Positions 1 through 64,000 of a stretch of 64,000 nt of DNA are shown one piece after another (positions within the stretch are counted from its first letter, which is position 1; every line of letters starts with the position of its first letter). Location: the NCBI RefSeq assembly GCF_016919245.1, contig NZ_JAFEJA010000002.1, positions 1,180,501 through 1,244,500 of the forward strand, written 5' to 3'. Made by a program: the position numbers and the translations under genes. Below the pieces are notes generated by a model. The model was given only the letters and a program-made list of their open reading frames with translations. It was not told the origin of the DNA and did no database searches. The DNA is from Streptomyces zhihengii (lineage in GTDB: Bacteria > Actinomycetota > Actinomycetes > Streptomycetales > Streptomycetaceae).

Positions 1-102
1 GACGAGATCCCCGGCGCCATCGCCGGGGACATGCACACCCTGGTCCTCCATCCGGACGACACCCTGGCCCTCACGCTGCGCAGGCGGCAGGACGGCTGGT
101 AA
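1..102 (+). CDS. C-terminal end of an unidentified protein (partial)
   Basis: An open frame enters the window at base 1 and runs 33 codons to a TAA at 100-102, ending in DGW. The visible peptide (DEIPGAIAGDMHTLVLHP and on) has no motif I recognise. The start lies outside the window. It points toward the phosphatase gene at 239, with about 135 bp between them that probably contain the latter's promoter. Confidence 0.55.
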   Translation, partial: DEIPGAIAGDMHTLVLHPDDTLALTLRRRQDGW

Positions 103-238
103 CCGCACCCCCCGGCTGCCCCACCGGCCGGATCAGGACGAAGAGACGATCCAATACACCGCCCGCCCCCACGACCATGGCCGGGCGGCACACACGGGCG
201 ATCGCCGGGACCCCCGGCGCCGAGAGAAACTGGACGAC

Positions 239-1441
239 GTGGACAGATCTGCCGCTTTCGAGCGGGAACTGCGCGGTGCCGCACCGCATGCGCTGCTGGA
301 CGTGGTCACCGCCGAGCTGACCGAGCGGTACGGGGCCGAGAAGGTCGAGCTGCGCATGGCGGACTACGCCATGCGCTCGCTCCAGGCCGTCGGCGACCAG
401 CCGGGCAGCGGCGAGCCGGTCGCCGTGCACGGCACCCCCCAGGGCCGCGCGTTCGGCGCCCAGGAGCCGGCCCTCACCCGGGACGGGGGACACGTCGACG
501 TCCATCTGCCCGTCACCATCCGCGGCGACCGCCTCGGCGTGCTCTCCGTGCGCCTGCCCGACGACCACAACTCCCAGGAGCTGGTGCCCGAGCTCGAATA
601 CGTCTGCCAGGCCCTCGGGCACGAGATCCTGGTCGCCGAGCGCGACACCGACCTCTACATCCTCGCCCGCCGCGCGGCCCGGCTGACCCTCGCCGCGGAG
701 ATGCAGTGGCAGCTCCTGCCGGGACGCTCCTGCGAGCGCACCGAGTTCGCGCTCGGCGCCCACCTGGAGCCGGCGTACGCGATCTTCGGCGACAGCTACG
801 ACTGGTCGGTGTCCGCCGACCACCTCACGCTCGCGATCGCCAACGGGATGGGGGAGGGCATCGAGGCCGCCCTGCTGAGCAACCTCGCGATCAACGCGCT
901 GCGCAACGCGCGTCGCGCCGGTCTCGGACTCGCCGACCAGGCCACCCTGGCCGACCAGGCGGTCTACTCCCACTACCAGGGGCGTGCGCACGTCTCGGTG
1001 CTGCTGCTGCGCTTCGACTGCCGCACCGGCGAGGTCGAGGCGGTCGACGCCGGCTCCCCGCGCATGTGGCGCCTGCGGGACCGCGCCGTCGAGGCCGTCC
1101 CCTTCGACCACCAGCTCCCGCTGGGCATGTTCGAGGACAGCGTCTACACCACCCAGAGCTTCACGGTGCGGCCCGGCGACCGGCTGCTCTTCGGCAGCGA
1201 CGGGGTGTACGACGCCGCGTCCCCGGGCGGGGAGCCGTACGGCGACCGGGCGCTGGCCCGCTCGCTCCTCGGCACCACGCTGCTTCCCCCGGCCCAGGTG
1301 CCGCACGCCGTGCTGCGGGAACTCGCGGGCTACCACGGGGAGTCGCCGCTGGACGACGACGCCCTGGTGATCTGTCTCGACTGGTACGGGCGCCCCGGGA
1401 CCGGGGACGCGCCCGGGGCGGCGGTGGCGCCCGGGAGCTGA
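239..1441 (+). CDS. GAF-like/SpoIIE-type PP2C phosphatase, partly degenerate
   Basis: A 400-residue soluble protein starting at GTG 239. Residues about 10-150 look like a GAF sensor and about 160-385 form a SpoIIE/RsbU-type metal-dependent phosphatase fold. In such families the enzyme dephosphorylates a STAS anti-anti-sigma factor. Acidic positions are seen at D185 (GDSYDW), D321 (GSDGVYD) and D372-D374. The motif that usually reads GD-x-x-G-x-G reads ANGMGEG at 201-207, so one metal-binding Asp is Asn202 and catalysis may be weak or lost. STAS and kinase-like genes lie within 2 kb, so it probably belongs to the same partner-switching network. The gene converges on a MarR gene across a shared terminator. 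Confidence 0.85.
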   Translation: MDRSAAFERELRGAAPHALLDVVTAELTERYGAEKVELRMADYAMRSLQAVGDQPGSGEPVAVHGTPQGRAFGAQEPALTRDGGHVDVHLPVTIRGDRLGVLSVRLPDDHNSQELVPELEYVCQALGHEILVAERDTDLYILARRAARLTLAAEMQWQLLPGRSCERTEFALGAHLEPAYAIFGDSYDWSVSADHLTLAIANGMGEGIEAALLSNLAINALRNARRAGLGLADQATLADQAVYSHYQGRAHVSVLLLRFDCRTGEVEAVDAGSPRMWRLRDRAVEAVPFDHQLPLGMFEDSVYTTQSFTVRPGDRLLFGSDGVYDAASPGGEPYGDRALARSLLGTTLLPPAQVPHAVLRELAGYHGESPLDDDALVICLDWYGRPGTGDAPGAAVAPGS

Positions 1442-1452
1442 GCCCGCGGGGC

Positions 1453-1484
1453 GGCGGGGGCGGCCGTCAAGGGGCGCCCCCGCC
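1453..1484. terminator. Bidirectional stem-loop between convergent genes
   Basis: A perfect 10-bp inverted repeat (GGCGGGGGCG at 1453-1462, complement at 1475-1484) with a 12-base loop lies between the stop codons of the phosphatase (1441) and the convergent MarR gene (1489). Confidence 0.6.
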
Positions 1485-1488
1485 CGGT

Positions 1489-1995
1489 TCAGGCCGAGCG
1501 GGCGTCCTTGACCGCCGCGGGTCTCCGGGGGAGCGTGCCCGCGTCGTCCAGGGCGTCCTGGAAGCTGGAGAGCCCGTGCAGCAGCGCGGAACGCGCGGAC
1601 GGCGGCATCGCGGCGATCACCTCCAGCAGCGCCACCTGCCGCTGGGCGCGCAGATCACGCAGATAGGCCCGGCCGCGGGGGGTGAGACGCAGCTCCAGTT
1701 CGCGCCGGCTGACCTGGCTCGGCTGCCGCCTCACGAAGCCCAGCGCCTCCAGGCGGTCGCAGAGCCGGCTCACGGACGGGGGAGCCGAGCCCAGCACCTG
1801 GCCCAGGGTGCGCAGATTGATGCCGTCGTCACGGTCGAGGCAGTAGAGGACGCGCAGTTGGGACGCCGAGACCGGCGCGGGCGACACCATGTCCTTGCCG
1901 CGTTCCCAGAGCACCTCCAGGAGCTCGATCAGCTCACGGGCGGCCTCGGCGGTCGCCTCGGGTCCGCCGTCGGAAGCGGTGCTGTTCGCGTCCAT
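1489..1995 (-). CDS. MarR-family transcriptional regulator
   Basis: A 168-residue protein with a winged helix-turn-helix in the middle. The stretch ASQLRVLYCLDRDDGINLRTLGQVLGS-type followed by SVSRLCDRLEALGFV is the MarR DNA-binding core, then a wing with RRELELRLTPRGRAYL. Dimer-forming helices flank it. MarR proteins bind palindromes in nearby promoters and respond to small ligands. The ATG at 1995 follows GGAG by 11 bases. An in-frame GTG three codons upstream (2006) is the alternative start. It sits with an RsbW-like kinase and a STAS gene on the same strand, which may link it to the stress regulon, but no target site was identified. Confidence 0.85.
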   Translation of the reverse strand: MDANSTASDGGPEATAEAARELIELLEVLWERGKDMVSPAPVSASQLRVLYCLDRDDGINLRTLGQVLGSAPPSVSRLCDRLEALGFVRRQPSQVSRRELELRLTPRGRAYLRDLRAQRQVALLEVIAAMPPSARSALLHGLSSFQDALDDAGTLPRRPAAVKDARSA

Positions 1996-2252
1996 ATCTG
2001 GTGACACTCCGAAATCAGACGTCCTCGGCCGGTGGCGCCGCCTGCGCTCCGCGCGCCTGCCCTTGCCTCTCCCGGAAAGCGTTGACCGTTCGGCTACGCG
2101 GCACGCGTGGTGGAACGTGCCGTGTGCGGGGCGCCGCTCCCGGCGCGGGCCGGGCGGGTCGCTCCGCGCCCCCACCATATCCGGCCACCTCACCTGGTCG
2201 GCAGCGAAGGCGCACGTCGCTCCGTTCCCCGGGGCGCACCGGCCGGTCACCG

Positions 2253-2648
2253 TCAGGCGTCCGAGGGGGCGCCCAGCACGTGCGCCCACACCCGCTTGCC
2301 GTCGGCACGGCTGTCCACTCCCCACCCCGCGGCCAGATGGTCGAGCAGGTGCAGACCGAAACCGCCGGACGCGGTGGAGACCCCCGGGGTGCGCTGGGCG
2401 AGGGGGGCCGGGCTCCCGTCGCGCACGGCGATCCGCACGCCGTCGGGGAGCGGCTCGACGTGCAGCCAGGCGTCGGTGCCCGCGTGGCGGTGGGCGTTGG
2501 TCACCAGCTCCGACACCAGCAGGACGGCCACCTCGACCCGCTCGGACGGCCAGCCCCAGGTGCCGAGGGCGGCGGCGGTCAGGTCGCGGGCACGGGCGAA
2601 CGCGCCCGGCTCCTGCGGGATGTGCCAGATGTGCCCTTGTGCGTCCAT
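2253..2648 (-). CDS. RsbW-like HATPase, anti-sigma/serine kinase type
   Basis: About 131 residues with the GHKL ATPase fold of anti-sigma kinases. The N box is seen as SELVTNAHRHAG (E47, N51), followed by a D-x-G motif (VRDGSPAP) and a glycine-rich GGFGLHLL segment. Such proteins bind a sigma factor or phosphorylate a STAS partner. The start at 2648 follows a GGCGGGGG stretch. A longer reading from 2690 adds 14 residues with no better ribosome site. It lies between a MarR gene and a STAS antagonist gene on the same strand. Spacing is over 150 bp on each side, so they may be separate transcripts. Many actinomycete homologues lack an assigned sigma partner. Confidence 0.83.
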   Translation of the reverse strand: MDAQGHIWHIPQEPGAFARARDLTAAALGTWGWPSERVEVAVLLVSELVTNAHRHAGTDAWLHVEPLPDGVRIAVRDGSPAPLAQRTPGVSTASGGFGLHLLDHLAAGWGVDSRADGKRVWAHVLGAPSDA

Positions 2649-2816
2649 CACATCCCCCGCCTCGTTCGCCCCGGCCTGAAAATACCGCATCGAAGGCTAC
2701 GCGATGGCCGCCCGGCCCCGCTCGCCCTGCGCGGGCCCGTCCCGTGACCGGCCCGCGTGCCCGGGCTCCGCGGCACCCCCCGTCGCCGGGGAGCGCGCCG
2801 CGGAGCCGGCGGGCGC

Positions 2817-3191
2817 CTACTCCTCCCCGGCCTGCCGGATGGCCGCGACGGCCGTCTCGACATCGGTGTGCAGGGGAGTGGTCACCGTCAGACCGGTGAT
2901 CTCCAGCAGCCGCCGCACCGCCGGGGTCGGGGCCACCAGATGCACGTCCCCGCCCTTCTCCCGGGCCTCGCGGGAGCCCTTGATCACGACGTTGAGGCCG
3001 GAGGAGTCCATGAACGTCAGCGCCGACAGGTCCAGCACCAGATGACGGCGGCCGTGCGTGAACTGGTTCGCCATGTGGTGGTGCAGGAACGTGGCGGACT
3101 CGATGTCCAGCTCGCCCCCGACGGTCAGGACGGCCGTCGCGTCGTCGAGGATCTCGACCTCGATGTCCAGGTTCTCTTCTCGAACGGCCAT
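2817..3191 (-). CDS. STAS-domain anti-anti-sigma factor
   Basis: A 124-residue single-domain STAS protein of the SpoIIAA/RsbV type. The conserved phosphorylation loop is MDSSGLNVV with D62-S63-S64-G65. The family is phosphorylated by an RsbW-like kinase and reactivated by a SpoIIE-type phosphatase, both of which are encoded nearby (2253-2648, 239-1441 and 4067-5773). The ATG at 3191 has AGGAG six bases upstream. Upstream in-frame codons to 3290 look like untranslated leader. Which kinase and phosphatase it uses cannot be told from the sequence. Confidence 0.87.
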   Translation of the reverse strand: MAVREENLDIEVEILDDATAVLTVGGELDIESATFLHHHMANQFTHGRRHLVLDLSALTFMDSSGLNVVIKGSREAREKGGDVHLVAPTPAVRRLLEITGLTVTTPLHTDVETAVAAIRQAGEE

Positions 3192-3425
3192 GGCTCTCCT
3201 GCTCTTCGATGGTAGGGACGTCCCGGGATACGGACCCGGCTCCGGCCCGGACGCCTGCGCGGCGCCCAGGCACACATTGTCATGCGGCAACTGTCACTGT
3301 CCGGCGGGGGCCGGGACGGGCCGGGCATGCCGCACGGGAACGAGGGCAGGCGAAGGGCAGGACGGCGGCCGGACGGCACACGGATCACAGACCCCGGCTG
3401 CCCCCGGACGAAAGGACGATGCACC

Positions 3426-3845
3426 ATGACGGCAGGCGGCACCCCGATCCTGACCACGCTCACCGACTGCGACCAGACCGTGGCCGACGCCGACGAGGAC
3501 GTACGCGGCCGGAAGGTGACGGACGCGGAGGGCAACGACCTCGGACGCGTCGGCGACCTCATCGTCGACGCCGACGAGCGCAAGGTCCGGTTCCTGCTGG
3601 TCGAGCACGGCGGCTTCCTCGGGCTGGGCGAGAAGAAGTCCTTCGTCCCCGTGGACGCCGTGGTGCGGATCACCGACACCCAGGTCCACATCGCGCCCTC
3701 CCACGAACAGGTCGCCGAGGCCCCCGCGTACGACCCCGACCTCGTCGACGCGAACGAGTACTACGCGGGCGTCTACCGCCACTACGGCTACGCCCCCTAC
3801 TGGGGGGCGGGCTACGTCTACCCGGGGTACCCGTTCATCCGCTGA
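3426..3845 (+). CDS. PRC-barrel domain protein
   Basis: A 139-residue protein with a PRC-barrel at about residues 20-90 (VRGRKVTDAEGNDLGRVGDL, then RKVRFLLVEHGG and FVPVDAVVRI). The C-terminal 40 residues are rich in Tyr, Gly and Pro (YYAGVYRHYGYAPYWGAGYVY). PRC-barrel proteins in actinomycetes are often stress-associated or act in RNA and membrane contexts; the role of this one is unknown. The ATG at 3426 follows AAAGGA. It is divergent from the STAS gene at 3191, so the 230 bp between them probably carry two promoters. Confidence 0.8.
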   Translation: MTAGGTPILTTLTDCDQTVADADEDVRGRKVTDAEGNDLGRVGDLIVDADERKVRFLLVEHGGFLGLGEKKSFVPVDAVVRITDTQVHIAPSHEQVAEAPAYDPDLVDANEYYAGVYRHYGYAPYWGAGYVYPGYPFIR

Positions 3846-3862
3846 CCGGCGCGGCCGTACGA

Positions 3863-3932
3863 GCCCGCGATGTGAAGCCGGTGCGCCGCCCGTATGTGCC
3901 CGCGATGTGAAGCCGGTGCGCCGCCCGTGTGT
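3863..3932. repeat. Two tandem copies of a 35-bp unit
   Basis: Copies at 3863-3897 and 3898-3932 begin GCCCGCGATGTGAAGCC and differ only at one base near the 3' end (GTATGT against GTGTGT). They lie just after the PRC-barrel gene and upstream of the phosphatase-B12-STAS operon. Confidence 0.8.
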
Positions 3933-4066
3933 GGGTGTTGCCGTACGGCATCGATCGGGGGGTGATTGCGGCGGCTCGGCTTGATGCCGCTTCGCCCGGT
4001 GGGCGAAGGTGGCTCCACCCGTGATGTCCAGCGGAAGGGACAGGGCCGGCCCGCCGGCCCTGCACT

Positions 4067-5773
4067 ATGACAGCTCCCGAGGAGTCCCCGGTTCAACAGC
4101 AAGGCATGCCGACCGTGACCGTTTCCTGGCTGCGGGCGCCCTACCCGTCGTTCGTGGTCGACGCCGACGGAGGCGTGGTGGAGGTCAACGAGGCCGCCAC
4201 CCGCCTCTTCCCCGGGATGATCACCGGCGCATGGCTGGCCGACGTCGCCCCGTCCTGGCTGGCCGACGCGCACAGCCGGTTCACCGCGGCCGCCCGGCGC
4301 CGCGCCGACCCGCCCGGCGGACACCCGGCGGAACCCGGACCGGCCGGGGTCTTCCCCGTGCAGGCCGCCCGGGGCCCCCACGGGGGACGGATGTTCGCCG
4401 CGCACCCCACACCCTCGGCGGGCGGCGACGTGGCCTGGTGGCTGGCCGACGACACCGACCGGCACGCCGCCGAGGAGGCCCTGCGCGGTGAACGCGAACG
4501 GGCGCTGCTCCTGACGGAGGCGTCCTCCCGGCTCCTGGCCTCGCTGAACGTCGACCGCTGCATGGAGGTGACCGCCCAGCTCGCCGCGGAGCACCTCGCC
4601 GACGCGGCGGTCGTGGTCGCCCCGCGCAGCGGCCGCCGCCACGCCGTCATCGCCGCCTCCGAGGGGCGGACGAGCAGGCACACCACCACCATGGACCCCA
4701 CCCTCGTCCCCGGCCTCGCCGAGGCCCTCCAGGGCTTCCCGCCCGTGCCGTCCCGGTGGATAGACCCCCTGGCCCTGCCCGGCTGGGTGGTCCCCGACGG
4801 CTGGGACGGCCCGGTGGGCTCCGTGGTGGTCACCCCGCTCCCCGGGCACGGGGTGCCGGCGGGGGCGCTGATCCTGCTCCGCCGCGACGGCCACGCCGCC
4901 TTCACGGCGTCGGACGAACTGTTCGGCCGCCTGTTCGCGGCGCGCGCCGGTGCGGCGGTCTCCGCCGCCCGGATGTACAGCGAGCAGGCCACCATCACCC
5001 GGACCCTGATGGCCGAGCTGCTCCCCCCGCGCCTCCACCACGTGAACGGCGTCGACTTCGCCGGCGGCTACCGCGCCGCCCGCGACTCCGAACGCATCGG
5101 CGGCGACTTCTACGACGTCCATCCGGGGGCGACGCCCGACAGCCCGTCCCTGGTGGTGCTCGGCGACGTCTGCGGCAAGGGGCTGGAGGCGGCCGTGCTC
5201 ACCGGCAGGATCCGCACCACCCTCCAGGCGATGATCCCGCTCGCGGGGGACCACCAGCAGATGCTGAGACTGCTCAACGGCTCGCTGGTGACGTCCCGGC
5301 ACACCCGGTTCGCCACACTGGTCCTGGCCTCCGTGCGGCGCGAGGGCGGCCGCACGGGCCTGCGGCTGACCAGCGCCGGCCACCCGCCGCCGCTGATCGT
5401 GCGCAACACCGGCGAGGTCGAGGAGGCCGACACCGCGGGCACCCTCGTCGGCGCCCTGCCCGAGGTGACGGCCCGCTCGGCGGCCGTGGACCTGGCGCCG
5501 GGCGAGACCTGCGTGCTCTACACCGACGGGATCACCGAGGCACGCGGCGGCCCGCTCGGCGGCGAGATGTTCGGCGAGACCCGGCTGAAGGCGGCGCTCG
5601 GCGAGTGCGCCGGACTGCCGGCCGAGGCCGTGGTCGAACGGGTGCAGATGCTCGCGTCCCAGTGGGTGGGCGACCGGGCCCACGACGACATGGCCGTCGT
5701 CGCCATCACGGCTCCGCACTCGACGCATCTCACGGCGGTGGACGGCCGCACCCGGGGCAGGTTCACCGCATGA
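4067..5773 (+). CDS. PAS-GAF-SpoIIE phosphatase, first gene of a B12/STAS operon
   Basis: A 568-residue soluble sensor phosphatase. Residues about 20-135 resemble a PAS domain (SFVVDADGGVVEVNEAATRLF). About 145-310 is GAF-like, introduced by a helix with ALLLTEASSRLLASL. About 325-550 is a SpoIIE/RsbU PP2C domain with complete acidic motifs: GGDFYD (D347), GDVCGKG (D367), LYTDG (D487) and HDDM (D540-D541). It should dephosphorylate a phospho-STAS partner, and the STAS protein two genes downstream is the obvious candidate. The stop overlaps the next start (ATGA at 5770-5773), implying translational coupling. No clear Shine-Dalgarno precedes ATG 4067. An internal ATG at 4106 is an alternative. 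Confidence 0.88.
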   Translation: MTAPEESPVQQQGMPTVTVSWLRAPYPSFVVDADGGVVEVNEAATRLFPGMITGAWLADVAPSWLADAHSRFTAAARRRADPPGGHPAEPGPAGVFPVQAARGPHGGRMFAAHPTPSAGGDVAWWLADDTDRHAAEEALRGERERALLLTEASSRLLASLNVDRCMEVTAQLAAEHLADAAVVVAPRSGRRHAVIAASEGRTSRHTTTMDPTLVPGLAEALQGFPPVPSRWIDPLALPGWVVPDGWDGPVGSVVVTPLPGHGVPAGALILLRRDGHAAFTASDELFGRLFAARAGAAVSAARMYSEQATITRTLMAELLPPRLHHVNGVDFAGGYRAARDSERIGGDFYDVHPGATPDSPSLVVLGDVCGKGLEAAVLTGRIRTTLQAMIPLAGDHQQMLRLLNGSLVTSRHTRFATLVLASVRREGGRTGLRLTSAGHPPPLIVRNTGEVEEADTAGTLVGALPEVTARSAAVDLAPGETCVLYTDGITEARGGPLGGEMFGETRLKAALGECAGLPAEAVVERVQMLASQWVGDRAHDDMAVVAITAPHSTHLTAVDGRTRGRFTA

Positions 5774-6939
5774 CCGCAGCTCCCACCGCCCCCGACGGCG
5801 CCCCGGGCCCCGACGGCTCCCCGGCCCGCGACGGCGCCACCGCCCCCGAGGCCGGCGGCGCCGCGCCCGCCGACGCCGCACGGGCCTGCCGCGACACCCG
5901 CGACCTGCTCTGGTCCGCCCTGGCCGGACGGGACGAACAGGCCGCCGCCCGCGCCGTGTTCGACGCCCTCGACGGCGGTGTCACCACCGAACAGGTGCTG
6001 CTCGACGTCATCGCGCCCGTCCAGGCCCGGGTGGGCGAGGAATGGGCCGCCGGCCGGATCGGCGTCGCCCAGGAGCACGCCGTGACCGCCATCCACGAGC
6101 GGGTCATCGCCGCGTTCGCCCTGCGCGCCGCCCCGCCCGGGACCCCGTGCGCCGGCCGGGTCGCGGTGGCCTGCGTCGACGGCGAATGGCACGCGCTGCC
6201 GGCCCGGATCCTCGCCGAGGTGCTGCGCGCCCGCGGATTCACCGTGGACTTCCTCGGCGCGCAGGTGCCGACCCCCCATCTGATCGCCCACCTCCACCAG
6301 ACCGGCCCCGACATCGTCGCCCTCTCGTCCTCCCTGCCGACCCGGCTGCCGGCCGCCCACGCGGCGATCTCCGCCGTGCAGGCCATCGGCCTGCCGGTGA
6401 TCGCCGGCGGCGCGGCCTTCGGGACCGACGGCCGCTACGCCCGCCTGCTCGGGGCGGACGGCTGGGCCGCGGACGCCCGCGACGCCGTCGAGGTCATCGG
6501 GCAGACGCTGGGCGGGGGCGACCGCACCGCCTTCCACCAGCCGATCGACGACCTGCCCCACCTCGCCGACCAGGAGTACACCCTGATCAGCCGGGGCCGT
6601 CCCGACCTGGTGCGCACCACCCTCACCGGCCTGGCGGAGCGCCTCCCGGCCGTGCGCGCCTACACCGACCGCCAGCGCGAGCGGACCTCGGAGGACCTCG
6701 CGCACATCGTCGACTTCCTGGCCGTGTCCCTGTACACCGACGACCGCGCGCTGTTCGGCGGCTTCCTCGGCTGGACGGGCGACATCCTGGAAGCCCGGGG
6801 CGTCCCGGCGGACGTCCTGCTGCCCGGCCTGGAGCTGCTGTCGGACGAGCTCAAGGACTTCCCCCGCGCCCTCCGCCACCTCGCACACGGCCGCGCCACC
6901 GTCGCGGCCCGCCCGAAAGCAGCATCCGGACAGGTATGA
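5770..6939 (+). CDS. Cobalamin-binding sensor with W-x9-EH motif, no DNA-binding domain
   Basis: A 389-residue protein. After a Pro/Ala-rich leader, residues about 40-115 form the four-helix cap seen in B12 proteins, with W92, E102 and H103 in exact W-x9-EH spacing, the motif of the CarH/LitR light sensors. Residues about 128-245 are the Rossmann-type B12 domain with E139-x-H141-x-x-P (usually E/D-x-H-x-x-G), S187-x-L189 and G213-G214. His141 would be the lower axial ligand. Unlike CarH there is no N-terminal MerR helix-turn-helix. Instead a helical C-terminal region (about 290-380) follows, possibly an RsbR-like globin-type interaction domain (inference). Both ends overlap neighbours by ATGA, fixing it between a phosphatase and a STAS gene. 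Confidence 0.88.
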   Translation: MTAAPTAPDGAPGPDGSPARDGATAPEAGGAAPADAARACRDTRDLLWSALAGRDEQAAARAVFDALDGGVTTEQVLLDVIAPVQARVGEEWAAGRIGVAQEHAVTAIHERVIAAFALRAAPPGTPCAGRVAVACVDGEWHALPARILAEVLRARGFTVDFLGAQVPTPHLIAHLHQTGPDIVALSSSLPTRLPAAHAAISAVQAIGLPVIAGGAAFGTDGRYARLLGADGWAADARDAVEVIGQTLGGGDRTAFHQPIDDLPHLADQEYTLISRGRPDLVRTTLTGLAERLPAVRAYTDRQRERTSEDLAHIVDFLAVSLYTDDRALFGGFLGWTGDILEARGVPADVLLPGLELLSDELKDFPRALRHLAHGRATVAARPKAASGQV

Positions 6940-7325
6940 CCACACACCCCGACGACATCCTCCACCTCACCGTCTGCACCGCGGACGACGGCGGGGTGTG
7001 CCTGCGCCTCGTGGGCGAACTCGACTGGGAGAGCGCGGGCGATCTCGTCGAGACCGCCCGCGAACAGCTCGGCCGGCAGCCGCGGCCGCGCCCCGCCGTG
7101 CACCTCGACTGCGCCCAGCTCTCGGTGTGCGACTCGACGGGGCTCTCGGCGCTGCTGATGGTGCACCGCGACGTCACGGCCGCGGGCGCCTCGCTGCGCC
7201 TGGACAACCGGCCGGCCTTCCTCGACCGCATGCTCGCGCTCACCGGCACCCTGGACCACCTCACCGGCACCCCGCCGGCGCGGACCGCACGGCTGGACGG
7301 CGACGGGACCGACGCCCCGCGCTGA
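6936..7325 (+). CDS. STAS-domain anti-anti-sigma factor
   Basis: A 129-residue STAS protein closing the operon. The phosphorylation loop is CDSTGLSAL with D66-S67-T68-G69. Its ATG at 6936 overlaps the stop of the B12 protein (ATGA), so stoichiometric synthesis with the sensor and phosphatase is likely. It is the natural substrate for the upstream SpoIIE phosphatase. The kinase is not in the operon; the RsbW-like protein at 2253-2648 is the nearest candidate (inference). The C-terminal 20 residues are low-complexity. Confidence 0.87.
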   Translation: MTTHPDDILHLTVCTADDGGVCLRLVGELDWESAGDLVETAREQLGRQPRPRPAVHLDCAQLSVCDSTGLSALLMVHRDVTAAGASLRLDNRPAFLDRMLALTGTLDHLTGTPPARTARLDGDGTDAPR

Positions 7326-7442
7326 GCCGCGCCGGTAGCCACCTTTTAGTGGGTACTTGGCAGACGCCCGGGGCCCGGCGAGTCTTGGTGACGGGAGGCG
7401 GGCACCGGGCCGGCCGCCCGGCGGGAAGGAGGTGGCGCGGTG

Positions 7443-7811
7443 TCAGGCGACCGGTGAGGCCCCGGCCGCCGCGGACCGTCCGGCCAGCATGTCCAGCCGG
7501 CGGTGCCCCCACGCGGACAGGGGCGCCAGCGCCTCGGAGAGGTCGCGGCCGAACGGGGTCAGGGAGTACTCCGTCCGCAGCGGCAGCACGTCGTGCACCT
7601 CCCGGTGCACCAGTCCGTCCGACTCCATCTCGCGCAGCGCCTGCGTGAGCACCTTCTCGCTCAGGCCCGGCAGGGCCCGGCGCAGCGCGCCGGGGCGCTG
7701 CGGGCCGGCCTCCAACTGCCACAGCAGAGCGGTCTTCCACTTGCCGTCGATCACGGCGACCGCAGCGGTCACTCCGCACACCTCCGGATCCAGGGCACGG
7801 CTTCGCGTCAT
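7443..7811 (-). CDS. HxlR-family winged-helix regulator
   Basis: A 122-residue regulator with the family signature DGKWKTALLWQL, then ALRRALPGLSEKVLTQALREMESDGLV (recognition helix) and the wing VLPLRTEYSLTPFG. HxlR proteins are dimeric sensors of electrophiles or redox change and often control a divergent oxidoreductase. That is the arrangement here, with the imine-reductase-like gene starting at 7866. The ATG at 7811 follows AAGGACGG by about eight bases. Confidence 0.88.
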   Translation of the reverse strand: MTRSRALDPEVCGVTAAVAVIDGKWKTALLWQLEAGPQRPGALRRALPGLSEKVLTQALREMESDGLVHREVHDVLPLRTEYSLTPFGRDLSEALAPLSAWGHRRLDMLAGRSAAAGASPVA

Positions 7812-7865
7812 CGCCGATCCGTCCTTTTTATTGCCATCCACCCATATTCGTACGGGAGTTGTCTC
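7812..7865. promoter_or_regulatory. Divergent promoter and probable operator region of the HxlR/reductase pair
   Basis: The 54 bp between two divergent starts must hold both promoters and probably the HxlR binding site. It includes an unusually AT-rich run (CCTTTTTATTGCC and CCCATATTCGTACGG). No clean palindrome is visible. Confidence 0.4.
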
Positions 7866-8753
7866 ATGTCCACGAACCCCCAGCCGTCCGACGTCACCGT
7901 ACTCGGACTCGGCCCCATGGGCCGCGCCCTGGCCGGCGCCTTCCTCGCCGCGGGCCTCGGCACGACGGTATGGAACCGGACCCCCGGCAGGGACGCCGAA
8001 CTGGTAGCCCGCGGGGCGCGGCCCGCCGCCTGTGCCGCCGAGGCGGTCGCCGCGAGCCCGCTGACCGTGGTCTGCGTGGTGAACTACGACGCCGCCGACG
8101 CGGTGCTGCGCGCGGACGCGGTGGCCTCGGCCCTCGCCGGCCGCACCGTGGTGAACCTGACGGCGGACACCCCCGAACGCGCCCGGGACACCGCCCGCTG
8201 GGCGGCCGGGCAGGGGATCCGCTACCTCGACGGCGCGATCATGACACCGACCACCACCATCGGCACGCCCGACGCGGTCCTCATCCACAGCGGTCCCGAG
8301 GACCTCTACCGCGAGTACGAGCCGGTCCTCGCGGCGCTGGGCGGCACCCACACCCACCTCGGCGAGGAGATCGGCCGGGCGGCGGCCTACGACGTCGCCC
8401 TGCTCGACATCTTCTGGACGGCGATGGCGGGCTGGGCGCACGCCGTGGCCGTGGCGCGGGCGGAGGGGATCACCGCCCGGGAGCTGGCGCCGTTCGCCCA
8501 GGGCATCGGCGCGATCCTGCCGCCCGTCTTCGCGGAGACGGCCGAGGACGCCGACAGCGGCACCTACTCCGGCGAGGGCAACCCGCTCACCTCGGCGGTG
8601 TCGTCGATGGCGCACATCGTGGCGGCCTCCGAGTCGCACGGCATCGACGCCGGCGTGATGCGGGCCGCCGAGGGCCTCGCCCGCCGTGCCGTCGGCCTCG
8701 GCCACGGCGACGACGGGTTCGTCCGGGTCGCGGAGGTCCTCTCCCGCCGCTGA
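7866..8753 (+). CDS. NADP-dependent imine-reductase-like oxidoreductase
   Basis: A 295-residue enzyme. The N-terminal Rossmann fold has VTVLGLGPMGRALAGAFL with the dinucleotide-binding GLGPMG, then TTVWNRTPGR, where Arg suggests NADP. The second half is the all-helical dimerisation domain of the 3-hydroxyisobutyrate dehydrogenase/imine reductase superfamily (YDVALLDIFWTAMAGWAHAVAV). The lysine typical of beta-hydroxyacid dehydrogenases is not obvious, which fits imine reductases better. Substrate unknown. It is divergent from an HxlR regulator that probably controls it. Confidence 0.82.
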   Translation: MSTNPQPSDVTVLGLGPMGRALAGAFLAAGLGTTVWNRTPGRDAELVARGARPAACAAEAVAASPLTVVCVVNYDAADAVLRADAVASALAGRTVVNLTADTPERARDTARWAAGQGIRYLDGAIMTPTTTIGTPDAVLIHSGPEDLYREYEPVLAALGGTHTHLGEEIGRAAAYDVALLDIFWTAMAGWAHAVAVARAEGITARELAPFAQGIGAILPPVFAETAEDADSGTYSGEGNPLTSAVSSMAHIVAASESHGIDAGVMRAAEGLARRAVGLGHGDDGFVRVAEVLSRR

Positions 8754-8761
8754 GCCGCCCC

Positions 8762-8798
8762 GCCCCGGCTCCCCGGCACCCGGCCGGGGAGCCGGGGC
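8762..8798 (+). terminator. Strong stem-loop after the reductase gene
   Basis: A perfect 15-bp inverted repeat (GCCCCGGCTCCCCGG at 8762-8776, complement at 8784-8798) with a 7-base loop begins nine bases after the reductase stop. Confidence 0.65.
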
Positions 8799-8836
8799 GG
8801 CCGGAGCACACCCGCGGGCGTGGCAGGATCGGGGGA

Positions 8837-9544
8837 ATGGTGGAACGAATCATCGCCGCGTGTGACGGGGCGTCGAAGGGTAATCCCGGACCGGCTGCCT
8901 GGGCCTGGGTGATCGCCGGTGCGGACGGCGAGGTGGCCTCGTGGGAGGCGGGCCCGCTGGGGCGGGCGACCAACAACGTCGCCGAGCTGACCGCGCTGCG
9001 CGAACTGCTCGGACGCACCGGGCCCGAGGTCCCGCTGGAAGTGCGCATGGACTCGCAGTACGCGATGAAGGCGGTGACCACCTGGCTCCCCGGCTGGCGC
9101 CGCAAGGGCTGGAAGACGGCCGCCGGCACCCCCGTCGCCAACCAGGACCTGGTGATGGCGATCGACGCCCTGCTCAGCGGCCGGGACGTGCGCTTCGTCT
9201 ACACCCCCGCCCACCAGGTCGACGGGGACGCGCTGAACGCGGCCGCCGACGCCGCCGCCAGCCAGGCCGCCCGCACCCAGCAGGCCGCCGGCTCGGACCG
9301 GGGCTCCGAACTCCCGCCGCCCGAGCCGCCGTCGAAGCCCGCCGCGGGCCGCTCACGCCGTCCCGCGGCCGGCGGCGGCACGGGCGCCAAGGGGGGCGCG
9401 AAGGGCGGCTCCCGGGGGACGCTCAAGGCCAAGTTCCCCGGCCGCTGCCGGTGCGGCCGCCCCTACGACAAGGGCGAGTCGATCGCCAAGAACCCCGACG
9501 GCTGGGGCCACCCCGCCTGCGCCGCGACCGCCGCGGCCGGCTGA
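8837..9544 (+). CDS. RNase HI with a C-terminal Cys motif extension
   Basis: A 235-residue protein. Residues 1-140 are RNase HI, the nuclease that cuts the RNA of RNA-DNA hybrids. The active-site pattern is seen as CDGASKGNPGP (Asp), NNVAELTAL (Glu), MDSQYAMKA (Asp) and HQVDGDALN (Asp). A Pro/Ala/Gly-rich linker follows, then a short C-terminal module CRCGRPYDKGESIAKNP with a terminal HPAC, suggesting a small zinc-binding finger. The extension makes it about 80 residues longer than a simple RNase HI and may give nucleic-acid affinity (inference). The ATG at 8837 follows a GGGGGA tract. Confidence 0.85.
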   Translation: MVERIIAACDGASKGNPGPAAWAWVIAGADGEVASWEAGPLGRATNNVAELTALRELLGRTGPEVPLEVRMDSQYAMKAVTTWLPGWRRKGWKTAAGTPVANQDLVMAIDALLSGRDVRFVYTPAHQVDGDALNAAADAAASQAARTQQAAGSDRGSELPPPEPPSKPAAGRSRRPAAGGGTGAKGGAKGGSRGTLKAKFPGRCRCGRPYDKGESIAKNPDGWGHPACAATAAAG

Positions 9545-9554
9545 CCCGCCCGCA

Positions 9555-9578
9555 CCGGGGCGGCCACGGCCGCCCCGG
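9555..9578. terminator. Stem-loop between convergent genes
   Basis: CCGGGGCGGCC (9555-9565) pairs with GGCCGCCCCGG (9568-9578). It lies between the RNase H stop (9544) and the convergent SRPBCC gene (9582). Confidence 0.55.
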
Positions 9579-9581
9579 CCC

Positions 9582-10052
9582 TCAGCCGCCCTCGACCAGC
9601 CCGGCCAGGTTGTCCAGCGCCATCCGCGTCCCGGCCTCGTTGTCCTCGGGCCGCACGGCGTCGGGCAGCCCTTCGTGCACGACGAGCACCTCCGTCCCGC
9701 CGTCCTCGGCCGCGGCCAGCGAGGTCGTCATCGTCATGGTGCCGCCGAACTCCGGGTCCGCCGACTCGAAGGCGAGCACCTCGACCACCTTCTCGTCGGG
9801 GACGAGTTCGGCGAAGTGGCCGTGGTACGTGTCGGTCCGGGCGTCCGACTTGCCCTCCGTGCCCGGGGCGCCGGTGTCGTCGTAGGTCAGCGAGACCCGG
9901 AACCTGCCCCCCTGCCGGGCGTCGAACTCGTGCACCCGCGCGCTCATCCCGTCCGGCACCCGCCATCGGGCGACGGCACCGGGATCGAGCAGCGCCCGGT
10001 AGACGGCCGCGGGGGAGGCGTTCACATGGCGGGAGACGCGCGTCGTGTGCAT
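9582..10052 (-). CDS. SRPBCC/AHSA1-family protein
   Basis: A 156-residue START-like protein with the family opening VSRHVNASPAAVYRALLDPGAVARWRVP, then GGRFRVSLTY and the C-terminal helix EDNEAGTRMALDNLAGLV. AHSA1-like proteins bind hydrophobic ligands or chaperone partners; the ligand is unknown. It has its own transcription unit. A MITE-like repeat begins 13 bases upstream of its start codon, so the repeat may carry or disturb its promoter. Confidence 0.83.
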   Translation of the reverse strand: MHTTRVSRHVNASPAAVYRALLDPGAVARWRVPDGMSARVHEFDARQGGRFRVSLTYDDTGAPGTEGKSDARTDTYHGHFAELVPDEKVVEVLAFESADPEFGGTMTMTTSLAAAEDGGTEVLVVHEGLPDAVRPEDNEAGTRMALDNLAGLVEGG

Positions 10053-10064
10053 GAGGCGAATCTA

Positions 10065-10258
10065 AGGGCTGTCCCGCGATCCCCGGCGGGCGCGCGACGA
10101 CAGCTGGGGCACCTCGCCGCGTTGTCGAATCGCCCGAATATGCCCGGTATGAGGACGACTCTCCGCCTTGCGATGCGTCCCCTGTGCCCTGCGGGCCCGG
10201 GGAGGCCCCACGCATCTGACGCCGCACGCTGATCCACCGGGCATGACGGGACAGCCCT
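10065..10258. repeat. MITE-like element with 12-bp terminal inverted repeats
   Basis: A 194-bp non-coding unit bounded by AGGGCTGTCCCG (10065-10076) and its exact complement CGGGACAGCCCT (10247-10258). The interior is not a protein gene. The ends look like those of IS5-type Streptomyces elements, and I recall very similar interiors between genes in other Streptomyces genomes (memory, not checked). It sits between the SRPBCC gene and the HAD gene. Confidence 0.7.
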
Positions 10259-10343
10259 GAGGGGCCGGGGACCGCCTCCCGCGCGCCGCCCGGCGGTACC
10301 CGCGCCCGCCGGGCGGCGGGCGGCGGGGCCTACGCTGAGGGCC

Positions 10344-10841
10344 GTGACGACGCGAGACAGCAGGCCGCTGGCCGTATTCGACCTCGACGGGACGCTCGCC
10401 GACGCCGGGCACCGGCAGCATCTGCTGCGGCGCGCGCCGCGCGACTGGGACGCGTTCTTCGCCGCGGCGCCCGACGACCCGCCGCTCGACGAGGGCGTGC
10501 GGCTGTGCCGGGAGGCGGCGGGGGAGTGCGAGATCGTCTATCTCACCGGCCGCCCGGAGCGGTGCCGCCGGGACACGGTGGACTGGCTCGCCGCCCGGGA
10601 GCTGCCCGAGGGCCGGATCTTCATGCGGCGCGACGACGACCGGCGACCCGCCCGCAGGACCAAGCTGGAGATCCTGCGGCGCCTCGGCGCGGGCCGCGGG
10701 ATCCGGATGCTCGTCGACGACGACGAGCTGGTGTGCCTGGACGCCGAGCGGGCGGGCTTCCGGGTGGTGCGCGCCGTCTGGGGCGTGGAGAGCACCGGTG
10801 CGGCCATGCGGGACGCCCAGGAGCGCGAAGGGCGCACCTGA
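10344..10841 (+). CDS. HAD-family phosphatase, polynucleotide 3'-phosphatase-like
   Basis: A 165-residue HAD hydrolase without a large cap. Motif I is AVFDLDGTLAD, motif II is IVYLTGRPERCR, and motif III/IV are KLEILRRLG and MLVDDDELVC. The YLTGRPE stretch and the C0-like layout resemble the phosphatase half of polynucleotide kinase-phosphatases. The substrate is not determined. GTG 10344 is the start that fits motif I near the N-terminus. It converges on the dodecin gene across a stem-loop. Confidence 0.8.
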   Translation: MTTRDSRPLAVFDLDGTLADAGHRQHLLRRAPRDWDAFFAAAPDDPPLDEGVRLCREAAGECEIVYLTGRPERCRRDTVDWLAARELPEGRIFMRRDDDRRPARRTKLEILRRLGAGRGIRMLVDDDELVCLDAERAGFRVVRAVWGVESTGAAMRDAQEREGRT

Positions 10842-10881
10842 CGCGGCCGGGAGCGTGCCCGGGCCCGCGGGGTGCGCCCGT

Positions 10882-10906
10882 GCCGGGAGGGCTCGGCCCT
10901 CCCGGC
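10882..10906. terminator. Stem-loop between HAD and dodecin genes
   Basis: An 11-bp perfect repeat, GCCGGGAGGGC at 10882-10892 and its complement at 10896-10906, with loop TCG, lies between convergent stop codons. Confidence 0.6.
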
Positions 10907-10911
10907 GCCGC

Positions 10912-11127
10912 TCACTCGCCGTCCTCCAGCCGGAACCCGACCTTCAGCCCCACCTGGTAGTGCTCGATCTGCCCGTCGGCGATGTGCCCGCGTACCTGGG
11001 TGACCTCGAACCAGTCGAGGCCCCGCAGGGTCTGGGACGCCCGTGTGATGCCGTTGCGGATGGCCTGGTCGACGCCGTCCGGGGAGGTCCCCACGATCTC
11101 GGTGACCCGGTAGGTGTGGTTCGACAT
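10912..11127 (-). CDS. Dodecin, flavin-storage protein
   Basis: A 71-residue protein of typical dodecin length, with the family pattern YRVTEIVGTSPDGVDQAI, the flavin-stacking W in LDWFEVTQVRG and the C-terminal strand QVGLKVGFRLE. Dodecins form hollow dodecamers that store riboflavin or FMN/CoA. Its ATG is at 11127. It is divergent from the solute-binding protein gene. Confidence 0.93.
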   Translation of the reverse strand: MSNHTYRVTEIVGTSPDGVDQAIRNGITRASQTLRGLDWFEVTQVRGHIADGQIEHYQVGLKVGFRLEDGE

Positions 11128-11365
11128 GTGCGTCGTGCTCCTCTCGATGCGTTCTCTCCACGGTGCCGCACCCCGCACGGTCCCGCGAGGCGTCGGCCGC
11201 CGCTCCGGGGGCGCGGTGTCCGCATGCTGGTCGGCCGGCGGGGCCCCCGCCGGGACGGCCCGGCACGGCCGAACGACCGTGATTCGGCCACCGGATGACG
11301 CGCCGATGATGTCCCGGATGACATCGGTGTCCGCTGTCGGCCACTTCACACTCCGCTTTCCGGAC

Positions 11366-11394
11366 TTGACCGGACGTATGGTCCATACCAAAAT
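11366..11394 (+). promoter_or_regulatory. Promoter with DasR-like operator (dre) upstream of the sugar-binding protein
   Basis: The sequence TGGTCCATACCA at 11379-11390 matches the DasR operator core TGGTCTAGACCA at 10 of 12 positions and keeps the TGGT....ACCA arms. It sits between a -35-like TTGACC (11366-11371) and a weak -10-like CAAAAT (11389-11394, 17-bp spacing), about 80 bp before the start codon. DasR is the GntR-type GlcNAc-responsive repressor of Streptomyces. This 345-bp intergenic region (11128-11472) holds nothing else recognisable. Confidence 0.6.
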
Positions 11395-11472
11395 CCAGCC
11401 AGCCCGTGCGAGCGTCAGCTCCTCCCCCCACGTCGGGTCCCGTTCATGTGCCCCGACGCAGAAGGTGACCTC

Positions 11473-12720
11473 GTGAAGAACCGCTACCTCGCTCTGTCCA
11501 CCGTGCTCGCCTGTTCGCTCGCCCTCGGTGGGTGCGGTCTGATACCGGGCGGTTCCGACACCCGCACCGTCAGCATCTGGCTCATGCAGAACAGCGTCTC
11601 GGAGGACTGGCTGAACCGTTTCACCGAGACGTTCGAGAAGGAACACCCCGGCATCGAGCTGGAGGTGACGTTCCAGGAGTGGACGGGCATCGGCAAGAAG
11701 GTCACCGAGGCGCTCCGCAGCGACGACGCCCCCGAGGTCATCGAGGTCGGCAACACCCAGGTCGCCGGCTACGCGGAGAGCGGCGGTCTGCGCGACCTCA
11801 CCCTGGAGTCCGTGCGCGACCTGGGCAACGAGGACTGGCTGCCGGGCCTCGCCGAGCCGGGCAGCGTCAACGGCTCCCAGTACGGCATCCCCTGGTACGC
11901 GGCCAACCGTGTCGTCATCTACAACAAGGAGCTCTTCGCCGAGGCCGGCATCACCGAGCCGCCGAGGACCCGCGCCGAATGGCTGGAGATCTCCGAGAAG
12001 CTCGACAAGCCCGGCCAGGACGGCATCTACCTCTCCGGCCAGGACTGGTACACCCTGGCCGGCTTCATCTGGGACGAGGGCGGTGAACTCGCCGTCGAGA
12101 GAGCGGGGGAGTGGGAGGGCGCGCTGCACTCCAAGGCCGCCCTGCGCGGGATGAAGTTCTACGAGGAGCTCCAGGCCCACGGCAGCGGCCCCAAGGACGG
12201 CGACGAGGAGACCCCGCCGCAGGCGGAGGTGTTCGCCAAGGGCAACGTCGCCCAGATGATCGCCGTGCCCAGCGCCGCCACCGTCATCGAGAAGGCCAAC
12301 CCCGAACTCAAGGGCAAGCTCGGCTTCTTCCCCGTCCCCGGCAAGACCGCCGCCGCGCCCGGATCCGTCTTCATCGGCGGCTCGGACCTGATCGTGCCCG
12401 AGAACTCCAAGGAGCGCGCCGCGGCCGTCGAGGTGGTGTCCGCGCTCGCCGGCGACGAGTGGCAGCTCGACCTCGCCCGCACCATGAACTACGTGCCCAA
12501 CAAGGCCACCCTCGGCCTGGAGCTGGAAGGCGTGGAGAGCACCTCCGCGATGGCCGCGGGAGCCGCACAGGGCCGGGCCACCCCCAACTCCCCGCAGTGG
12601 GCCGAGGTGGAGGTCGAGAACCCGATCAAGCCCTACATGACGGCCGTCCTCCAGGGCCAGGACCCGGCCACCGCCGCCCGCAGCGCCTCCACCCGGATCA
12701 CGGCCGCCCTGCGCCCCTGA
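11473..12720 (+). CDS. Sugar ABC transporter substrate-binding lipoprotein, orphan
   Basis: A 415-residue family-1 solute-binding protein. The N-terminus is a lipoprotein signal (MKNRYLALSTVLACSLALGG, lipobox LGGC with the lipid Cys near residue 21). The mature part carries SIWLMQN, then EVIEVGNTQVAGYAESGGLRDL and GIPWYAANRVVIYNKELF, the usual carbohydrate-binding pattern, with similarity in layout to chito-oligosaccharide binders such as DasA (memory). GTG 11473 follows GAAGGTGA by four bases. An upstream ATG at 11446 would bury the signal peptide. No permease genes follow, so it must use components encoded elsewhere and probably a shared ATPase. A DasR-like operator precedes it. Confidence 0.9.
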   Translation: MKNRYLALSTVLACSLALGGCGLIPGGSDTRTVSIWLMQNSVSEDWLNRFTETFEKEHPGIELEVTFQEWTGIGKKVTEALRSDDAPEVIEVGNTQVAGYAESGGLRDLTLESVRDLGNEDWLPGLAEPGSVNGSQYGIPWYAANRVVIYNKELFAEAGITEPPRTRAEWLEISEKLDKPGQDGIYLSGQDWYTLAGFIWDEGGELAVERAGEWEGALHSKAALRGMKFYEELQAHGSGPKDGDEETPPQAEVFAKGNVAQMIAVPSAATVIEKANPELKGKLGFFPVPGKTAAAPGSVFIGGSDLIVPENSKERAAAVEVVSALAGDEWQLDLARTMNYVPNKATLGLELEGVESTSAMAAGAAQGRATPNSPQWAEVEVENPIKPYMTAVLQGQDPATAARSASTRITAALRP

Positions 12721-12731
12721 CCGTCCCCCCG

Positions 12732-12758
12732 GCGCCCCGGGCCGCACGCCCGGGGCGC
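12732..12758 (+). terminator. Stem-loop after the solute-binding protein gene
   Basis: GCGCCCCGGG (12732-12741) pairs perfectly with CCCGGGGCGC (12749-12758). It begins 12 bases after the stop codon. Confidence 0.6.
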
Positions 12759-12894
12759 GGACGTCCGGCATTCAGCGTTCTCACATCCGCGCTCCGCCGG
12801 GCGGTCATGTCGAATCCAGCCTGTCACGGAAGAAACGAGGAGCCGGGCCGCCGCACCCGCGGTCCGTCCCCTCCGTCCGGCACAGGAGACCGCC

Positions 12895-13740
12895 ATGCCC
12901 GCAACCCCCCTCGCCGCGCCCGCCCCGGTCCCCCTTCCCGCCGCCCCGCGGGGCCCCGCGGCGGTCCCGCCCGCCCCGGCCGCCGCTCCCGCGCAGGCCG
13001 CGGCCGGCGGCGACCACCGGTACGTCGTCTCCCTCGCGCGTGACCAGGACGAGGTGCGCGCCGCCCAGCGCCTGCGCCACCAGGTCTTCGCCGGTGAGAT
13101 GGGAGCCCTGCTGAGCGGCCTTGAGCCCGGCCTGGACAGCGACGCGTTCGACGCCTGGTGCGACCACCTCCTGGTCCGCGAGAGCGTCACCGGCGAGGTC
13201 GTCGGCACCTACCGGATCCTGCCGCCCGAGCGCGCCCGGATCGCCGGACGCCTCTACTCCGAGAGCGAGTTCGACCTCACCCGGCTCGCCCCGATCCGGC
13301 ACGACCTCGTCGAGGTGGGACGCTCCTGCGTCCACCCGCTGCACCGCAACGGCGCCGTCATCGCGCTGATCTGGGCCGGACTCGCCCGCTACATGACCCG
13401 CACCGGCCACAACTGGCTCGCCGGCTGCTGCTCGCTGCCGCTCGACGACGGCGGCACCCTCGCCGCGGCGACCTGGGAGACCGTGCGCACCCGCCACCTG
13501 GCGCCCGAGGAGTACTGGGTGACCCCGCACAAGCTGTGGAACGCGGCCGGCGCGCCCGCGCCCGCGAGCCGCACCGAGCTCCCGCCCCTGCTGCGCGGCT
13601 ACCTCCGCCTCGGCGCCTGGGTCTGCGGAGCCCCCGCCCACGACCCCGAGTTCGGCGTCGCCGACCTCTACGTGCTGCTGTCGCTGCGCCGCACCGACCC
13701 CCGCTACCTGCGCCACTTCCTGTCGCTGGCCCCGCTGTGA
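12895..13740 (+). CDS. olsB: OlsB-type ornithine N-acyltransferase (GNAT/hemolysin-like)
   Basis: A 281-residue protein. An Ala/Pro-rich leader of about 40 residues precedes the acyltransferase domain: YVVSLARDQDEVRAAQRLRHQVF, then GTYRILPPERA, YSESEFDL and VEVGRSCVHPLHRNGAVI. These are hallmarks of the OlsB family, which N-acylates ornithine with a 3-hydroxyacyl group to give lyso-ornithine lipid, a phosphate-free membrane lipid. The stop overlaps the following GTG (GTGA at 13737-13740) of an acyltransferase that would complete the lipid. Family assignment is good; the amino-acid substrate is inferred. Confidence 0.8.
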   Translation: MPATPLAAPAPVPLPAAPRGPAAVPPAPAAAPAQAAAGGDHRYVVSLARDQDEVRAAQRLRHQVFAGEMGALLSGLEPGLDSDAFDAWCDHLLVRESVTGEVVGTYRILPPERARIAGRLYSESEFDLTRLAPIRHDLVEVGRSCVHPLHRNGAVIALIWAGLARYMTRTGHNWLAGCCSLPLDDGGTLAAATWETVRTRHLAPEEYWVTPHKLWNAAGAPAPASRTELPPLLRGYLRLGAWVCGAPAHDPEFGVADLYVLLSLRRTDPRYLRHFLSLAPL

Positions 13741-14621
13741 CGAGCGCCTGGCTGCCCACGGCGACCTGCACCCCCGAGGCGTGCGCCACCGGCGCAGGGC
13801 CGGCGGCCGGGGCCGCGCGGGCCGTGCTCCGGCTGACCGCCGGCACCGCGGTCGTCGCCGCCGGGATCCTGCTCGCCCCGGCCGCCGCCCTCCTCGGCAC
13901 CCGCCCGCGCCACCGGCTCACCGCGTCCTGGTGCCGGGCGGTGCTCAGGGCCTTCGGCGTACGGGTGACCGTCGTCGGTGCCCCGCCGGGGCGCCCCGTG
14001 CCGCGGGCGGCGGCCGGCCCCGGCGAACTGGTCGTCGCCAACCACGTCTCCTGGCTCGACATCCCGCTGATCGCGGCCGTCCTGCCGGGCCGCATGCTCG
14101 CCAAGAGCGAGATCCGCCGCTGGCCTGTGCTGGGACCGGTCGCCGCCCGCGGCGGCACCCTGTTCGTCGAACGCGACCGGCTGCGGACCCTGCCCGGCAC
14201 CGTCGCCGCCATGAGCGGCGCCCTGCGCGCCGGCTCCCGGGTCGTCGTCTTCCCCGAGGGCTCCACCTGGTGCGGCCGGGGGCAGGGCCGGTTCCGTCCG
14301 GCCGCCTTCCAGGCCGCCCTGGACGCGGGCGCCGTCGTGCGGCCCGTCCGGCTGTCCTACGGGCCCACCGGGGCCGCCGCCTTCGTCGGCGACGACCCGC
14401 TGGCCCTCTCCCTGTGGCGGGTCGCGACGGCCGCCCGGCTGACCGCGGAGATACGGCTGCTGCCGCCCCTCGTCCCCGGTCCCCGGACCGACCGCCGCGC
14501 CCTCGCCCGCTCCGCTCAGCTCGCCGTCGCCAGGCTCAGCGCGAACCGCCCCTCTCCGTCGGTCCACCAGTGCGTCAACTCCAGCCCGGCCGACGCGAGT
14601 TCGGTGCGCACGCCGTCCTGA
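13737..14621 (+). CDS. olsA: OlsA/PlsC-type 1-acyl acyltransferase
   Basis: A 294-residue membrane-associated acyltransferase. Residues about 20-55 are hydrophobic (LTAGTAVVAAGILLAPAAALL). The PlsC motifs follow in order: NHVSWLD (catalytic H-x4-D), a middle motif around GTLFVERDR, and VVVFPEGSTW. After OlsB makes lyso-ornithine lipid, an OlsA enzyme O-acylates it. The GTG start at 13737 overlaps the olsB stop, so the pair is coupled. The 3' end runs 106 bases into the convergent egtD gene (14516-14621), an unusual antisense overlap. A general phospholipid acyltransferase role is the alternative. Confidence 0.82.
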   Translation: MTSAWLPTATCTPEACATGAGPAAGAARAVLRLTAGTAVVAAGILLAPAAALLGTRPRHRLTASWCRAVLRAFGVRVTVVGAPPGRPVPRAAAGPGELVVANHVSWLDIPLIAAVLPGRMLAKSEIRRWPVLGPVAARGGTLFVERDRLRTLPGTVAAMSGALRAGSRVVVFPEGSTWCGRGQGRFRPAAFQAALDAGAVVRPVRLSYGPTGAAAFVGDDPLALSLWRVATAARLTAEIRLLPPLVPGPRTDRRALARSAQLAVARLSANRPSPSVHQCVNSSPADASSVRTPS

Positions 14622-15478
14622 CGGAACTTGGCCGACACCTCCGTGCGCATCTCCTCGCCCTCGGCGAAGGGCACCACCAGATCCAGCTCGCGGATCTTCA
14701 CGGTCAGCGCGGACCGGGCGCGCAGCCGCATCTCGATCCACTCGTGCTCCCGGTCCCACACGGCCACATGGTCGAAGTCGGCCGGATCCACGTCCGCACC
14801 CAGCTCCCGGGCGATCACCGACAGCACGTTCTTGTTGAAACGCGCCGTCACACCGGAGGCGTCGTCGTACGCCCGGACCAGCACCTCCTCGTCTTTCACC
14901 AGGTCCGTGCCGAGCAGCAGCGCGTCGCCCGGCTCCAGCAGGTCGCGCACCGAGCGCAGGAACAGGGCGCGCTCGGCGGGCAGCAGATTGCCGATCGTGC
15001 CGCCCAGGAACGCCACCAGACGCGGCCCCGGCGTCCCGGGCAGCGCCAGCCCCCGGGTGAAGTCCGCGATCAGCGCGTGCACGTCGAGCCCCGGACGCTC
15101 CGCGAGCAGCGCCTCGGCCGCCCCGGTCAGCGCGCTCTCGCTGACGTCGACCGGGACGTAGGTGTGCAGCTCCGTCAGGGCGTCGAGCAGGAAACGGGTC
15201 TTCTCCGACGACCCCGAGCCCAGCTCCACCAGGGTGCGGGCACCGGTCGCGGCGGCGATCTCCCCGGCCCGCGCCGCGAGGATCTCGCGCTCCGCACGGG
15301 TCGGGTAGTACTCGGGCAGCCGGGTGATCTCCTCGAACAGCTCGCTGCCGCGGGCGTCGTAGAACCACTTGGGCGGCAGCACCTTCGGGGTGCGAGTCAG
15401 CCCGCTGAGCACATCGGCGCGCAGATCGGCGCCGGTGGTGTCCTCGGGCATCGTGCGGGTCAGCAGGAACGGGCTCAC
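14516..15478 (-). CDS. egtD: EgtD, histidine N-alpha-methyltransferase
   Basis: A 320-residue SAM-dependent methyltransferase that trimethylates histidine to hercynine, the first committed step to ergothioneine. Visible motifs are VLPPKWFYDARGSELFEEITRLPEYYPTRAE-type opening (conserved in EgtD), the SAM site LVELGSGSSEKTRFLLDAL, and FLGGTIGNL. The start is GTG 15478, which overlaps the egtC stop by four bases. It is the last gene of egtABCD. Its 3' end overlaps the convergent OlsA gene by 106 bases. Confidence 0.95.
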   Translation of the reverse strand: MSPFLLTRTMPEDTTGADLRADVLSGLTRTPKVLPPKWFYDARGSELFEEITRLPEYYPTRAEREILAARAGEIAAATGARTLVELGSGSSEKTRFLLDALTELHTYVPVDVSESALTGAAEALLAERPGLDVHALIADFTRGLALPGTPGPRLVAFLGGTIGNLLPAERALFLRSVRDLLEPGDALLLGTDLVKDEEVLVRAYDDASGVTARFNKNVLSVIARELGADVDPADFDHVAVWDREHEWIEMRLRARSALTVKIRELDLVVPFAEGEEMRTEVSAKFRQDGVRTELASAGLELTHWWTDGEGRFALSLATAS

Positions 15479-16230
15479 TGGGTGGGCTCCTTGAGCTCGG
15501 TTAGCAGCAGGTCCGTCCGTGTCGCCATGAGCAGCGTACGGTCGGGCACCTCCTGCCAGCGCGGATCGTCGTCGTACGGCTCCGATGCCACGACCGTGCG
15601 GCCGCCGGAGCCCGTGAGGTACCACAGGGTGTCGCCCCACGCGGTCGCCGCGATGGCGCGGCCGTCGGTGAGGAGCAGGTTCAGCCGGGAGTCCGGCGCG
15701 GCGGCGGCGGTGTCCCGCACGGTGTCGGCCAGCGCCTGCCCCAGACCGTCACCCGCCCGCAGCCGGTGCAGCACCAGCGCCCACACCAGCGCCGAGTCGT
15801 TGCGCGCCTCCAGCGACAGCAGGTCGTCCGCCGGGAGCGTGCCCGCCAGGGCCCCCATCGAGGAGGGCCAGCCCCGCACCGCGCCGTTGTGCGAGAACAG
15901 CCACGGCCCGGAGGCGAACGGCGCCGCCGCCGCCTCCCCGTCCGCGCCCGCCGCGGTCGCGTCCCGGACGGCGCCGAGCACCGCCCGGCTGCGCACCACC
16001 CGGACGAGGTCGGCGAACGACAGGTCGCCCCAGACCGGCCCGGCCCGCCGGTAGCGGGCGGGCACCGGGTCGTCGTCGGCGTACCAGCCGACCCCGAAGC
16101 CGTCCGCGTTGACCGTGCCGTACCGCTGCCGGCGCGGGGCCCAGGACTGCCTCAGCAGCCCGTGCTCGGGCGCGACGAGCAGCTCGCCCAGCGGGGCCGG
16201 CGGTCCGAGCGCCGCGATGTGCCGGCACAT
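15475..16230 (-). CDS. egtC: EgtC, gamma-glutamyl hercynylcysteine sulfoxide amidohydrolase
   Basis: A 251-residue class-II glutamine amidotransferase-like hydrolase that removes the glutamyl group from the EgtB product. The N-terminal nucleophile is Cys2 (MCRHIAALG), and NADGFGVGWY and FSHNGAVRGW are the conserved Ntn motifs. The ATG at 16230 shares one base with the egtB stop (TGATG). The stop overlaps the egtD GTG. Confidence 0.95.
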   Translation of the reverse strand: MCRHIAALGPPAPLGELLVAPEHGLLRQSWAPRRQRYGTVNADGFGVGWYADDDPVPARYRRAGPVWGDLSFADLVRVVRSRAVLGAVRDATAAGADGEAAAAPFASGPWLFSHNGAVRGWPSSMGALAGTLPADDLLSLEARNDSALVWALVLHRLRAGDGLGQALADTVRDTAAAAPDSRLNLLLTDGRAIAATAWGDTLWYLTGSGGRTVVASEPYDDDPRWQEVPDRTLLMATRTDLLLTELKEPTQ

Positions 16231-17624
16231 CAGGCCTCCCCGTCCTGCCGGACGCGGGCGTCCCGGGCCGTGCGGAAGCCGGAGAAGATCTGCCGGCGCA
16301 CCGGCAGGTCCCAGTTGCGGAAGGTGCCCCGGCAGGCCACCCGGTCCACGCCGAACGCCCCGCCGCGCAGCACCTTGTGGCCGGGCCCGAAGAACACCTC
16401 GGAGTACTCCCGGTAGGGGAAGGCCACGAAGCCCGGGTACGGCAGGAAGTCGCTCGCCGTCCACTCCCAGACGTCGCCGATCAGCTGCCGCACCCCGAGC
16501 GGCGAGGCGCCCGCCGGATAGCTGCCGGCGCGAGCCGGGCGCAGATGGCGCTGCCCCAGGTTGGCGTGGTCCGGGCCGGGGTCGGCGTCGCCCCAGGGGT
16601 AGCGCCGGGACCGGCCGGACCCCGGGTCGTGGCGGGCCGCCTTCTCCCACTCGGCCTCCGTCGGCAGCCGCCGGCCCGCCCAGCGGGCGTACGCGTCCGC
16701 CTCGTACCAGCTCACGTGCAGCACCGGCTCGTCGGCCGGCACCTCCTCCGTCACGCCGAAGCGCCGGCGCAGCCACACCCCGCCCTCCCGCCGCCAGAAC
16801 AGCGGGGCGCCGATGTCGTGCCGGCGGATCTGGTCCCAGCCCTCGTCCGCCCACCAGCGGCGCTCGCCGTAGCCGCCGTCGTCGATGAACGCCTGGTAGG
16901 CGCCGCAGGTCACCGGTGCGGTGTCGATCCAGAACGCCGGCACCTCCCGCCGGTGCGCGGGCCGTTCGTTGTCCAGCGCCCACGGCTCGGTCGAGGTGCC
17001 CATCGTGAACGGACCGCCGGGCACCAGCACTTCGGCGGGCAGCGCGCCCACCGGACCGTCCGGCGGCTCGGGCGCGGTGAGGGCGGCCGGCCCCCGCCGG
17101 AGCTGGTGGGTGATCAGCATCGTCTCGTCGTGCTGCTGCTCGTGCTGCGCGATCATGCCGAAGGCGAAGGCCGCGTCGACCAGCGGCCCGCCCGCCAGCT
17201 CCGCCCGCTCCAGGATGTCCAGCACCCGGCCGCGCACGTCCGCCGCGTACAGCCGGGCCTCGGCCGGCGCCAGCAGCGGCAGCGAGGGACGGCTCGCGCG
17301 CGGGTGCTCGAAGGCGTCGTAGACGGAGTCGATCTCGGGCCGCATCGCCTCCCGGCCGCCGACGGTGCGCAGCAGCCACTGCTCCTCCTGGTTGCCGATG
17401 TGGGCGAGGTCCCACACCAGCGGCGACATCAGGGGGGAGTGCTGGGCGGTCAGTTCGCCGTCGTCGACGCACGAGGTGAGCAGCGCCGTCCGGGCGCGGG
17501 CGGCGACCAGGGCGTCGAGGGCCCGGCCGCGCGGATCGCCGAGCGGCCCGCCGTCGTACGGGGAGCCGGCGGCGGCGGTGGCCGCCGCGGCCCCGGCGGC
17601 GCGGGCCGGCTGGTGGTCGCTCAT
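16230..17624 (-). CDS. egtB: EgtB, non-heme iron sulfoxide synthase
   Basis: A 464-residue enzyme that joins hercynine to gamma-glutamylcysteine using O2 and non-heme iron. The N-terminal DinB-like domain has the metal triad H-x3-H-x-E in QHEQQHDE and an upstream DLAHIGNQEEQW. The C-terminal FGE-sulfatase domain has GTSTEPWALDNERPAH, RLPTEAEWEKAAR, NLGQ and GDVWEWTAS. ATG 17624 overlaps the egtA stop (ATGA). It is complete, with no missing key residue seen. Confidence 0.95.
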   Translation of the reverse strand: MSDHQPARAAGAAAATAAAGSPYDGGPLGDPRGRALDALVAARARTALLTSCVDDGELTAQHSPLMSPLVWDLAHIGNQEEQWLLRTVGGREAMRPEIDSVYDAFEHPRASRPSLPLLAPAEARLYAADVRGRVLDILERAELAGGPLVDAAFAFGMIAQHEQQHDETMLITHQLRRGPAALTAPEPPDGPVGALPAEVLVPGGPFTMGTSTEPWALDNERPAHRREVPAFWIDTAPVTCGAYQAFIDDGGYGERRWWADEGWDQIRRHDIGAPLFWRREGGVWLRRRFGVTEEVPADEPVLHVSWYEADAYARWAGRRLPTEAEWEKAARHDPGSGRSRRYPWGDADPGPDHANLGQRHLRPARAGSYPAGASPLGVRQLIGDVWEWTASDFLPYPGFVAFPYREYSEVFFGPGHKVLRGGAFGVDRVACRGTFRNWDLPVRRQIFSGFRTARDARVRQDGEA

Positions 17625-18895
17625 AGGACGGGCTCCTTGACCGCGGGCGGGAGGGTGAGGTCGTCGCCGGGGCACCGGCCGGGCAGCACGTACCGCTCGT
17701 TGAACGCCGCGACGGCCGCCACCAGGTCCGGTGTGGCGCCGATGCGCTCCAGCGCGCCGAGCGCCGCGTCGAAGGCGGTGACGGCGGCGGCGTGCACCGC
17801 CGGGTCGGCGAGACCCCGGCGGGCCGCCGACACCCACAGCGGGTTGACCGGTGCCGGCAGCGAACCGGCGTACTCGGCGAGCGGTTTGACCGCCCGGTAC
17901 ACCCGCTCCGCCGCCTCGGGATCGTCGAACAGGGCCGTCGTCACGGCGACGGGGATCATCCACCCGTCGTCGCCCGGCTGCGCGTCCAGCATGCGCAGCT
18001 CCAGATGACCGCGCGGCCGGACCGGCGGGAACAGCGTCGTCAGGTGGTAGTCCAGATCCTCCCTCGTGGGGGGCCGCGGCACCCCCGAGCGCAGCCACTG
18101 CCGGAAGGTCATCCCCGCGGGGCTGTCCCACGGGCCCCGCGCGTGCCGTACGCACATCACCGGCGCGTCCAGTGCGTGCGCCGCCCACGCGGCCCGCGGC
18201 TCCGCCCACGGTGCGGGCGCCAGCGCCCGGACGGGGTCGATGGCCGCCCACACGGCCTGCCGGGTCGACCGCCAGCCCGTGAAGCGGCCCCGGCGCGCGG
18301 GGGAGTTGGCGAAGGCAGCCAGCAGCACGGCGCCCAGCAGATGGGAGAGCTGCCAGCGCCTTGCGTGACCGAGGGGACCGGGCTCCTCCTCGCCCGCGTC
18401 CAGCGACACCTGGACGGAGGCCGAGGTGCACATCATGGTGCGCCCCGCGGGGCCGGCGCGGTCCAGATGCCGCTCCATCGCGTCGTAGCGCGGGTCGTGG
18501 AGCATCCGGCGGGGGGACTGCCAGGGATCGATGCCGTATCCGGCGGGGACCAGATCCGAGGCCGCGAGCGCCGCGCGCACGGCGCGCAGGTCGGCGGCGG
18601 TGGAGTCGACGCACTCCATCAGGGAGGAGGCGGGGGCGGAGCTGAGTTCGAGCTGGCCGCCCGGCTCGAAGGTCAGGGCCGAGGTCAGCGACAGGGCGCG
18701 CACATCGTCGTACGCCGCCCGCAGACGCTCCGCGTCCACCGGGGCGGCGGGTCGTCGACGATCATGGATCAGCCATTCGACCTCGACACCCACCACCCGG
18801 GGCGGGCCGGTCTTGAAGCAGATACATCGGAGCAGGTCCTCGGCCTCGTCCTCGGATATCCGGGGACCGAAGCCGTCGGAATCTGGCGGATGCAT
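17621..18895 (-). CDS. egtA: EgtA, glutamate-cysteine ligase
   Basis: A 424-residue glutamate-cysteine ligase of the actinobacterial EgtA/GCS2 type, supplying gamma-glutamylcysteine for EgtB. Seen are VGVEVEWLIHD, FEPGGQLELSSAP, MMCTSASVQVSLDAG and HLELRMLDAQPGDDGWMIPV, all conserved active-site stretches. The ATG at 18895 follows GGAGGAGT by six bases. A longer in-frame reading to 19018 lacks this site. It heads the egtABCD operon and is divergent from the PARG-like gene. No egtE lyase gene is in the window. Confidence 0.94.
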   Translation of the reverse strand: MHPPDSDGFGPRISEDEAEDLLRCICFKTGPPRVVGVEVEWLIHDRRRPAAPVDAERLRAAYDDVRALSLTSALTFEPGGQLELSSAPASSLMECVDSTAADLRAVRAALAASDLVPAGYGIDPWQSPRRMLHDPRYDAMERHLDRAGPAGRTMMCTSASVQVSLDAGEEEPGPLGHARRWQLSHLLGAVLLAAFANSPARRGRFTGWRSTRQAVWAAIDPVRALAPAPWAEPRAAWAAHALDAPVMCVRHARGPWDSPAGMTFRQWLRSGVPRPPTREDLDYHLTTLFPPVRPRGHLELRMLDAQPGDDGWMIPVAVTTALFDDPEAAERVYRAVKPLAEYAGSLPAPVNPLWVSAARRGLADPAVHAAAVTAFDAALGALERIGATPDLVAAVAAFNERYVLPGRCPGDDLTLPPAVKEPVL

Positions 18896-19033
18896 GAGCG
18901 ACTCCTCCACTCGAAGGATCCCGCGAAGGGACTCTGTCAACCTAAGGCCACCGCCGCCGGTCCGCACAAGGGTGCCCCCGGGGGCGGAAATGCGGTTGAT
19001 CGCGTCCTGGCCGGTCACCGAGCATGTCCCTCC

Positions 19034-19891
19034 ATGAGCGCACGACTACGGGAGATCGCCCGGCAGACCGAGGAGATCGTGGCGGCCGGCGGATACCGGC
19101 TGCCCGGCGGCCGCCTGGTCAAACTGGGGGACGCGGTGGCCGCCGCGCGGGAGGGCACCGCGCTGTACGGGCCGGAGCCCGTCGCCGCCGTCCCCGGCAC
19201 CGGCCGCGCCACGGCCTTCGAGGTGACCGGCGAATCCAGCACCGCCGCGGCCCGCCGCCTGGCCACCGCCGCGCCCGGCCCCGTCGCCGTCCTGAACTTC
19301 GCCTCCGCCAGGAACCCGGGCGGTGGCTACCTGAACGGCGCCCAGGCCCAGGAGGAGGCGCTCTGCCGGGCCTCCGCCCTCCACACGACCCTGTTGTGCG
19401 CCCCGGCCTACTACGCGCACCACCGCGAGGACCGCAGCCCCTTCTACTCCGACCGGGTCATCGCCTCCCCGGGCGTGCCCGTCTTCCGCGACGACCGGGG
19501 CGCCCTGCTCGACGAGCCGTTCCTCGCCGGGTTCCTGACCTCCCCCGCCCCGAACGCCAGCGTCATCGCCCGGAACCTGCCCGAGCAGGCGCACCGGGTG
19601 CCCGCGGCGCTCGCCGCCCGGGCCGAGCGCGTCCTGGAGACCGCCGTCGCCCGCGGCTACACCCGGATCGTCCTCGGGGCCTGGGGCTGCGGGGTCTTCC
19701 GCAACGATCCGGCCGAGGTGGCCGGAGCCTTCCGCGGGCTGCTGGGCCCGGAGGGCCGGTTCGGCGGCCACTTCGACGAGGTCGTCTTCGCCGTGCTCGA
19801 CCGCACGGCGGGCGCGTCGACACTGGGCGCGTTCCGCCGCGTGCTCGCCGGGCTCCCGGGGCCCGAGAGCGCGGGTCAGGTCCGGCCGTAG
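19034..19891 (+). CDS. Bacterial-type poly(ADP-ribose) glycohydrolase (TIGR02452/DUF2263)
   Basis: A 285-residue macrodomain-type hydrolase. The PARG signature is seen as NPGGGYLNGAQAQEEALCRAS, with the GGG loop at 96-98 and the catalytic Glu pair at 107-108. Further conserved parts are FYSDRVIASPGVPVF and VLGAWGCGVFRNDP. The family removes ADP-ribose polymers or chains from proteins. It begins 138 bp from the divergent egtA start, so the two promoters are adjacent; a shared stress role is only a guess. The last codons lie in the first copy of a repeat array. Confidence 0.87.
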   Translation: MSARLREIARQTEEIVAAGGYRLPGGRLVKLGDAVAAAREGTALYGPEPVAAVPGTGRATAFEVTGESSTAAARRLATAAPGPVAVLNFASARNPGGGYLNGAQAQEEALCRASALHTTLLCAPAYYAHHREDRSPFYSDRVIASPGVPVFRDDRGALLDEPFLAGFLTSPAPNASVIARNLPEQAHRVPAALAARAERVLETAVARGYTRIVLGAWGCGVFRNDPAEVAGAFRGLLGPEGRFGGHFDEVVFAVLDRTAGASTLGAFRRVLAGLPGPESAGQVRP

Positions 19892-20110
19892 CGCTTCCGC
19901 TGCCGGCCGCGGGGTTCCGGTCCGCGGGGGAGCGGTCAGGTCCGGCTGTGGCGCCTCCGCTTCCGGGCCGCCGGGGAGCGGTCAGGTCCGGCTGTGGCGC
20001 CTCCGCTTCCGGGCCGCGGGGGAGCGGTCAGGTCCGGCTGTGGCGCTTCCGCGGCCGCTCACCGGGCTTGCGGGGCCGCGGGGGAGCGGTCACGTCCAGC
20101 CGTAGCGCTC
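19868..20110. repeat. Five imperfect tandem copies bridging two convergent genes
   Basis: Units built on GTCAGGTCCGGCTGTGGCGC begin at 19875, 19935, 19981, 20027 and, as a diverged copy, 20089. Two successive units are 46 bp and the outer ones about 60 bp. The first copy contains the last codons and stop of the PARG gene. The last contains the stop and last codons of the convergent PemK-like gene. No other gene is seen between them. Confidence 0.75.
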
Positions 20111-20587
20111 CCGCAGCCGGCCCACCACCCGGTCGAAACGCGGCCGGTCCAGCGCCGCTGCCTCCCGCCGCATGCCCGCCTCGTGGACCCGCAGCACCCG
20201 GTCCAGGTCCACCCAGGACTCGCGCCCGGCGCCGTCCCACGGGCCCGTGCCGATGGCCACCCACTCCCGGTCCCCGTCGTGCGCCCGGCTCGACAACTGC
20301 ACGGCGAGCAGCGTTCCCGCAGCCTCGCGTGCCACCACGAGCACGGGCCGGTCCTTGCCCCGCCCGTCGTTCTCCTCGTACGGCACCCAGGTCCAGACGA
20401 TCTCGCCCGGGTCGGGGGCCCCGTCCCGGTCCGGCGCGTACGAGGTGCGCACGGGGCCGACCGCGGCCGGCGCGGCCTCGGTCGTCGCGAAGGGCCCGTC
20501 ACGGCCCGGCGCCGGTACGGCCCCCGGGGAGTCCTGGGGCGCTCCGCCCGGGGCCGGAGCGCCGGGCGGGCGGGGAGAGATCGTCAT
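20090..20587 (-). CDS. PemK/MazF-family protein
   Basis: A 165-residue protein. The first 60 residues are Pro/Ala-rich and look disordered. The rest is a PemK/MazF barrel with GEIVWTWVPYEENDGRGKDRPVLVVARE and LAVQLSSR. The family are mRNA interferases, but solitary Streptomyces members may not be toxins. No antitoxin-sized gene adjoins it. Its ATG at 20587 follows AAGGTG by five bases and overlaps the stop of the inserted tnpB (20584-20587), so tnpB transcription could drive it. Confidence 0.78.
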   Translation of the reverse strand: MTISPRPPGAPAPGGAPQDSPGAVPAPGRDGPFATTEAAPAAVGPVRTSYAPDRDGAPDPGEIVWTWVPYEENDGRGKDRPVLVVAREAAGTLLAVQLSSRAHDGDREWVAIGTGPWDGAGRESWVDLDRVLRVHEAGMRREAAALDRPRFDRVVGRLRERYGWT

Positions 20588-21852
20588 CGGCACACCTTGA
20601 CATCCTCTCCGCCTTGGAGGGCGGAGATCCCCGTCTGCCTGCCGGTGGTCACCGGCTGGGGCTTCGGGTGGGTTCCTGTTTCTTCGCGCTGTGCCGGGAT
20701 GAGTCCCGGTCTTACCCGCGCTCCGCAGGCAGTGACCGCCAGTCCGGCGGCCTTGGCGACGTTGATGGCCGCGTTGATGTCCCGGTCCAGGACGGTCCCG
20801 CACGCCCTGCACGTCCATACCCGGACGTGCAGGGGCTTGGGGCCGTCCTTGACGCCGCAGGCCGAGCAGACCTGAGACGTGGGCTCGAACCGTTTGATGC
20901 GGTGGAAGGCGCGGCCGTACAGGGCGGCCTTGTACGCCAGCATCGCGGTGAACGCCGACCATCCGGCGTCGTGAACGGACTTCGCGAGACGCGTACGGGC
21001 GAGTCCCTTGACCGCCAGGTCTTCCACTGCGACCGCTTGGTTCTCGCGGATCAGCCGGGTGGAGAGCTGGTGGTGGAACTCGCGCCGGGCATCGGCGGTC
21101 CGTGCGTGGGCGCGGGCAACCCTGATCCGGGCCTTCGCCCGGTTGTTACTGCCTTTCGCCTTCCGGCTGAGATCCTGCTGTGCCTTCTTCAGCTTCTTCT
21201 CGGCCCGGCGCAAAAAGCGCGGGGAGTCGATTTTCGTGCCGTCGGAGAGGATCGCGAAGTGGGTCAGGCCCAGGTCGATGCCGACCGCTGCGTCCGTGGC
21301 GGGCAGTGCCTCGGGCTCGGTCTCGACCACGAACGAGGCGAAGTACCGGCCCGCGCTGTCCTTGATGACGGTCACCGTGGACGGGACGTGCGGCAGCGAC
21401 CTGGACCACTTCACGGACACGTCGCCGACCTTCGGAAGCCGGAGTTTCCTCCCGGCCGTGATCTTCCACCCGGCGTTCGCGGTGAAGCGGATCGCCTGAC
21501 GGGTGTCCTTGCGGGACTTGAACCGGGGCGCACCCATGCGCGGGCGCTTGCCCTTGAGGCCGTCGAAGAAGTTCCTGTAGGCCGTGTCCAGGTCTCTGAG
21601 GGACTGCTGCAGTACGACCGAGGACACCTCGCCGAGCCATGCCCGCTCGGGGGTTTTCTTCGAGGCGGTGAGCCGCTTGGACAGCTCGCCCGAGGCAACG
21701 AACGGCAGCCCGGCGGAACGGGCGGTCTCACGGACGCGAAGCGCGTCGTTGAAGACCACCCGAGCACACCCGAACGCCCGGGCCAGCGCTGTGCGTTGCC
21801 CGGCGCTCGGGTACACGCGGAAGCTGTACCGAAGCTGCATGTTGATCACCAT
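20584..21852 (-). CDS. tnpB: TnpB RNA-guided endonuclease of IS605 type
   Basis: A 422-residue TnpB that looks intact. The RuvC catalytic triad is D193 (GIDLGL), E277 (VEDLAVKGL) and D358 (DRDINAA). The zinc ribbon has C329-x2-C332 and C348-x2-C351. TnpB proteins cut DNA guided by an RNA made from the element's end and help retain the element. The last residues read through the terminal hairpin into host DNA, and the TGA overlaps the ATG of the PemK-like gene. ATG 21852 is used; 21840 is also possible. The start overlaps that of divergent tnpA. Confidence 0.92.
   Translation of the reverse strand: MVINMQLRYSFRVYPSAGQRTALARAFGCARVVFNDALRVRETARSAGLPFVASGELSKRLTASKKTPERAWLGEVSSVVLQQSLRDLDTAYRNFFDGLKGKRPRMGAPRFKSRKDTRQAIRFTANAGWKITAGRKLRLPKVGDVSVKWSRSLPHVPSTVTVIKDSAGRYFASFVVETEPEALPATDAAVGIDLGLTHFAILSDGTKIDSPRFLRRAEKKLKKAQQDLSRKAKGSNNRAKARIRVARAHARTADARREFHHQLSTRLIRENQAVAVEDLAVKGLARTRLAKSVHDAGWSAFTAMLAYKAALYGRAFHRIKRFEPTSQVCSACGVKDGPKPLHVRVWTCRACGTVLDRDINAAINVAKAAGLAVTACGARVRPGLIPAQREETGTHPKPQPVTTGRQTGISALQGGEDVKVCR
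20607..20626. repeat. Hairpin at one end of the IS (3' end of tnpB)
   Basis: CTCCGCC (20607-20613) pairs with GGCGGAG (20620-20626) across a six-base loop. It lies inside the last codons of tnpB, where the guide RNA (omega/reRNA) scaffold of TnpB systems normally ends. Confidence 0.6.
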
Positions 21853-22272
21853 ACGATGCAACCCCGATCCCGATGTGCGCACCGGTCGTCAGGTCGTCCA
21901 CCACCTGCACGTCCACTTGGTTTTCGTAACGAAGTCCCGGCGTCAGGCCATGACCGACGCCATGCTGACGCGGTGCGAAGAGATCATGCGGGAGGTGTGC
22001 GCGGACTTCGAGGCCGAGCTGAAGCAGTTCAACGGCGAGGACGCCACGTCCATCTGCTGGTGCACTACCCGCCCAAGACCCAGCTGTCGAAACTGGTCAT
22101 TTCACTCCAGGGCGCCTCGGCCCGCATGCTGCGCACGGAGTACGACAGCCACATGCGCCGGTACCTGTGGGGAGAACACTTCTGGTCCGGCTCGTACTTC
22201 GCCGGGAGCTGCGGCGGCGCACCACTGACCATGGTCAAGCAGTACATCGAAAACCAGAAGCGGTCTGCCTGA
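21839..22272 (+). pseudogene. tnpA: Frameshifted IS200-type Y1 transposase TnpA
   Basis: From ATG 21839 the frame gives VRTGRQVVHHLHVHLVFVTK and FEAELKQFNGED, the first part of a Y1 transposase. The continuation HVHLLVHYPPK to IENQKRSA at 22272 is in another frame. One base appears lost near 22043, just before the second HUH-like His motif. The catalytic Tyr region follows in the second frame. The element therefore probably cannot transpose alone. Confidence 0.85.
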
Positions 22273-22338
22273 CTGTCACCCCGGAGGCACAGAGGACTCC
22301 GGCGCTTCGCGCCTCCGGGTCAAGGACGGCCTTCACCC

Positions 22339-22354
22339 CCGCCCTGAAGGGCGG
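22339..22354. repeat. Hairpin at the other end of the IS
   Basis: CCGCCC (22339-22344) pairs with GGGCGG (22349-22354) across TGAA. It is the counterpart of the hairpin at 20607-20626. Confidence 0.6.
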
Positions 22355-22573
22355 AGCACTGGCCAAGCTCAGCGGTAGAACCGCACCACCTTCCGGATCC
22401 AGCCATCCGGGGACGACGCGCTCGCCCCACCCGCCCGCCGTGCCCCCGGAGCGACCCCGCCGGGTCGGGCGGCGACCCTTCCCGGGGCACCCGCCGGGCC
22501 CCGCTCCGCGCCGGACTTTTCCGGCCATCCCCGGATCCCGGCCCGCCCGCGCTCTGGAAGGATGACGAGGGCG

Positions 22574-23596
22574 ATGAGCCAGACACCCCGACCGCCCGTG
22601 GGCCGCTCCGCCCCGACCAGCGCCGACGTCGCCCGGCTGGCCGGAGTCTCCCGGGCCACCGTCTCGTACGTCCTCAACAACACCGCCGCCGTGCGCATCA
22701 GCGAACCGACCCGGCTGCGGGTCCGCGCGGCCGCCGAGGAACTGGGCTACGTCCCCCACGCGGCCGCCCGCAGCCTGCGCGCCGGGCACACCCGGACGGT
22801 GGTCATGCCCTCGGCCCGCCGGCCGGCCGGCCCGCTGCCCCTGCGCTTCTACGACGAGTTCCAGGGCGAGTTGCGGCGCCTCGAGTACACCGTCGTCGAA
22901 TACGGCGGTCTCGGCCTCGACGGCGACGAGGCCGCCCGTGCCTGGGCCGAACTGCGCCCCGTCGCCGTGGTCTGCCCCGGCGGCACCCAGCCGACCGCGC
23001 ACGGCGTCAGCCTGCTCCGGCGCTCCGGGGCGCGCGCCGTCGTCACCCTCGGGCCGCACCCCACCCAGGGCGCGCACTTCCTCGCCCTGGACGAACGCCG
23101 GATCGGCGCCGCCGCCGCGGAGCACCTGATCCAGCGCGGCCGGCGCGCCATCGGCGTGGTCGTCCCCCGGGAACCGGTCCCGGCGCACTGCGCCCGGCTC
23201 CGCCTGGAGGGAGTCCGCGCGGCCGCGGACGGCGCCGGGGCGCGGACGGTGGCGCTGCCGATGGCCTACGAGGAGGAGTCGGCCGCCGCCCTCGCCGCCC
23301 GCTGGCGGGCGACCGGACTCGACGGCGTCTTCGCCTTCGACGACGAGTACGCGATGCTGCTGATGCGCGCGCTCCAGGACGAGGGCGTCGACGTGCCCCG
23401 CGAGACGGCCGTGATCGGCGCCGGCGACCTGCTGCTCGGCAGACTGCTGCGCCCGCGGCTGAGCACCGTCCGCGTCGACACCGTCAGCGGGCGCCGGCTC
23501 GCCGACTTCGTCGACCGCATGGTCCGGGAACCGGCCGCCGAACCGGAGCACCACGACCTCATGGCGGCCCGCGCCGTCCACCGCGAGTCGAGCTGA
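22574..23596 (+). CDS. LacI-family transcriptional regulator
   Basis: A 340-residue repressor. The N-terminal helix-turn-helix and hinge read TSADVARLAGVSRATVSYVLNN and RVRAAAEELGYVPHAAARSLR. The rest is a periplasmic-binding-protein-like effector domain ending in LSTVRVDTVSGRRLADFVDRMV. Target and effector are unknown. The second in-frame ATG (22574) has AAGGA 11 bases away, while the first (22562) abuts the ribosome site too closely. It lies just after the IS and is followed by a small gene. Confidence 0.87.
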   Translation: MSQTPRPPVGRSAPTSADVARLAGVSRATVSYVLNNTAAVRISEPTRLRVRAAAEELGYVPHAAARSLRAGHTRTVVMPSARRPAGPLPLRFYDEFQGELRRLEYTVVEYGGLGLDGDEAARAWAELRPVAVVCPGGTQPTAHGVSLLRRSGARAVVTLGPHPTQGAHFLALDERRIGAAAAEHLIQRGRRAIGVVVPREPVPAHCARLRLEGVRAAADGAGARTVALPMAYEEESAAALAARWRATGLDGVFAFDDEYAMLLMRALQDEGVDVPRETAVIGAGDLLLGRLLRPRLSTVRVDTVSGRRLADFVDRMVREPAAEPEHHDLMAARAVHRESS

Positions 23597-23666
23597 CCCC
23601 CGGGCGCCCCGTCCTGCCCGGCGGTGACGACATGCGGCCGACCGGGCGGGTGTCTACCGTCGCCCC

Positions 23667-23936
23667 ATGAGCAACGAACCGGAGCGTTTCGGCATCCTTG
23701 TCCTCCCCGAGCACGTCGAAGGCGACGACCCGGTCGCCGCGGCCGAGAGCGCGATCCGCTCGGCCGTCGTCGACGCGACCGGCCGCCGGGGCGCCTCCGG
23801 CTACCCCCGCTACGTCGGCGACGGCGTGGAGGCCGACATCGACCCGACGACACGCGCCGTGGAGGCGCTGCTGGTGGACGGCGCGGAGCTGGACTACGGG
23901 CTGACCGTCCGCGTCGTCGACGCCGACCGGGTCTGA
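23667..23936 (+). CDS. Small hypothetical protein
   Basis: An 89-residue acidic protein beginning MSNEPERFGILVLPEHVEGDD. It has no motif I can name and no signal or membrane segment. Codon use (G/C in third positions) and a start 70 bp after the LacI gene on the same strand support a real gene. Function not assigned. Confidence 0.6.
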   Translation: MSNEPERFGILVLPEHVEGDDPVAAAESAIRSAVVDATGRRGASGYPRYVGDGVEADIDPTTRAVEALLVDGAELDYGLTVRVVDADRV

Positions 23937-23956
23937 CCGCGCGGGCCGTCCCGCCC

Positions 23957-24016
23957 GACGACCTCCGCCCGACGACCTCCGCCCGGCGACCTCCCGGCCC
24001 GACGACCTCCCGGCCC
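23957..24016. repeat. Short GC-rich tandem repeat
   Basis: Four imperfect 14-16-bp copies of GACGACCTCCGCCC lie in tandem between the small gene and the thiolase promoter. Further degenerate CCGGGCGGG-like repeats follow to about 24110. Confidence 0.6.
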
Positions 24017-24113
24017 CCGCCGGGCGGCCCCGCCGGCGACCCGCCGGGCGGGTCCGCTGACACCGGTGGCCCGGCGACCCGCCGGGCCGGTCCCGGTGAC
24101 GCCCGGTGGACCG

Positions 24114-24142
24114 TTGACAACCCGCCGCACCGGGCCCACACT
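24114..24142 (+). promoter_or_regulatory. Likely vegetative promoter of the thiolase gene
   Basis: A perfect -35 TTGACA at 24114-24119 is followed after 17 bp by CACACT (24137-24142), a weak -10. The start codon lies 70 bp further on. Confidence 0.45.
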
Positions 24143-24211
24143 CTGGCGACTCGATTTGTGGACCATTGTTCACCAGGCGAACAGGGGTCCCGGCCGCCGG
24201 GAGAGATTTCG

Positions 24212-25396
24212 ATGAGCATCCGCGACGTCTACATCGTCGACGCCGTCCGTACACCGATCGGGAAGTTCGGGGGCGCGCTCTCCTCCGTCCGGCCCGACGA
24301 CCTCGCGGCCCACGTCGTGCGGGCACTCGTCGACCGCACCCCGGAACTCGACCCGGCCCGTATCGACGACGTCGTCTTCGGCGACGCCAACGGCGCGGGC
24401 GAGGACAACCGCGATGTCGCCCGGATGGCCGTACTCCTCGCGGGCCTGCCGGTCGGCGTGCCCGGCGTGACGGTCAACCGGCTCTGCGGCTCCGGCCTGG
24501 AGGCGGTCGTCCAGGCCGCCCGCGCCATCGCGCTCGGCGACGCCTCGGTGGCCGTGGCCGGCGGCGTCGAGTCCATGTCCCGGGCCCCCTGGGTGATGCA
24601 GAAGCCCGAACGCGCCTTCCCGGCCGGCCACCAGCAGCTCCACTCCACGACGCTCGGCTGGCGCATGACCAACCCGCGGATGCCCGCCGAGTGGACCGTG
24701 CAGCTCGGCGAGGGCGCCGAACTCGTCGCCGACAAGCACGGCATCGGCCGCGAGGCGCAGGACGCCTTCGCCCTCGCCAGCCACCGCAAGGCCGCCGACG
24801 CCTGGGCCGCCGGACTCTACGACGGCGAGGTCGTGCCCGTGCCCGGCGTCGCCCTGACCCGGGACGAGTGCATCCGCGACGCCACCTCGATGGAGGCGCT
24901 CGCCAAGCTGAAGCCCTCCTTCCGCCCCGAGGGCACCGTGACCGCGGGCAACGCCTCCCCCCTCAACGACGGCGCCGCCGCCCTGCTCCTGGTGGACGAC
25001 GAGGGGCTGCGCGCCACCGGCCGGGAGCCGCTCGCCCGCATCCGGGCCTCGGCCGTCACCGGCATCGAGCCGCAGCTCTTCGGGCTCGGCCCGGTCGAGG
25101 CGGTGACGAAGGCGCTGGCCAAGGCGGGGCGCTCGTTCGGCGACCTCACCACCTTCGAGCTCAACGAGGCCTTCGCGGCCCAGTCGCTCGGCTGCCTCGC
25201 CGAGTGGCCCGGGCTCGACCCGGCGCTCGTCAACCCGCGCGGCGGCGCCATCGCCATCGGCCACCCGCTGGGCGCGTCGGGCGCCCGCCTGGCCGGCAGC
25301 GTCGCCCACCAGCTCGCCGCCGCGGGCTCCGGCACGGGCCTCGCCGCCCTGTGCATCGGCGTCGGCCAGGGCCTCGCCCTCGTCCTCGAACGCTGA
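24212..25396 (+). CDS. Acetyl-CoA C-acyltransferase (thiolase)
   Basis: A 394-residue thiolase of full length. The nucleophilic Cys92 is in NRLCGSGLE, His351 in GHPLGASGAR and Cys381 in ALCIGVGQG. Conserved GGVESMSRAP and NEAFAAQSL are also present. It interconverts acyl-CoA plus acetyl-CoA with 3-ketoacyl-CoA. The pattern is close to 3-oxoadipyl-CoA thiolases (PcaF/PaaJ), but no aromatic-degradation genes adjoin it, so the substrate is open. It has its own promoter and converges on the thioredoxin gene across a strong terminator. Confidence 0.9.
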   Translation: MSIRDVYIVDAVRTPIGKFGGALSSVRPDDLAAHVVRALVDRTPELDPARIDDVVFGDANGAGEDNRDVARMAVLLAGLPVGVPGVTVNRLCGSGLEAVVQAARAIALGDASVAVAGGVESMSRAPWVMQKPERAFPAGHQQLHSTTLGWRMTNPRMPAEWTVQLGEGAELVADKHGIGREAQDAFALASHRKAADAWAAGLYDGEVVPVPGVALTRDECIRDATSMEALAKLKPSFRPEGTVTAGNASPLNDGAAALLLVDDEGLRATGREPLARIRASAVTGIEPQLFGLGPVEAVTKALAKAGRSFGDLTTFELNEAFAAQSLGCLAEWPGLDPALVNPRGGAIAIGHPLGASGARLAGSVAHQLAAAGSGTGLAALCIGVGQGLALVLER

Positions 25397-25427
25397 CCCG
25401 CCCCCTGCGACGGGGGCGCACACACGA

Positions 25428-25468
25428 CGGCGGCCGGAGCACCCCCTGAGGGGTCGCTCCGGCCGCCG
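25428..25468. terminator. Strong stem-loop between thiolase and thioredoxin genes
   Basis: A 13-bp perfect stem (CGGCGGCCGGAGC at 25428-25440, complement at 25456-25468), extended inside by ACCCC/GGGGT around CTGA. It lies between convergent genes. Confidence 0.75.
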
Positions 25469-25489
25469 GGCCCGTCGCGCGGGGCTGGG

Positions 25490-25906
25490 TCAGGCCGTGG
25501 CCTCGCCGCCCGCCTGCTGTCCGCCCGGCGTGCCGTCCGCGCCGTCCTTCTGCGCCTTCTCGATCGACTTGCGCACCTCGTCCATGTCCAGCGCGCGGGC
25601 CTGGCCGATCACGTCCTCCAGCGCCGCCTCCGGCAGCGCCCCCGGCTGAGCGAACACGGCCACGTTGTCGCGGACGATCATCAGCGTCGGGATGGAACGG
25701 ATCTCGAAGGCCGCCGCCAGCTCCTGCTGCGCCTCGGTGTCGACCTTGGCGAAGACGAGGTCCTGGTGCCGCTCGGACGCGCCCTCGAAGACCGGGGCGA
25801 ACTGCCGGCAGGGGCCACACCAGGACGCCCAGAAGTCGATCAGGATGAAGTCGTTGTCCGTCACGACCTGATCGAAGTTTTCCTTGGTGAGCTCAAGCGT
25901 GCTCAT
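25490..25906 (-). CDS. trxA: Thioredoxin
   Basis: A 138-residue cytoplasmic thioredoxin with the active site W29-C30-G31-P32-C33 in DFWASWCGPC and the cis-Pro in IRSIPTLMIV. A 25-residue Gly/Ala/Gln tail extends beyond the usual 110. It reduces protein disulfides. The flavin disulfide reductase starting divergently at 26026 could be co-expressed, although it is not a thioredoxin reductase. Confidence 0.92.
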   Translation of the reverse strand: MSTLELTKENFDQVVTDNDFILIDFWASWCGPCRQFAPVFEGASERHQDLVFAKVDTEAQQELAAAFEIRSIPTLMIVRDNVAVFAQPGALPEAALEDVIGQARALDMDEVRKSIEKAQKDGADGTPGGQQAGGEATA

Positions 25907-26025
25907 GGCCTGTCTACCTCTCGCTGACGTCCGGTGGAGTCGCCCCGCACAACCGTGCCCGGGGCGCTGCTATTCCTGCCCCTGCCCATGTGGCCATGAC
26001 GCACACCCCGCAGCAGACTGACCCT

Positions 26026-27459
26026 ATGACCGAAGCTGTGGAATACGACGTCGTGGTGCTCGGAGCCGGTCCCGTCGGGGAGAACGTGGCCGATCGGACC
26101 AGGGCCGCGGGCCTGAGCACCGCCGTGGTGGAGAGCGAACTGATCGGCGGCGAGTGCTCGTACTGGGCCTGCGTCCCCAGCAAGGCGCTGCTGCGCCCGG
26201 CGCTCGCCCGCGCCGACGCCCGCCGGGTGCCCGGACTCGCCGGCTCCGTACAGGGGCCGCTGGACGCCAAGGCCGTCCTCGCCCGCCGCGACGAACGCGT
26301 CGGCGACTGGAACGACGCGGGCCAGGCCGAATGGCTCGACTCGATCGGCGTGCGCCTCTACCGCGGTCACGGCAGGCTCCACGGCCCCAGGAGCGTCGTG
26401 GTGGACGGGCCGGAGAAGGAGCACCACCTGCTCACCGCCCGGCACGCCGTCGTCGTCGCCACCGGCAGCCGCGCCGTCCTCCCCGACCTGCCCGGCCTCG
26501 TCGGCGCCCGGCCCTGGACGAGCCGCGAGGCCACCAGCGCCCGCGAGGTCCCCGACCGCCTCGTCGTCGTCGGCGGCGGCGTCGTCGGCGTGGAGATGGC
26601 CACCGCCTGGCAGGCCCTCGGCTCCCGGGTCACCCTGCTCGTCCGCGACGGCGGCGTACTGCCCCGCATGGAGCCCTTCGTCGGCGAGCACGTCGTCGAC
26701 GCGCTGAAGGAGGCGGGCGCCGACGTCCGCCTCCACACCTCGGTCGCCGCCGTGGACCGCCCCGGCGGCAGTACCGGCCCCGTCACCGTGGTGCTCGGCG
26801 ACGGCAGCAGCGTGGAGGCGGACGAGGTGCTCTTCGCCACCGGCCGCGCCCCGCGCACCGCCGGCATCGGACTGGAGTCGGTGAACCTCACGGACGGCTC
26901 CTGGCTGACCGTCGACGACAGCTGCCGCGTCGAGGGCACCGACTGGCTGTACGCGGTGGGCGACGTCAACCACCGCGCCCTCCTCACCCACCAGGGCAAG
27001 TACCAGGCCCGGATCGCCGGCGCCGCGATCGCGGCGAGGGCGCAGAAGGTGCCCCTGCTGGAGACCGACCGCTGGGGCGCCCACAGCGCCACCGCCGACC
27101 ACGCGGCCGTCCCCCAGGTCGTCTTCACCGACCCCGAGGCGGCCGCCGTCGGACTCTCCCTCGCCGAGGCGGAGCGCGCCGGCCACCGGGTGCGCGCCGT
27201 CGACTACGACCTCGGCTCGGTCGCCGGCGCCGGGCTCTACGCGGAGAACTACCGCGGGCACGCGCGCATGGTCGTCGACCTGGACCGCGAGATCGTCCTC
27301 GGCGTGACCTTCGTCGGCCCCGGCGTCGGGGAACTGCTGCACTCGGCGACGGTCGCGGTCGCGGGCGAGGTGCCGATCGACCGCCTCTGGCACGCCGTCC
27401 CCGCGTTCCCGACCATCAGCGAGGTGTGGCTGCGCCTCCTGGAGGCGTACCGGGGGTAG
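26026..27459 (+). CDS. FAD-dependent pyridine nucleotide-disulfide oxidoreductase
   Basis: A 477-residue flavoprotein of the lipoamide dehydrogenase/mercuric reductase class. The FAD site is VVVLGAGPVGENVADR, the redox disulfide is C44/C49 in GGECSYWACVPSK, the NAD(P) site is RLVVVGGGVVGVEMAT, and YAVGDVNHRALLTHQGKYQAR binds FAD. The C-terminal dimer domain ends HAVPAFPTISEVWLRLLEAY, where the His-x4-Glu pattern differs in part from the classical HPT-E. The electron acceptor is unknown. ATG 26026 fits the family; GTG 25990 would add 12 residues. It is divergent from thioredoxin. Confidence 0.9.
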   Translation: MTEAVEYDVVVLGAGPVGENVADRTRAAGLSTAVVESELIGGECSYWACVPSKALLRPALARADARRVPGLAGSVQGPLDAKAVLARRDERVGDWNDAGQAEWLDSIGVRLYRGHGRLHGPRSVVVDGPEKEHHLLTARHAVVVATGSRAVLPDLPGLVGARPWTSREATSAREVPDRLVVVGGGVVGVEMATAWQALGSRVTLLVRDGGVLPRMEPFVGEHVVDALKEAGADVRLHTSVAAVDRPGGSTGPVTVVLGDGSSVEADEVLFATGRAPRTAGIGLESVNLTDGSWLTVDDSCRVEGTDWLYAVGDVNHRALLTHQGKYQARIAGAAIAARAQKVPLLETDRWGAHSATADHAAVPQVVFTDPEAAAVGLSLAEAERAGHRVRAVDYDLGSVAGAGLYAENYRGHARMVVDLDREIVLGVTFVGPGVGELLHSATVAVAGEVPIDRLWHAVPAFPTISEVWLRLLEAYRG

Positions 27460-27686
27460 CCGGCCGCCGCCGGGTGCGCGGGCCGGTCGCGGGGCCGGTT
27501 CCGCCACGGGGCGGCCCCGCGGGGCGAGGCGTTCCGGTACCGGAAGTCCGCGCGGCATTCCGGTGGCGGCCGGGGGCGCGGCGCGAGCCGTTCCGGCACC
27601 GGTCGGCCGACCGGCCCGTGCGCGGACTTCCGGCCCCGTTCCTCGGCGGGTCCTTCCGACGGCGCGCACGGGCCCGCCGCCGGGGA

Positions 27687-28937
27687 CTACCCGGCGCCGC
27701 GCCGCCGGCGTGCGCGCTCGAACTCGTCGACGTCCGACATCCAGGGGCCGTGCGGGTCGAGTGCGGAGCAGCCGCCGCGGACGAACGCGCTCACCAGGGT
27801 CCGGTACCCGCCGATCCCGTCGACCAGGGTGTACTCGACCCGGTACTGCGGATCCGACCCGCCGTCACCCGCGCGCACCGTCGTGATCCGGGCGAGCGAG
27901 TCCGCGTAGAAGTGGAGCTGGACCCCTTCGCCCCGCTCTTCGTCCTCGATGGTGAACACCTCGTTGTCCGCGGCCGAGCGGTCGCCGACGAACTCCCAGA
28001 ACTCCGCCGCCGCGGTGCGGGGACCCTCCGGGAGCCACTTCCTCTCGGCGCCCTTGTCGTCCGTGAACGTCAGGCCCGTCCGCCGCGCACTCCCGCCGGA
28101 GCCTGCTTCGTCCCCCTCGGTGTCCATGGGCGCGTTCCTGGCACGGTCCGTGGCCTCCGAGCACATCAGGAAGCCCACGGTGCGCACCGCGTCGTCGACG
28201 AGTTCCGGGTGTGCCCGGCGCATGGCCGTGTCGACCGCCGCCGCCATCCGTTCCCAGTCGCGCTTGTCCGTGCCCCGCTTTCCCCGCCGCGGATCGCGGC
28301 CGATGCGCATCCCGGCGCACGCCCGCTCCGCGGTGGCGATCACCCGCATCACCTCGGGCAGCAGCGCCGGTTCGACGGCACCCGGCGTCCGCTTCGGGAC
28401 CGTCGAGCCGTGCAGGTACTGGCCCGTGTACCGCAGGACCGCGGTGTCGAGCGGACCGAGCACCACCCCGCGCTCGGCTCGGCGGCGGTTCGCATGGTCC
28501 TCCTGGGCCCGTTTCGGGTCGGACGTCTCCGTCGCCGCGCTCATCGCCGCGCAGACCCGACCGCGCCGGAGCAGATCGGTGTCGGCCCCGTGGGCGACGA
28601 GCCGGCCCCTGTCCCACGGGATCCCCCGGAAGAACGCGTCGACGTCCGCGGGCGCGGCGAGCAGGATCGGGTCCAGGAGTGCCGCGGCGGCGCGCTCGTC
28701 GAGGGGCCCCCGGGTCCCGGCGGCGTCGCACAGCGGAAGGACCGCGCTCCACAGCAGCAGGTGCCTGGCCAGATCCTCGCGGATCACCGCGAGATGGGCG
28801 TCGCCGATCGGGAAGGTGAACGTGCGGGGTTCGTGGTTGGCGTCGGCCCCGGCACCGAGCATCAGCCTCAGCTCACCGTCCTCGCGGACCACGGTCGGGA
28901 TCCAGCCGCTCATGCGCGTGAAAACGATGTCTCTCAT
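27687..28937 (-). CDS. Conserved Streptomyces protein of unknown function (DUF6357-like)
   Basis: A 416-residue protein beginning MRDIVFTRMSGWIPTVVRED. The layout, with a helical middle and a C-terminal stretch WLPEGPRTAAAEFWEFVGD then LVSAFVRGGCSALDPHGPWMSDVDEF, reminds me of proteins annotated DUF6357 (memory, unsure). It has no signal peptide or membrane segment. The ATG at 28937 fits the conserved opening better than the upstream in-frame codons. It is a single gene, convergent with the disulfide reductase over 227 bp in which I see only palindromic GC sequence. Confidence 0.7.
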   Translation of the reverse strand: MRDIVFTRMSGWIPTVVREDGELRLMLGAGADANHEPRTFTFPIGDAHLAVIREDLARHLLLWSAVLPLCDAAGTRGPLDERAAAALLDPILLAAPADVDAFFRGIPWDRGRLVAHGADTDLLRRGRVCAAMSAATETSDPKRAQEDHANRRRAERGVVLGPLDTAVLRYTGQYLHGSTVPKRTPGAVEPALLPEVMRVIATAERACAGMRIGRDPRRGKRGTDKRDWERMAAAVDTAMRRAHPELVDDAVRTVGFLMCSEATDRARNAPMDTEGDEAGSGGSARRTGLTFTDDKGAERKWLPEGPRTAAAEFWEFVGDRSAADNEVFTIEDEERGEGVQLHFYADSLARITTVRAGDGGSDPQYRVEYTLVDGIGGYRTLVSAFVRGGCSALDPHGPWMSDVDEFERARRRRGAG

Positions 28938-29108
28938 GGGCCCAGTCCGTCTCTCGTGCCGTCTCTCACGGGCCCAGTCTTTCCCACCGGCCGAACGCTC
29001 CTCCACGCGCGGCGGTCACGGAGGGCGTACGGCGTCCGACCCGGGGCGTCCCGGTCGCTGCGTCCGACCCCGACCGCCGGAGGCGCTTGCGTCCGACCCC
29101 GGCCGCCC

Positions 29109-29231
29109 GAGGTACCTGCGCCCCGCCGCCGGAGGCACCCGCGTCCGACCCGGAGCCTCGCGGTCTCGGCGTCCGCCCTCGGCCGCCGGAGGTACCTGCG
29201 CCCCGCCGCCGGAGGCACCCGCGTCCGACCC
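29109..29231. repeat. Exact 43-bp direct duplication within an imperfect repeat array
   Basis: The 43-bp segment starting GAGGTACCTGCGCCC occurs at 29109-29151 and identically at 29189-29231, 80 bp apart. Degenerate GCGTCCGACCCC-type units extend from about 29034 to 29242. The whole 334-bp gap between the genes at 28937 and 29272 otherwise contains no gene. Near 28941 a GGGCCCAGTC motif is also repeated 30 bp apart. Confidence 0.85.
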
Positions 29232-29271
29232 CGGCCGCCTGAAGCCGATCACGCTCCGGCATGCTGACCTG

Positions 29272-30216
29272 GTGAACCTGCTCTCCGGCTTCCTGCCCAT
29301 CTGGGCGATCACCGCGGCCGGCTGGGCGGCCGGGCGCCTCGATGTGCTCGGCGGGCAGGCGCAGTTCGTGCTGGCCCGGTTCGCCTTCGCGTTTGCCATG
29401 CCCGCGCTGCTGTTCCTGACGCTCTCGCGGGCAGGGCTCTCCCGGCTGGCGACCCCGGGGGTCGCGGTCTTCGCCCTGAGCCTGCTGCTGATGTTCGCCG
29501 TCGGACTGGTCGTCGGGCGCCGGGTGTTCCGCAGACGCCCGGCGGACCGGGCCATCGGCGCGATGGCCGGCTCCTACGTCAACTCCGCCAACCTCGGCAT
29601 CCCGGTCGCCGTCCAGCTCCTCGGCGACGCCTCGTTCGTCATCGCGGTCGCGCTCTTCCAGACGCTGTTCGTGACGCCCGTGGTCATCGCCCTGATCGAG
29701 CTCGACACGGGCGGCGAACGCCGTCGGCCGCTGCGGCTGCTGCTCCTGCCGCTGCGCAACCCCGTCATCGCCGCCTCCGCGGCCGGCACCGCCGTCGCCG
29801 CCCTCGGCCTGCGCCTGCCCCCGGAGGCGACCGCGCCCGTCGAGATGCTCGGCGGGGCGGCCGTGCCCGCCGCCCTCTTCGCCCTCGGCCTGTCGCTCCA
29901 CCGCCGCCGGGAAGGCGCCGCGCCGGCCCAGGTCCCTGTCCCCGTCCGGGCGCGGCGCGGCGAGCGGTACGTCCTCGTCCTGCTGAAGACGGTCGTCCAC
30001 CCGCTGCTCGCCTACGCCCTCGCCCGCTGGGCCTTCCGGCTCGACGGCCACGAGCTCTACGCCGTCGTCCTGTGCGCCGGCCTGCCGACGGCCCAGAACG
30101 CGTTCGTCTACGCCTCCGAGTACCGTCTCGACACCGGCCTCGTCAGGGACACCGTCCTGCTGTCCACCGTGGTGTCGACGGCCTCGCTGTCGGTGATCAC
30201 CTGGCTCCTGGCCTGA
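29272..30216 (+). CDS. AEC-family transporter (auxin efflux carrier type)
   Basis: A 314-residue membrane protein with about ten hydrophobic helices. Family features are the Asn-rich broken helix GSYVNSANLGIPVAVQLLG and, near the C-terminus, LPTAQNAFVYASEY. AEC carriers export or import small organic acids; the substrate is unknown. The GTG at 29272 is the only start that avoids an early stop, since the upstream ATG terminates after four codons. No regulator gene adjoins it. Confidence 0.85.
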   Translation: MNLLSGFLPIWAITAAGWAAGRLDVLGGQAQFVLARFAFAFAMPALLFLTLSRAGLSRLATPGVAVFALSLLLMFAVGLVVGRRVFRRRPADRAIGAMAGSYVNSANLGIPVAVQLLGDASFVIAVALFQTLFVTPVVIALIELDTGGERRRPLRLLLLPLRNPVIAASAAGTAVAALGLRLPPEATAPVEMLGGAAVPAALFALGLSLHRRREGAAPAQVPVPVRARRGERYVLVLLKTVVHPLLAYALARWAFRLDGHELYAVVLCAGLPTAQNAFVYASEYRLDTGLVRDTVLLSTVVSTASLSVITWLLA

Positions 30217-30361
30217 CCCGCGGGGCGCGAGGGGGTCGAAGAGGAGGGAGCCGGGGAGGAAGTCCGGGTTCGCCCGCCACCGCGCGCCGGGGCGGCGCGT
30301 CACCGGAGAGGGGCCGACGCCCCGTCAGCACCCCTCGGCCGCGCGCCCCTTCGGCGCCGTC

Positions 30362-31537
30362 TCACCTACCCCGCCTCCGGGCGCGCCGGAGGATGCCGCC
30401 CACCAGCTCCCTGGCCGGCCCCGGGTGCGCCGCCAGCCAGCCGCCGAGCCGGTCCCGGACGGCCTCCTCGACACAGACGCGCACCTCGGCGCCGCCCAGC
30501 GTCCGACGGGTGGCCCCCAGGTACTCGGGGCCGTCCAGCTTCACCGAGACCACCGCCGTCAGGCCCACGCGCACGGTCTCCGCGTCCAGGCAGGGGTCCG
30601 CCCCGTCCAGCAGGCCCAGCCGGCGCGCGCAGGCGTCCACCGCGGCCGTCACCCCGTCGCGGAAACCCTCCTCGTGGACGCCCCCGCCGGACGTGGGAAG
30701 GCTGTTGGCGAAGCCGCGGATCCGCCCCTCGTGGCTGCCGCGCCACCGCAGCGCGACCTCCACCGTCCCCGCCATCCGCGCGTCCTCCCGCTCGAAGCCG
30801 ATGACGTCCTCGGGGAGGGGCGCACCGGCCGTGCCCGCGTCGAGGAAGGCGACGAAGTCCCGCGCCCCGCCCGGGAACCGGAACCGTGCGACGACGGGCT
30901 CACCCTGTGTGCGTTCGTCGGTCAGCGAGAGGGTCAGCGCGCGGTTGAGGAAGGCCAGTTCCCGCAGGAGTCCCGCCAGAGTCTCGAACGAGGGCCGGCC
31001 CGCGCCGAAGACATCCGGGTCCGGGAGGAAGGCGAGACTCGTTCCGCTTCCCGTCGCGGGACCGGCCGCGCGGGGAGGGGCGACCGCGACACCGCGCACG
31101 TACTCCTGCACCCAGCGGGTGCCCTCCTGCCGCACCTCCGCGGTCAGCCGACGGGACAGCGCGTTCGTGACACAGGGCCCCAGGTGGAAGAGGCTCAGGG
31201 CGACCGAGTCCCGGCCGCCGGGCCCCGGCCCCGTGGACGTGCGGGTCAGCAGGGACTCGATGCCGGGGACGCCCGGAGGTCCCGAGGCGTCCGGCGGGAC
31301 GCCCGGGCCGTCGTCCTCGACCCGCACGCCGCCGTCGGCCGTGAGCACCACACCGACGGAACCCGCCCGCCCGGCCAGGACCGCGTTCACCGCCGGGCCG
31401 AGGGCCTCGCACACCATCTGGTGGAGACCGCGTCCGCCGGTCGAGCCGACGTACATCCCCGGCCGCCGGCGGATCGCCTCGACCCCCTCCAGCACCTCGA
31501 TGTGCGCCGCCTCGTAGCTGCCCGAGTCCTCCGTCAC
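30362..31537 (-). CDS. Stand-alone GyrB-like N-terminal protein with a degenerate ATP site
   Basis: A 391-residue protein matching only the ATPase and transducer parts of GyrB. It opens AAHIEVLEGVEAIRRRPGMYVGS as in gyrase B and contains VEDDGPGVP. The N box normally E-x-x-D-N reads E44-A-L-G-P, losing the catalytic Asn. The GGLHGVG ATP lid reads LSLFHLGPC at 114-122. The TOPRIM domain (EGDSA) and C-terminus are absent. It is therefore unlikely to be a topoisomerase and may be a regulatory or decoy relative. GTG 31537 follows GGGAGGGG. No partner gene adjoins it. Confidence 0.82.
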   Translation of the reverse strand: MTEDSGSYEAAHIEVLEGVEAIRRRPGMYVGSTGGRGLHQMVCEALGPAVNAVLAGRAGSVGVVLTADGGVRVEDDGPGVPPDASGPPGVPGIESLLTRTSTGPGPGGRDSVALSLFHLGPCVTNALSRRLTAEVRQEGTRWVQEYVRGVAVAPPRAAGPATGSGTSLAFLPDPDVFGAGRPSFETLAGLLRELAFLNRALTLSLTDERTQGEPVVARFRFPGGARDFVAFLDAGTAGAPLPEDVIGFEREDARMAGTVEVALRWRGSHEGRIRGFANSLPTSGGGVHEEGFRDGVTAAVDACARRLGLLDGADPCLDAETVRVGLTAVVSVKLDGPEYLGATRRTLGGAEVRVCVEEAVRDRLGGWLAAHPGPARELVGGILRRARRRGR

Positions 31538-31873
31538 GACATCCCCTCCCACGGTGTCCGACAGTGCGGCCAGCCTAGGAGGAATGACGAGGAAAACCCA
31601 GGTCAGAGCGGTTATCGGGCAGCGTGCGGGCGCCCTGGGGAAGCATCTGCACGGACCTGTGCTGGCCTGTCCGGGCGGGAGGGATCCCGGCGCACGCGCC
31701 CGGTGCCGGAAACGCGCCGGGGGCCACGGGGGCGCCCCTCGGACGTCCGTTCCCGGCGGGGCGACGGCCACGGATTCCGGTGCCACGGGCACGAGCCCGC
31801 GACACCGGAATCCGCGCCGGACGCCGGTTCCGTGCCGGACACCGGTCCGTGCCGGACACCGGCTCCGCCGGGG
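31538..31873. other. Intergenic region without a recognisable gene
   Basis: These 336 bp lie upstream of the GyrB-like gene and downstream of the TPR gene. The part near 31790-31865 has repeated GGACACCGG and GCCGG-type motifs (three copies of a CCGGACACCGGT-like unit). No coding frame with proper codon use or RNA gene was seen. Confidence 0.5.
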
Positions 31874-32221
31874 TCACACCGCGGGGACGTCGCCCGCCAT
31901 CGCGGCGGCCAGCCGCAGATGCGGCGCGGCCTCGTCGGCCCGCCCCTGGCGCTCCAGCGTGCGGCCGAGCATCAGACGGGCGTAGTGCTCGACCGGGTCC
32001 CGCTCCAGCACGGCCCGCAGCTCCGTCTCCGCCTTGCCAAGACGGGCGGAGTGGTAGTAGGCGCGCGCCAGCAGCAGCCGCGGCGCCACCTGCTCCGGCG
32101 CCTCCTCGACCAGACCGGTGAGGATCCGGGCCGCCGTCATGTACTCCTTGGACTCGAAGAACATCTGCGCCCGGTCCCATCGCTCGGCGGGCGTCCCGAA
32201 CTCGAAGTAGCTCTCGCTCAC
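31874..32221 (-). CDS. Small tetratricopeptide-repeat protein
   Basis: A 115-residue protein made of about three TPR units (AERWDRAQMFFESKEYMTAARIL, VAPRLLLARAYYHSARLGKAE, PVEHYARLMLGRTLERQGR). TPR domains mediate protein contacts; the partner is unknown. The GTG at 32221 follows AAAGG by eight bases. It is divergent from the pirin gene. Confidence 0.82.
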   Translation of the reverse strand: MSESYFEFGTPAERWDRAQMFFESKEYMTAARILTGLVEEAPEQVAPRLLLARAYYHSARLGKAETELRAVLERDPVEHYARLMLGRTLERQGRADEAAPHLRLAAAMAGDVPAV

Positions 32222-32348
32222 CTGCGTACCTTTCCTGTGACGGGCTCGGACGATCGCGTGAACGCCACGCCGTAGCCGTGCATTCCCGCGCCGGGAAACG
32301 GCACCCCGGGAGCCCCTGCGGGCCGCCTCAGCAATTAGGTTGGGCGCC

Positions 32349-33314
32349 ATGAGCAATCTCGATCGTCAGCCCGCCCCGTCCGTCTGCGGCGGTCGCGGGT
32401 TCGTCGTCGCCGAGCCCGTCCGTGAACTCCTCAGCCCCCGCCGCGTCCAGCTCGGCGAGTCCACCGAGGTCCGCCGGCTGCTGCCCAACCTCGGCAGGCG
32501 CATGGTCGGCGCCTGGGCGTTCGTCGACCACTACGGCCCCGACGACATCGCCGACGAACCCGGGATGCAGGTGCCGCCCCACCCGCACATGGGCCTCCAG
32601 ACGGTGAGCTGGCTCCACGACGGCGAGGTGCTGCACCGCGACAGCACCGGCTCGCTCGCCACGATCCGTCCGCGCGAACTCGGACTGATGACCTCCGGCC
32701 GGGCGATCAGCCACTCCGAGGAGAGCCCGAAGAAGCACGCCCGCTATCTGCACGGCGCCCAGCTCTGGGTCGCCCTGCCCGGCGCGCACCGCGGCGTCGA
32801 GCCCCACTTCCAGCACCACACCGACCTGCCCCAGGTCACGGCCCCCGGCCTCACGGCCACGGTCATTCTCGGCTCCCTCGACGGGGCCGAGTCGCCGGGC
32901 ACGGCCTACACCCCGATCGTCGGCGCCGACCTTGCCCTCGCGGCCGGCACGGACACCCGTCTGCCCCTCGACCCCGACTTCGAGTACGCGGTCCTCGCCA
33001 TGTCCGGCGAGGCTCACGTCGACGGCGTCCCGGTCCTCCCCGGCTCCATGCTCTACCTCGGCTGCGGCCGCACCGATCTCCCCCTGCGCGCCGCATCCGA
33101 CGCGGGCCTGATGCTCCTCGGCGGCGAGCCGTTCGATGAGGAGATCGTGATGTGGTGGAACTTCATCGGCCGTTCGCACGAGGAGGTAGCACAGGCCCGT
33201 GAGGAGTGGATGAACAGCACCCGGTTTGGTGAAGTGACGGGCTACGACGGTGACCGTCTGTCGGCTCCTGAACTCCCGCCTGTGGCGCTGAAGCCGCGGG
33301 GGAGGGTGCGCTGA
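32349..33314 (+). CDS. Pirin-family protein, target of an integrative element
   Basis: A 321-residue bicupin pirin. The N-terminal metal-binding cupin shows HPHMGLQTVSWLHDG and later RAISHSEES. Pirins can act as quercetinases or cofactors; the role here is unknown. The last 55 codons (from 33150) are duplicated at 39370-39534. The gene's 3' end is the left junction of a 6.2-kb element, so the final codons may derive from the element while keeping the protein intact. Confidence 0.88.
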   Translation: MSNLDRQPAPSVCGGRGFVVAEPVRELLSPRRVQLGESTEVRRLLPNLGRRMVGAWAFVDHYGPDDIADEPGMQVPPHPHMGLQTVSWLHDGEVLHRDSTGSLATIRPRELGLMTSGRAISHSEESPKKHARYLHGAQLWVALPGAHRGVEPHFQHHTDLPQVTAPGLTATVILGSLDGAESPGTAYTPIVGADLALAAGTDTRLPLDPDFEYAVLAMSGEAHVDGVPVLPGSMLYLGCGRTDLPLRAASDAGLMLLGGEPFDEEIVMWWNFIGRSHEEVAQAREEWMNSTRFGEVTGYDGDRLSAPELPPVALKPRGRVR

Positions 33315-33315
33315 A
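33239..33315 (+). repeat. Left direct repeat (putative attL core, 77 bp)
   Basis: Bases 33239-33315 are identical to 39459-39535. Diverged homology (six mismatches in 89 bases) extends upstream to 33150. The repeat covers the last 25 codons and stop of the pirin gene, beginning GGGCTACGACGGTGACC and ending GTGCGCTGAA. Confidence 0.85.
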
Positions 33316-33890
33316 CTGCGGTGATGCCTGGTCCGCAGGTGCGTGCGCGAAGCCTCGGGGGTGACGCCGTTCCGTGGAAGCGGAACGCTCCCGGGGCTTG
33401 CCACACGCGGTGCTGCGAGCGCTCGGACGCGTCGCCATGTGTGGTTGCGTTAGGCAATGTCTGACAGACCTGATGCTGACCTTTGTTGACCTTTCTGATT
33501 GGCCAACAGCTCTGCTGTATCCGTGCACCGAAGACCGTGCCCCGACCTGCGGGAGGGAGTTGGGAGAGCAGTGACGGTGGCGAGCAGCCGGGCATGAAGC
33601 GGTGTATGTCAGCGAGGGCATTCGCTTCCTGCCTCTAGTTGACGCCGTTGGGCAGGGCGCCGGTTTTCGGATTTTAGAGCCCGGCGGCCGCCGGGCCCGG
33701 ACTTCACGCTCAAGACCGGGATCGGGGCAGATCGGCCGCGGCTGTACGTCCAGGTCGGCGGCTGCCACATGGTGGGAGCCAGGAGGCCGGGCAGGAGAGT
33801 GAGGGGTCCCCTGCCGCCGGAGAGCCGCTTCCGGCAGCAGGGGATGCGCCCGTGTCGGGCAGTTACGGGGGGACCGACCGACACGGGAAT
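33316..33890. other. Non-coding left end of the element
   Basis: These 575 bp contain no frame with convincing codon use. They include the AT-richer stretch around 33469-33510 with a GCTGACC-type repeat (see 33475) and GC-rich palindromic sequence near 33690-33705. Confidence 0.5.
33475..33491 (+). repeat. GCTGACC-type repeat near the left end, possible integrase arm site
   Basis: GCTGACCTTTGTTGACC at 33475-33491 closely matches GCTGACCTTTTGCTGACC at 39301-39318 near the other end, each preceded by GAT. Paired heptamers inside both ends suggest arm-type recombinase or excisionase binding sites (inference). Confidence 0.45.
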
Positions 33891-34439
33891 CTAGGGGGTG
33901 ATGCCGAGGCGTGCCGCGAACGCGGCATGCGGAGTCGGCTCCGGCCTGAACTCGGCCAGAGTCCGCCAGAGCGGGCCGGCGGGGACCAGACGGTCGCTCG
34001 CCGAGGGCCGGAACCAGTACGGGCCCGGCTCGATAGGTGAGACCGTGGTGTCCAGGGACGGCAGCATTATCCGGAAGGGCTCGCTGAGACATACGGCGTG
34101 TGTGTGCGGCTTCCATCGCCTGGTGGTCCCGGGCGGGACGAGCCAGTAGAAGAGGTGGTCACGGGTGTCCTCGACAACCGGACCACAGCCACCCTCTCCT
34201 TGGACTTCGTCCATGACGGCTGCCGCGGCGCGGGCCTGGAAGCCAGAGCTGGTCACGACGACATCGAAGAGATTGCCGCCCAGACGGACGCGGGTCTTCT
34301 GCCGGGCGGTGACTGCCAGGAGGGTACGGAGCAGCTCCGCAAGGTCTGCCATATCGGCAGCCGGCTCACCGGGCGCACCTGCTCGCTGTAACAGGGACTG
34401 CATCATCAGCTGGGTGTCAGGTGCTGCGGTGACGGTCAC
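33891..34439 (-). CDS. Hypothetical protein coupled to an ATPase-like gene
   Basis: A 182-residue protein of unknown function, beginning VTVTAAPDTQLMMQSLLQRAG and ending EFRPEPTPHAAFAARLGITP. It has no membrane segment. The GTG start at 34439 overlaps the stop of the upstream gene (34436-34439), so the two are translated together. The TAG at 33891 closes a three-gene minus-strand set. It is probably a cargo gene of the element. Confidence 0.65.
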   Translation of the reverse strand: MTVTAAPDTQLMMQSLLQRAGAPGEPAADMADLAELLRTLLAVTARQKTRVRLGGNLFDVVVTSSGFQARAAAAVMDEVQGEGGCGPVVEDTRDHLFYWLVPPGTTRRWKPHTHAVCLSEPFRIMLPSLDTTVSPIEPGPYWFRPSASDRLVPAGPLWRTLAEFRPEPTPHAAFAARLGITP

Positions 34440-34849
34440 AGGGCCACCGGACCCGGCTGCAGTATGGCGCGCACGGTCTTGCCGGGATTCTCGTGGTTCA
34501 GGTGCCAGGTTAGACGGGCGCCATGCATGATGCGGGCCCGCCACAGACTTCCGCCGAACCGTCCGACCACCTGGTCGAAGGCGTCGAAGGCACTTTTCCC
34601 ATCGGTCACGTCAACCGTGAGCTCTCCTGCGCCTACGCGCAGGCCGACGCTGAAACGGCGCTGGCTGCCCCGACCGTGTCGGTTGGCGTTGTCGGCCAGG
34701 ATGCCCACTACGGCAGTGGCGTGCTCAACGGGCCCGGGCCAGTGCATCGCGGTGAGCCGTGCGCGGGCCTCGACACGGGCCTTCTGCTCGGCCCAGTCAC
34801 CGAATTCAATCGAGAAGGCCGTGTTCGCTTCACGGGCGCGCGGCGACAT
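34436..34849 (-). CDS. ATP-binding protein, anti-sigma-kinase-like (GHKL)
   Basis: A 137-residue protein with a compact GHKL-type fold. The N box appears as AVVGILADNANRHGRGSQ (D and N present, Glu replaced). LTVDVTDGKSAFDAF holds the D-x-G-like motif. It resembles the small RsbW-like proteins common in Streptomyces. ATG 34849 follows GGAGGGGG. The gene overlaps both neighbours (20 bases with the upstream gene and 4 with the downstream one), so all three form one unit. Confidence 0.7.
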   Translation of the reverse strand: MSPRAREANTAFSIEFGDWAEQKARVEARARLTAMHWPGPVEHATAVVGILADNANRHGRGSQRRFSVGLRVGAGELTVDVTDGKSAFDAFDQVVGRFGGSLWRARIMHGARLTWHLNHENPGKTVRAILQPGPVAL

Positions 34850-35285
34850 CAGCCCCCTCCTTCCAGTTCGGAGGGACATGGGCGAGGAACCCTGCCCTGT
34901 TCTGTAACTCGTCAAGAACCGCGGCGTACTCGGAGGGCAGGGCGCTCACTGCGGCAGCGTCGAAGGTGACGATCCCATCTGCCACGCCGTTGCGGACCAG
35001 ACTCAGGGCTTCCATCCACCCGTCTCGGGCGTCGGGCCGGTCCATGCCGCCGTTGTCCCAGAGTCCGTCTCGGACCACGCGCCACCCTCGAAAGGCGGCA
35101 TAGGCGCGGACGCGCTGGAGCGTGGCCGACGGTGCGACAGGATGAACGGTGAGCGCGTAGGGAACGACTCGAAAGCCACAGGTGGGCGGGTTGAGCGTGG
35201 CGAGCATGTCCCGGCGCCGGGCGTGAAGCTGGCCGAAGCGGTCCTGACGGACCCCCTCGCCGTAGTCGTCTCCGGGCGTGATCAT
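34830..35285 (-). CDS. Small protein resembling a resolvase fold without catalytic Ser
   Basis: A 151-residue protein. The stretch LQRVRAYAAFRGWRVV, then MDRPDARDGWMEALSLVRNGVADGIVTF resembles the middle of serine-recombinase N-terminal domains. The Arg/Ser catalytic motif at the start is not present and there is no DNA-binding tail, so recombinase activity is unlikely. ATG 35285 follows GAGGAG. It heads the minus-strand trio and is divergent from the regulator at 35438. Confidence 0.6.
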   Translation of the reverse strand: MITPGDDYGEGVRQDRFGQLHARRRDMLATLNPPTCGFRVVPYALTVHPVAPSATLQRVRAYAAFRGWRVVRDGLWDNGGMDRPDARDGWMEALSLVRNGVADGIVTFDAAAVSALPSEYAAVLDELQNRAGFLAHVPPNWKEGADVAARP

Positions 35286-35437
35286 CGACTCCTCATTCCC
35301 TCGCTCCCGACAGGTCGTGACGTCACTCAGTCAACGACCTGTCACAGCACGCGCACAGGAAATAGCGGCGGCGCTCGCGGCTCGGGGGACCGGAAATTTT
35401 TACCTTCCCACGGTTGGAGCCCCGCTACGGTGAACGA

Positions 35438-36700
35438 GTGACGGCAAATGTCTTCCTCGCGGCGGCCATGGAGCGCGCCGGACTGGGGCAAGCGGAGTTA
35501 GCGGAGCGGCTGAACCTCAGGATCGAGCAACTGACCGGCTCTCCAGGCAACCTGTCGGACCGCCACATCCGTCACTGGCTGACCGGAAAGACTCGCTGGC
35601 CGCAGCGGAGACAACGGCTCGTCCTCGAAGCAGAGTTCGGAGCATCCGCCGAGGAATTGGGCTTCATCGCCCGAGCCCGCATCACCCCAGCGCCACCAGA
35701 GGACGACGACGTGCGCCGACGAACATTCACCACAGCAGCAGCCTCCTTCACCGCCACGGCCCTCGCCCCTGGCGCGCCTTCAGGGACCTCTCGAATCGGT
35801 ATGGCCGACGCCGACCGCCTCGAAGCCAACTTTGCCCGCCTGATCCATGCCGACAACACGGCAGGGCTCTCCGTCGACCTGGAGACGCGCGCACTCGCCC
35901 ACGCCCAGCACGCCCTCGATCTCATGGCGATCGGCGCGGCCACCGAGCGTGTCCGAAAGCGCCTCTACGCCCTGGCTGCCGCGTTCACCGGGACAGCCTT
36001 GTGGGCTGCCATCGACCGTATGGAACCGGACCGCGCGGGCCGCCATCTCGACCGCGGCCTGCGCCTCGCCCGCCTCTCGGGTGACACCGCAATGGAGATG
36101 CGCCTGTGGGGACACGCATCTGTCCTCTACGTGCAGCAACGCCAGCTTCCTGACGCCGTGGCCGCAGCAGAGATGAGCAGCACCACCCACGTCTGTCGCC
36201 GCGATCCCTTGTTCCGTTCACTCGCCGCCGCCCGCTTGGCCGCAGTTCACGCGCAGGCGGGCGAGCGGGCGGCCGCGCACAGGGCCCTGAGCCGGGCCGA
36301 CGCAGCCTTTCACCGGATCAACGCAATGGAGCGCCCCGCCTTCGTCGACTTCTACGACCGCGCAGAGTTCGAGGGCCTCGCCGGCATCACCATGCTCCGC
36401 CTGGCCCGGCACGAGGAGGCTGAGGGACACCTGCACCACGCGCTCGCCTGCCTCCGCCCAGAGTTCCATCGCAATCGGGTCTACTACTCCGCGCTGCTCG
36501 CCACTGCCCAACTTCGCCAAGGGGAAGCGGAGGCTGCATGCGCCACTGCCGTGGCCTCGCTGCCGAGCCCTGGGCACGATCTTCCCGGCCGCACCGGAGC
36601 GTTGTTCGCGCAATTCGACCGCGACCTCACCATCCAGGCCGGCGGCACCTCCTTTGCCGCTGATTGGGCCGCCCACTACCCGCGAGGAGCAACTGCGTGA
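35438..36700 (+). CDS. HTH regulator with TPR-like C-terminus; contains a TTA codon
   Basis: A 420-residue regulator. Residues 1-75 are an XRE-like helix-turn-helix (AAAMERAGLGQAELAERLN and DRHIRHWLTGKTRWPQ). The remaining helical repeats resemble the TPR regions of Streptomyces element-borne regulators. Leu21 is coded by TTA at 35498-35500, so translation would need the bldA tRNA. GTG 35438 fits the domain; TTG 35414 is an upstream alternative. The stop overlaps the GTG of an acetyltransferase gene (GTGA at 36697-36700). Confidence 0.8.
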   Translation: MTANVFLAAAMERAGLGQAELAERLNLRIEQLTGSPGNLSDRHIRHWLTGKTRWPQRRQRLVLEAEFGASAEELGFIARARITPAPPEDDDVRRRTFTTAAASFTATALAPGAPSGTSRIGMADADRLEANFARLIHADNTAGLSVDLETRALAHAQHALDLMAIGAATERVRKRLYALAAAFTGTALWAAIDRMEPDRAGRHLDRGLRLARLSGDTAMEMRLWGHASVLYVQQRQLPDAVAAAEMSSTTHVCRRDPLFRSLAAARLAAVHAQAGERAAAHRALSRADAAFHRINAMERPAFVDFYDRAEFEGLAGITMLRLARHEEAEGHLHHALACLRPEFHRNRVYYSALLATAQLRQGEAEAACATAVASLPSPGHDLPGRTGALFAQFDRDLTIQAGGTSFAADWAAHYPRGATA

Positions 36701-37251
36701 CCGTCGACGTCAGGCATTACACGGCCGAGGACCTGGACCAGATCCGCGAGACCATCCTCGACATCCACGTCGAGGTCCGGCATCGTGACTTCGGGCTGAC
36801 CGGCCCCTTCTACGATCGAGACCGGTTCGACGAGCGTCTCGCCGCCTATGCGTCCCGCCCTGGCTGGACTGCAGTCCTCGGCTACGACGGTGAGCAGCCC
36901 GCTGGCTTCTGCTTCGGCACGACCCTTGCCTCCGACACGAAGTGGTGGGACTCGATGCTGGAGCCCCAGCCAGTCGAGCTCACCCGTGAAGACGGACACC
37001 GCACCGTCGCGCTCAACGAGATCGTTGTACGCAAGGAGTGGCGGGGCCGATCCATTGCCTGGCAACTCCACGAGGCATGGCTCGGCCCCCGCACTGAAGA
37101 GCGTGTCACCCTCCTGGTCAACCCCGCGGCCGGAAGCGGCGCCGTCCAAGCCCGCTACGAGGCCTGGGGCTACCAATCCGTTGGCGCTCAGCAGCCCTTC
37201 CCCGACTCACCCCGCTTCACCACCATGCTCCGCGCCGTCACGCTGGACTGA
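36697..37251 (+). CDS. GNAT-family acetyltransferase
   Basis: A 184-residue GNAT-type protein. TVALNEIVVRKEWRGRSIAWQLHEAWLG is the acetyl-CoA-binding strand and loop (R-x-x-G-x-A-like), followed by VTLLVNPAAGSGAVQARYEAWGYQSVG. Substrate unknown. It is coupled to the regulator by GTGA overlap, with GAGGAGC as ribosome site. It is the last intact gene before the decayed right part of the element. Confidence 0.8.
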   Translation: MTVDVRHYTAEDLDQIRETILDIHVEVRHRDFGLTGPFYDRDRFDERLAAYASRPGWTAVLGYDGEQPAGFCFGTTLASDTKWWDSMLEPQPVELTREDGHRTVALNEIVVRKEWRGRSIAWQLHEAWLGPRTEERVTLLVNPAAGSGAVQARYEAWGYQSVGAQQPFPDSPRFTTMLRAVTLD

Positions 37252-37301
37252 GCGGCACCCCACGCCTTCTGTTTCCCTCACTCAGTGAGCCGCTTCCAAC
37301 C

Positions 37302-37745
37302 CTACTTTGAGCAGACCAGATGCAGGGTGAGGACGGCTCGAACGATGCTGGTGATGCGGATGGTGCTGCATCTCAGCTTTCGCAGGAGGCGCCAGGTCTT
37401 TAGGGTGGCCATGGCTTGTTTCCCCAGAGCCCGGATCCGCGCACGGGAGCGATTGACGGTCTGCTGACCTGGGGAGAGCTGGGTTTATCGGCCGCGGAAG
37501 GGGACTCCGACGGCACCGCCGGCACCCTGGTAGCCCGTGTCCGCCCAGCAGGGCAGGCCCGCGTCGGTAAGTGCGTCGATGATGCCGTGGGTGCGGGCCG
37601 CCCTGATGTCATGGGTGCTGCCAGGCAGCGCTGGTGAGGCCCACAGCAGTCGGCCGTGTGGATCGGCGAGGACCTGCACGTTCATGCCGTGTCTCTTGTG
37701 TTTTCCGAAGTGTGCGCCGTGAGGCGCTTGCTGTTCGAGTGGAGG
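37302..37745 (-). pseudogene. Dead IS5-family (DDE) transposase fragment
   Basis: Minus-strand reading gives HFGKHKRHGMNVQVLADPHG, then CWADTGYQGAGGAVGVPFRGR and an in-frame TAA at 37485-37487. In the same frame it continues SPGQQTVNRSRARIRALGKQ, MATLKTWRLLRKLRCS to a TAG at 37302-37304. This is the C-terminal half of an IS5-like transposase with one nonsense mutation and no N-terminus. Confidence 0.8.
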
Positions 37746-38307
37746 TGAAAGGCCAGGCCACCACCATCGTCCTGTCGCAGCAGGGCGGTTGAAGCTGGGG
37801 CAGCCTGATCCGGGAAGTGCCAGGGAGGGCGGGAAGCAGCCCCGACAAAGCCGGGACGTGCCAGTACTGCCAGATGGTGCGGGTCCGGCGAGCGAGACGG
37901 AGAGGAGTACGCGAGGAACCGGCGTCTACGCCTCCTTAAGGCACGCCAGCTCGAACCTGGTGGATGTGGGCTGGATGCGGTGCGTCCCTGCTGGATATTC
38001 GGCTGGCGGGGAACTCTCCGCGTGGTCTATTCCGGTCGCGCGGGGGGCCACGGGAAGTGCTGCGGGGTAGCCGTGGCGAGGCCGCGGGGGCGTAGCCGGG
38101 CTCCTACTCCGACGATCGAACAGTGAGTGAACACGGGAACCGTCCCGGTCTCGCCCTCAAACCGTGCGTCCAGTGCAGTGGGAGGGCTGGGTCCACCGTC
38201 GGCCTATCGGGCCGGGACGGGGCGGAGCCGCCGTAGTACTCCGAGCGGGGGAGAGCCCGGCACATGGGGAAGGGCGGCAGCGGTTTCGAGAAGGGAAGGA
38301 GGCTGCA
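37746..38307 (+). other. Probable 5' RNA part of a group II intron (no gene)
   Basis: These 562 bp precede a reverse-transcriptase start and have the appearance of group II intron domains I-III: many short GC stems, and a purine-rich stretch (GAGAAGGGAAGGAGGC) just before the ORF. The exact 5' border (usually GTGYG) could not be placed. Confidence 0.5.
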
Positions 38308-38936
38308 ATGCCGAAAGACGCACCGCTGAACGGCGGTGCTCCCGAGGCCCCGGTGGGGCCTCGCCAGCGGGTATCGGGGATGCAGACCAAGCTTCACCGT
38401 TGGGCAGCGTCCGACTATGGCTCCGGCGACGCTGCTCGTCGCGTTCGAACGGGTCGCGGGCAACAAGGGGGCCGGATCCCCGGGCGTCGACGGCCTCACG
38501 GTCGTCAACGTCGAGCGGGAACTCGGCCTCCCGGGCTACCTGGAGGACCTGCGACGCGTACTGAAGGCGGGTGAATTCCGTCCGTTGCCGGTGCGCGAGC
38601 GCAAGATTCCCAAGCCCGGCGGGAGCGGGAAGGTGCGCAAGCTCGGCATCCCGACCGTGACCGACCGGGTAGTCCAGGCCGCCCTCAAGCTGGTGCTGGA
38701 GCCGATCTTCGAGGCCGACTTCCTGCCGGTCTCCTATGGTTTCCGGCCCATGCGGCGCGCACACGACGCGATCGCCGAGATCCACCGCTACGGCACCAGC
38801 GGCTATCGCTGGGTGCTGGAGGCGGATATCGAGGCGTGCTTCGACTCCGTCGACCACACGGGCCCTGATGGACCGAGCGCGCGTGAGAGTCAAGGACAAG
38901 CGCGTGCTGCGGCTGGTCAAGGCGTTCCTTGTGGTG
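38308..38936 (+). pseudogene. Truncated, frameshifted group II intron reverse transcriptase
   Basis: It starts MPKDAPLNGGAPEAPVG and QTKLHRWAASD. The frame then changes (with loss of about 16 codons) to TLLVAFERVAGNKGAGSPGVDG, PVRERKIPKPGGSGKVRKLG, ADFLPVSYGFRP and VLEADIEACFDSVDH. A second shift near 38860 (one extra G) leads to LMDRARVRVKDKRVLRLVKAFL. It ends before the YADD catalytic motif, maturase and endonuclease domains, where it abuts the integrase fragment. Confidence 0.85.
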
Positions 38937-39274
38937 GAGCATGAGCGAGTCCAGATGCCGGATCGACGAGGCGGCCAAGTCTCGCTGGCCTGCTGCCCAC
39001 TCGGTGGCGTCCTCCTCGAACCGCATCGCGCCGTACATCGCCACCCGGTCCGCCCGCGCTCGGCCCCCTGGCGCAACCTGCTTCGCGTTGTAGACCTCCC
39101 TCAACCGGCGGATGGCCACGTCTCTAGTCGTTAAGCCCGACTCCTCCACCTGTCGGCCCGATGATTCCGGAATCGCACCACGTAGGGGTGCCGGCACTTC
39201 GACCACCGCGGCCGCGGGTGCTCGCACTCCTTGAAGAACGACGCCATCCCGCGAACCAGCGTCCCTGCCGCCAT
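38937..39274 (-). pseudogene. N-terminal fragment of a tyrosine-type integrase
   Basis: Minus strand from ATG 39274: MASFFKECEHPRPRWSKC and RHPYVVRFRNH, then a one-base deletion near 39157-39159. The other frame continues GRQVEESGLTTRDVAIRRL, REVYNAKQ. This is the arm-binding N-terminus of integrases found in actinomycete integrative elements, which normally continue for another 300 residues with the R-H-R-Y catalytic core. The catalytic core is missing. Its start lies 95 bp from the duplicated pirin end, as expected for an integrase next to its att site. Confidence 0.75.
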
Positions 39275-39300
39275 GTGACGACCACCCTCCTGCGACCGAT

Positions 39301-39318
39301 GCTGACCTTTTGCTGACC
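39301..39318 (+). repeat. GCTGACC-type repeat near the right end
   Basis: GCTGACCTTTTGCTGACC between the integrase start and the duplicated pirin end. It is the partner of the site at 33475-33491. Confidence 0.45.
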
Positions 39319-39369
39319 AATTCGGTTCCAAGAGGGCCCTGACCTGCATGAATGGTCAGAGGGTGCGCT

Positions 39370-39534
39370 ATGTGGTGGAACTTCACCGGCCGCTCGCACG
39401 AGGAGGTAGCACAGGCCCGCGAGGAGTGGATGAACAGCACCCGGTTCGGTGAATTGAAGGGCTACGACGGTGACCGTCTGTCGGCTCCTGAACTCCCGCC
39501 TGTGGCGCTGAAGCCGCGGGGGAGGGTGCGCTGA
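39370..39534 (+). pseudogene. Displaced 3' end of the pirin gene
   Basis: 54 codons from MWWNF to KPRGRVR and stop repeat the last codons of the intact pirin (33150-33314), with six base changes upstream of 39459 and none after. Homology begins abruptly at the ATG-like codon 39370. No promoter or pirin core is attached. Confidence 0.85.
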
Positions 39535-39535
39535 A
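39459..39535 (+). repeat. Right direct repeat (putative attR core, 77 bp)
   Basis: Identical to 33239-33315 at an offset of 6220 bases. Identity stops at 39536. Confidence 0.85.
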
Positions 39536-39658
39536 GCGGGGGCGACCCCCCCAGGGGCGGTTTCCGCGGCTGTCTCGGACCGACTGAGTACGATCACCCT
39601 CATCGGTCCGAGTACGTGAGCGGCTGTCCGCCGGGCGTCGCGCAGGGAGGGGTGGGGC

Positions 39659-40393
39659 ATGCGCCGATTCCTGCTGCTGGCACCGCTGTTGCCGTTCGTC
39701 GTCGGCTGCGGGGTGGTGGTGCAGCTCCCCGAGGAACGTGCGGCGGACGCCGCACAGGACGTGGCCGTGGAGGCAGGTGGAAAGCTGTACGGGCAGCGTC
39801 CGCGATCGGCAGCGGAAGTCGGCCGTTCCGCCGCGGACATCGACGGCGTCGAGGTGCTGCGTGTGACGGGCACCTCGACCCACGACGACGGCATCGAGGT
39901 GATCATCCGCACCTCCGGCTCGGCGTACGGCGACCGGCTCGACTCCCGGAAGACCGTCGTGCGGCGCTGTTTCGTCCTGCGCGTGTCATCCGGGACCGAA
40001 AGGGGTGGGACGCCCCACGGCGTTGACTGCCCGGACGGCCCTCCACTGGCGTTCGCTCCGCCACCCGAGCCTCCCCCTCTGCCGGTCGCACAACTCCGCG
40101 CGCAGCTTCCCCGGGTGCCGCAGAACGGCCGCGTCGAGGCGGCCGAGGTGCGCCGGGCGGTCGCTGCCCTCGACATGGATCCGGCTGTCCGCACCGAGAT
40201 GAAGGAAGACGGCGGACGGGTCGGCCTTCTCCTGTCGGTCGAAGGAAACGGCTTCGACCCCCAGAGCTGCCTCCTCGCACGTGTGGAGCCCGGCAGCACC
40301 GACGTGTGGACGCCACCGCGGGCCCAGCGCATGCCCGGCGAGGGCGGCTGCACGGTGGGCAACGCCCTGGACCCGCTGCCGCCACCGCACTGA
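39659..40393 (+). CDS. Putative lipoprotein of unknown function
   Basis: A 244-residue exported protein. The start MRRFLLLAPLLPFVVGC is a short signal with a lipobox ending VVGC, Cys17 being the lipid site. The rest is soluble, with a Pro-rich linker (PPPEPPPLP) in the middle, and has no family I recognise. ATG 39659 follows GGGAGGGGTGGGGC. It is the first gene after the right end of the element and may originally have followed the pirin gene. Confidence 0.72.
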   Translation: MRRFLLLAPLLPFVVGCGVVVQLPEERAADAAQDVAVEAGGKLYGQRPRSAAEVGRSAADIDGVEVLRVTGTSTHDDGIEVIIRTSGSAYGDRLDSRKTVVRRCFVLRVSSGTERGGTPHGVDCPDGPPLAFAPPPEPPPLPVAQLRAQLPRVPQNGRVEAAEVRRAVAALDMDPAVRTEMKEDGGRVGLLLSVEGNGFDPQSCLLARVEPGSTDVWTPPRAQRMPGEGGCTVGNALDPLPPPH

Positions 40394-40408
40394 CTGCGGG
40401 AACGTCGG

Positions 40409-40978
40409 TCACGTCCAGACGAGTCGTCCTTCGCTCACCCCGCAAACCGGATACTCCCCACCGCCGATCCTGGTCAGCTTTTCCGCCAGGCCGTCGAAGC
40501 AGTCGGCCAGTGACTCGTACTCACCCGTGACAGTGGCCTCACCCACGAACCACCTGCCGACCCGCCCGTCCCGAACGTCGACGAACTTTCCGGCCCAGGC
40601 GTCCTGATCCGAGAGGAACGGGATCCACTCATTGCGCCAGAACGGATCGTCCGGCTGGTCCGGGGGGTCGAATCCACCGGGACGTGAGCGGTTCGCGTAG
40701 AGCCGCTCCATCGTTCGGACGCCGAGGAAGAAGCTTCCCTCATCCGGGAAACCGGCGAAGCCGCAGCACATCACCTCGTCGTCGACTTCCTCCTCGGGCA
40801 GATCCAGACTGTTCTGCAGCAGCCAAGCCCGCAGGTCCTGCGGAAGGGGGATACCCATCCGCTTCTCGGCGGCCACGAGCATCTGCTCCGTAGCGGGCCC
40901 GGGCAGATCGGCGTGATCAGCCGGGGCGTGCTGCCGGAGCAGACTCATCACGCGGGACCAGCTCTCTTCCACACGCAT
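40409..40978 (-). CDS. SMI1/KNR4 (SUKH)-family protein
   Basis: A 189-residue protein with the SUKH pattern: PATEQMLVAAEKRMGIPLPQDLRAWLLQNS and later FLSDQDAWAGKFVDVRDGRVG and YESLADCFDGLAEKL. Many members are immunity proteins of contact-dependent toxins, others are regulatory. No toxin gene is nearby, so the role is open. ATG 40978 is used; the longer reading to 41089 has an unlikely Cys-rich leader. It converges on the lipoprotein gene with only 15 bp between stops. Confidence 0.78.
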   Translation of the reverse strand: MRVEESWSRVMSLLRQHAPADHADLPGPATEQMLVAAEKRMGIPLPQDLRAWLLQNSLDLPEEEVDDEVMCCGFAGFPDEGSFFLGVRTMERLYANRSRPGGFDPPDQPDDPFWRNEWIPFLSDQDAWAGKFVDVRDGRVGRWFVGEATVTGEYESLADCFDGLAEKLTRIGGGEYPVCGVSEGRLVWT

Positions 40979-41816
40979 TCTCTCTGCTTCCCCTCCTGCC
41001 CGCTCCCTGCGGACGCTTCCACGGATCGCGTCGGGGGCGCACGTCGCGCACGCCGTCCGGAGAACCTTGCAGGATGCTACGTCGAGCACCTATCCGCCCG
41101 TCGTTCGGCTTGATGCGCTGAAAGCTGATGATGTGTCAGTGGGGGTCTGTGTCGCAGCGTTCGGGGTGCGGGTGGCCGGTACCCGCGATCGCCTGTCGCG
41201 GGGCGAGCACCCCCGGGGCGGCGGCGCAGGCAACGTTCCTTCCGCGAGCCTGCGCGCAGCTGCTCCGGGTTGGAGTTGCCGCTGCAAGGGGGCAGCCCCT
41301 GCCGGCCAGGCGCACCAGCCCTTCTTGGTCCGGTTCGCCGAATTCACCGGCGAGGTGCACGACTCTGAAGTGCTCAGCCTCCCGTCGGGAGGCCCGGCTC
41401 GCTACGCCTGTACCCGACGAACCGCTCCGGGCCGCAACGAGGGCGGTACGCGGGCCACGGTGCCCGGGCTGAGGGCCTGGACGAGCGTGTGGTCGCCACG
41501 GCGGCGGCACCCTTCCAGGGCAGGAGCAGGCCGATGGAGCGGTCGGCCTCGAGGGCCCGTCGGGCGAGCGGCGGGGCAGGCGCCCAGGTGTGGTCAGTCC
41601 TCCATGTCGTGGCCGACTTCGGCCTTCGTGTGGCCTGGGCGTCCATCCCGGTGAGGATGCCGGCCTCCGGTCGGCCGGAGCCGGGCGGATGCGGCGACGT
41701 AGTGACAGGAGGGTCCACGAGATGCGCTCCCTGCGAGGGGGCGACCTGTGGCGGCGCGGCCCGTGCCCGCGACGTGCGCGGCGACCTGCCGGCGCGGCAC
41801 GTGAAGCCGCCGGTGT
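40979..41816. other. Long gap with a decayed gene
   Basis: These 838 bp contain no intact gene with normal codon use. The only recognisable content is the DUF302 remnant at 41440-41665. Several open frames on both strands are long but have implausible composition. Confidence 0.6.
41440..41665 (-). pseudogene. Remnant of a DUF302-family gene
   Basis: Pieces of the DUF302 core are spread over three minus-strand frames: EAGILTGMDAQAT, KAEVGHDMED (then a stop), PPLARRALEADRSIGLLLP and GDHTLVQALSPGTVAR. I recall the intact core running in one frame as GILTEIDVQATLK, LGHDMEDY, ALEADRSIGLLLPCNV. At least three frameshifts and a missing N-terminus mark it as dead. Confidence 0.75.
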
Positions 41817-42749
41817 TCACGGGATGATGACGACCTTGCCGCGGATGCGTCCGGACGTACTCAGTCGGTGGACGTCCGCGAGGTCGGCCAGTGGTCGTGA
41901 CGCGCTGATGTCGATGGTGAGTGCGGCCGCGTCCACGAGTGCCACGAGTCTCGCAAGATGCGTCACATCGTTGTGAGCGACCATGTGGATCGCGTTCACC
42001 CCGGCGTCGGCAGCCGCTTCGATCGGCGTCGCGATCGAGACGATCCTTCCGCCCGGGCGCACGAGAGCCGCCACAGCAGCCGCCTCCGGCGGGCTCAGTG
42101 GGACCAGATTGAGCAGAGCGTCCACCTGCCCGTGCAGCGCGGCACCGACCGGTCCTGCGGTGTAGTCGATCACGTGATCCGCCCCCTGCCGCAGGACCGC
42201 CTCGGTGCTCCGAGGACTGGCCGTGGCGATCACTTCCGCCCCCGCGAGCTTGGCAAGCTGCGTCACGAAGCCTCCGACGCCGCCACCCGCGCCGTTGACC
42301 AGCACCCGCTGACCGGCAGCGACCTGCCCGTGCTCGAAGACCGCCTGCCAGGCCGCCAGGCCGGCCACGGGAAGGGCCGCAGCGGTCGCGAGAGGCACGG
42401 ACGCCGACGCGGCGACCAGCCCGGCTGCGGGCGCACAGACGTACTCGGCAGCGGCACCACCGCTGTCGAGCCGCCCGATGACCCGGTCGCCGACGGCGAA
42501 GCCCTCCGTCCCCCTGCAGGCATCGGCCACCGTGCCGGCGACGTCCCAGCCGAGCGTGTAGGGCAGGTGCGCAGGGAAGAACTCCAGCAGCCTCCCCGCA
42601 CGCAGGGCGGCCTCGGTGGGATTGAACGAAGTCGCGGCGACATGGACGAGGACTTCGCCGAACGCGGGTTGTGGTCGGGGTACGGCTTCGAAGCGGATCA
42701 CGGAGGTATCGCCGTACTCGTGGATACGCGCGGTGTTCATCATCGGCAT
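41817..42749 (-). CDS. Zinc-free MDR-family NADPH oxidoreductase (quinone reductase-like)
   Basis: A 310-residue medium-chain reductase of the quinone oxidoreductase group. Seen are TSFNPTEAALRAG, LGWDVAGTV, VGDRVIGRL and the NADPH site VLVNGAGGGVGGFVTQLAKLAGAEVIATA. Catalytic zinc ligands are absent. It probably reduces enones or quinones. Start 42749 (MPMMNTARIHEYG); 42743 is equally possible. It is divergent from an AraC regulator gene 93 bp away, which probably controls it. Confidence 0.87.
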   Translation of the reverse strand: MPMMNTARIHEYGDTSVIRFEAVPRPQPAFGEVLVHVAATSFNPTEAALRAGRLLEFFPAHLPYTLGWDVAGTVADACRGTEGFAVGDRVIGRLDSGGAAAEYVCAPAAGLVAASASVPLATAAALPVAGLAAWQAVFEHGQVAAGQRVLVNGAGGGVGGFVTQLAKLAGAEVIATASPRSTEAVLRQGADHVIDYTAGPVGAALHGQVDALLNLVPLSPPEAAAVAALVRPGGRIVSIATPIEAAADAGVNAIHMVAHNDVTHLARLVALVDAAALTIDISASRPLADLADVHRLSTSGRIRGKVVIIP

Positions 42750-42842
42750 GCCGCGAATCTACGACCGCACGTCGAGACGATCCATGCTTCGGGCCGCCTC
42801 ATTCATGCGCGTGCGTCTCGTGTGTGCCCATACCCTCGGCGC

Positions 42843-43778
42843 ATGGATGTACTCAGCGACGTGCTCGCGGTCACGCGGACCGGCCTGCCCCGGTCGGCGC
42901 ATGTGCGGTGGCATGCCCCGTGGGGACAGGAGTTCGCCTCCGTCCCCGGTTCGGCGGGCTTCCAGGTGATCTTGCAGGGCTCCTGCTGGCTTCTGCCTCC
43001 GGGCGCGGCGCCTGTCCATCTGCGCGCGGGCGACGTGGTGTTCCTGCCCCACGGCAGCGGGCACACCCTGGCCGACAGCCCCGAGCGCCTGGTGGCGGCA
43101 CCGGTCTGCGGCCCCGGCGACCACGAGCTGCACGAGGCCTACGCCTCGGACAGCGTCGACCGGAGCGGAGACGGCGGTCCGGCCACCGTGGTGCTCTGCG
43201 GGGCCTATCAGCTCGACCTCTCCCGCGCCCACCCGCTGCTGCAGACACTGCCCGATCTTGTCCACCTGCCGGCACACCCGGACCGCCATCCCGAGTTGCG
43301 TTCAGCGGTGCAGCTTCTGGCCGCCGAGTTGGACGACCCGCGCCTGGGCACGGACGCAGTCGTCCCCGGACTCCTGGACGCACTGCTGCTGTACATCCTG
43401 CGCATCTGGTTCAACGGACAGCCCGCCCGCGGGGACACCACCGGATGGGCGGCCGCACTGAACGACCCGCCGGTCACCGCCGCCATCCACGCCATCCACC
43501 GCGACCCCGCAGCACCCTGGACCGTGGCGAAACTCGCCGCGGAAGCCGGGCTCTCACGGGCCGCCTTCGCCAGACGCTTCGCCGTACTGGTCGGCCAGCC
43601 ACCCCTCGGCTACCTGACCTGGTGGCGGATGACCACCGCGGCGCGACTTCTTCGGACATCGGACGCACCACTGAGATCCGTCGCCACGCAGGTGGGCTAC
43701 ACATCCGAGTTCGCCTTCGCCCACGCGTTCAAACGCACCCACGGAACCGCGCCCGGCACATACCGGCGCAACAACTGA
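42843..43778 (+). CDS. AraC-family regulator with cupin sensor
   Basis: A 311-residue regulator. The N-terminal half is a cupin-type ligand domain (GSCWLLPPGAAPVHLRAGDVVFLPHGSGHTLAD). The C-terminal 100 residues are the double HTH (TVAKLAAEAGLSRAAFARRF and RSVATQVGYTSEFAFAHAFKRTHGTAPGTYRR). Regulators of this group often control a divergent reductase, here 41817-42749. The effector is unknown. Confidence 0.88.
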   Translation: MDVLSDVLAVTRTGLPRSAHVRWHAPWGQEFASVPGSAGFQVILQGSCWLLPPGAAPVHLRAGDVVFLPHGSGHTLADSPERLVAAPVCGPGDHELHEAYASDSVDRSGDGGPATVVLCGAYQLDLSRAHPLLQTLPDLVHLPAHPDRHPELRSAVQLLAAELDDPRLGTDAVVPGLLDALLLYILRIWFNGQPARGDTTGWAAALNDPPVTAAIHAIHRDPAAPWTVAKLAAEAGLSRAAFARRFAVLVGQPPLGYLTWWRMTTAARLLRTSDAPLRSVATQVGYTSEFAFAHAFKRTHGTAPGTYRRNN

Positions 43779-44126
43779 TCCGAAACGGCAGCCTGGACCA
43801 GCAGACCGCTGTCGACGGCATGCTCGATCCCCGGAGCATCGGAGATGCCGCACGCGCCGACCCCGATTGCCCGTGGCGGTCTGGAGGGTGGGGAGCTACG
43901 CCCGCCGCCTGTATCGCAGCCGCGAACGCAAGGTCGAGCACGTCCCTGCTCCAGTCGTGGATCGTGATCTTGCCGGTCCGGGCAGGCGTGAAGGCGACTG
44001 CGGCGCCAGGTTCCCGGGTGAAGCAGAGCAGTGCCCGGCTTCCGGCGCTCTTGCGGTGGTCAGAGCCCTGGACCGTCGAGGCGCCGGTGCTCGGGGGCTG
44101 GGTGGTGCGCCGAGACGGTGGTGGAG
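43779..44126. other. Intergenic region without a recognisable gene
   Basis: 348 bp between the AraC gene and the TetR gene's 3' end. A minus-strand frame (about 43800-44030) reads FTREPGAAVAFTPARTGKI and HDWSRDVLDLAFAAAIQAAG, but it is short and without ribosome site. It may be a decayed gene, unassigned. Confidence 0.4.
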
Positions 44127-44798
44127 TCAGCCCAGCACTCCGGAGAGGGCGCGGGCGAGTACGGTGGCGAACCGGTCGTGCGCGGTGGTTTCGGGCTGGG
44201 TGGCCGCGAGCGTTGCCGCGATGCGGGGGTGGGTGCCGGCGGCGGCCACGTGGCCGAGGTAGGAAGACCGGCGCTGGGCACCGGAGTGCGTTGCGGCCAG
44301 TTCGTTCTGGACGAACAGCGCGGTGAGCGCGTTCAGTACGGCGAATGCCTCGAGTTTGTGGGCGGGCTCGGCCGGGTGGTCGGCGAGTACGTCGAGCAGG
44401 TGCTCGAGCAGGTCGACCCCGTGCGGGCCGAGGCCGGGACGTGTGACGACCAGGCTGGGCAGCCAGGGATGGCGTCGCATGATCCGCCGGGCCTCGTGGG
44501 CGATCGCCAGGAGGTCCGCCTGCCAGTCGCCGCTCGGGGCGGGCAGGTGGTACTCGCGGGCGGTGCTGTCGATCATCAGGTCGAGCAGATCGTCGCGGGT
44601 GGCCACATAGCGGTAGAGCGATGCGGCGCCGGTGCCCAGGGTCGCGGCGAGGCGGCGCATGGAGACGGCGTCCAGGCCCTCCTGGTCGGCCAGTTCCAGT
44701 GCCGCGGCGGTGATCTCGGCGCGGCTGCGCTCGGCAGGCCGTCCGACCGGTGCCTGTTCCGGCCGCAGCCAGATCACTTCTTCCTTCTGTCCTGCCAC
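44127..44798 (-). CDS. TetR-family repressor
   Basis: A 223-residue repressor with the N-terminal HTH RAEITAAALELADQEGLDAVSMRRLAATLGTGAASLYRYVATRDDLLDLM. The C-terminal helices form a TetR_C-type ligand domain (HEARRIMRRHPWLPSLVVTRPGLGPHGVDLLEHLLDVL). Such repressors usually autoregulate and control the divergent gene, here the alpha/beta hydrolase at 44895. Three tandem operator-like repeats lie between the two starts. Confidence 0.9.
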   Translation of the reverse strand: MAGQKEEVIWLRPEQAPVGRPAERSRAEITAAALELADQEGLDAVSMRRLAATLGTGAASLYRYVATRDDLLDLMIDSTAREYHLPAPSGDWQADLLAIAHEARRIMRRHPWLPSLVVTRPGLGPHGVDLLEHLLDVLADHPAEPAHKLEAFAVLNALTALFVQNELAATHSGAQRRSSYLGHVAAAGTHPRIAATLAATQPETTAHDRFATVLARALSGVLG

Positions 44799-44841
44799 CG
44801 CACCTCCCGTGTTGCCGTCACTCTAGCGTTCCGAGTACGGT

Positions 44842-44880
44842 GTTCGCGAATGATGTTCGCGAATCATGTTCGCGATCGAT
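44842..44880. promoter_or_regulatory. Three tandem 13-bp operator-like repeats
   Basis: GTTCGCGAATGAT, GTTCGCGAATCAT and GTTCGCGATCGAT follow each other without gap. Each contains TTCGCGAA or a close variant, an 8-bp palindrome. The array lies between the TetR gene (start 44798) and the hydrolase gene (start 44895), ending about 15 bases before the hydrolase start codon. It is the likely TetR operator. Confidence 0.7.
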
Positions 44881-44894
44881 GCGAGGGAGTTGCC

Positions 44895-45809
44895 ATGCCA
44901 CGCTTCGCCTGCAACGACGATGTCCGGATAGCTTTCGAGGATCTCGGCGGTGAGGGCGGCGACCCGCTGCTGCTGGTGATGGGGCTGGGAGCCTCGCGCT
45001 TCTGGTGGCCCGGCGGGCTGGTGGCCGAACTGGTCCGCCGCGGCTTCCATGTCGTGGCCTACGACCACCGCGATGCCGGCCAGTCCACATACCTGCCGGA
45101 CCGGCGTGAGGGCGCGCCCGTCGCAGCCCTGCTGCGCCACGCGCCCCCGGCCTACAGTGCCGAGGATCTGACCGACGACGCGATCGCCGTCCTCGACGCG
45201 CTCGGCTGGGGACGAGCCCACCTGTTCGGCCACTCCATGGGCGGGCTCGTGGCGCAGCGCATCGCGATCCGTCACCCGCACCGCGTGCACACCCTCGCCA
45301 CGTCCTCGGCCGTGCCCAGCGACGTCAAGGGGCTGCGTGTCCTGCGCTACCTTCGCGTGGCATCCTTGGTCCGTTTCGCCAGGTTGCGTCATCCCGAGAC
45401 CCCGCAGGGCGACCTCGCCCTGGCCGTGGCCGTCGCCCGTGTCATGGCCGCACCCGGCCAGGACGTCGACGAGGGCGACGTGCGTGAGTTCGTGGAGGAA
45501 GAGGCCGCGCACCAGGTCACCAGCTTCCGTGACCGGAACGCACAGAGCCGCCAGATCGGTGCGAAGTGGCACGGTGGTCCGCTCGCCGGGATCACCGCAC
45601 CGACCCTGGTGCTGCACGGACTGCGAGACCCACTGCTGCGGGTGTCCGCCGCACGCGACATCGCCGCGGCCGTACCCGGCGCCCGCCTGCGCGCGCTGCC
45701 AGGTGTCGGGCATTTCCTCGTCGGCGACGTGTGGGCCGCATACGCCGACGAGCTGCGTGCGCTCGCCGACCGCGTCGACGGCCGATCGGCCACCCTGTGT
45801 GAAGACTGA
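44895..45809 (+). CDS. Alpha/beta-fold hydrolase
   Basis: A 304-residue hydrolase. The oxyanion part is LLLVMGLGASRFWW, the nucleophile Ser is in LFGHSMGGLVAQRIA (G-H-S-M-G), the acid is probably in LVLHGLRDPLL and the His in LPGVGHFLVG. The substrate is unknown; the layout is that of small-ester or haloperoxidase-like hydrolases. ATG 44895 follows GAGGGAGT. It is probably repressed by the divergent TetR protein. Confidence 0.88.
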   Translation: MPRFACNDDVRIAFEDLGGEGGDPLLLVMGLGASRFWWPGGLVAELVRRGFHVVAYDHRDAGQSTYLPDRREGAPVAALLRHAPPAYSAEDLTDDAIAVLDALGWGRAHLFGHSMGGLVAQRIAIRHPHRVHTLATSSAVPSDVKGLRVLRYLRVASLVRFARLRHPETPQGDLALAVAVARVMAAPGQDVDEGDVREFVEEEAAHQVTSFRDRNAQSRQIGAKWHGGPLAGITAPTLVLHGLRDPLLRVSAARDIAAAVPGARLRALPGVGHFLVGDVWAAYADELRALADRVDGRSATLCED

Positions 45810-46091
45810 GCGTCATGCGGTCGGCGCGGGTCACACCGGCGACCCCCGCCTGTCGGCAGGAGCGCCGGCCGCAAGCTGCCGGTGCACGCGGCGACACCCG
45901 GCGACATGCCGCAACACGGCTACGTCCGCATCCGAACGCGGCCCGGACGTGCGCATCGAGCCCGGTTCCGGCTCCACGTCCTGGCCGGGGAGCCGTCGCC
46001 CCTCGTGGGCCCGCCTGCTGCACCGGGCGCTGTGTGACGCCAGTCTTCAACAGCTCGGCCCCTGTTGAGAGCAGTGCAGTACCTTTCGTTC

Positions 46092-46442
46092 ATGGAAAAC
46101 GCAGGCCTTTCCGGCGGGACACCGGCACGAGCGGATCGTCTCATCAGGGTGCTGTCGTGGTGGTGGGTGTCGGCTCCGCTCCTTCTGTGCGCACCGGCGA
46201 TCGCGCACGCGATGGGATGGCCGGAGATGCGACGGGAGGCCGGTCGGGCGTTCGGTCTGCTGGCTCTGCTCACCGCCGTGCTCGCGCCCGCAGTTGGATT
46301 GGTGGTGGCACGGCTCGCGGACCGGCGAGACGTACGCGGGCGATTCTTGATCATGGCCGCGGTGTCCAGCGTTCCGGTTGTCTTCTTCCTGGTCTTCGGA
46401 CTGCTGCTCGCCGAGTGCCCGGACGGTGCGGCCGGCTGCTGA
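46092..46442 (+). CDS. Small membrane protein of unknown function
   Basis: A 116-residue protein with three predicted membrane helices (WWWVSAPLLLCAPAIAHAM, FGLLALLTAVLAPAVGLVVA and FLIMAAVSSVPVVFFLVFG). No family recognised. ATG 46092 (MENAGLSGG) is preferred to the TTG at 46065. It stands alone between two larger gaps. Confidence 0.6.
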   Translation: MENAGLSGGTPARADRLIRVLSWWWVSAPLLLCAPAIAHAMGWPEMRREAGRAFGLLALLTAVLAPAVGLVVARLADRRDVRGRFLIMAAVSSVPVVFFLVFGLLLAECPDGAAGC

Positions 46443-46999
46443 GCCCCTGCCTCGTAACCGCGGCCCGGTTTCCTTCGAGCGAGGCAGGTGCCCTGCAATT
46501 TCACTTGCCGGTGCACCGGTTGCTCTGCCTCCCGAATGGGTGAAGGCTGGTCATGAGGGTCCTGTGGCGGGCGACCCGGCAGCATGTATGACACTCCCGC
46601 CGCGATCCTGGGCAATCATCCGGTCACAACGCGCCGGGTCGGTGTCGGTGACTCGGCTCACCAACCGTGCGGTACTCCTGCCGGGCGTCGAGGGCGGTAC
46701 GTTCAACGCCAAGCTCCGCTCCGGAACCGCCGCCTTCGCATCCTTTCGGATCGTGCACGGCATCGCGATGTCCAGCCTCGGTGTCCGTGCGACGGAAACC
46801 CGTCCCACGGACAACCCCTCAACGCAGCAGCAGGCGGCTCGCCGGCCCGGAGCGTTGATCTGGAGATCGACAAAGGCGGCGATGCCGACAGGATCGCTGC
46901 CGCGCGAAATCCGAACGGGCGGGGCCGTGCAGTGCTCGCCACTGAGGCGGGTCACCCGTTGGGGCCATCACGCAAAGGACCAAGCCGTCGGAGGCGGCC
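46443..46999. other. Intergenic region without a recognisable gene
   Basis: 557 bp upstream of the hydrolase at 47000. No frame with convincing codon use, no RNA gene and no strong promoter match. A good ribosome site (GGAGG, 46986-46990) sits at the 3' end for the next gene. Confidence 0.5.
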
Positions 47000-48199
47000 A
47001 TGTCACACCTGGAACCCACGAACCACTGGGTCAAGCACACCTCAAGCATCCCTGCGAACTTCGGCGAGGAGATCAAACTCTTCGTACGGGAGTACAGTGA
47101 CGGATCCGGCGGTACACCCAAGCCGGTCCTCATGCTTCACGGCAGGAGCGTTCCGGCTCTGCCCGGCTTCGACCTCGTACTCCCCCCGCCCGGCGGCTCC
47201 CCGCACCCGGACACCAGCTACAGCTGGGCCCAAGCCCTGGCGGACAAGGGCTACGACGTGTACATCATGGACCTCCAAGGGTCCGGGCTCTCGCCCCGCC
47301 CGAGGATGGACGACCCGTGCAACGCCAATCCGGCCCAGCGGGGCTTCCTCAAGACCAATCCCGGTACGGGGCACTGCTCCGCGACAGCGTCCTACCCCTC
47401 CCAACTGGGCAACTCCCAGAGTGAATGGGACGAGCTGGGCACCGTCGTCAAATTCATCAGGAACCGGTGTGCCAACGAGCAGGTGTCCTTCATCGGCTGG
47501 TCTGCGGCCGCGTTCGTCATGGGGCCGTACACACTGCAGCATCCGGGTGACGTCGCGAGGCTGTTCCTTCTCGCGCCCATGTTCCCCCCGAACGGCCGAT
47601 GGTCCACGGACCCCGCCGCAGCGTTCGCTCCGCCTGCCGGAACAGGCCTGCCCACAAAGGCCGTGTCCGACCCGGCCGCGGCCTTCGGGTTCCCGATGAA
47701 CCTGACCAGCAAGGCGGGGCTGCAAGCAGGCATCAGTGATGCGACTCTGGCCGATCACGTATGGCGGGCCATCATGGACAGCGACAGCACCGGCAAGAAG
47801 TGGGGTGGTGCAACCGCCGGGGCACCCGAGGGCGTCATGCGGTGGCGCAACTCCTACTGGTGGGGCTGGAACAGGAGCACCGTGCCGCACGGCCCCACGC
47901 TCGGCAGCACTGTGCCGGTGTGCATCGTCTATGGGGACCAGGACAGAACGGCCAATACTCCGGAGGAGCTGGGGCCGGTGCTGCACTTCTCCGTTCCCAA
48001 GCTCTACCAGGCGATCCCGGGCGCCGACAAGCTGATGTTCCGTGTCGAGGGCTGGGACCACAACCCGGTGTGGGAACGCAAGGCCAACCAGCTCCTGCAG
48101 CACATGTGCGTGAAGTGGCTCGAGGACAAGAAGGTGTACGGCGTCCAGAAGGGAAGCTGGGTCAGGGACCTCGACGGCGTGCTGTCGCCATCGGAATGA
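47000..48199 (+). CDS. Alpha/beta hydrolase, PHA-synthase-like layout
   Basis: A 399-residue hydrolase without signal peptide. VLMLHGRSVPALPGFDL gives the oxyanion loop, FIGWSAAAFVMG holds the nucleophile Ser (G-W-S-A-A), IVYGDQDRTANTPEE the likely acid and EGWDHNPVWE the His. Long insertions between strands are rich in Cys, Pro and Gly. The substrate is unknown. ATG 47000 follows GGAGG by nine bases. It converges on metG across a very strong stem-loop. Confidence 0.78.
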   Translation: MSHLEPTNHWVKHTSSIPANFGEEIKLFVREYSDGSGGTPKPVLMLHGRSVPALPGFDLVLPPPGGSPHPDTSYSWAQALADKGYDVYIMDLQGSGLSPRPRMDDPCNANPAQRGFLKTNPGTGHCSATASYPSQLGNSQSEWDELGTVVKFIRNRCANEQVSFIGWSAAAFVMGPYTLQHPGDVARLFLLAPMFPPNGRWSTDPAAAFAPPAGTGLPTKAVSDPAAAFGFPMNLTSKAGLQAGISDATLADHVWRAIMDSDSTGKKWGGATAGAPEGVMRWRNSYWWGWNRSTVPHGPTLGSTVPVCIVYGDQDRTANTPEELGPVLHFSVPKLYQAIPGADKLMFRVEGWDHNPVWERKANQLLQHMCVKWLEDKKVYGVQKGSWVRDLDGVLSPSE

Positions 48200-48243
48200 G
48201 CCCCTGGCCGACAGATGGCGCCAGGGACAGGATTTCCGGAGAA

Positions 48244-48285
48244 CGCCGGAGGGCCGGAAACCTCACGGATTCCGGCCCTCCGGCG
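48244..48285. terminator. Strong bidirectional terminator stem-loop
   Basis: A perfect 16-bp inverted repeat, CGCCGGAGGGCCGGAA at 48244-48259 and its complement at 48270-48285, with a 10-base loop. It lies between the hydrolase stop (48199) and the convergent metG stop (48313). Confidence 0.8.
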
Positions 48286-48312
48286 GCATGCGCCGCGCGC
48301 TTGCGCCCCGGG

Positions 48313-50037
48313 TCAGTCCTGCCCGCCGAAGCGCTCCCGGTAGGACTCCATGTCCTCGTCGGTGATCTTCGCGAAGAGCACGGGCGGGACCGTGAACGCG
48401 GTGCCGGCCGGGACCGCGTCGAGCGAGCGCGCCTGCGCCGGGCTCACCCAGCGCGCGGTGTCGGACTCCAGCGCGAAGGCCGCGCGCATCGCGGCGGAGG
48501 TGGTGGGGATGAACGGCTCGGAGACCACGGCGTAGAGGTGGATGAGGTTCATCGCCGTGCGCAGGGTGAGCGCCGCCGCCTCGGGGTCGGTCTTGATCTC
48601 CAGCCAGGGCGCCTTGGTCTCCAGGTACGAGTTCCCCGCGGACCACAGCGCGCGCAGGGCCTGGGCCGCCTTGCGGAACTGGAGGGTGTCCATGTGGGTC
48701 TCGTACTCGGCCAGCAGCGAGGCGACCTCCTCGCCCAGCCGCGTCTCGGCCTCGCCGGCCTCCGTGCCCTGCGGCACCAGGTCGCCGAAGCGCTTGCGGG
48801 AGAAGGAGAGCACCCGGTTGACGAAGTTGCCGAGGGTGTCGGCCAGGTCCTTGTTCACCGTGGCCGTGAAGTGCTCCCAGGTGAACGCGGAGTCGTCGGA
48901 CTCGGGAGCGTTCGCGATGAGGAAGTAGCGCCAGTAGTCGGCGGGCAGCAGCTCCAGCGCCTGGTCGGTGAAGACACCGCGCTTCTGGGAGGTGGAGAAC
49001 TTGCCGCCGTAGTAGGTCAGCCAGTTGAAGGCCTTGACGTAGTCGACCTTCTTCCACGGCTCCCGCACGCCCAGCTCGGTGGCCGGGAACATCACGGTGT
49101 GGAAGGGGACGTTGTCCTTGGCCATGAACTGGGTGTAGGTCACGTCCGTGGCGCCCTCGGGGCCGTACCACCACGACCGCCAGTCACGGGTCTCGCCCGG
49201 GGCGGCCGCGTCCGCCCACTCCTTGGTGGCGCCGATGTACTCGACGGGGGCGTCGAACCAGACGTAGAAGACCTTGCCCTCCGCGGCGAGCTCCGGCCAC
49301 GTGTCGGCCGGGACGGGCACGCCCCAGTCCAGGTCCCGGGTGATGGCACGGTCGTGCAGGCCCTCGGTGAGCCACTTGCGCGCGATGGAGGACGCCAGGT
49401 GCGGCCACTCGGCCGAGACCTCGTCGATCCACGCCTCGACCTGGCCCTGCAACTTCGACTGGAGGAGGAAGAGGTGCTTGGTCTCCCGCACTTCGAGGTC
49501 CGTGGACCCGCTGATCGCCGAGCGCGGCGCGATCAGGTCGGTCGGGTCGAGGACCCGGGTGCAGTTCTCGCACTGGTCGCCCCGGGCGCGGTCGTAGCCG
49601 CAGTGGGGGCAGGTGCCCTCCACGTAGCGGTCGGGGAGGAAGCGCTCGTCGGCCGGCGAGTACACCTGCCGGATCGCCCGCTCCTCGATGTAGCCGTTCT
49701 CGTGCAGACGGCGCGCGAAGTGCTGCGTGATCTCCGCGTTCTGGCTGCTGGAACTGCGGCCGAAGTAGTCGAAGGAGAGGGCGAAGCCGTCGTAGACGGC
49801 CTTCTGCACGTCGTGGGCCTGCGCGCAGAACTCGTCGACGGGCAACCCGCGCTCCTTCGCCGCGAGTTCCGCGGGGGTGCCGTGCTCGTCGGTGGCGCAG
49901 ATGTAGAGGACGTCGTGGCCGCGCCGGCGCAGATAGCGGGAGTAGACGTCGGCGGGGAGCATGGAGCCCACCATGTTGCCCAGGTGCTTGATCCCGTTGA
50001 TGTAGGGAAGTGCGCTGGTAACAAGGTGTCGAGCCAT
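48313..50037 (-). CDS. metG: Methionyl-tRNA synthetase
   Basis: A 574-residue class I synthetase charging tRNA-Met. The HIGH-like motif is within [13 protein letters not shown], the knuckle has [17 protein letters not shown] (four Cys, zinc), and the KMSKS loop reads KFSTSQKRG. The anticodon-binding helices follow. The C-terminal dimerisation domain of some MetRS is absent. ATG 50037 is preceded by AAAGGGAG about ten bases away. It is a single-gene unit. Confidence 0.96.
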
Positions 50038-50520
50038 CCTGAGATGCTCCCTTTCGTGTGTACGGAGCCGTCCGCGGGGCAGTGGCAGGCTCGGAGAGTG
50101 CCAAACACGACGGCCGTCTCGGGACAGGCGGCCAAGCGAGTCCACGAAGACGGCCAATCGGCGTTCATCCTACGTGACCAGCGGCGGTGATCCGCGCGAC
50201 GCCGGCGGGCGGCCCGAGGCGCCGGACCGGCCGCTCGCCGGACGGCCGGATGTCCCGTGCCCGGGCATGGGCCCGGGCACGGCGTGGGGCGGGGCGCGGG
50301 GGGTGGCGGCCGAGGAGGGTACGGAGGGCCGCGGGGCGGTGTCCGCGCATCTGGGGGCGCGCAGCAGATTCCAGCCGGGCCGGCGGGCTTCGGAGAACGG
50401 GCTCCTCCCGCCGGACGCGGCCCTCGCCGCCCGGTCCGGCACGGCCTGACGCGAGCGGCGGTGATCCGCCCCCCCCATGACGGTGATCCTCCTGGGCCGA
50501 CCGCTCGTACACTGACGCGC
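50038..50520. other. Intergenic region upstream of metG and the AraC gene
   Basis: 483 bp between divergent genes, presumably with both promoters. Composition is very GC-rich and no frame on either strand has plausible protein content. No tRNA or leader structure recognised. Confidence 0.5.
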
Positions 50521-51357
50521 ATGGAGGACCACACGGTCACCGGGATCGGCGCACGGCCCGCGCCCGCCCTGCGGGAGTACGTCGACTCCTATGTCGGCTT
50601 CGACCTCCGCGGGCTCCCGGCGGGGGTGCACTGCGGCCCGCCGAGCCGGGCGCTCACCGCGGTGATCAGCCTGTCGGACCCTCTGGAGGTGGCGGCGGGT
50701 GTCGACGACGGATCGCCGGTCACCCGGTTCGGCAGCGTGGCCGGCGGTCTGATGTGCCGGTCCGTCGCGATCCACCACGACGGACGCCAGCTCGGTGTGC
50801 AGATCTCGCTGACACCGCTCGGCGCCCGGGCCGTCTACGGCCTGCCCGCCGCCGAGCTCGCCCACCGGCTGGTCCCCCTCGACGAGCTTCTCGGAGGGCT
50901 GGCGGCCGAGCTGGTCGACCGGCTCCGGTCGGCCACGACATGGGCGGCACGGTTCACCGCGCTGGACGAACTGCTCCTCCGGGCTGTTGGCCGCGGCGCC
51001 GGCGAGGACCGCGTGCGACGGCTCCGTCCCGAGGTGGCCGAGGCATGGCGCCGCCTCGTCGCCGCGCGGGGCTGCGTCCCGGTCGGGGCGGTCGCCGCGG
51101 AGCTCGGCTGGAGCCGGCGGCACCTCACCGAGCGGTTTCGCGGTGAGCTCGGCCTGTCCCCGAAGACCTTCGCCCGAGTCCTGCGCTTCGAGCACGCGCA
51201 CCGACTGGCGGCGGCGCGGGACCCGCTCCCGTGGGGCGATGTGGCCGCCGTCTCCGGCTACGCCGACCAGGCCCATCTCGTGCGGGACTGGCGCGAGTTC
51301 ACGGGCCGGTCGCCGACGGCCTGGCGTCGCGGCGAAGTCCTCCTCGGAGCCGGGTAG
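50521..51357 (+). CDS. AraC-family transcriptional regulator
   Basis: A 278-residue regulator. The N-terminal domain is of the DUF6597/AraC_binding-like type (SYVGFDLRGLPAGVHCGPPSRALTAVISL, then QISLTPLGARAVYGLPAAEL). The C-terminal HTH reads GAVAAELGWSRRHLTERFRGELGLSPKTFARV and VAAVSGYADQAHLVRDWREFTGRSPTAW. The cupin and SGNH genes that follow on the same strand after 81 bp are possible targets (inference). Confidence 0.88.
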   Translation: MEDHTVTGIGARPAPALREYVDSYVGFDLRGLPAGVHCGPPSRALTAVISLSDPLEVAAGVDDGSPVTRFGSVAGGLMCRSVAIHHDGRQLGVQISLTPLGARAVYGLPAAELAHRLVPLDELLGGLAAELVDRLRSATTWAARFTALDELLLRAVGRGAGEDRVRRLRPEVAEAWRRLVAARGCVPVGAVAAELGWSRRHLTERFRGELGLSPKTFARVLRFEHAHRLAAARDPLPWGDVAAVSGYADQAHLVRDWREFTGRSPTAWRRGEVLLGAG

Positions 51358-51438
51358 CGCCGGCTGCGCGCCCTTCGCGCCGGCTTCTCTTCCCTTTTCT
51401 TCAAGACCGCCCGACCGCCGGCGCGGACGATCGTCGGC

Positions 51439-51909
51439 ATGAGACTCCTCAACGACGAACCCCGTGCCATGGACCTGCGGACCGTCCCCGTGCACCTCGG
51501 ACTGGGATCGACGGCGAAACCCGTCGAGGGCTTCGCCTGGGACCCGGAGGCGCTCCGGGCCTACAGCGCCGCGGTCGCGGCGGACGGCGCCGAGGGCCGG
51601 ATGGTGATGATCTTCGACGGCGACGGGCCCGGCGACCACTGGGAGCGCCACCCCGCGGGAGACGAGCTGGTCGTCTGCCTCAGCGGGTCGGTGACGGTCA
51701 CCCGTGACGTGGACGGGGTGCCCGACCGCGTACCGCTCGGGCCGGGCGAGGCCACCATCAACCCGGCCGGGGTGTGGCACGCGGTCGACATGGAGGGGCC
51801 GTCGTCCATCCTGGCCGTCACCGCGGGACTCGGCACCGACCACCGTCCCCGGACCGACCCCGGCCCGACCGGACACGCCGGCACGCCCGGCCCGGAGGAA
51901 GCGCCGTGA
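51439..51909 (+). CDS. Cupin-domain protein
   Basis: A 156-residue single cupin: MIFDGDGPGDHWERHPAGDELVVCLSGSVTV with metal-binding His/Glu, then LGPGEATINPAGVWHAVDME. Function unknown. Its stop overlaps the GTG of the SGNH hydrolase (GTGA at 51906-51909), so the two are coupled. Confidence 0.82.
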   Translation: MRLLNDEPRAMDLRTVPVHLGLGSTAKPVEGFAWDPEALRAYSAAVAADGAEGRMVMIFDGDGPGDHWERHPAGDELVVCLSGSVTVTRDVDGVPDRVPLGPGEATINPAGVWHAVDMEGPSSILAVTAGLGTDHRPRTDPGPTGHAGTPGPEEAP

Positions 51910-52625
51910 CGACACGTATCGCGTGCCTCGGCGACAGCCTCACCCGCGCGCAGTTCAGCGTCGACTACCTGGAACTTCTCGGACGACGCCACCCTCCCGG
52001 CGAGGTGCGGCCCGCCCGCCTCGGCGTCAACGGCGACTTCGCCTACAACCTCCTGCAACGCCTCGACGCCGTGGTCGCCGACCCGCCCGAGGTGATCACC
52101 GTGCTGATCGGGACCAACGACGCCCGAGCGAGCCTCGCCGGCTACCCCGTCGAGCAGGCCGTGAAGCGCAAACGGCTCCCCGGCCGCCCGTCGGCCGGCT
52201 GGTTCCAGGAGTGCCTGGGAGCCGTCGTCGCACGGCTGCGGGCGGAGACCGACGCGACGATCGGTCTGCTGTCGCTGCCGGTACTCGGCCAGCGACTCGA
52301 CGGAGCGGCGGCGCAGGCGTCCCACGCGTACAGCCGGATGATCGCCGAGGTCGCCGCCGGCAACGGGGTGGCCTGCCTTCCGCTCCACGAACGCCAGATC
52401 GAGGAACTGCGCCGGGCGGACCCGCCGCCGATCGCGTACCGGGAGGTGACCCCCGCGGAGGTCGTCGGCGTCCTCGCCCAGCACAAGGTGCTCCGCCGCA
52501 GCCTCGACACGATCTCGCGGCGGCGAGGTCTCGTGCTCACGACCGACCAGATCCACCAGAACAGCCGCGGCGCGGCGCTGATCGCCGAGGTCATCGACGC
52601 CGGTCTGCTCGCCCGGAGCGGCTAG
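51906..52625 (+). CDS. SGNH/GDSL-family hydrolase
   Basis: A 239-residue cytoplasmic esterase-like protein. Block I is IACLGDSLTRAQFS (catalytic Ser), block II GVNGDFAYNLLQRL (Gly), block III VLIGTNDARA (Asn). The block V Asp-x-x-His appears as TDQIHQNSRG. Substrate unknown. It is coupled to the cupin gene. Confidence 0.85.
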   Translation: MTTRIACLGDSLTRAQFSVDYLELLGRRHPPGEVRPARLGVNGDFAYNLLQRLDAVVADPPEVITVLIGTNDARASLAGYPVEQAVKRKRLPGRPSAGWFQECLGAVVARLRAETDATIGLLSLPVLGQRLDGAAAQASHAYSRMIAEVAAGNGVACLPLHERQIEELRRADPPPIAYREVTPAEVVGVLAQHKVLRRSLDTISRRRGLVLTTDQIHQNSRGAALIAEVIDAGLLARSG

Positions 52626-52793
52626 CCGCTCCGGCGCCCGGCCGCCCGGCCGGTCGGATGCCGTCCGCCGCGCGGACGACGCATGCGTCGAGGGGCGGCT
52701 CGTGGGCCGGTGCCGTCTCCTCGGAGCGCCGCGGCCCGGGACGACGGGCGACGCGGGTGGCATCGGCCGCCCGCGTCGCAGGAGCACAGGCCG

Positions 52794-53354
52794 TCAGGCC
52801 GGCTCGGTCAGTTCGGCCGCGCCGAAGGACACGTCGAAGCGGTCGCACCAGATGGCGAGGCTGGAGAAGTCGGCCGGGTCCACCGTCGGGGGTACGGGGT
52901 AGTTCTGGTCGCCCTTGTTGCCCTTCAGCTTGCCGAGGCTCACATGGGCGCCGTCGTCGAACACGTGCCAGCCCGCGCGGCCCTCCACGACCCGCGCGTC
53001 GGTCAGCAAGACGCGCAGGTCCGGGCCGTTGCTGGTGTCGAGGTTCTCCAGGCGGATGGTGTGGCTGCCGTCCGGCAGCCGGATGAGGCGCACCGTTCCC
53101 GAGGTCTCGTGCTCGTGGCTGATGAGCCGGCCCTCGGCCACCGTTCGCGGTGACGGCGGGGGAGCGGTGGCGGACCCGGTGGCGTCGGACGGCTCGTCCG
53201 CGGCGGGCGCGGTGCCCGGCAGCGCCTCCCGCACCGTCTCGTCCTGCCAGAGCTTCCACGGCTGGAACCAGTACAGCCCCACTCCCGCGAGGGCGATCGC
53301 CCCGGACAGTGCCACGGCCCAGGACCTGCGCCTTCGATGCCGCCCGTCGTCCAT
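52794..53354 (-). CDS. Membrane-anchored DM13-domain protein
   Basis: A 186-residue protein. Residues about 10-28 form an N-terminal membrane anchor (SWAVALSGAIALAGVGLYWF). A Pro/Ala/Thr linker follows, then a DM13 domain from about residue 72 (GRLISHEHETSGTVRLIRLPDG, RLENLDTSNGPDLRVLL, and NYPVPPTVDPADFSSLAIWCDRFDVSFG). DM13 domains are thought to act in electron transfer or redox sensing at the cell surface. ATG 53354 is used. Confidence 0.8.
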   Translation of the reverse strand: MDDGRHRRRRSWAVALSGAIALAGVGLYWFQPWKLWQDETVREALPGTAPAADEPSDATGSATAPPPSPRTVAEGRLISHEHETSGTVRLIRLPDGSHTIRLENLDTSNGPDLRVLLTDARVVEGRAGWHVFDDGAHVSLGKLKGNKGDQNYPVPPTVDPADFSSLAIWCDRFDVSFGAAELTEPA

Positions 53355-53466
53355 CGCGGCCCCCCTTCACGTACGTCGGAACGCCATTCAACGATGCCGG
53401 GCACCGGCCGCGCCAGCTCGCCGCACTCCCGCCCGCACGGAGCCGGTCCCCGCCTCCCCGGCGGGA

Positions 53467-53985
53467 TCACCAGCCGCCGGTGCCGGGGCCGCCCTTGAAC
53501 GGACCCTGGATCTCGGAGGTGATCCAGCCGCCGTAGAAGTCCCCCTCCTGGGCGACGACCTCCTCACCGCCGACGGTGCAGTGCAGTGCGGAGGGATAGA
53601 AGGCCAGGTGGCCGCGGAGGGCCTCGTACCGGCCGAGGGGCTGCTCGTAGCTCCAGGCGGCCCCGGGCACCACGATGTCGTCGGTGACGACGTCCCAGTA
53701 GGACGCCGTGCCCTTCCACTCGCAGTGGGTACGGCCCGGCCGGGCGCGCAGCAGCTCCGCCCGGACGTCGCCGCGGGGCACGTAGAACACCGGCGGATGG
53801 CTGGTCTCCAGGACCCGCAGGCTCGCGCGGGTGTCCGCGACGACCTGGGAGCCCGCCCGGACGGTCACGCGGCGGTCGTCCCCCGCCAGTTCCGGGGGCC
53901 TGGGGTAGTCCCACACCGACTCCATGGGCCGCGCGCCGGACCGCGGCATGCCCTGGGGGCCGCCCGGTGTGCCGTCAGTGTTCAT
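53467..53985 (-). CDS. DUF427-domain protein
   Basis: A 172-residue protein with the DUF427 core: VRAGSQVVADTRASLRVLETSHPPVFYVPRGDV, THCEWKGTASYWDV and LGRYEALRGHLAFYPSAL. The function of the family is not settled. ATG 53985 has no strong ribosome site; earlier in-frame codons have low-complexity composition. Confidence 0.82.
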   Translation of the reverse strand: MNTDGTPGGPQGMPRSGARPMESVWDYPRPPELAGDDRRVTVRAGSQVVADTRASLRVLETSHPPVFYVPRGDVRAELLRARPGRTHCEWKGTASYWDVVTDDIVVPGAAWSYEQPLGRYEALRGHLAFYPSALHCTVGGEEVVAQEGDFYGGWITSEIQGPFKGGPGTGGW

Positions 53986-54413
53986 CGAGGTCTCGATTCC
54001 CGGTGTCGTCCGACTGCCTGTGCCACGTGTTTCCTCCGCACCCCGGCCCACGGATGCGCGCCCGCCACGGGAGCGGCGCCGCGCGGGAGCGTCCGCCGGG
54101 GGCGGCCGTCGGACGACTGCCCGGGACCGCTGCCGGGGCGCGCGGCCCGGGGGATCCTCGCCTCCCGCCTGTCCACTCCGTGAGACGACACCGGTTCCGC
54201 CCACCGGCCCCGCGAAGTCGCCGGGTCGTTCGGCGTCGAACGGTTCCACGAGGTCCCCCGCCCTCTCCGCGGTCCCGGGCAGCGGACGGGGCGGGAGCGC
54301 CGGCCGACGGGTGTTTGACGCGTCCCGGGGCACGGGCGATCGTTCCCGTGCGCGGCACCGCTCCGCCCGCACGTGCGCGCGCAGCCGCTCCGTCAGTCAT
54401 GAAGGGGTTCGTC
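53986..54413. other. Regulatory gap upstream of the pyrimidine/indigoidine locus
   Basis: 428 bp between divergent genes without a recognisable coding frame. It holds a -35-like TTGACG at 54315-54320 and the inverted repeat annotated separately at 54330-54351. Confidence 0.5.
54330..54351. promoter_or_regulatory. Inverted repeat, possible operator of the upp operon
   Basis: GCACGGG at 54330-54336 and CCCGTGC at 54345-54351 are perfect complements around eight bases. It lies 10 bases after a -35-like TTGACG (54315-54320), so the repeat would cover the -10 region (GATCGT at 54338-54343). It ends 62 bases before the upp start. The bound factor is unknown. Confidence 0.45.
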
Positions 54414-55073
54414 GTGATACCTGCACGGAATGTGAGCCTGCTGCCGCAGACCAACCAGTTGCGCGCGCTCCACACGGTCGTACGCAACAGGGGCGTCTCG
54501 GGACGGGAGTTCGAGGTCTTCTCGCGCCGGATCATCCGGCTGCTGCTCGAAGCGGGGCTGGATCTGCTGCCGTTCGAGGAGCGCGAGGTCACCACTCCCG
54601 TCGGGGAGACCTACCACGGGCTGGGTTTCACCCGGCCGGTCTGCGGCGTCTCCGTGGTACGCGCCGGGGAGAGCATGGAGGCCGAGCTGCGCGAGATGAT
54701 CCCCGGCATCGGCATCGGGAAGATCCTCATCCAGCGCGACCGGCGGACGAAGCAGCCCGAGCTCTTCTACCACCACCTTCCCGCGGGCATCGCCGCGAGC
54801 CATGTCCTGCTGATGGAGCCCATGCTCGCCACCGGCGGATCGGCGCTCGCGGCGCTGGACGTGCTGCGCAAGGCCGGAGTCCCGGACGAGAACGTCGTCC
54901 TGGTCAACTTCCTCGCCTCCCCGCAGGGTCTGGAGCGGCTCGGCCGTGAGGCCCCGGCCGTGCGGATCGTGACCTCGTCCGTCGAGGACGGTCTCAACGA
55001 GCACGCGTTCATGGTTCCCGGGATCGGCGACTTCGGGGACCGGTACTTCGGCACGGTGGCGACCACCTCATGA
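54414..55073 (+). CDS. upp: Uracil phosphoribosyltransferase, eukaryote-like type (MinD-like)
   Basis: A 219-residue enzyme making UMP from uracil and PRPP. The PRPP site is MEPMLATGGSALAALDVL, with VSVVRAGESMEAELREMIPG and VPGIGDFGDRYFG also conserved. The opening NVSLLPQTNQLRALHTVVRN is closer to eukaryotic and secondary UPRTs than to housekeeping bacterial Upp. GTG 54414 has GAAGGGG seven bases upstream; ATG 54399 would add five residues. It overlaps the EamA gene (ATGA). In the minimycin system I recall a UPRT raising UMP to protect the producer; the same role is inferred. Confidence 0.9.
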   Translation: MIPARNVSLLPQTNQLRALHTVVRNRGVSGREFEVFSRRIIRLLLEAGLDLLPFEEREVTTPVGETYHGLGFTRPVCGVSVVRAGESMEAELREMIPGIGIGKILIQRDRRTKQPELFYHHLPAGIAASHVLLMEPMLATGGSALAALDVLRKAGVPDENVVLVNFLASPQGLERLGREAPAVRIVTSSVEDGLNEHAFMVPGIGDFGDRYFGTVATTS

Positions 55074-56041
55074 GACAGCGTCTCGCGACCGACTCCGCGC
55101 TGACCGTGCTGGCGCCCGTCGTCTGGGGCAGCACCTACCTGGTGACCACGGAGTTCCTCCCCCCGGACCGCCCGCTGCTCGCCGCCGCGGTGCGTGCGCT
55201 GCCGGGCGGGCTGATCCTCACCCTGCTGGGCAGGCGGCTGCCGTACGGCCCCTGGTGGTGGCGGGTGCCGGTGCTGGGGGCCCTGAACATCGGCTTCTTC
55301 TTCTACCTCCTCTTCCTCGCCGCCTACCACCTGCCGGGCGGTGTCGCCGCGCTGGTCGGGTCGGTGCAGCCGCTCGTGGTGCTGGTGCTGTCGGCCCTGC
55401 TGCTGAACGAGGCGGTCCGCGGCTGGCAGGTCGGTGCCTGCGTGCTCGGCGCGCTCGGTGTGGGCATGCTGGTGCTCGGCCCCGAGGCGCGGCTCGACGC
55501 GGTGGGGGTGGCCGCCGGGCTGGGGGCCGCCCTCTGCATGGCGTCGGGCATCGTCCTGACCAAGCGCTGGGGCCGCCCGCCGGGGGTGGGGCTGCTCACC
55601 TTCACGGGCTGGCAACTGGCCGTCGGCGGTGTGCTGATCGCCCCGGCGGCCCTGGTCGGCGAAGGGCTTCCCGAGCGGATCACCGGGACGAACGTGGCGG
55701 GCTTCGCCTACCTCAGCCTCATCGGCGCCCTGCTGGCGTACGCGGTCTGGTTCCGCGGGATCGAGCGGCTGCCCGCACTGACCGTCTCGCTGCTCGGCTT
55801 CGCCAGCCCGGTCGCCGCCTGCCTCCTCGGATTCCTCTTCCTGCGGCAGGGCCTGACGCTCGTCCAGGCCGCCGGTGCGGCCGCGGTGGTCGGCGCGGTC
55901 CTGCTGGCGCAGCGCTCGACGGCCCGGGAGTCCCGAGCGGCGCGCGGCCCCGCCCCGGCAGGCGTCCGGCGGACCCGCGCGGACCGGCCCGAGGGCGCCG
56001 CACGGTCGGCTCCGCACCCCGCACAGAAGGAGGAGGCGTGA
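55070..56041 (+). CDS. EamA/DMT-family exporter (MinT-like)
   Basis: A 323-residue membrane protein with about ten helices in two EamA repeats (APVVWGSTYLVTTEFLPP opening repeat one; the second begins near AAGLGAALCMASGIVLTKRW). A charged tail of 35 residues follows. It probably exports the product of the adjacent NRPS pathway or an analogue. It is coupled on both sides: ATGA with upp and GTGA with the HAD gene. Confidence 0.88.
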   Translation: MRQRLATDSALTVLAPVVWGSTYLVTTEFLPPDRPLLAAAVRALPGGLILTLLGRRLPYGPWWWRVPVLGALNIGFFFYLLFLAAYHLPGGVAALVGSVQPLVVLVLSALLLNEAVRGWQVGACVLGALGVGMLVLGPEARLDAVGVAAGLGAALCMASGIVLTKRWGRPPGVGLLTFTGWQLAVGGVLIAPAALVGEGLPERITGTNVAGFAYLSLIGALLAYAVWFRGIERLPALTVSLLGFASPVAACLLGFLFLRQGLTLVQAAGAAAVVGAVLLAQRSTARESRAARGPAPAGVRRTRADRPEGAARSAPHPAQKEEA

Positions 56042-56694
56042 CGCGCCCGGTCCTGTTCGACCTCGACGGAACCCTCGTGGACACCCCGAGCGCCATCGTC
56101 GAGAACTTCACCGCGACCCTCGCCTCGCTCGGCCTCCCGGCCGTGTCCGCCGAGGACATCCGGGGCACCGTCGGCAAGCCCCTGGAGAAGGCGTTCGCCG
56201 AGCTCATCGGTGACTTCCCGGTCACCGTCGAGGAGGCCGTCCCCCGCTACCAGCGGCTGTACCGCGAACAGATCGTGCCGCGGGCCCAGTCCCTGCTGTA
56301 TCCCGGTGTCGCGGACGGTCTGGCGCGGCTGCGCGAGGCGGGCTTCGTCCTCGCCGTCGCCACCAACAAGCACACCGCGAGCGCCGAGGTGCTGCTGGAG
56401 GCGGCGGGCATCCGGGGGCACTTCGCCATGGTGGTCGGCGCGGACGCCGTCACGGAGCCGAAGCCCGCGCCGGAGACCGGGCTGCTCATCGCGGCCGGCC
56501 TCGGTGCTCCGGCCGATCGCGCGATCATGGTCGGCGACACCACGCACGATCTGCTGATGGCCCACCGCGCCGGGATGCGATGTATCGCCGTCACCTACGG
56601 CATCCACTCGCCCGCGGAACTGGCCGCGGCCGGGCCCACCTGGACGGCGCGGTCCTTCGCCGAGGTCGTCCAGCTCATCGTCGACGCGGAGTGA
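56038..56694 (+). CDS. indB: HAD-family phosphatase (IndB / MinC-N like)
   Basis: A 218-residue HAD hydrolase with a helical cap, phosphoglycolate-phosphatase-like. Motif I is VLFDLDGTLVDTP, motif II LAVATNKHTAS, motif III KPAPETG and motif IV MVGDTTHDLLMAHRAG. In indigoidine and C-nucleoside clusters such an enzyme dephosphorylates a nucleoside 5'-phosphate. The GTG at 56038 overlaps the transporter stop. No second (DUF4243-like) domain is attached. Confidence 0.82.
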   Translation: MTRPVLFDLDGTLVDTPSAIVENFTATLASLGLPAVSAEDIRGTVGKPLEKAFAELIGDFPVTVEEAVPRYQRLYREQIVPRAQSLLYPGVADGLARLREAGFVLAVATNKHTASAEVLLEAAGIRGHFAMVVGADAVTEPKPAPETGLLIAAGLGAPADRAIMVGDTTHDLLMAHRAGMRCIAVTYGIHSPAELAAAGPTWTARSFAEVVQLIVDAE

Positions 56695-56707
56695 GCGCGG
56701 AGTGAGC

Positions 56708-56727
56708 GCGGGGCCCGTGGGCCCCGC
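56708..56727 (+). terminator. Compact stem-loop between the HAD and NRPS genes
   Basis: GCGGGGCCC (56708-56716) pairs with GGGCCCCGC (56719-56727). The loop drawn is only two bases, so the inner pairs open in practice. It suggests that the NRPS gene, 180 bp further on, has its own promoter. Confidence 0.5.
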
Positions 56728-56907
56728 CGCCCCGGCGGCTGCGGCCGTGGCACGCCGCGCCGCCCTTGGGATCGCCGGCGCGCAGCGGCACGGCCGTCCG
56801 CCCGCGCACCGGCCCACCCCGCACGTCCAGCACCAGGCCGACACCGGCACACCCGGCCCCGGCTGCCGGGGCCGTCGCAGCTCACACTCCCGAGGGGATC
56901 TTCGGAC

Positions 56908-59900
56908 ATGGGCATCACGTCACCGAGACCGGAAGAGCACCACCACGACTCGCTGCCGTCCCTGCTGCGCCGTCAGGCCCGCGCACACCGCGGCCGCGTC
57001 GCCGTCTGCGGGGCGGAGGGCGACCTCACGTTCGGCGAACTGCGGGACGCGGCCGAGCGGATCGGCTCCCACCTGGTCGGCCTCGGGGTGCGGCCCGACA
57101 CCTGTGTCGGCCTCTTCGCCGAGCCCTCCGCGGACGTGGTGACGGGCGTGTGGGGCATCCTCACGGCCGGCGCGGCGTATCTGCCGCTGTCGCCGGACTA
57201 CCCGGACCCGCGGCTGCGCTACATGGCCGACGACGCGGGTGTCCGGGTGGTCGTCACCCAGCCGCACTTACGCGGCCGGCTCCGCGGACTGGTCTCCGAG
57301 GGGACGGTGGTGGTCACCGTCCGCGAGGCCATGGCCGCGGCCGGCCGGCATCCTCTTCCCGAGGTGAGGGGCGAGCACCTCGCGTACGTCATCCACACCT
57401 CGGGGAGTTCCGGCAGCCCCAAGGGCGTGATGATCGAACACCGCAGCATCGTCGCGCAGGTGCGCTGGCTGGAGCGCAACGGCCACATCGGCCCCCAGGT
57501 GTCCGTCCTGCAGAAGACGCCGATCAGCTTTGACGCGGCGCAGTGGGAGATCCTGGCCGCGGCCGCAGGCACCCGCGTTGTCATGAGCACGCCCGGTATG
57601 TTCCGGGATCCGCAGGGGATCGTCGCCCTGATCCGCGAGCGGGGCGTCACCGCGCTGCAAGCCGTCCCCACACTGCTGCGCGCCCTCGCCGACACCGACG
57701 GCTTCCCCGCCTGCGCCACACTGGCGCGCGTCTTCTCCGGCGGGGAGGCGCTGACCCGCTCCCTCGCCCAGGACCTGTACCGCGCCCTCCCGGGCATCTC
57801 GCTGGTCAACCTCTACGGCCCGACCGAGACCACCATCAACGCGACCTCTCTCCGGATCGACCCGGACTCCCTCGGCGACTCCTGCCCCTTCCTGCTCCCC
57901 GTCGGACATCCGGTGGACGGCGTCACCTGCCACGTCCTGGACGAGAACCGGCGTCCCGTCGGCGCCGGCCGGAGCGGGGAGCTGTACATCGGCGGAATCC
58001 AGGTCGCCCGCGGCTACACCGGACCCCCGGACGCCACGCGGGAGCGCTTCCACCCCTCACCGTTCCACCCCGGCGAGCGCCTCTACCGGACGGGCGACCT
58101 CGCCCGGTGGAACACGGACGGCACCCTCCAGTTCGAGGGCCGCGTCGACAACCAGGTCAAGCTGCGCGGTCACCGGATCGAACTGGAGGAGGTCGCGTCA
58201 CGCGTCGAGGAGCACCCCTGGGTCCGCAAGGCCGTCGCCGTCGTCACCCCGGACCCGCGCACCGGCTCCCCGACGCTCGTCGCCGCGGTCGAACTCGACG
58301 AGCGCACGGCCGCCCTGATGGACCAGGGCCGCGCCGACTCCGGACACCACCGGTCGAAGTCCTCCAGGCTCCAGGTCACCGCCCAGCTCGCCCACCGCGG
58401 TCTGCGGGAGCCGGCCCTCCTCGCCGGACGGCCGGTCGTCCGGCTCGCCTCGCCGGAAGCATCCGACGAGCAGCGCCTGACCGCCTTCGCCCGCAAGACG
58501 TACCGCTTCTACGAAGGCGGCCGGGTGACCCTCGACGACGTGCGCGCGCTGCTCGCCCCCCGGCCCGCCGAGGCCCCCGCCCCGGGCGAGGTCACCGGTC
58601 TCACCGCCGCCGAACTCGGCCACCTGCTGCGGTGGCTGGGCCCGCACCGGAGCGCCGAGCGCCTGCTGCCGAAGTACGCCTACGCCTCTCCCGGCGCCCT
58701 CTACGCCACCCAGCTCTACCTGGAGATCGACGGCGTCGCCGGACTGTCGGGCATCTACTACCACCACCCGGTCGACCACACCCTGGTCCGGGTCGGCGAC
58801 CACCCCTCGGCGGGCGGCGCACCCGGGCTGACGCTCCACTTCCTGGGCAAGCGCCGCGCCATCGAGCCGGTGTACCGGAACAACATCGGCGAGGTGCTGG
58901 AGTTCGAAGCCGGACACATGCTCGGCGTCCTGGAGGAGGTGCTGCCCCCGTACGGCCTGACCGTCCGCCCGGCCGGCCACCACCCGTCGGTGGCACCCCT
59001 GCTCGACGCGGCCGACGACGACCACTACCTCGGCACCTTCGCGATCGTCCCGCACGACGGCCGCCCCCGGCCGGAGGAGGCGGAGCTCTTCGTCCAGGCC
59101 CACGGCGACCGGGTCGCGGGCCTCCCGGGCGGGCTCTACCGCCTCCACGAGGGCGAACTCGTCCCGGTCGGCGCGGACGTGGTGGAGCGGCGCCATGTCA
59201 TCGCGATCAACCAGGGCGTGTACGACCGGGCCTCGTTCGGCATCAGCGCCGTCTCCCGCGCGAGCGAGGCGTGGCGGCACTACATCGTCCTCGGCACGCT
59301 GCTGCACCGGCTCCAGCGCGTGCCGGGCATGGGCCTCATGTCGGCCGGCTACTCCTCCCGGTCCGGCCACCCGCTCCCGGCGTCGCTCCGCCTGGACGAA
59401 CTGCTGCGCCTGGCCCGCGTGCCCGCCGCACCGGCCTCCTACTTCTTCGTCGGCGGCCGCGTCACCACCGGGCAGACCGAACACCAGGGCATGGACGAGG
59501 ACGCCGTGCACACCCAGGGGCCGGCCGAGATGATCCGCGAGGACGCCGGGCGCTTCCTCCCCGACTACATGGTCCCGGCCCGGGTGGTCGTGGTGGACCG
59601 GCTGCCCGTCACCGCCAACGGCAAGACCGATCTCACCGCGGCCGCGCTCCTGCCCGAGGTGACGGCGGCGGGCACCGCGGCCGTCCATGTCGAGCCCGCC
59701 ACCCGCACCGAGCGCTGGCTGGCCGCCGAGTGGGGCCGGCTGCTGGGCTACGAGAAGGTCTCCACCCAGGACGACTTCTTCGCCTCCGGCGGCAACTCCC
59801 TGCACTCCGTGGCTCTCGTGAACAGGGTGAACCGGCGGTTCGGCACGCGCCTGCCCCTGCAGACGGTCCTCGACGTCCCGAGACTGGCCGACCTGGCGGC

Positions 59901-60744
59901 GCGCATCGACGACGGCGCACCCGCCTCCGCCTCGCGGCTCGTGCGCCTCGGCGGCGACGGCCGGGGCACCCAGGTCTTCGTCTGGCCGGGGCTGGGCGGC
60001 TACCCGATGAACCTGCGCCCGCTCGCGCAGGGCGTCGCCGGTGAACGCTCGCTGATCGGGATCCAGGCCCACGGCGTCAACCCGGGCGAGACGCCCCACA
60101 CCACGATCCGCCGGATGGCGGAGGCGGACGTCGCCGAGATCCGCCGGATCCAGCCGATGGGCCCGTACACGCTCTGGGGCTACTCGTTCGGCGCCCGGGT
60201 CGCCTTCGAGGCCGCCTGGCAGCTGGAGCAGGCAGGCGAGAAGGTGGAGAACCTGCTGCTCATCTGCCCGGGAAACCCGCCGGTGCGGAAGCGGAAGGGC
60301 GCGGGCCGGGCCCGCGCGGCGTCGTTCGCCGACCCGGCATACGTCTCCGTCCTCTACTCGGTGTTCGCCGGCACCGCCCACGGCCCCGGTGTGGACGCCT
60401 GCCTCCGCGAGACCGCGGACGAGGACTCCTTCACCGCCTTCGTCCGCCGGACCATCCCCACGCTCGACGAGGGGACCGTGCGCCGCGTCACCGAGGTCGT
60501 CGCGGTCACCTACGCGTTCGAGTACACCTTCCGCGAACTCCGGGAGCGCCGAGTGGAAGCACCCGTGACCGTCTTCAAGGCGCGCGGCGACGACTACTCC
60601 TCCCTGGAGAGCGCCTCCGGCTGGTCGGCCCGCCCGCCACGGGTCGTCCACCTCGACGGGGACCACTACGAGGTGCTCCGGGAGGACCGCGTCGCGGAAC
60701 TGGTCGCCGCCATCCGCGGCCTGGACCCCGCCCGGGGAGGCTGA
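56908..60744 (+). CDS. indC: Indigoidine-synthetase-type NRPS (A with inserted oxidase, T, TE)
   Basis: A 1278-residue single-module NRPS of BpsA/IndC layout and length. Adenylation motifs: HTSGSSGSPKG (163-173), NLYGPTE (301), YRTGDLA (393), GRVDNQVKLRGHRIELEEV (411-429). A flavin oxidase (McbC-like) is inserted at about 430-880 (SHHxS-like region, FARKTYRFYEGG, LLPKYAYASPGALYATQLY, GYSSRSGHPLPAS), before LPDYMVP (884) and NGKTD (904). The carrier Ser964 is in GGNSLHS. The thioesterase has GYSFG (Ser1093) and His1253. Family enzymes activate L-Gln, oxidise and cyclise it, and release the indigoidine monomer. Leu121 is TTA (57268-57270), so expression should need bldA. Confidence 0.95.
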   Translation: MGITSPRPEEHHHDSLPSLLRRQARAHRGRVAVCGAEGDLTFGELRDAAERIGSHLVGLGVRPDTCVGLFAEPSADVVTGVWGILTAGAAYLPLSPDYPDPRLRYMADDAGVRVVVTQPHLRGRLRGLVSEGTVVVTVREAMAAAGRHPLPEVRGEHLAYVIHTSGSSGSPKGVMIEHRSIVAQVRWLERNGHIGPQVSVLQKTPISFDAAQWEILAAAAGTRVVMSTPGMFRDPQGIVALIRERGVTALQAVPTLLRALADTDGFPACATLARVFSGGEALTRSLAQDLYRALPGISLVNLYGPTETTINATSLRIDPDSLGDSCPFLLPVGHPVDGVTCHVLDENRRPVGAGRSGELYIGGIQVARGYTGPPDATRERFHPSPFHPGERLYRTGDLARWNTDGTLQFEGRVDNQVKLRGHRIELEEVASRVEEHPWVRKAVAVVTPDPRTGSPTLVAAVELDERTAALMDQGRADSGHHRSKSSRLQVTAQLAHRGLREPALLAGRPVVRLASPEASDEQRLTAFARKTYRFYEGGRVTLDDVRALLAPRPAEAPAPGEVTGLTAAELGHLLRWLGPHRSAERLLPKYAYASPGALYATQLYLEIDGVAGLSGIYYHHPVDHTLVRVGDHPSAGGAPGLTLHFLGKRRAIEPVYRNNIGEVLEFEAGHMLGVLEEVLPPYGLTVRPAGHHPSVAPLLDAADDDHYLGTFAIVPHDGRPRPEEAELFVQAHGDRVAGLPGGLYRLHEGELVPVGADVVERRHVIAINQGVYDRASFGISAVSRASEAWRHYIVLGTLLHRLQRVPGMGLMSAGYSSRSGHPLPASLRLDELLRLARVPAAPASYFFVGGRVTTGQTEHQGMDEDAVHTQGPAEMIREDAGRFLPDYMVPARVVVVDRLPVTANGKTDLTAAALLPEVTAAGTAAVHVEPATRTERWLAAEWGRLLGYEKVSTQDDFFASGGNSLHSVALVNRVNRRFGTRLPLQTVLDVPRLADLAARIDDGAPASASRLVRLGGDGRGTQVFVWPGLGGYPMNLRPLAQGVAGERSLIGIQAHGVNPGETPHTTIRRMAEADVAEIRRIQPMGPYTLWGYSFGARVAFEAAWQLEQAGEKVENLLLICPGNPPVRKRKGAGRARAASFADPAYVSVLYSVFAGTAHGPGVDACLRETADEDSFTAFVRRTIPTLDEGTVRRVTEVVAVTYAFEYTFRELRERRVEAPVTVFKARGDDYSSLESASGWSARPPRVVHLDGDHYEVLREDRVAELVAAIRGLDPARGG

Positions 60745-60809
60745 CCCGTCACGAGACCGGCCGGCGCCCGCCGGTCCCCTCACCCGCAACGCCCCCGCAA
60801 CCCAACCCC

Positions 60810-60832
60810 GGGGCCGCCGCGAGGGCGGCCCC
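60810..60832 (+). terminator. Stem-loop between the NRPS and tautomerase genes
   Basis: GGGGCCGCC (60810-60818) pairs with GGCGGCCCC (60824-60832) across GCGAG. It may terminate or attenuate NRPS transcripts before the two small downstream genes. Confidence 0.5.
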
Positions 60833-60853
60833 GTATCCGGAAGGAACCCGGCC

Positions 60854-61108
60854 GTGCCCCATGTCACCGTCCAGCACTTCACCCGTACGTTCACCGATGC
60901 CGAGAAGGCCGATCTCGTCGAGGCGGTGACGGAGGCGGTCACCCGCGTCTTCGGCACCGGCCCGGGGAACGTGTCCCTCGCCGTCGAAGCGGTCGATCCG
61001 TCCGACTGGACCGAGCAGGTCTACCGGCCGGCCGTCGAGGAGCGGCCCGAACTGCTGTGGAAGCACCCCGAGTACACCCCGTCGGCCGGCGGCGAGGGCG
61101 ACCGATGA
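60854..61108 (+). CDS. 4-oxalocrotonate tautomerase-family small enzyme
   Basis: An 84-residue protein beginning (V)[17 protein letters not shown]. After removal of the initiator, Pro1 would be the catalytic base of the tautomerase superfamily. The helix [14 protein letters not shown] and the strand [14 protein letters not shown] fit the beta-alpha-beta fold. GTG 60854 follows GGAAGGAA. Its stop overlaps the psuG-like start (ATGA at 61105-61108). A role in isomerising the oxidised glutarimide made by the NRPS, or an imine/enamine step, is conceivable but unproven. Confidence 0.82.
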
Positions 61109-62046
61109 GGTCCGCGGGCCGTGCGATCCCCGTCGTCCCCACCGCGGAGGTCCGCGAGGCCCTGTACGAGGGCCGGCCGGTCGTCGCCCTGGAGTCCAAC
61201 GTCATCACCCACGGTCTCGCCTACCCGGCCAACGTGGAGGCCGCCCACAAGGTGGAGGCGGCGGTGCGCAAGGGCGGTGCCGTACCGGCCACCATCTGCG
61301 TGGACGGCGGTGCGATCCGGGTCGGCATGTCCGACGCGGAGATCGAGCGCTTCGCCTCCGAGCCGGGCATCCCGAAGGTGTCCAGCCGCGACCTGCCGGT
61401 GGTCCTCGCCCGGGGCGGCCGGGGCGCGACCACGGTCGCCTCCTCGCTCGTCGCGGCCGAACTCGTCGGCATCCCGTTCTTCGCCTCGGCCGGTCTCGGC
61501 GGGGTGCACCGGGGCGCGCCGACGACGATGGACGTCTCCTCCGATCTGATCCAGCTCACCCGGTCGAAGGTGGCGGTGGTCTGCGCCGGCGCGAAGATGA
61601 TCCTCGACCTGAAGCTGACGATGGAGTACCTGGAGACGCACTGCGTGCCCGTGATCTCCACCGGATCCGACGACTTCCCGGCCTTCTACTGCGCCTCCAG
61701 CGGCGTGCGTTCGCCGCACCGGGTGGACGACGACGACCTGCTGGCCCGGATCGTCGCCACGCACTGGGCGGCCGGACAGCCCGGCGGTGTGGTCATCACC
61801 ACGCCGCCGCGCCCCGAGGACGCGGTGGATCCCGCCGAGGCCGAACAGGCCATCGCCGAGGCCCTCGCGAGCGCCGAGCGGGACGGCGTGCGGGGCCAGG
61901 GGCTCACCAAGTACCTGATGCGCGCGGTCGACCGAGCGACCGGCGGCCGGACGGCGAAGGCCAATCTCGCCGTGCTCGTCTCCACCGCCGAGACCGGGGG
62001 GCGACTGGCCGCCGCCTACGCCCGCCATCGGGCCGCGGCCGCCTGA
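61105..62046 (+). CDS. indA: Pseudouridine-5'-phosphate glycosidase (IndA/PsuG type)
   Basis: A 313-residue enzyme of the PsuG family, which makes or breaks the C-glycosidic bond between ribose 5-phosphate and a uracil-like base. Conserved parts are [67 protein letters not shown] and the Asp/Lys region [20 protein letters not shown]. In indigoidine clusters it is called IndA; in C-nucleoside pathways it would couple the base to ribose phosphate. Coupled to the tautomerase gene and last in the operon. Confidence 0.93.
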
Positions 62047-62070
62047 CGCACGTCGTCACGGGCGGGGGGT

Positions 62071-62092
62071 GGCCGGCTTCGATCCGCCGGCC
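62071..62092. terminator. Stem-loop between convergent genes
   Basis: GGCCGGC (62071-62077) pairs with GCCGGCC (62086-62092) across eight bases. It lies between the indA stop (62046) and the convergent kinase stop (62130). Confidence 0.55.
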
Positions 62093-62129
62093 GCCCCGGC
62101 CCGCCCCGGCGGGCGGGCCGGCGGGCACC

Positions 62130-62765
62130 TCACAACGCGAGCGCGGGGACCCCGGGGGTACGGGTCGCGGCGCACACGCCCGGTGCCCGCGAGGGCGCCG
62201 CGGGCGCGAGGGTCGGCCCGATCAGCGGCATGACGGCCGCGAGCATCTCCGCCTCGCTCGCGGTCCCGTCCACGACCAGATCGGCCGCCGCCCGGGACGG
62301 CGCGACATGGGCCGCGTGGCGGTCCCGGCCCGTCTGCAGATAGTTGCGCAGGGAGAGCAGCGGGTCCTGCCGCTGCGCCTCGATCTTCCGGAGGATCTTG
62401 CGGGCCAGGCGTATGTCGTCGGGGGTGTCGACGTACACCCGCCACGCCGCGCGCCGCACCACCGACGGCAGTGTCAGCGCGAACAGCCCCTCGACCACCA
62501 CCAGCAGCACACCGGGGCGCAGCAGCGCGGCGTCGATGGCGTCCGTCACGGCCGTCTCGTCGATCGACCCCGGATGGTTCCAGTCGAGGATGGAGTGTCC
62601 GCTGGCACTGACCGTCCACACACCTCGCAGGGGGTCGTGCGCGGGCACGTAGTAGTCGTCCAGATGGATCAGTGCCACGGTGTCGGGACACTCCAGCGAC
62701 AGGGCTTCGGCAAGGGTGGACTTGCCGGATGCGGTGCCGCCTGCGACCGCCAGTACACCCGTCAT
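62130..62765 (-). CDS. Uridine-kinase-like P-loop NTPase
   Basis: A 211-residue kinase. The Walker A loop is VAGGTASGKSTLAEAL, then VALIHLDDYYVPAHDPLRG and WNHPGSIDE (nucleoside-binding Asp/Tyr/Trp), VVVEGLFAL, and the lid Arg in DTPDDIRLARKILRK. This is the uridine kinase/phosphoribulokinase pattern. It would phosphorylate uridine or a related nucleoside. A 40-residue Ala/Pro tail follows. ATG 62765 follows GAGGAGCG. It converges on the indigoidine operon, which also handles uridine-like nucleotides. Confidence 0.87.
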   Translation of the reverse strand: MTGVLAVAGGTASGKSTLAEALSLECPDTVALIHLDDYYVPAHDPLRGVWTVSASGHSILDWNHPGSIDETAVTDAIDAALLRPGVLLVVVEGLFALTLPSVVRRAAWRVYVDTPDDIRLARKILRKIEAQRQDPLLSLRNYLQTGRDRHAAHVAPSRAAADLVVDGTASEAEMLAAVMPLIGPTLAPAAPSRAPGVCAATRTPGVPALAL

Positions 62766-63322
62766 ACCGGGCGCTCCTCATGTGCTCAAAGGGAATAGAC
62801 GAAGCGGCTGACAAGCCGAGTGGAGGGACTGTAAGGCCGCGTGCTCGCCCCTGGCAAGCAGGGAAAAGCGACCCGGCTCGGCGGCGGCCGGGACCCCGGC
62901 TTCCGGCCGGCCCGCGCGCCCGTCCCGGCGATGCCGCGGACCGTCGGCGGGGGCGTGGCGGGCCCCCTCGACGGCAGGGTTCCGTCGTCCGTCACGCACC
63001 TCGGGCGCGTGTCGACGCGAAGAACGCATCAGCTGCGACGAACCCCTGAAGCACCTTGCGGATGCCACCTCAGGGCTCTCCTTCACCTCTTGGATGATCC
63101 GCCGGACCGAGGGCCGCCCGGCGGGCCGCTTTCCGTGCGCTGATCCCATGGCCCCGACAGTCCGAAGACTGTTTGACTGACTCGCGCCGGCCCCGAAGCG
63201 GAGAAGTGGCTCTCGCCGACTTCCGGCCGGCCGGAAGGGCCCCGCGTGCTGTCCGTGGTGTTCGGCGCGCGGGGGCCCTCGTCACCCCGCCGTCCCGGCC
63301 GGCCGTGTGCCCGGTGGCCGGT
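62766..63322. other. Intergenic region with one palindrome
   Basis: 557 bp upstream of the kinase and downstream of the MarR gene. No coding frame is convincing. A 16-bp palindrome is described separately at 63157. Confidence 0.5.
63157..63172. promoter_or_regulatory. 16-bp palindrome ACAGTC-CGAA-GACTGT
   Basis: ACAGTC (63157-63162) and GACTGT (63167-63172) are perfect complements around CGAA. The site is about 390 bp upstream of the kinase start and 150 bp beyond the MarR stop. It may be an operator or a small terminator loop. Confidence 0.35.
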
Positions 63323-63811
63323 TCAGCCGAAGTCGTCGGGGACGATGCGCAGTTTCTCCGCGATGCGGGCGAGGGCCTTCCGGTCGGTGGCGTTGAGCGC
63401 GTCGAGGACGGTGTGGCGTACGGAGCGCAGGTGGGTGGGCGCCGCCCGCTCGACGAGGGCGAAGCCGGCGTCGGTGAGTTCGGCGAGGGTGTAGCGGCCG
63501 TCGGCGGGGTCGGGTGTCCGTACGATCCAGCCGCGTTGTTCGCAGCGTTTGACGACGTTGGACAGGCGGGAGAGCGACCCGCTGGCGAGGAAGGCGAGTT
63601 CGCCCATCCGCAGCCTGCGCCCCGGGGCCTCCGAGAGGTGGCTGAGGACGAGGTACTCGAACAGGGTGAGGCCGTGGTCCTGCCGCAGTGGTGACTCGAG
63701 CTTGCCGGGCAGCAGCAGGACGAGGGAGATCAGCCCTGTCCACGCGGCCTTCTCCTGCTCGTCGAGCCATCGCAGCTCCTCTTCGTCCTCGTGATCGCCC
63801 GCGCCGCTCAT
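63323..63811 (-). CDS. MarR-family transcriptional regulator
   Basis: A 162-residue repressor with winged-helix core LTLFEYLVLSHLSEAPGRRLRMGELAFLASGSLSRLSNVVKRCEQRGWIVRTPDPADGRYTLAELTDAG (shown by its parts: RMGELAF, SRLSNVVKRCEQRGWI, DPADGRYTLAEL). ATG 63811 has GGAGG five bases upstream; ATG 63832 adds seven residues. Two matching 20-bp palindromes lie between it and the divergent gene at 63963, so it probably represses both. Confidence 0.88.
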   Translation of the reverse strand: MSGAGDHEDEEELRWLDEQEKAAWTGLISLVLLLPGKLESPLRQDHGLTLFEYLVLSHLSEAPGRRLRMGELAFLASGSLSRLSNVVKRCEQRGWIVRTPDPADGRYTLAELTDAGFALVERAAPTHLRSVRHTVLDALNATDRKALARIAEKLRIVPDDFG

Positions 63812-63864
63812 GGGCCCCTCCGTCTTGGTCATGGATCTTCCCGCCTCTCCGACGACACCCGCAA

Positions 63865-63917
63865 TGACTTTGCGCTTGAAGTCATCGCTTGCTAGTCTCA
63901 CTTTACGCGTGAAGTGA
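63865..63917. promoter_or_regulatory. Twin 20-bp palindromic operators of the MarR protein
   Basis: TGACTTTGCGCTTGAAGTCA (63865-63884) and TCACTTTACGCGTGAAGTGA (63898-63917) share T-n-ACTTT-n-CGC-n-TGAAGT-n-A with perfect 6-bp arms. They lie 33 bp apart centre to centre, about three helical turns, between divergent starts. Confidence 0.75.
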
Positions 63918-63962
63918 TGTCGGGGGAAACGCGCCCCCTGTGGACAGGAAAGAGGGACCACC

Positions 63963-64000
63963 ATGAGCACCGTCACCTTCGGCGTCGCCCCCGGCTACGG
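63963..64000 (+). CDS. Start of an unidentified gene (partial)
   Basis: ATG 63963, preceded by AAAGAGGGA, opens MSTVTFGVAPGY and runs off the window. It is the divergent partner of the MarR gene and should be under its two operators. The protein is too short here to identify. Confidence 0.6.
   Translation, partial: MSTVTFGVAPGY

What the first reader, a model, noticed from the sequence alone, without database searches (positions are those of the whole stretch)
54414..62046. Indigoidine-type NRPS locus with a C-nucleoside-like self-protection set (UPRT, exporter, phosphatase) and PsuG
Seen in sequence: a coupled upp-EamA-HAD operon, then a BpsA-type NRPS, a tautomerase and a PsuG. From memory of the minimycin work, an NRPS of this kind decides between indigoidine and the C-nucleoside minimycin, while a UPRT, a phosphatase domain and a transporter give self-resistance by raising UMP and removing the toxic 5'-monophosphate. 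Here all three roles are present, which argues that the locus may make a pseudouridine-like antibiotic and not only a blue pigment. Differences from the set I recall: the phosphatase has no second domain, and there is an extra tautomerase.
Basis: partly seen in the sequence, partly recalled or inferred. Interest (0 to 1): 0.8.

Follow-up and report, generated by a model that had tools for sequence, protein, structure and literature searches.

The report
Indigoidine locus with C-nucleoside module
A six-gene Streptomyces cluster carries the blue-pigment (indigoidine) enzyme together with genes like those that attach the sugar, remove the phosphate, export and protect in a nucleoside antibiotic pathway, but not the domain that finishes minimycin, so it may make a related nucleoside besides the pigment.

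Summary
In detail: six same-strand genes, UPRT-EamA-HAD-NRPS(A-Ox-T-TE, glutamine code DAWQFGLINK)-tautomerase-PsuG/IndA, 54414-62046. Gene set and order match Streptomyces albus J1074 cluster 9, where promoter insertion gave indigoidine. The tautomerase is not extra: the minimycin NRPS carries it as a fused domain. What is missing is DUF4243 (PF14027), which acts in turning the C-nucleotide into minimycin: no match in the host genome by two searches that work in control genomes.

In 99 distinct BpsA-type loci, 30 carry IndA: A, with HAD and DUF4243 (7); B, PRAI-like gene (18); C, HAD only (4, the window among them); one cut off. UPRT follows IndA whatever the tailoring: 25 of 26 IndA loci against 0 of 59 without. 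The tautomerase and EamA are less specific: 29 and 7 of 69 IndA-less loci have them. The host has separate PsuG and UPRT copies.

Best reading: indigoidine plus a ribosylated aminopyridone C-nucleoside, with UPRT, phosphatase and exporter as protection; minimycin itself is not predicted. No chemistry was tested. The gene set is known; the three-way split and the missing-DUF4243 prediction are the new part.

The parts
54414..55073 (+). UPRT (MinD-like uracil phosphoribosyltransferase, 219 aa from GTG; ATG 54399 also in frame)
   Evidence: PF14681 E 1.1e-70. Best solved relatives 1upf/1bd3 (236 bits) and 7rh8 (206), all others at most 112 bits; the host's own second UPRT shows the reverse, 1i5e 214 bits, 7rh8 105, 1upf 101.
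55070..56041 (+). EamA/DMT-family exporter, 323 aa, overlapping UPRT by ATGA
   Evidence: PF00892, two stretches, E 3.1e-32
56038..56694 (+). HAD phosphatase (IndB / MinC N-domain-like), 218 aa, GTG start overlapping EamA
   Evidence: PF13419 E 2.4e-39, DLDGT motif; 54-59% identical to HADs beside DUF4243 in Streptomyces loci, at most 33% to the host's other HADs
56908..60744 (+). BpsA/IndC/MinA-type NRPS, A-Ox-T-TE, 1278 aa, no fused tautomerase
   Evidence: Pfam AMP-binding, PP-binding, Thioesterase; specificity residues read DAWQFGLINK, T GGNSL, TE GYSFG and GDHY; Ox region has 1153 homologues at E<=1e-3 among 8000 scored candidates (capped); one TTA codon at 57268
60854..61108 (+). Discrete 4-oxalocrotonate-type tautomerase, 84 aa, Pro after the initiator
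   Evidence: PF01361 E 7.2e-7; aligned with YdcE 1gyj over 76 residues, E 1.2e-5
61105..62046 (+). IndA/MinB-like pseudouridine-5'-phosphate glycosidase-type C-glycosynthase, 313 aa
   Evidence: PF04227 E 1.5e-106; aligned with PsuG 4gij, E 2.2e-73; the lysine that is alanine in the 4gim chain is conserved

Best explanation
The locus is a branched indigoidine / C-nucleoside cluster of the min/ind family without the ring-forming step of minimycin. Steps: the NRPS loads L-glutamine, oxidises it, and its TE domain releases a cyclised aminopyridinedione (published for BpsA/MinA, inferred here from domains and code). Two molecules couple spontaneously to indigoidine, or the tautomerase presents the monomer to IndA, which joins it to ribose 5-phosphate by a C-C bond (inferred). 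The HAD phosphatase removes the 5'-phosphate and the EamA protein exports the nucleoside (inferred). The cluster's own UPRT raises UMP to outcompete the C-nucleotide (inferred from MinD). With no DUF4243 enzyme, the end product would be a ribosylated aminopyridone C-nucleoside, not minimycin.
For: All six genes present and under purifying selection against S. microflavus, IndA strongest; no match above 60 bits outside the six genes is shared between window 45001-64000 and the S. microflavus or S. bambusae loci. Code DAWQFGLINK, the code reported for the S. albus J1074 enzyme. UPRT present in 25 of 26 IndA loci and 0 of 59 IndA-less BpsA loci with enough flank; in all 99 rows 28 of 30 against 1 of 69. 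On the Ox-domain tree IndA changes 10 times, and in 5 independent pairs on starred branches UPRT goes the same way in 4.9 on average. The host has a separate PsuG and a separate, ordinary Upp, and the cluster copies group with those of other clusters. No DUF4243 in the host by profile or protein, while the 4 strong PF14027 matches in 295 Streptomyces genomes all lie beside HAD and UPRT. The HAD is closer to the HADs of such loci than to the host's other HADs.
Against: No product is shown. The one experiment I found on this gene set, S. albus J1074, reported indigoidine. UPRT as protector is taken from the min work, of which I saw only a review's passages. The Fisher test ignores kinship, and the pair test cannot reach 0.05 with 5 pairs. 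Only UPRT tracks IndA tightly: the tautomerase is also in 29 of 69 IndA-less loci, EamA in 7 of 69, and HAD goes with IndA in only 1.1 of 5 pairs. C-type is rare: 2 of 66 loci in the Streptomyces sample, with S. microflavus beyond it and a Vibrio locus near a contig end. IndA exists without UPRT in one Erwinia locus (L017).
Confidence: 0.6

Rival explanations
1. Indigoidine is the only real product; IndA, HAD, tautomerase and UPRT merely support flux, repair or salvage around pigment synthesis.
For: J1074 with the same gene set turned blue when the NRPS was switched on. In the Streptomyces sample 46 of 65 distinct loci have the NRPS without IndA, so the NRPS commonly occurs without that module. 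The tautomerase is in 29 of 69 IndA-less loci.
Against: If the module served the pigment, UPRT need not track IndA; it does, 25 of 26 against 0 of 59. IndA is the slowest-changing gene here.
Confidence: 0.2
2. The locus makes minimycin, the missing ring oxidation being done by an unrelated oxygenase elsewhere in the genome.
For: Genes for the other published min steps are present.
Against: No PF14027 match or DUF4243 relative in the genome, and no further gene travels with the six in the S. microflavus or S. bambusae loci. The 4 strong PF14027 matches in 295 genomes all sit inside such clusters.
Confidence: 0.1
3. The locus is a reduced descendant of the B architecture (PRAI-like gene, often OYE) that lost its tailoring genes, making little or nothing of use beyond pigment.
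For: Window plus S. microflavus sit beside B-type loci on the NRPS and IndA trees (starred sets). L136, next to B-type L135, has no IndA and only a UPRT fragment, so decay happens.
Against: A HAD not found in any of 18 B loci is present and conserved; dN/dS 0.13-0.34 for the six genes against S. microflavus; HAD-only loci fall in at least two places on the trees, with different gene order (L008).
Confidence: 0.1

Closest known systems
Streptomyces albus J1074 cluster 9 (SSHG_00311-00316; PMC3992020, passages read)
   Same: IndA-like, tautomerase, A-Ox-T-TE NRPS with code DAWQFGLINK, IndB-like, transporter, phosphoribosyltransferase, in the same order
   Different: None seen at gene level; whether its IndB lacks DUF4243 is not stated in the passages, and I did not hold the locus
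Minimycin/oxazinomycin cluster of S. hygroscopicus JCM 4712 (minA-D, minT; PMC8724604, passages read; the primary paper was not held)
   Same: NRPS, tautomerase activity, PsuG-like C-glycosynthase, HAD phosphatase, UPRT, a transporter
   Different: Here the tautomerase is a separate gene, no DUF4243 was found in the genome, and the transporter is an EamA protein with no relative above threshold in the 7 DUF4243-bearing IndA loci surveyed
B-type loci (e.g. L011 S. bikiniensis, L112-L114), and the pigment region of Corynebacterium aurimucosum plasmid pET44827 (PMC2830990, passages read)
   Same: UPRT or phosphoribosyltransferase domain, BpsA-type NRPS, IndA; the window's NRPS and IndA sit beside those of B-type loci
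   Different: They carry a PRA-isomerase-like gene, in 13 of 18 an Old Yellow Enzyme, and no HAD was found
Pseudouridine-5'-phosphate glycosidase PsuG/YeiN (4gij) and AlnA (4ex8)
   Same: Sequence family of IndA, conserved motifs
   Different: YeiN acts on pseudouridine 5'-phosphate; the host keeps its own PsuG beside a PfkB-like frame elsewhere

Membership tests
Indigoidine synthetase (BpsA/IndC) NRPS | Single module A-Ox-T-TE with the oxidase inside the A domain | tested here: met
   (AMP-binding, split C-part at 873-906, PP-binding, Thioesterase); Ox region 480-870 homologous to such enzymes
Indigoidine synthetase (BpsA/IndC) NRPS | L-glutamine code DAWQFGLINK | tested here: met
   Residues picked by motif from the alignment and printed; J1074 code
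Indigoidine synthetase (BpsA/IndC) NRPS | Makes blue pigment | not testable with these tools
   No chemistry
Minimycin gene cluster | PsuG-like C-glycosynthase (MinB) | tested here: met
   PF04227; groups with cluster IndAs; activity not tested
Minimycin gene cluster | Tautomerase acting on the released monomer | tested here: met
   PF01361, discrete gene; activity not tested
Minimycin gene cluster | HAD phosphatase | tested here: met
Minimycin gene cluster | DUF4243 (PF14027) domain | tested here: not met
   0 matches in the host. Controls: G285 1.1e-161, Serratia genome 7.0e-125; G124 is the query's own genome. One search's built-in controls rang nowhere, but one search found 147 of 295 Streptomyces genomes with some match
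Minimycin gene cluster | UPRT (MinD) | tested here: met
Minimycin gene cluster | Transporter MinT | tested here: inconclusive
   An EamA exporter is present; no relative above threshold in 7 A-type loci; MinT's own sequence was not held
B-type (PRAI) cluster | PRA-isomerase-like gene beside UPRT | tested here: not met
   No PRAI match above threshold in window 45001-64000

The most novel reading that the evidence does not exclude
BpsA-type loci with IndA are a family of C-nucleoside clusters that differ in what is done to one shared pyridone C-nucleotide: DUF4243 (oxazine ring, minimycin), a PRAI-like enzyme with OYE or other flavoenzymes (unknown product), or nothing but dephosphorylation (window, S. 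microflavus, S. bambusae). The window then makes a free ribosyl-aminopyridone, a C-nucleoside known to me only as a pathway intermediate, and that compound or its phosphate is itself toxic enough to keep a dedicated UPRT.
Probability: 0.4. Interest if true: 0.7.

Novelty: new variant of a known kind. Interest (0 to 1): 0.45.

Why it matters
Such NRPS genes are easily filed as 'indigoidine' on the NRPS alone. In the Streptomyces sample 20 of 66 loci carry IndA (with L131 counted), and UPRT goes with it almost without exception, so IndA plus UPRT may be a simple marker for hidden C-nucleoside producers. The window's type lets one ask whether the DUF4243 step is needed for toxicity at all, and the B type points to a tailoring route that I found no study of.

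Tried and rejected
Housekeeping rival for IndA and UPRT (that they are the ordinary pseudouridine or uracil salvage genes): rejected, the host has separate copies. Uridine-kinase-like gene 62130-62765 as a seventh part: convergent strand, weak family match (77 bits, 180 needed), not shared with the S. microflavus or S. bambusae loci; left out. No regulator gene lies among the six as read; more distant regulators were not tested. HAD tree: too poorly resolved to say whether the C-type HADs have one origin. A 'relatives' search returned Streptomyces places already known and one place outside the genus (G431), not analysed. Plasmid search: 17 records, best 53% of the query, none 80% or more. The primary minimycin paper was not held, so MIN facts come from passages of a review. 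Structure prediction was not run.

L131 duplicates L008. 14 of 99 rows were left out of the 85-row count for short flanks (the window was kept although its right flank is 3.3 kb). L034 is missing from the Ox tree, L157 from the UPRT tree. The A, B and C labels are defined by the genes themselves, so 'HAD in 7 of 7 A' is a finding but 'DUF4243 in A' is not. Presence rests on bit-score thresholds with mainly the window's proteins as queries, so far diverged copies may be missed. In one search, besides the 4 strong PF14027 matches, 143 of 295 genomes have weaker, mostly partial ones (best 7.6e-15), whose surroundings I did not examine. L020 (Vibrio) ends 1.3 kb beyond its HAD and also holds an FMN-reductase-like frame (my reading), so its C label is unsure. 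L157's NRPS frame is interrupted; it was left as it is.
Full report
WHAT IS THERE. Six genes lie on the + strand: UPRT (54414-55073), EamA exporter (55070-56041), HAD phosphatase (56038-56694), a single-module NRPS (56908-60744), a small tautomerase (60854-61108) and a PsuG-type protein, IndA (61105-62046). Pfam supports each. Three gene pairs overlap by four bases. Gaps of 213 and 109 bases separate HAD-NRPS and NRPS-tautomerase. The NRPS has one TTA (bldA) codon at 57268. The NRPS matches a protein named Streptomyces zhihengii at 99% over the Ox region, so the host is probably that species or a near one (inference). The genome has 9.73 Mb in 7 contigs, completeness 100.

NRPS. The specificity residues, picked by motif, read DAWQFGLINK, and the T and TE motifs are intact. 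The same code is given for the S. albus J1074 enzyme (PMC3992020, passages). The oxidase's catalytic Tyr, mentioned in PMC8724604, was not mapped.

KNOWN RELATIVES. PMC3992020 lists, around the J1074 NRPS, IndA-like, a 4-oxalocrotonate tautomerase, IndB-like, a transporter and a phosphoribosyltransferase: the same set and order; the promoter ermE*p in front of the NRPS gave indigoidine. PMC8724604 (passages) describes minimycin: MinA with A, Ox, T, TE and Tau domains; MinB C-glycosynthase; MinC HAD plus DUF4243; MinD UPRT; MinT transporter; MinC-N, MinD and MinT give self-resistance. PMC12766979 (one passage) notes fused and discrete tautomerases among indigoidine clusters.

THE MISSING PIECE. 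DUF4243 is Pfam PF14027 (the equation of the two names is recalled; one search confirms that the fetched gene beside HAD and UPRT is PF14027). The host has no match. In 295 Streptomyces genomes 147 have some match, of which 4 are strong (E<1e-30) and the rest are 7.6e-15 or weaker and mostly cover part of the profile. All four strong ones lie beside HAD and UPRT. A protein search with one of these finds nothing in the host, nothing in the S. bambusae genome, only weak partial matches (8e-9) in the S. microflavus genome, and 1.1e-161 and 7.0e-125 in two control genomes besides the query's own. By the published pathway this domain acts on the C-nucleotide on the way to the oxazine ring, so minimycin is not predicted. 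That an enzyme called OzmD rearranges a pyridine C-nucleoside is my recollection, not from a call.

SURVEY. 62 of 392 Streptomyces genomes have the Ox domain, 66 places; 65 regions were fetched, the 66th is the window. With L001-L034 this gives 100 loci, 99 distinct. IndA is in 30: A-type 7 (HAD and DUF4243), B-type 18 (PRAI-like and UPRT; OYE in 13, FMN reductase and PfpI protein in the other 5, nitroreductase in 8), C-type 4 (HAD only: window, S. microflavus L001, S. bambusae L008, Vibrio sagamiensis L020), and one cut off (L115). In the Streptomyces sample of 66, with L131 counted: B 12, A 5, C 2, cut off 1, none 46. HAD is found in 7 of 7 A and 0 of 18 B. HAD and DUF4243 share one frame in 2 of 7 A loci (L134, L141). 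Nothing above 60 bits outside the six genes is shared between window 45001-64000 and L001 or L008.

UPRT FOLLOWS IndA. Of 85 rows with enough flank, UPRT is in 25 of 26 with IndA and 0 of 59 without (Fisher 1.2e-20, kinship not controlled). In all 99: 28 of 30 and 1 of 69, the last being L030 at a contig end. The exceptions are L017 (Erwinia) and L115 (contig end). On the Ox-domain tree IndA needs 10 changes; 5 independent pairs on starred branches, UPRT same way in 4.9 on average, p 0.0625, the lowest that 5 pairs can give. The link holds in A, B and C, so UPRT does not depend on DUF4243. L136, near B-type L135, has no IndA and only a UPRT fragment (62 bits), which fits joint loss. Against too tidy a picture: the tautomerase is in 29 of 30 IndA loci but also 29 of 69 others, EamA in 7 of 69 others, and HAD does not track IndA (1.1 of 5 pairs).

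TREES AND SELECTION. On the IndA and NRPS trees the window pairs with S. microflavus, beside B-type loci in a starred set; S. bambusae falls elsewhere (quick trees). HAD-only loci therefore arose, or were left, at least twice. dN/dS against S. microflavus: IndA 0.13, UPRT 0.17, EamA 0.20, tautomerase 0.32, NRPS 0.34, HAD 0.34.

CLUSTER COPIES ARE NOT HOUSEKEEPING. The host has a second PsuG at C1:6230443 beside a frame that looks like a PfkB-type kinase (the kinase is my reading of the sequence) and a second UPRT at C1:4302010. The cluster UPRT is nearest to the 1upf/1bd3 group (Toxoplasma, recalled) and 7rh8, the second UPRT to 1i5e and its like.

MECHANISM AND LIMITS. Inferred: glutamine to aminopyridinedione; dimerisation to indigoidine, or tautomerisation and C-ribosylation by IndA; dephosphorylation by HAD; export; UMP raised by UPRT. 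Nothing was shown chemically. The EamA exporter has no relative in the A-type loci, so only its role, not its descent, can be compared with MinT.

LITERATURE. Searches: minimycin+indigoidine, indigoidine+tautomerase, indigoidine+pseudouridine+phosphatase+Streptomyces, oxazinomycin, indigoidine+phosphoribosylanthranilate, C-nucleoside/genome mining/indigoidine, DUF4243/OzmD, bpsA/UPRT/indigoidine. I saw listings, and passages of eight papers; none of these passages describes the three-way split or the UPRT-IndA link. The primary minimycin paper was not held and may discuss distribution. The C. aurimucosum pigment region lists IndA, NRPS, a phosphoribosyltransferase domain and a PRAI homologue, a B-type gene list without this reading.

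Noticed in passing
L009, L011, L012, L013, L019, L026, L112-L114, L116, L118, L123, L125, L135, L138, L142, L143, L145: 18 BpsA-type loci carry a PRA-isomerase-like gene (PF00697) and UPRT, 13 of them an Old Yellow Enzyme (PF00724), 8 a nitroreductase, 5 an FMN reductase plus PfpI protein: a tailoring set for the shared C-nucleotide that I found no study of.
   Followed up: partly
window 54414-55073: The cluster UPRT is closer to 1upf/1bd3 and 7rh8 than to the other solved UPRTs, the reverse of the host's second copy.
   Followed up: partly
window 57268: One TTA codon in the NRPS gene, a possible bldA control point; 36 of 89 NRPS frames checked have at least one (stop-to-stop frames).
   Followed up: partly
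L144: An NRPS with fused tautomerase and a DUF4243 frame (468 bits) but no IndA, UPRT or HAD above threshold in 20 kb.
   Followed up: no
L137, L141, L148, L017, L023: A-type loci seem to use other exporters: an MFS-like protein near the NRPS in L137 and L141, pairs of small membrane proteins in L017 and L023 (and one such frame in L148); my reading of the sequences, no family search.
   Followed up: no
window 62130-62765 (-): A uridine-kinase-like P-loop protein convergent with IndA (PF00485, 35 bits); no sign that it belongs to the cluster.
   Followed up: partly
L136: Near relative of B-type L135 with NRPS and EamA, no IndA and only a UPRT fragment: looks like loss of the nucleoside branch.
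   Followed up: no
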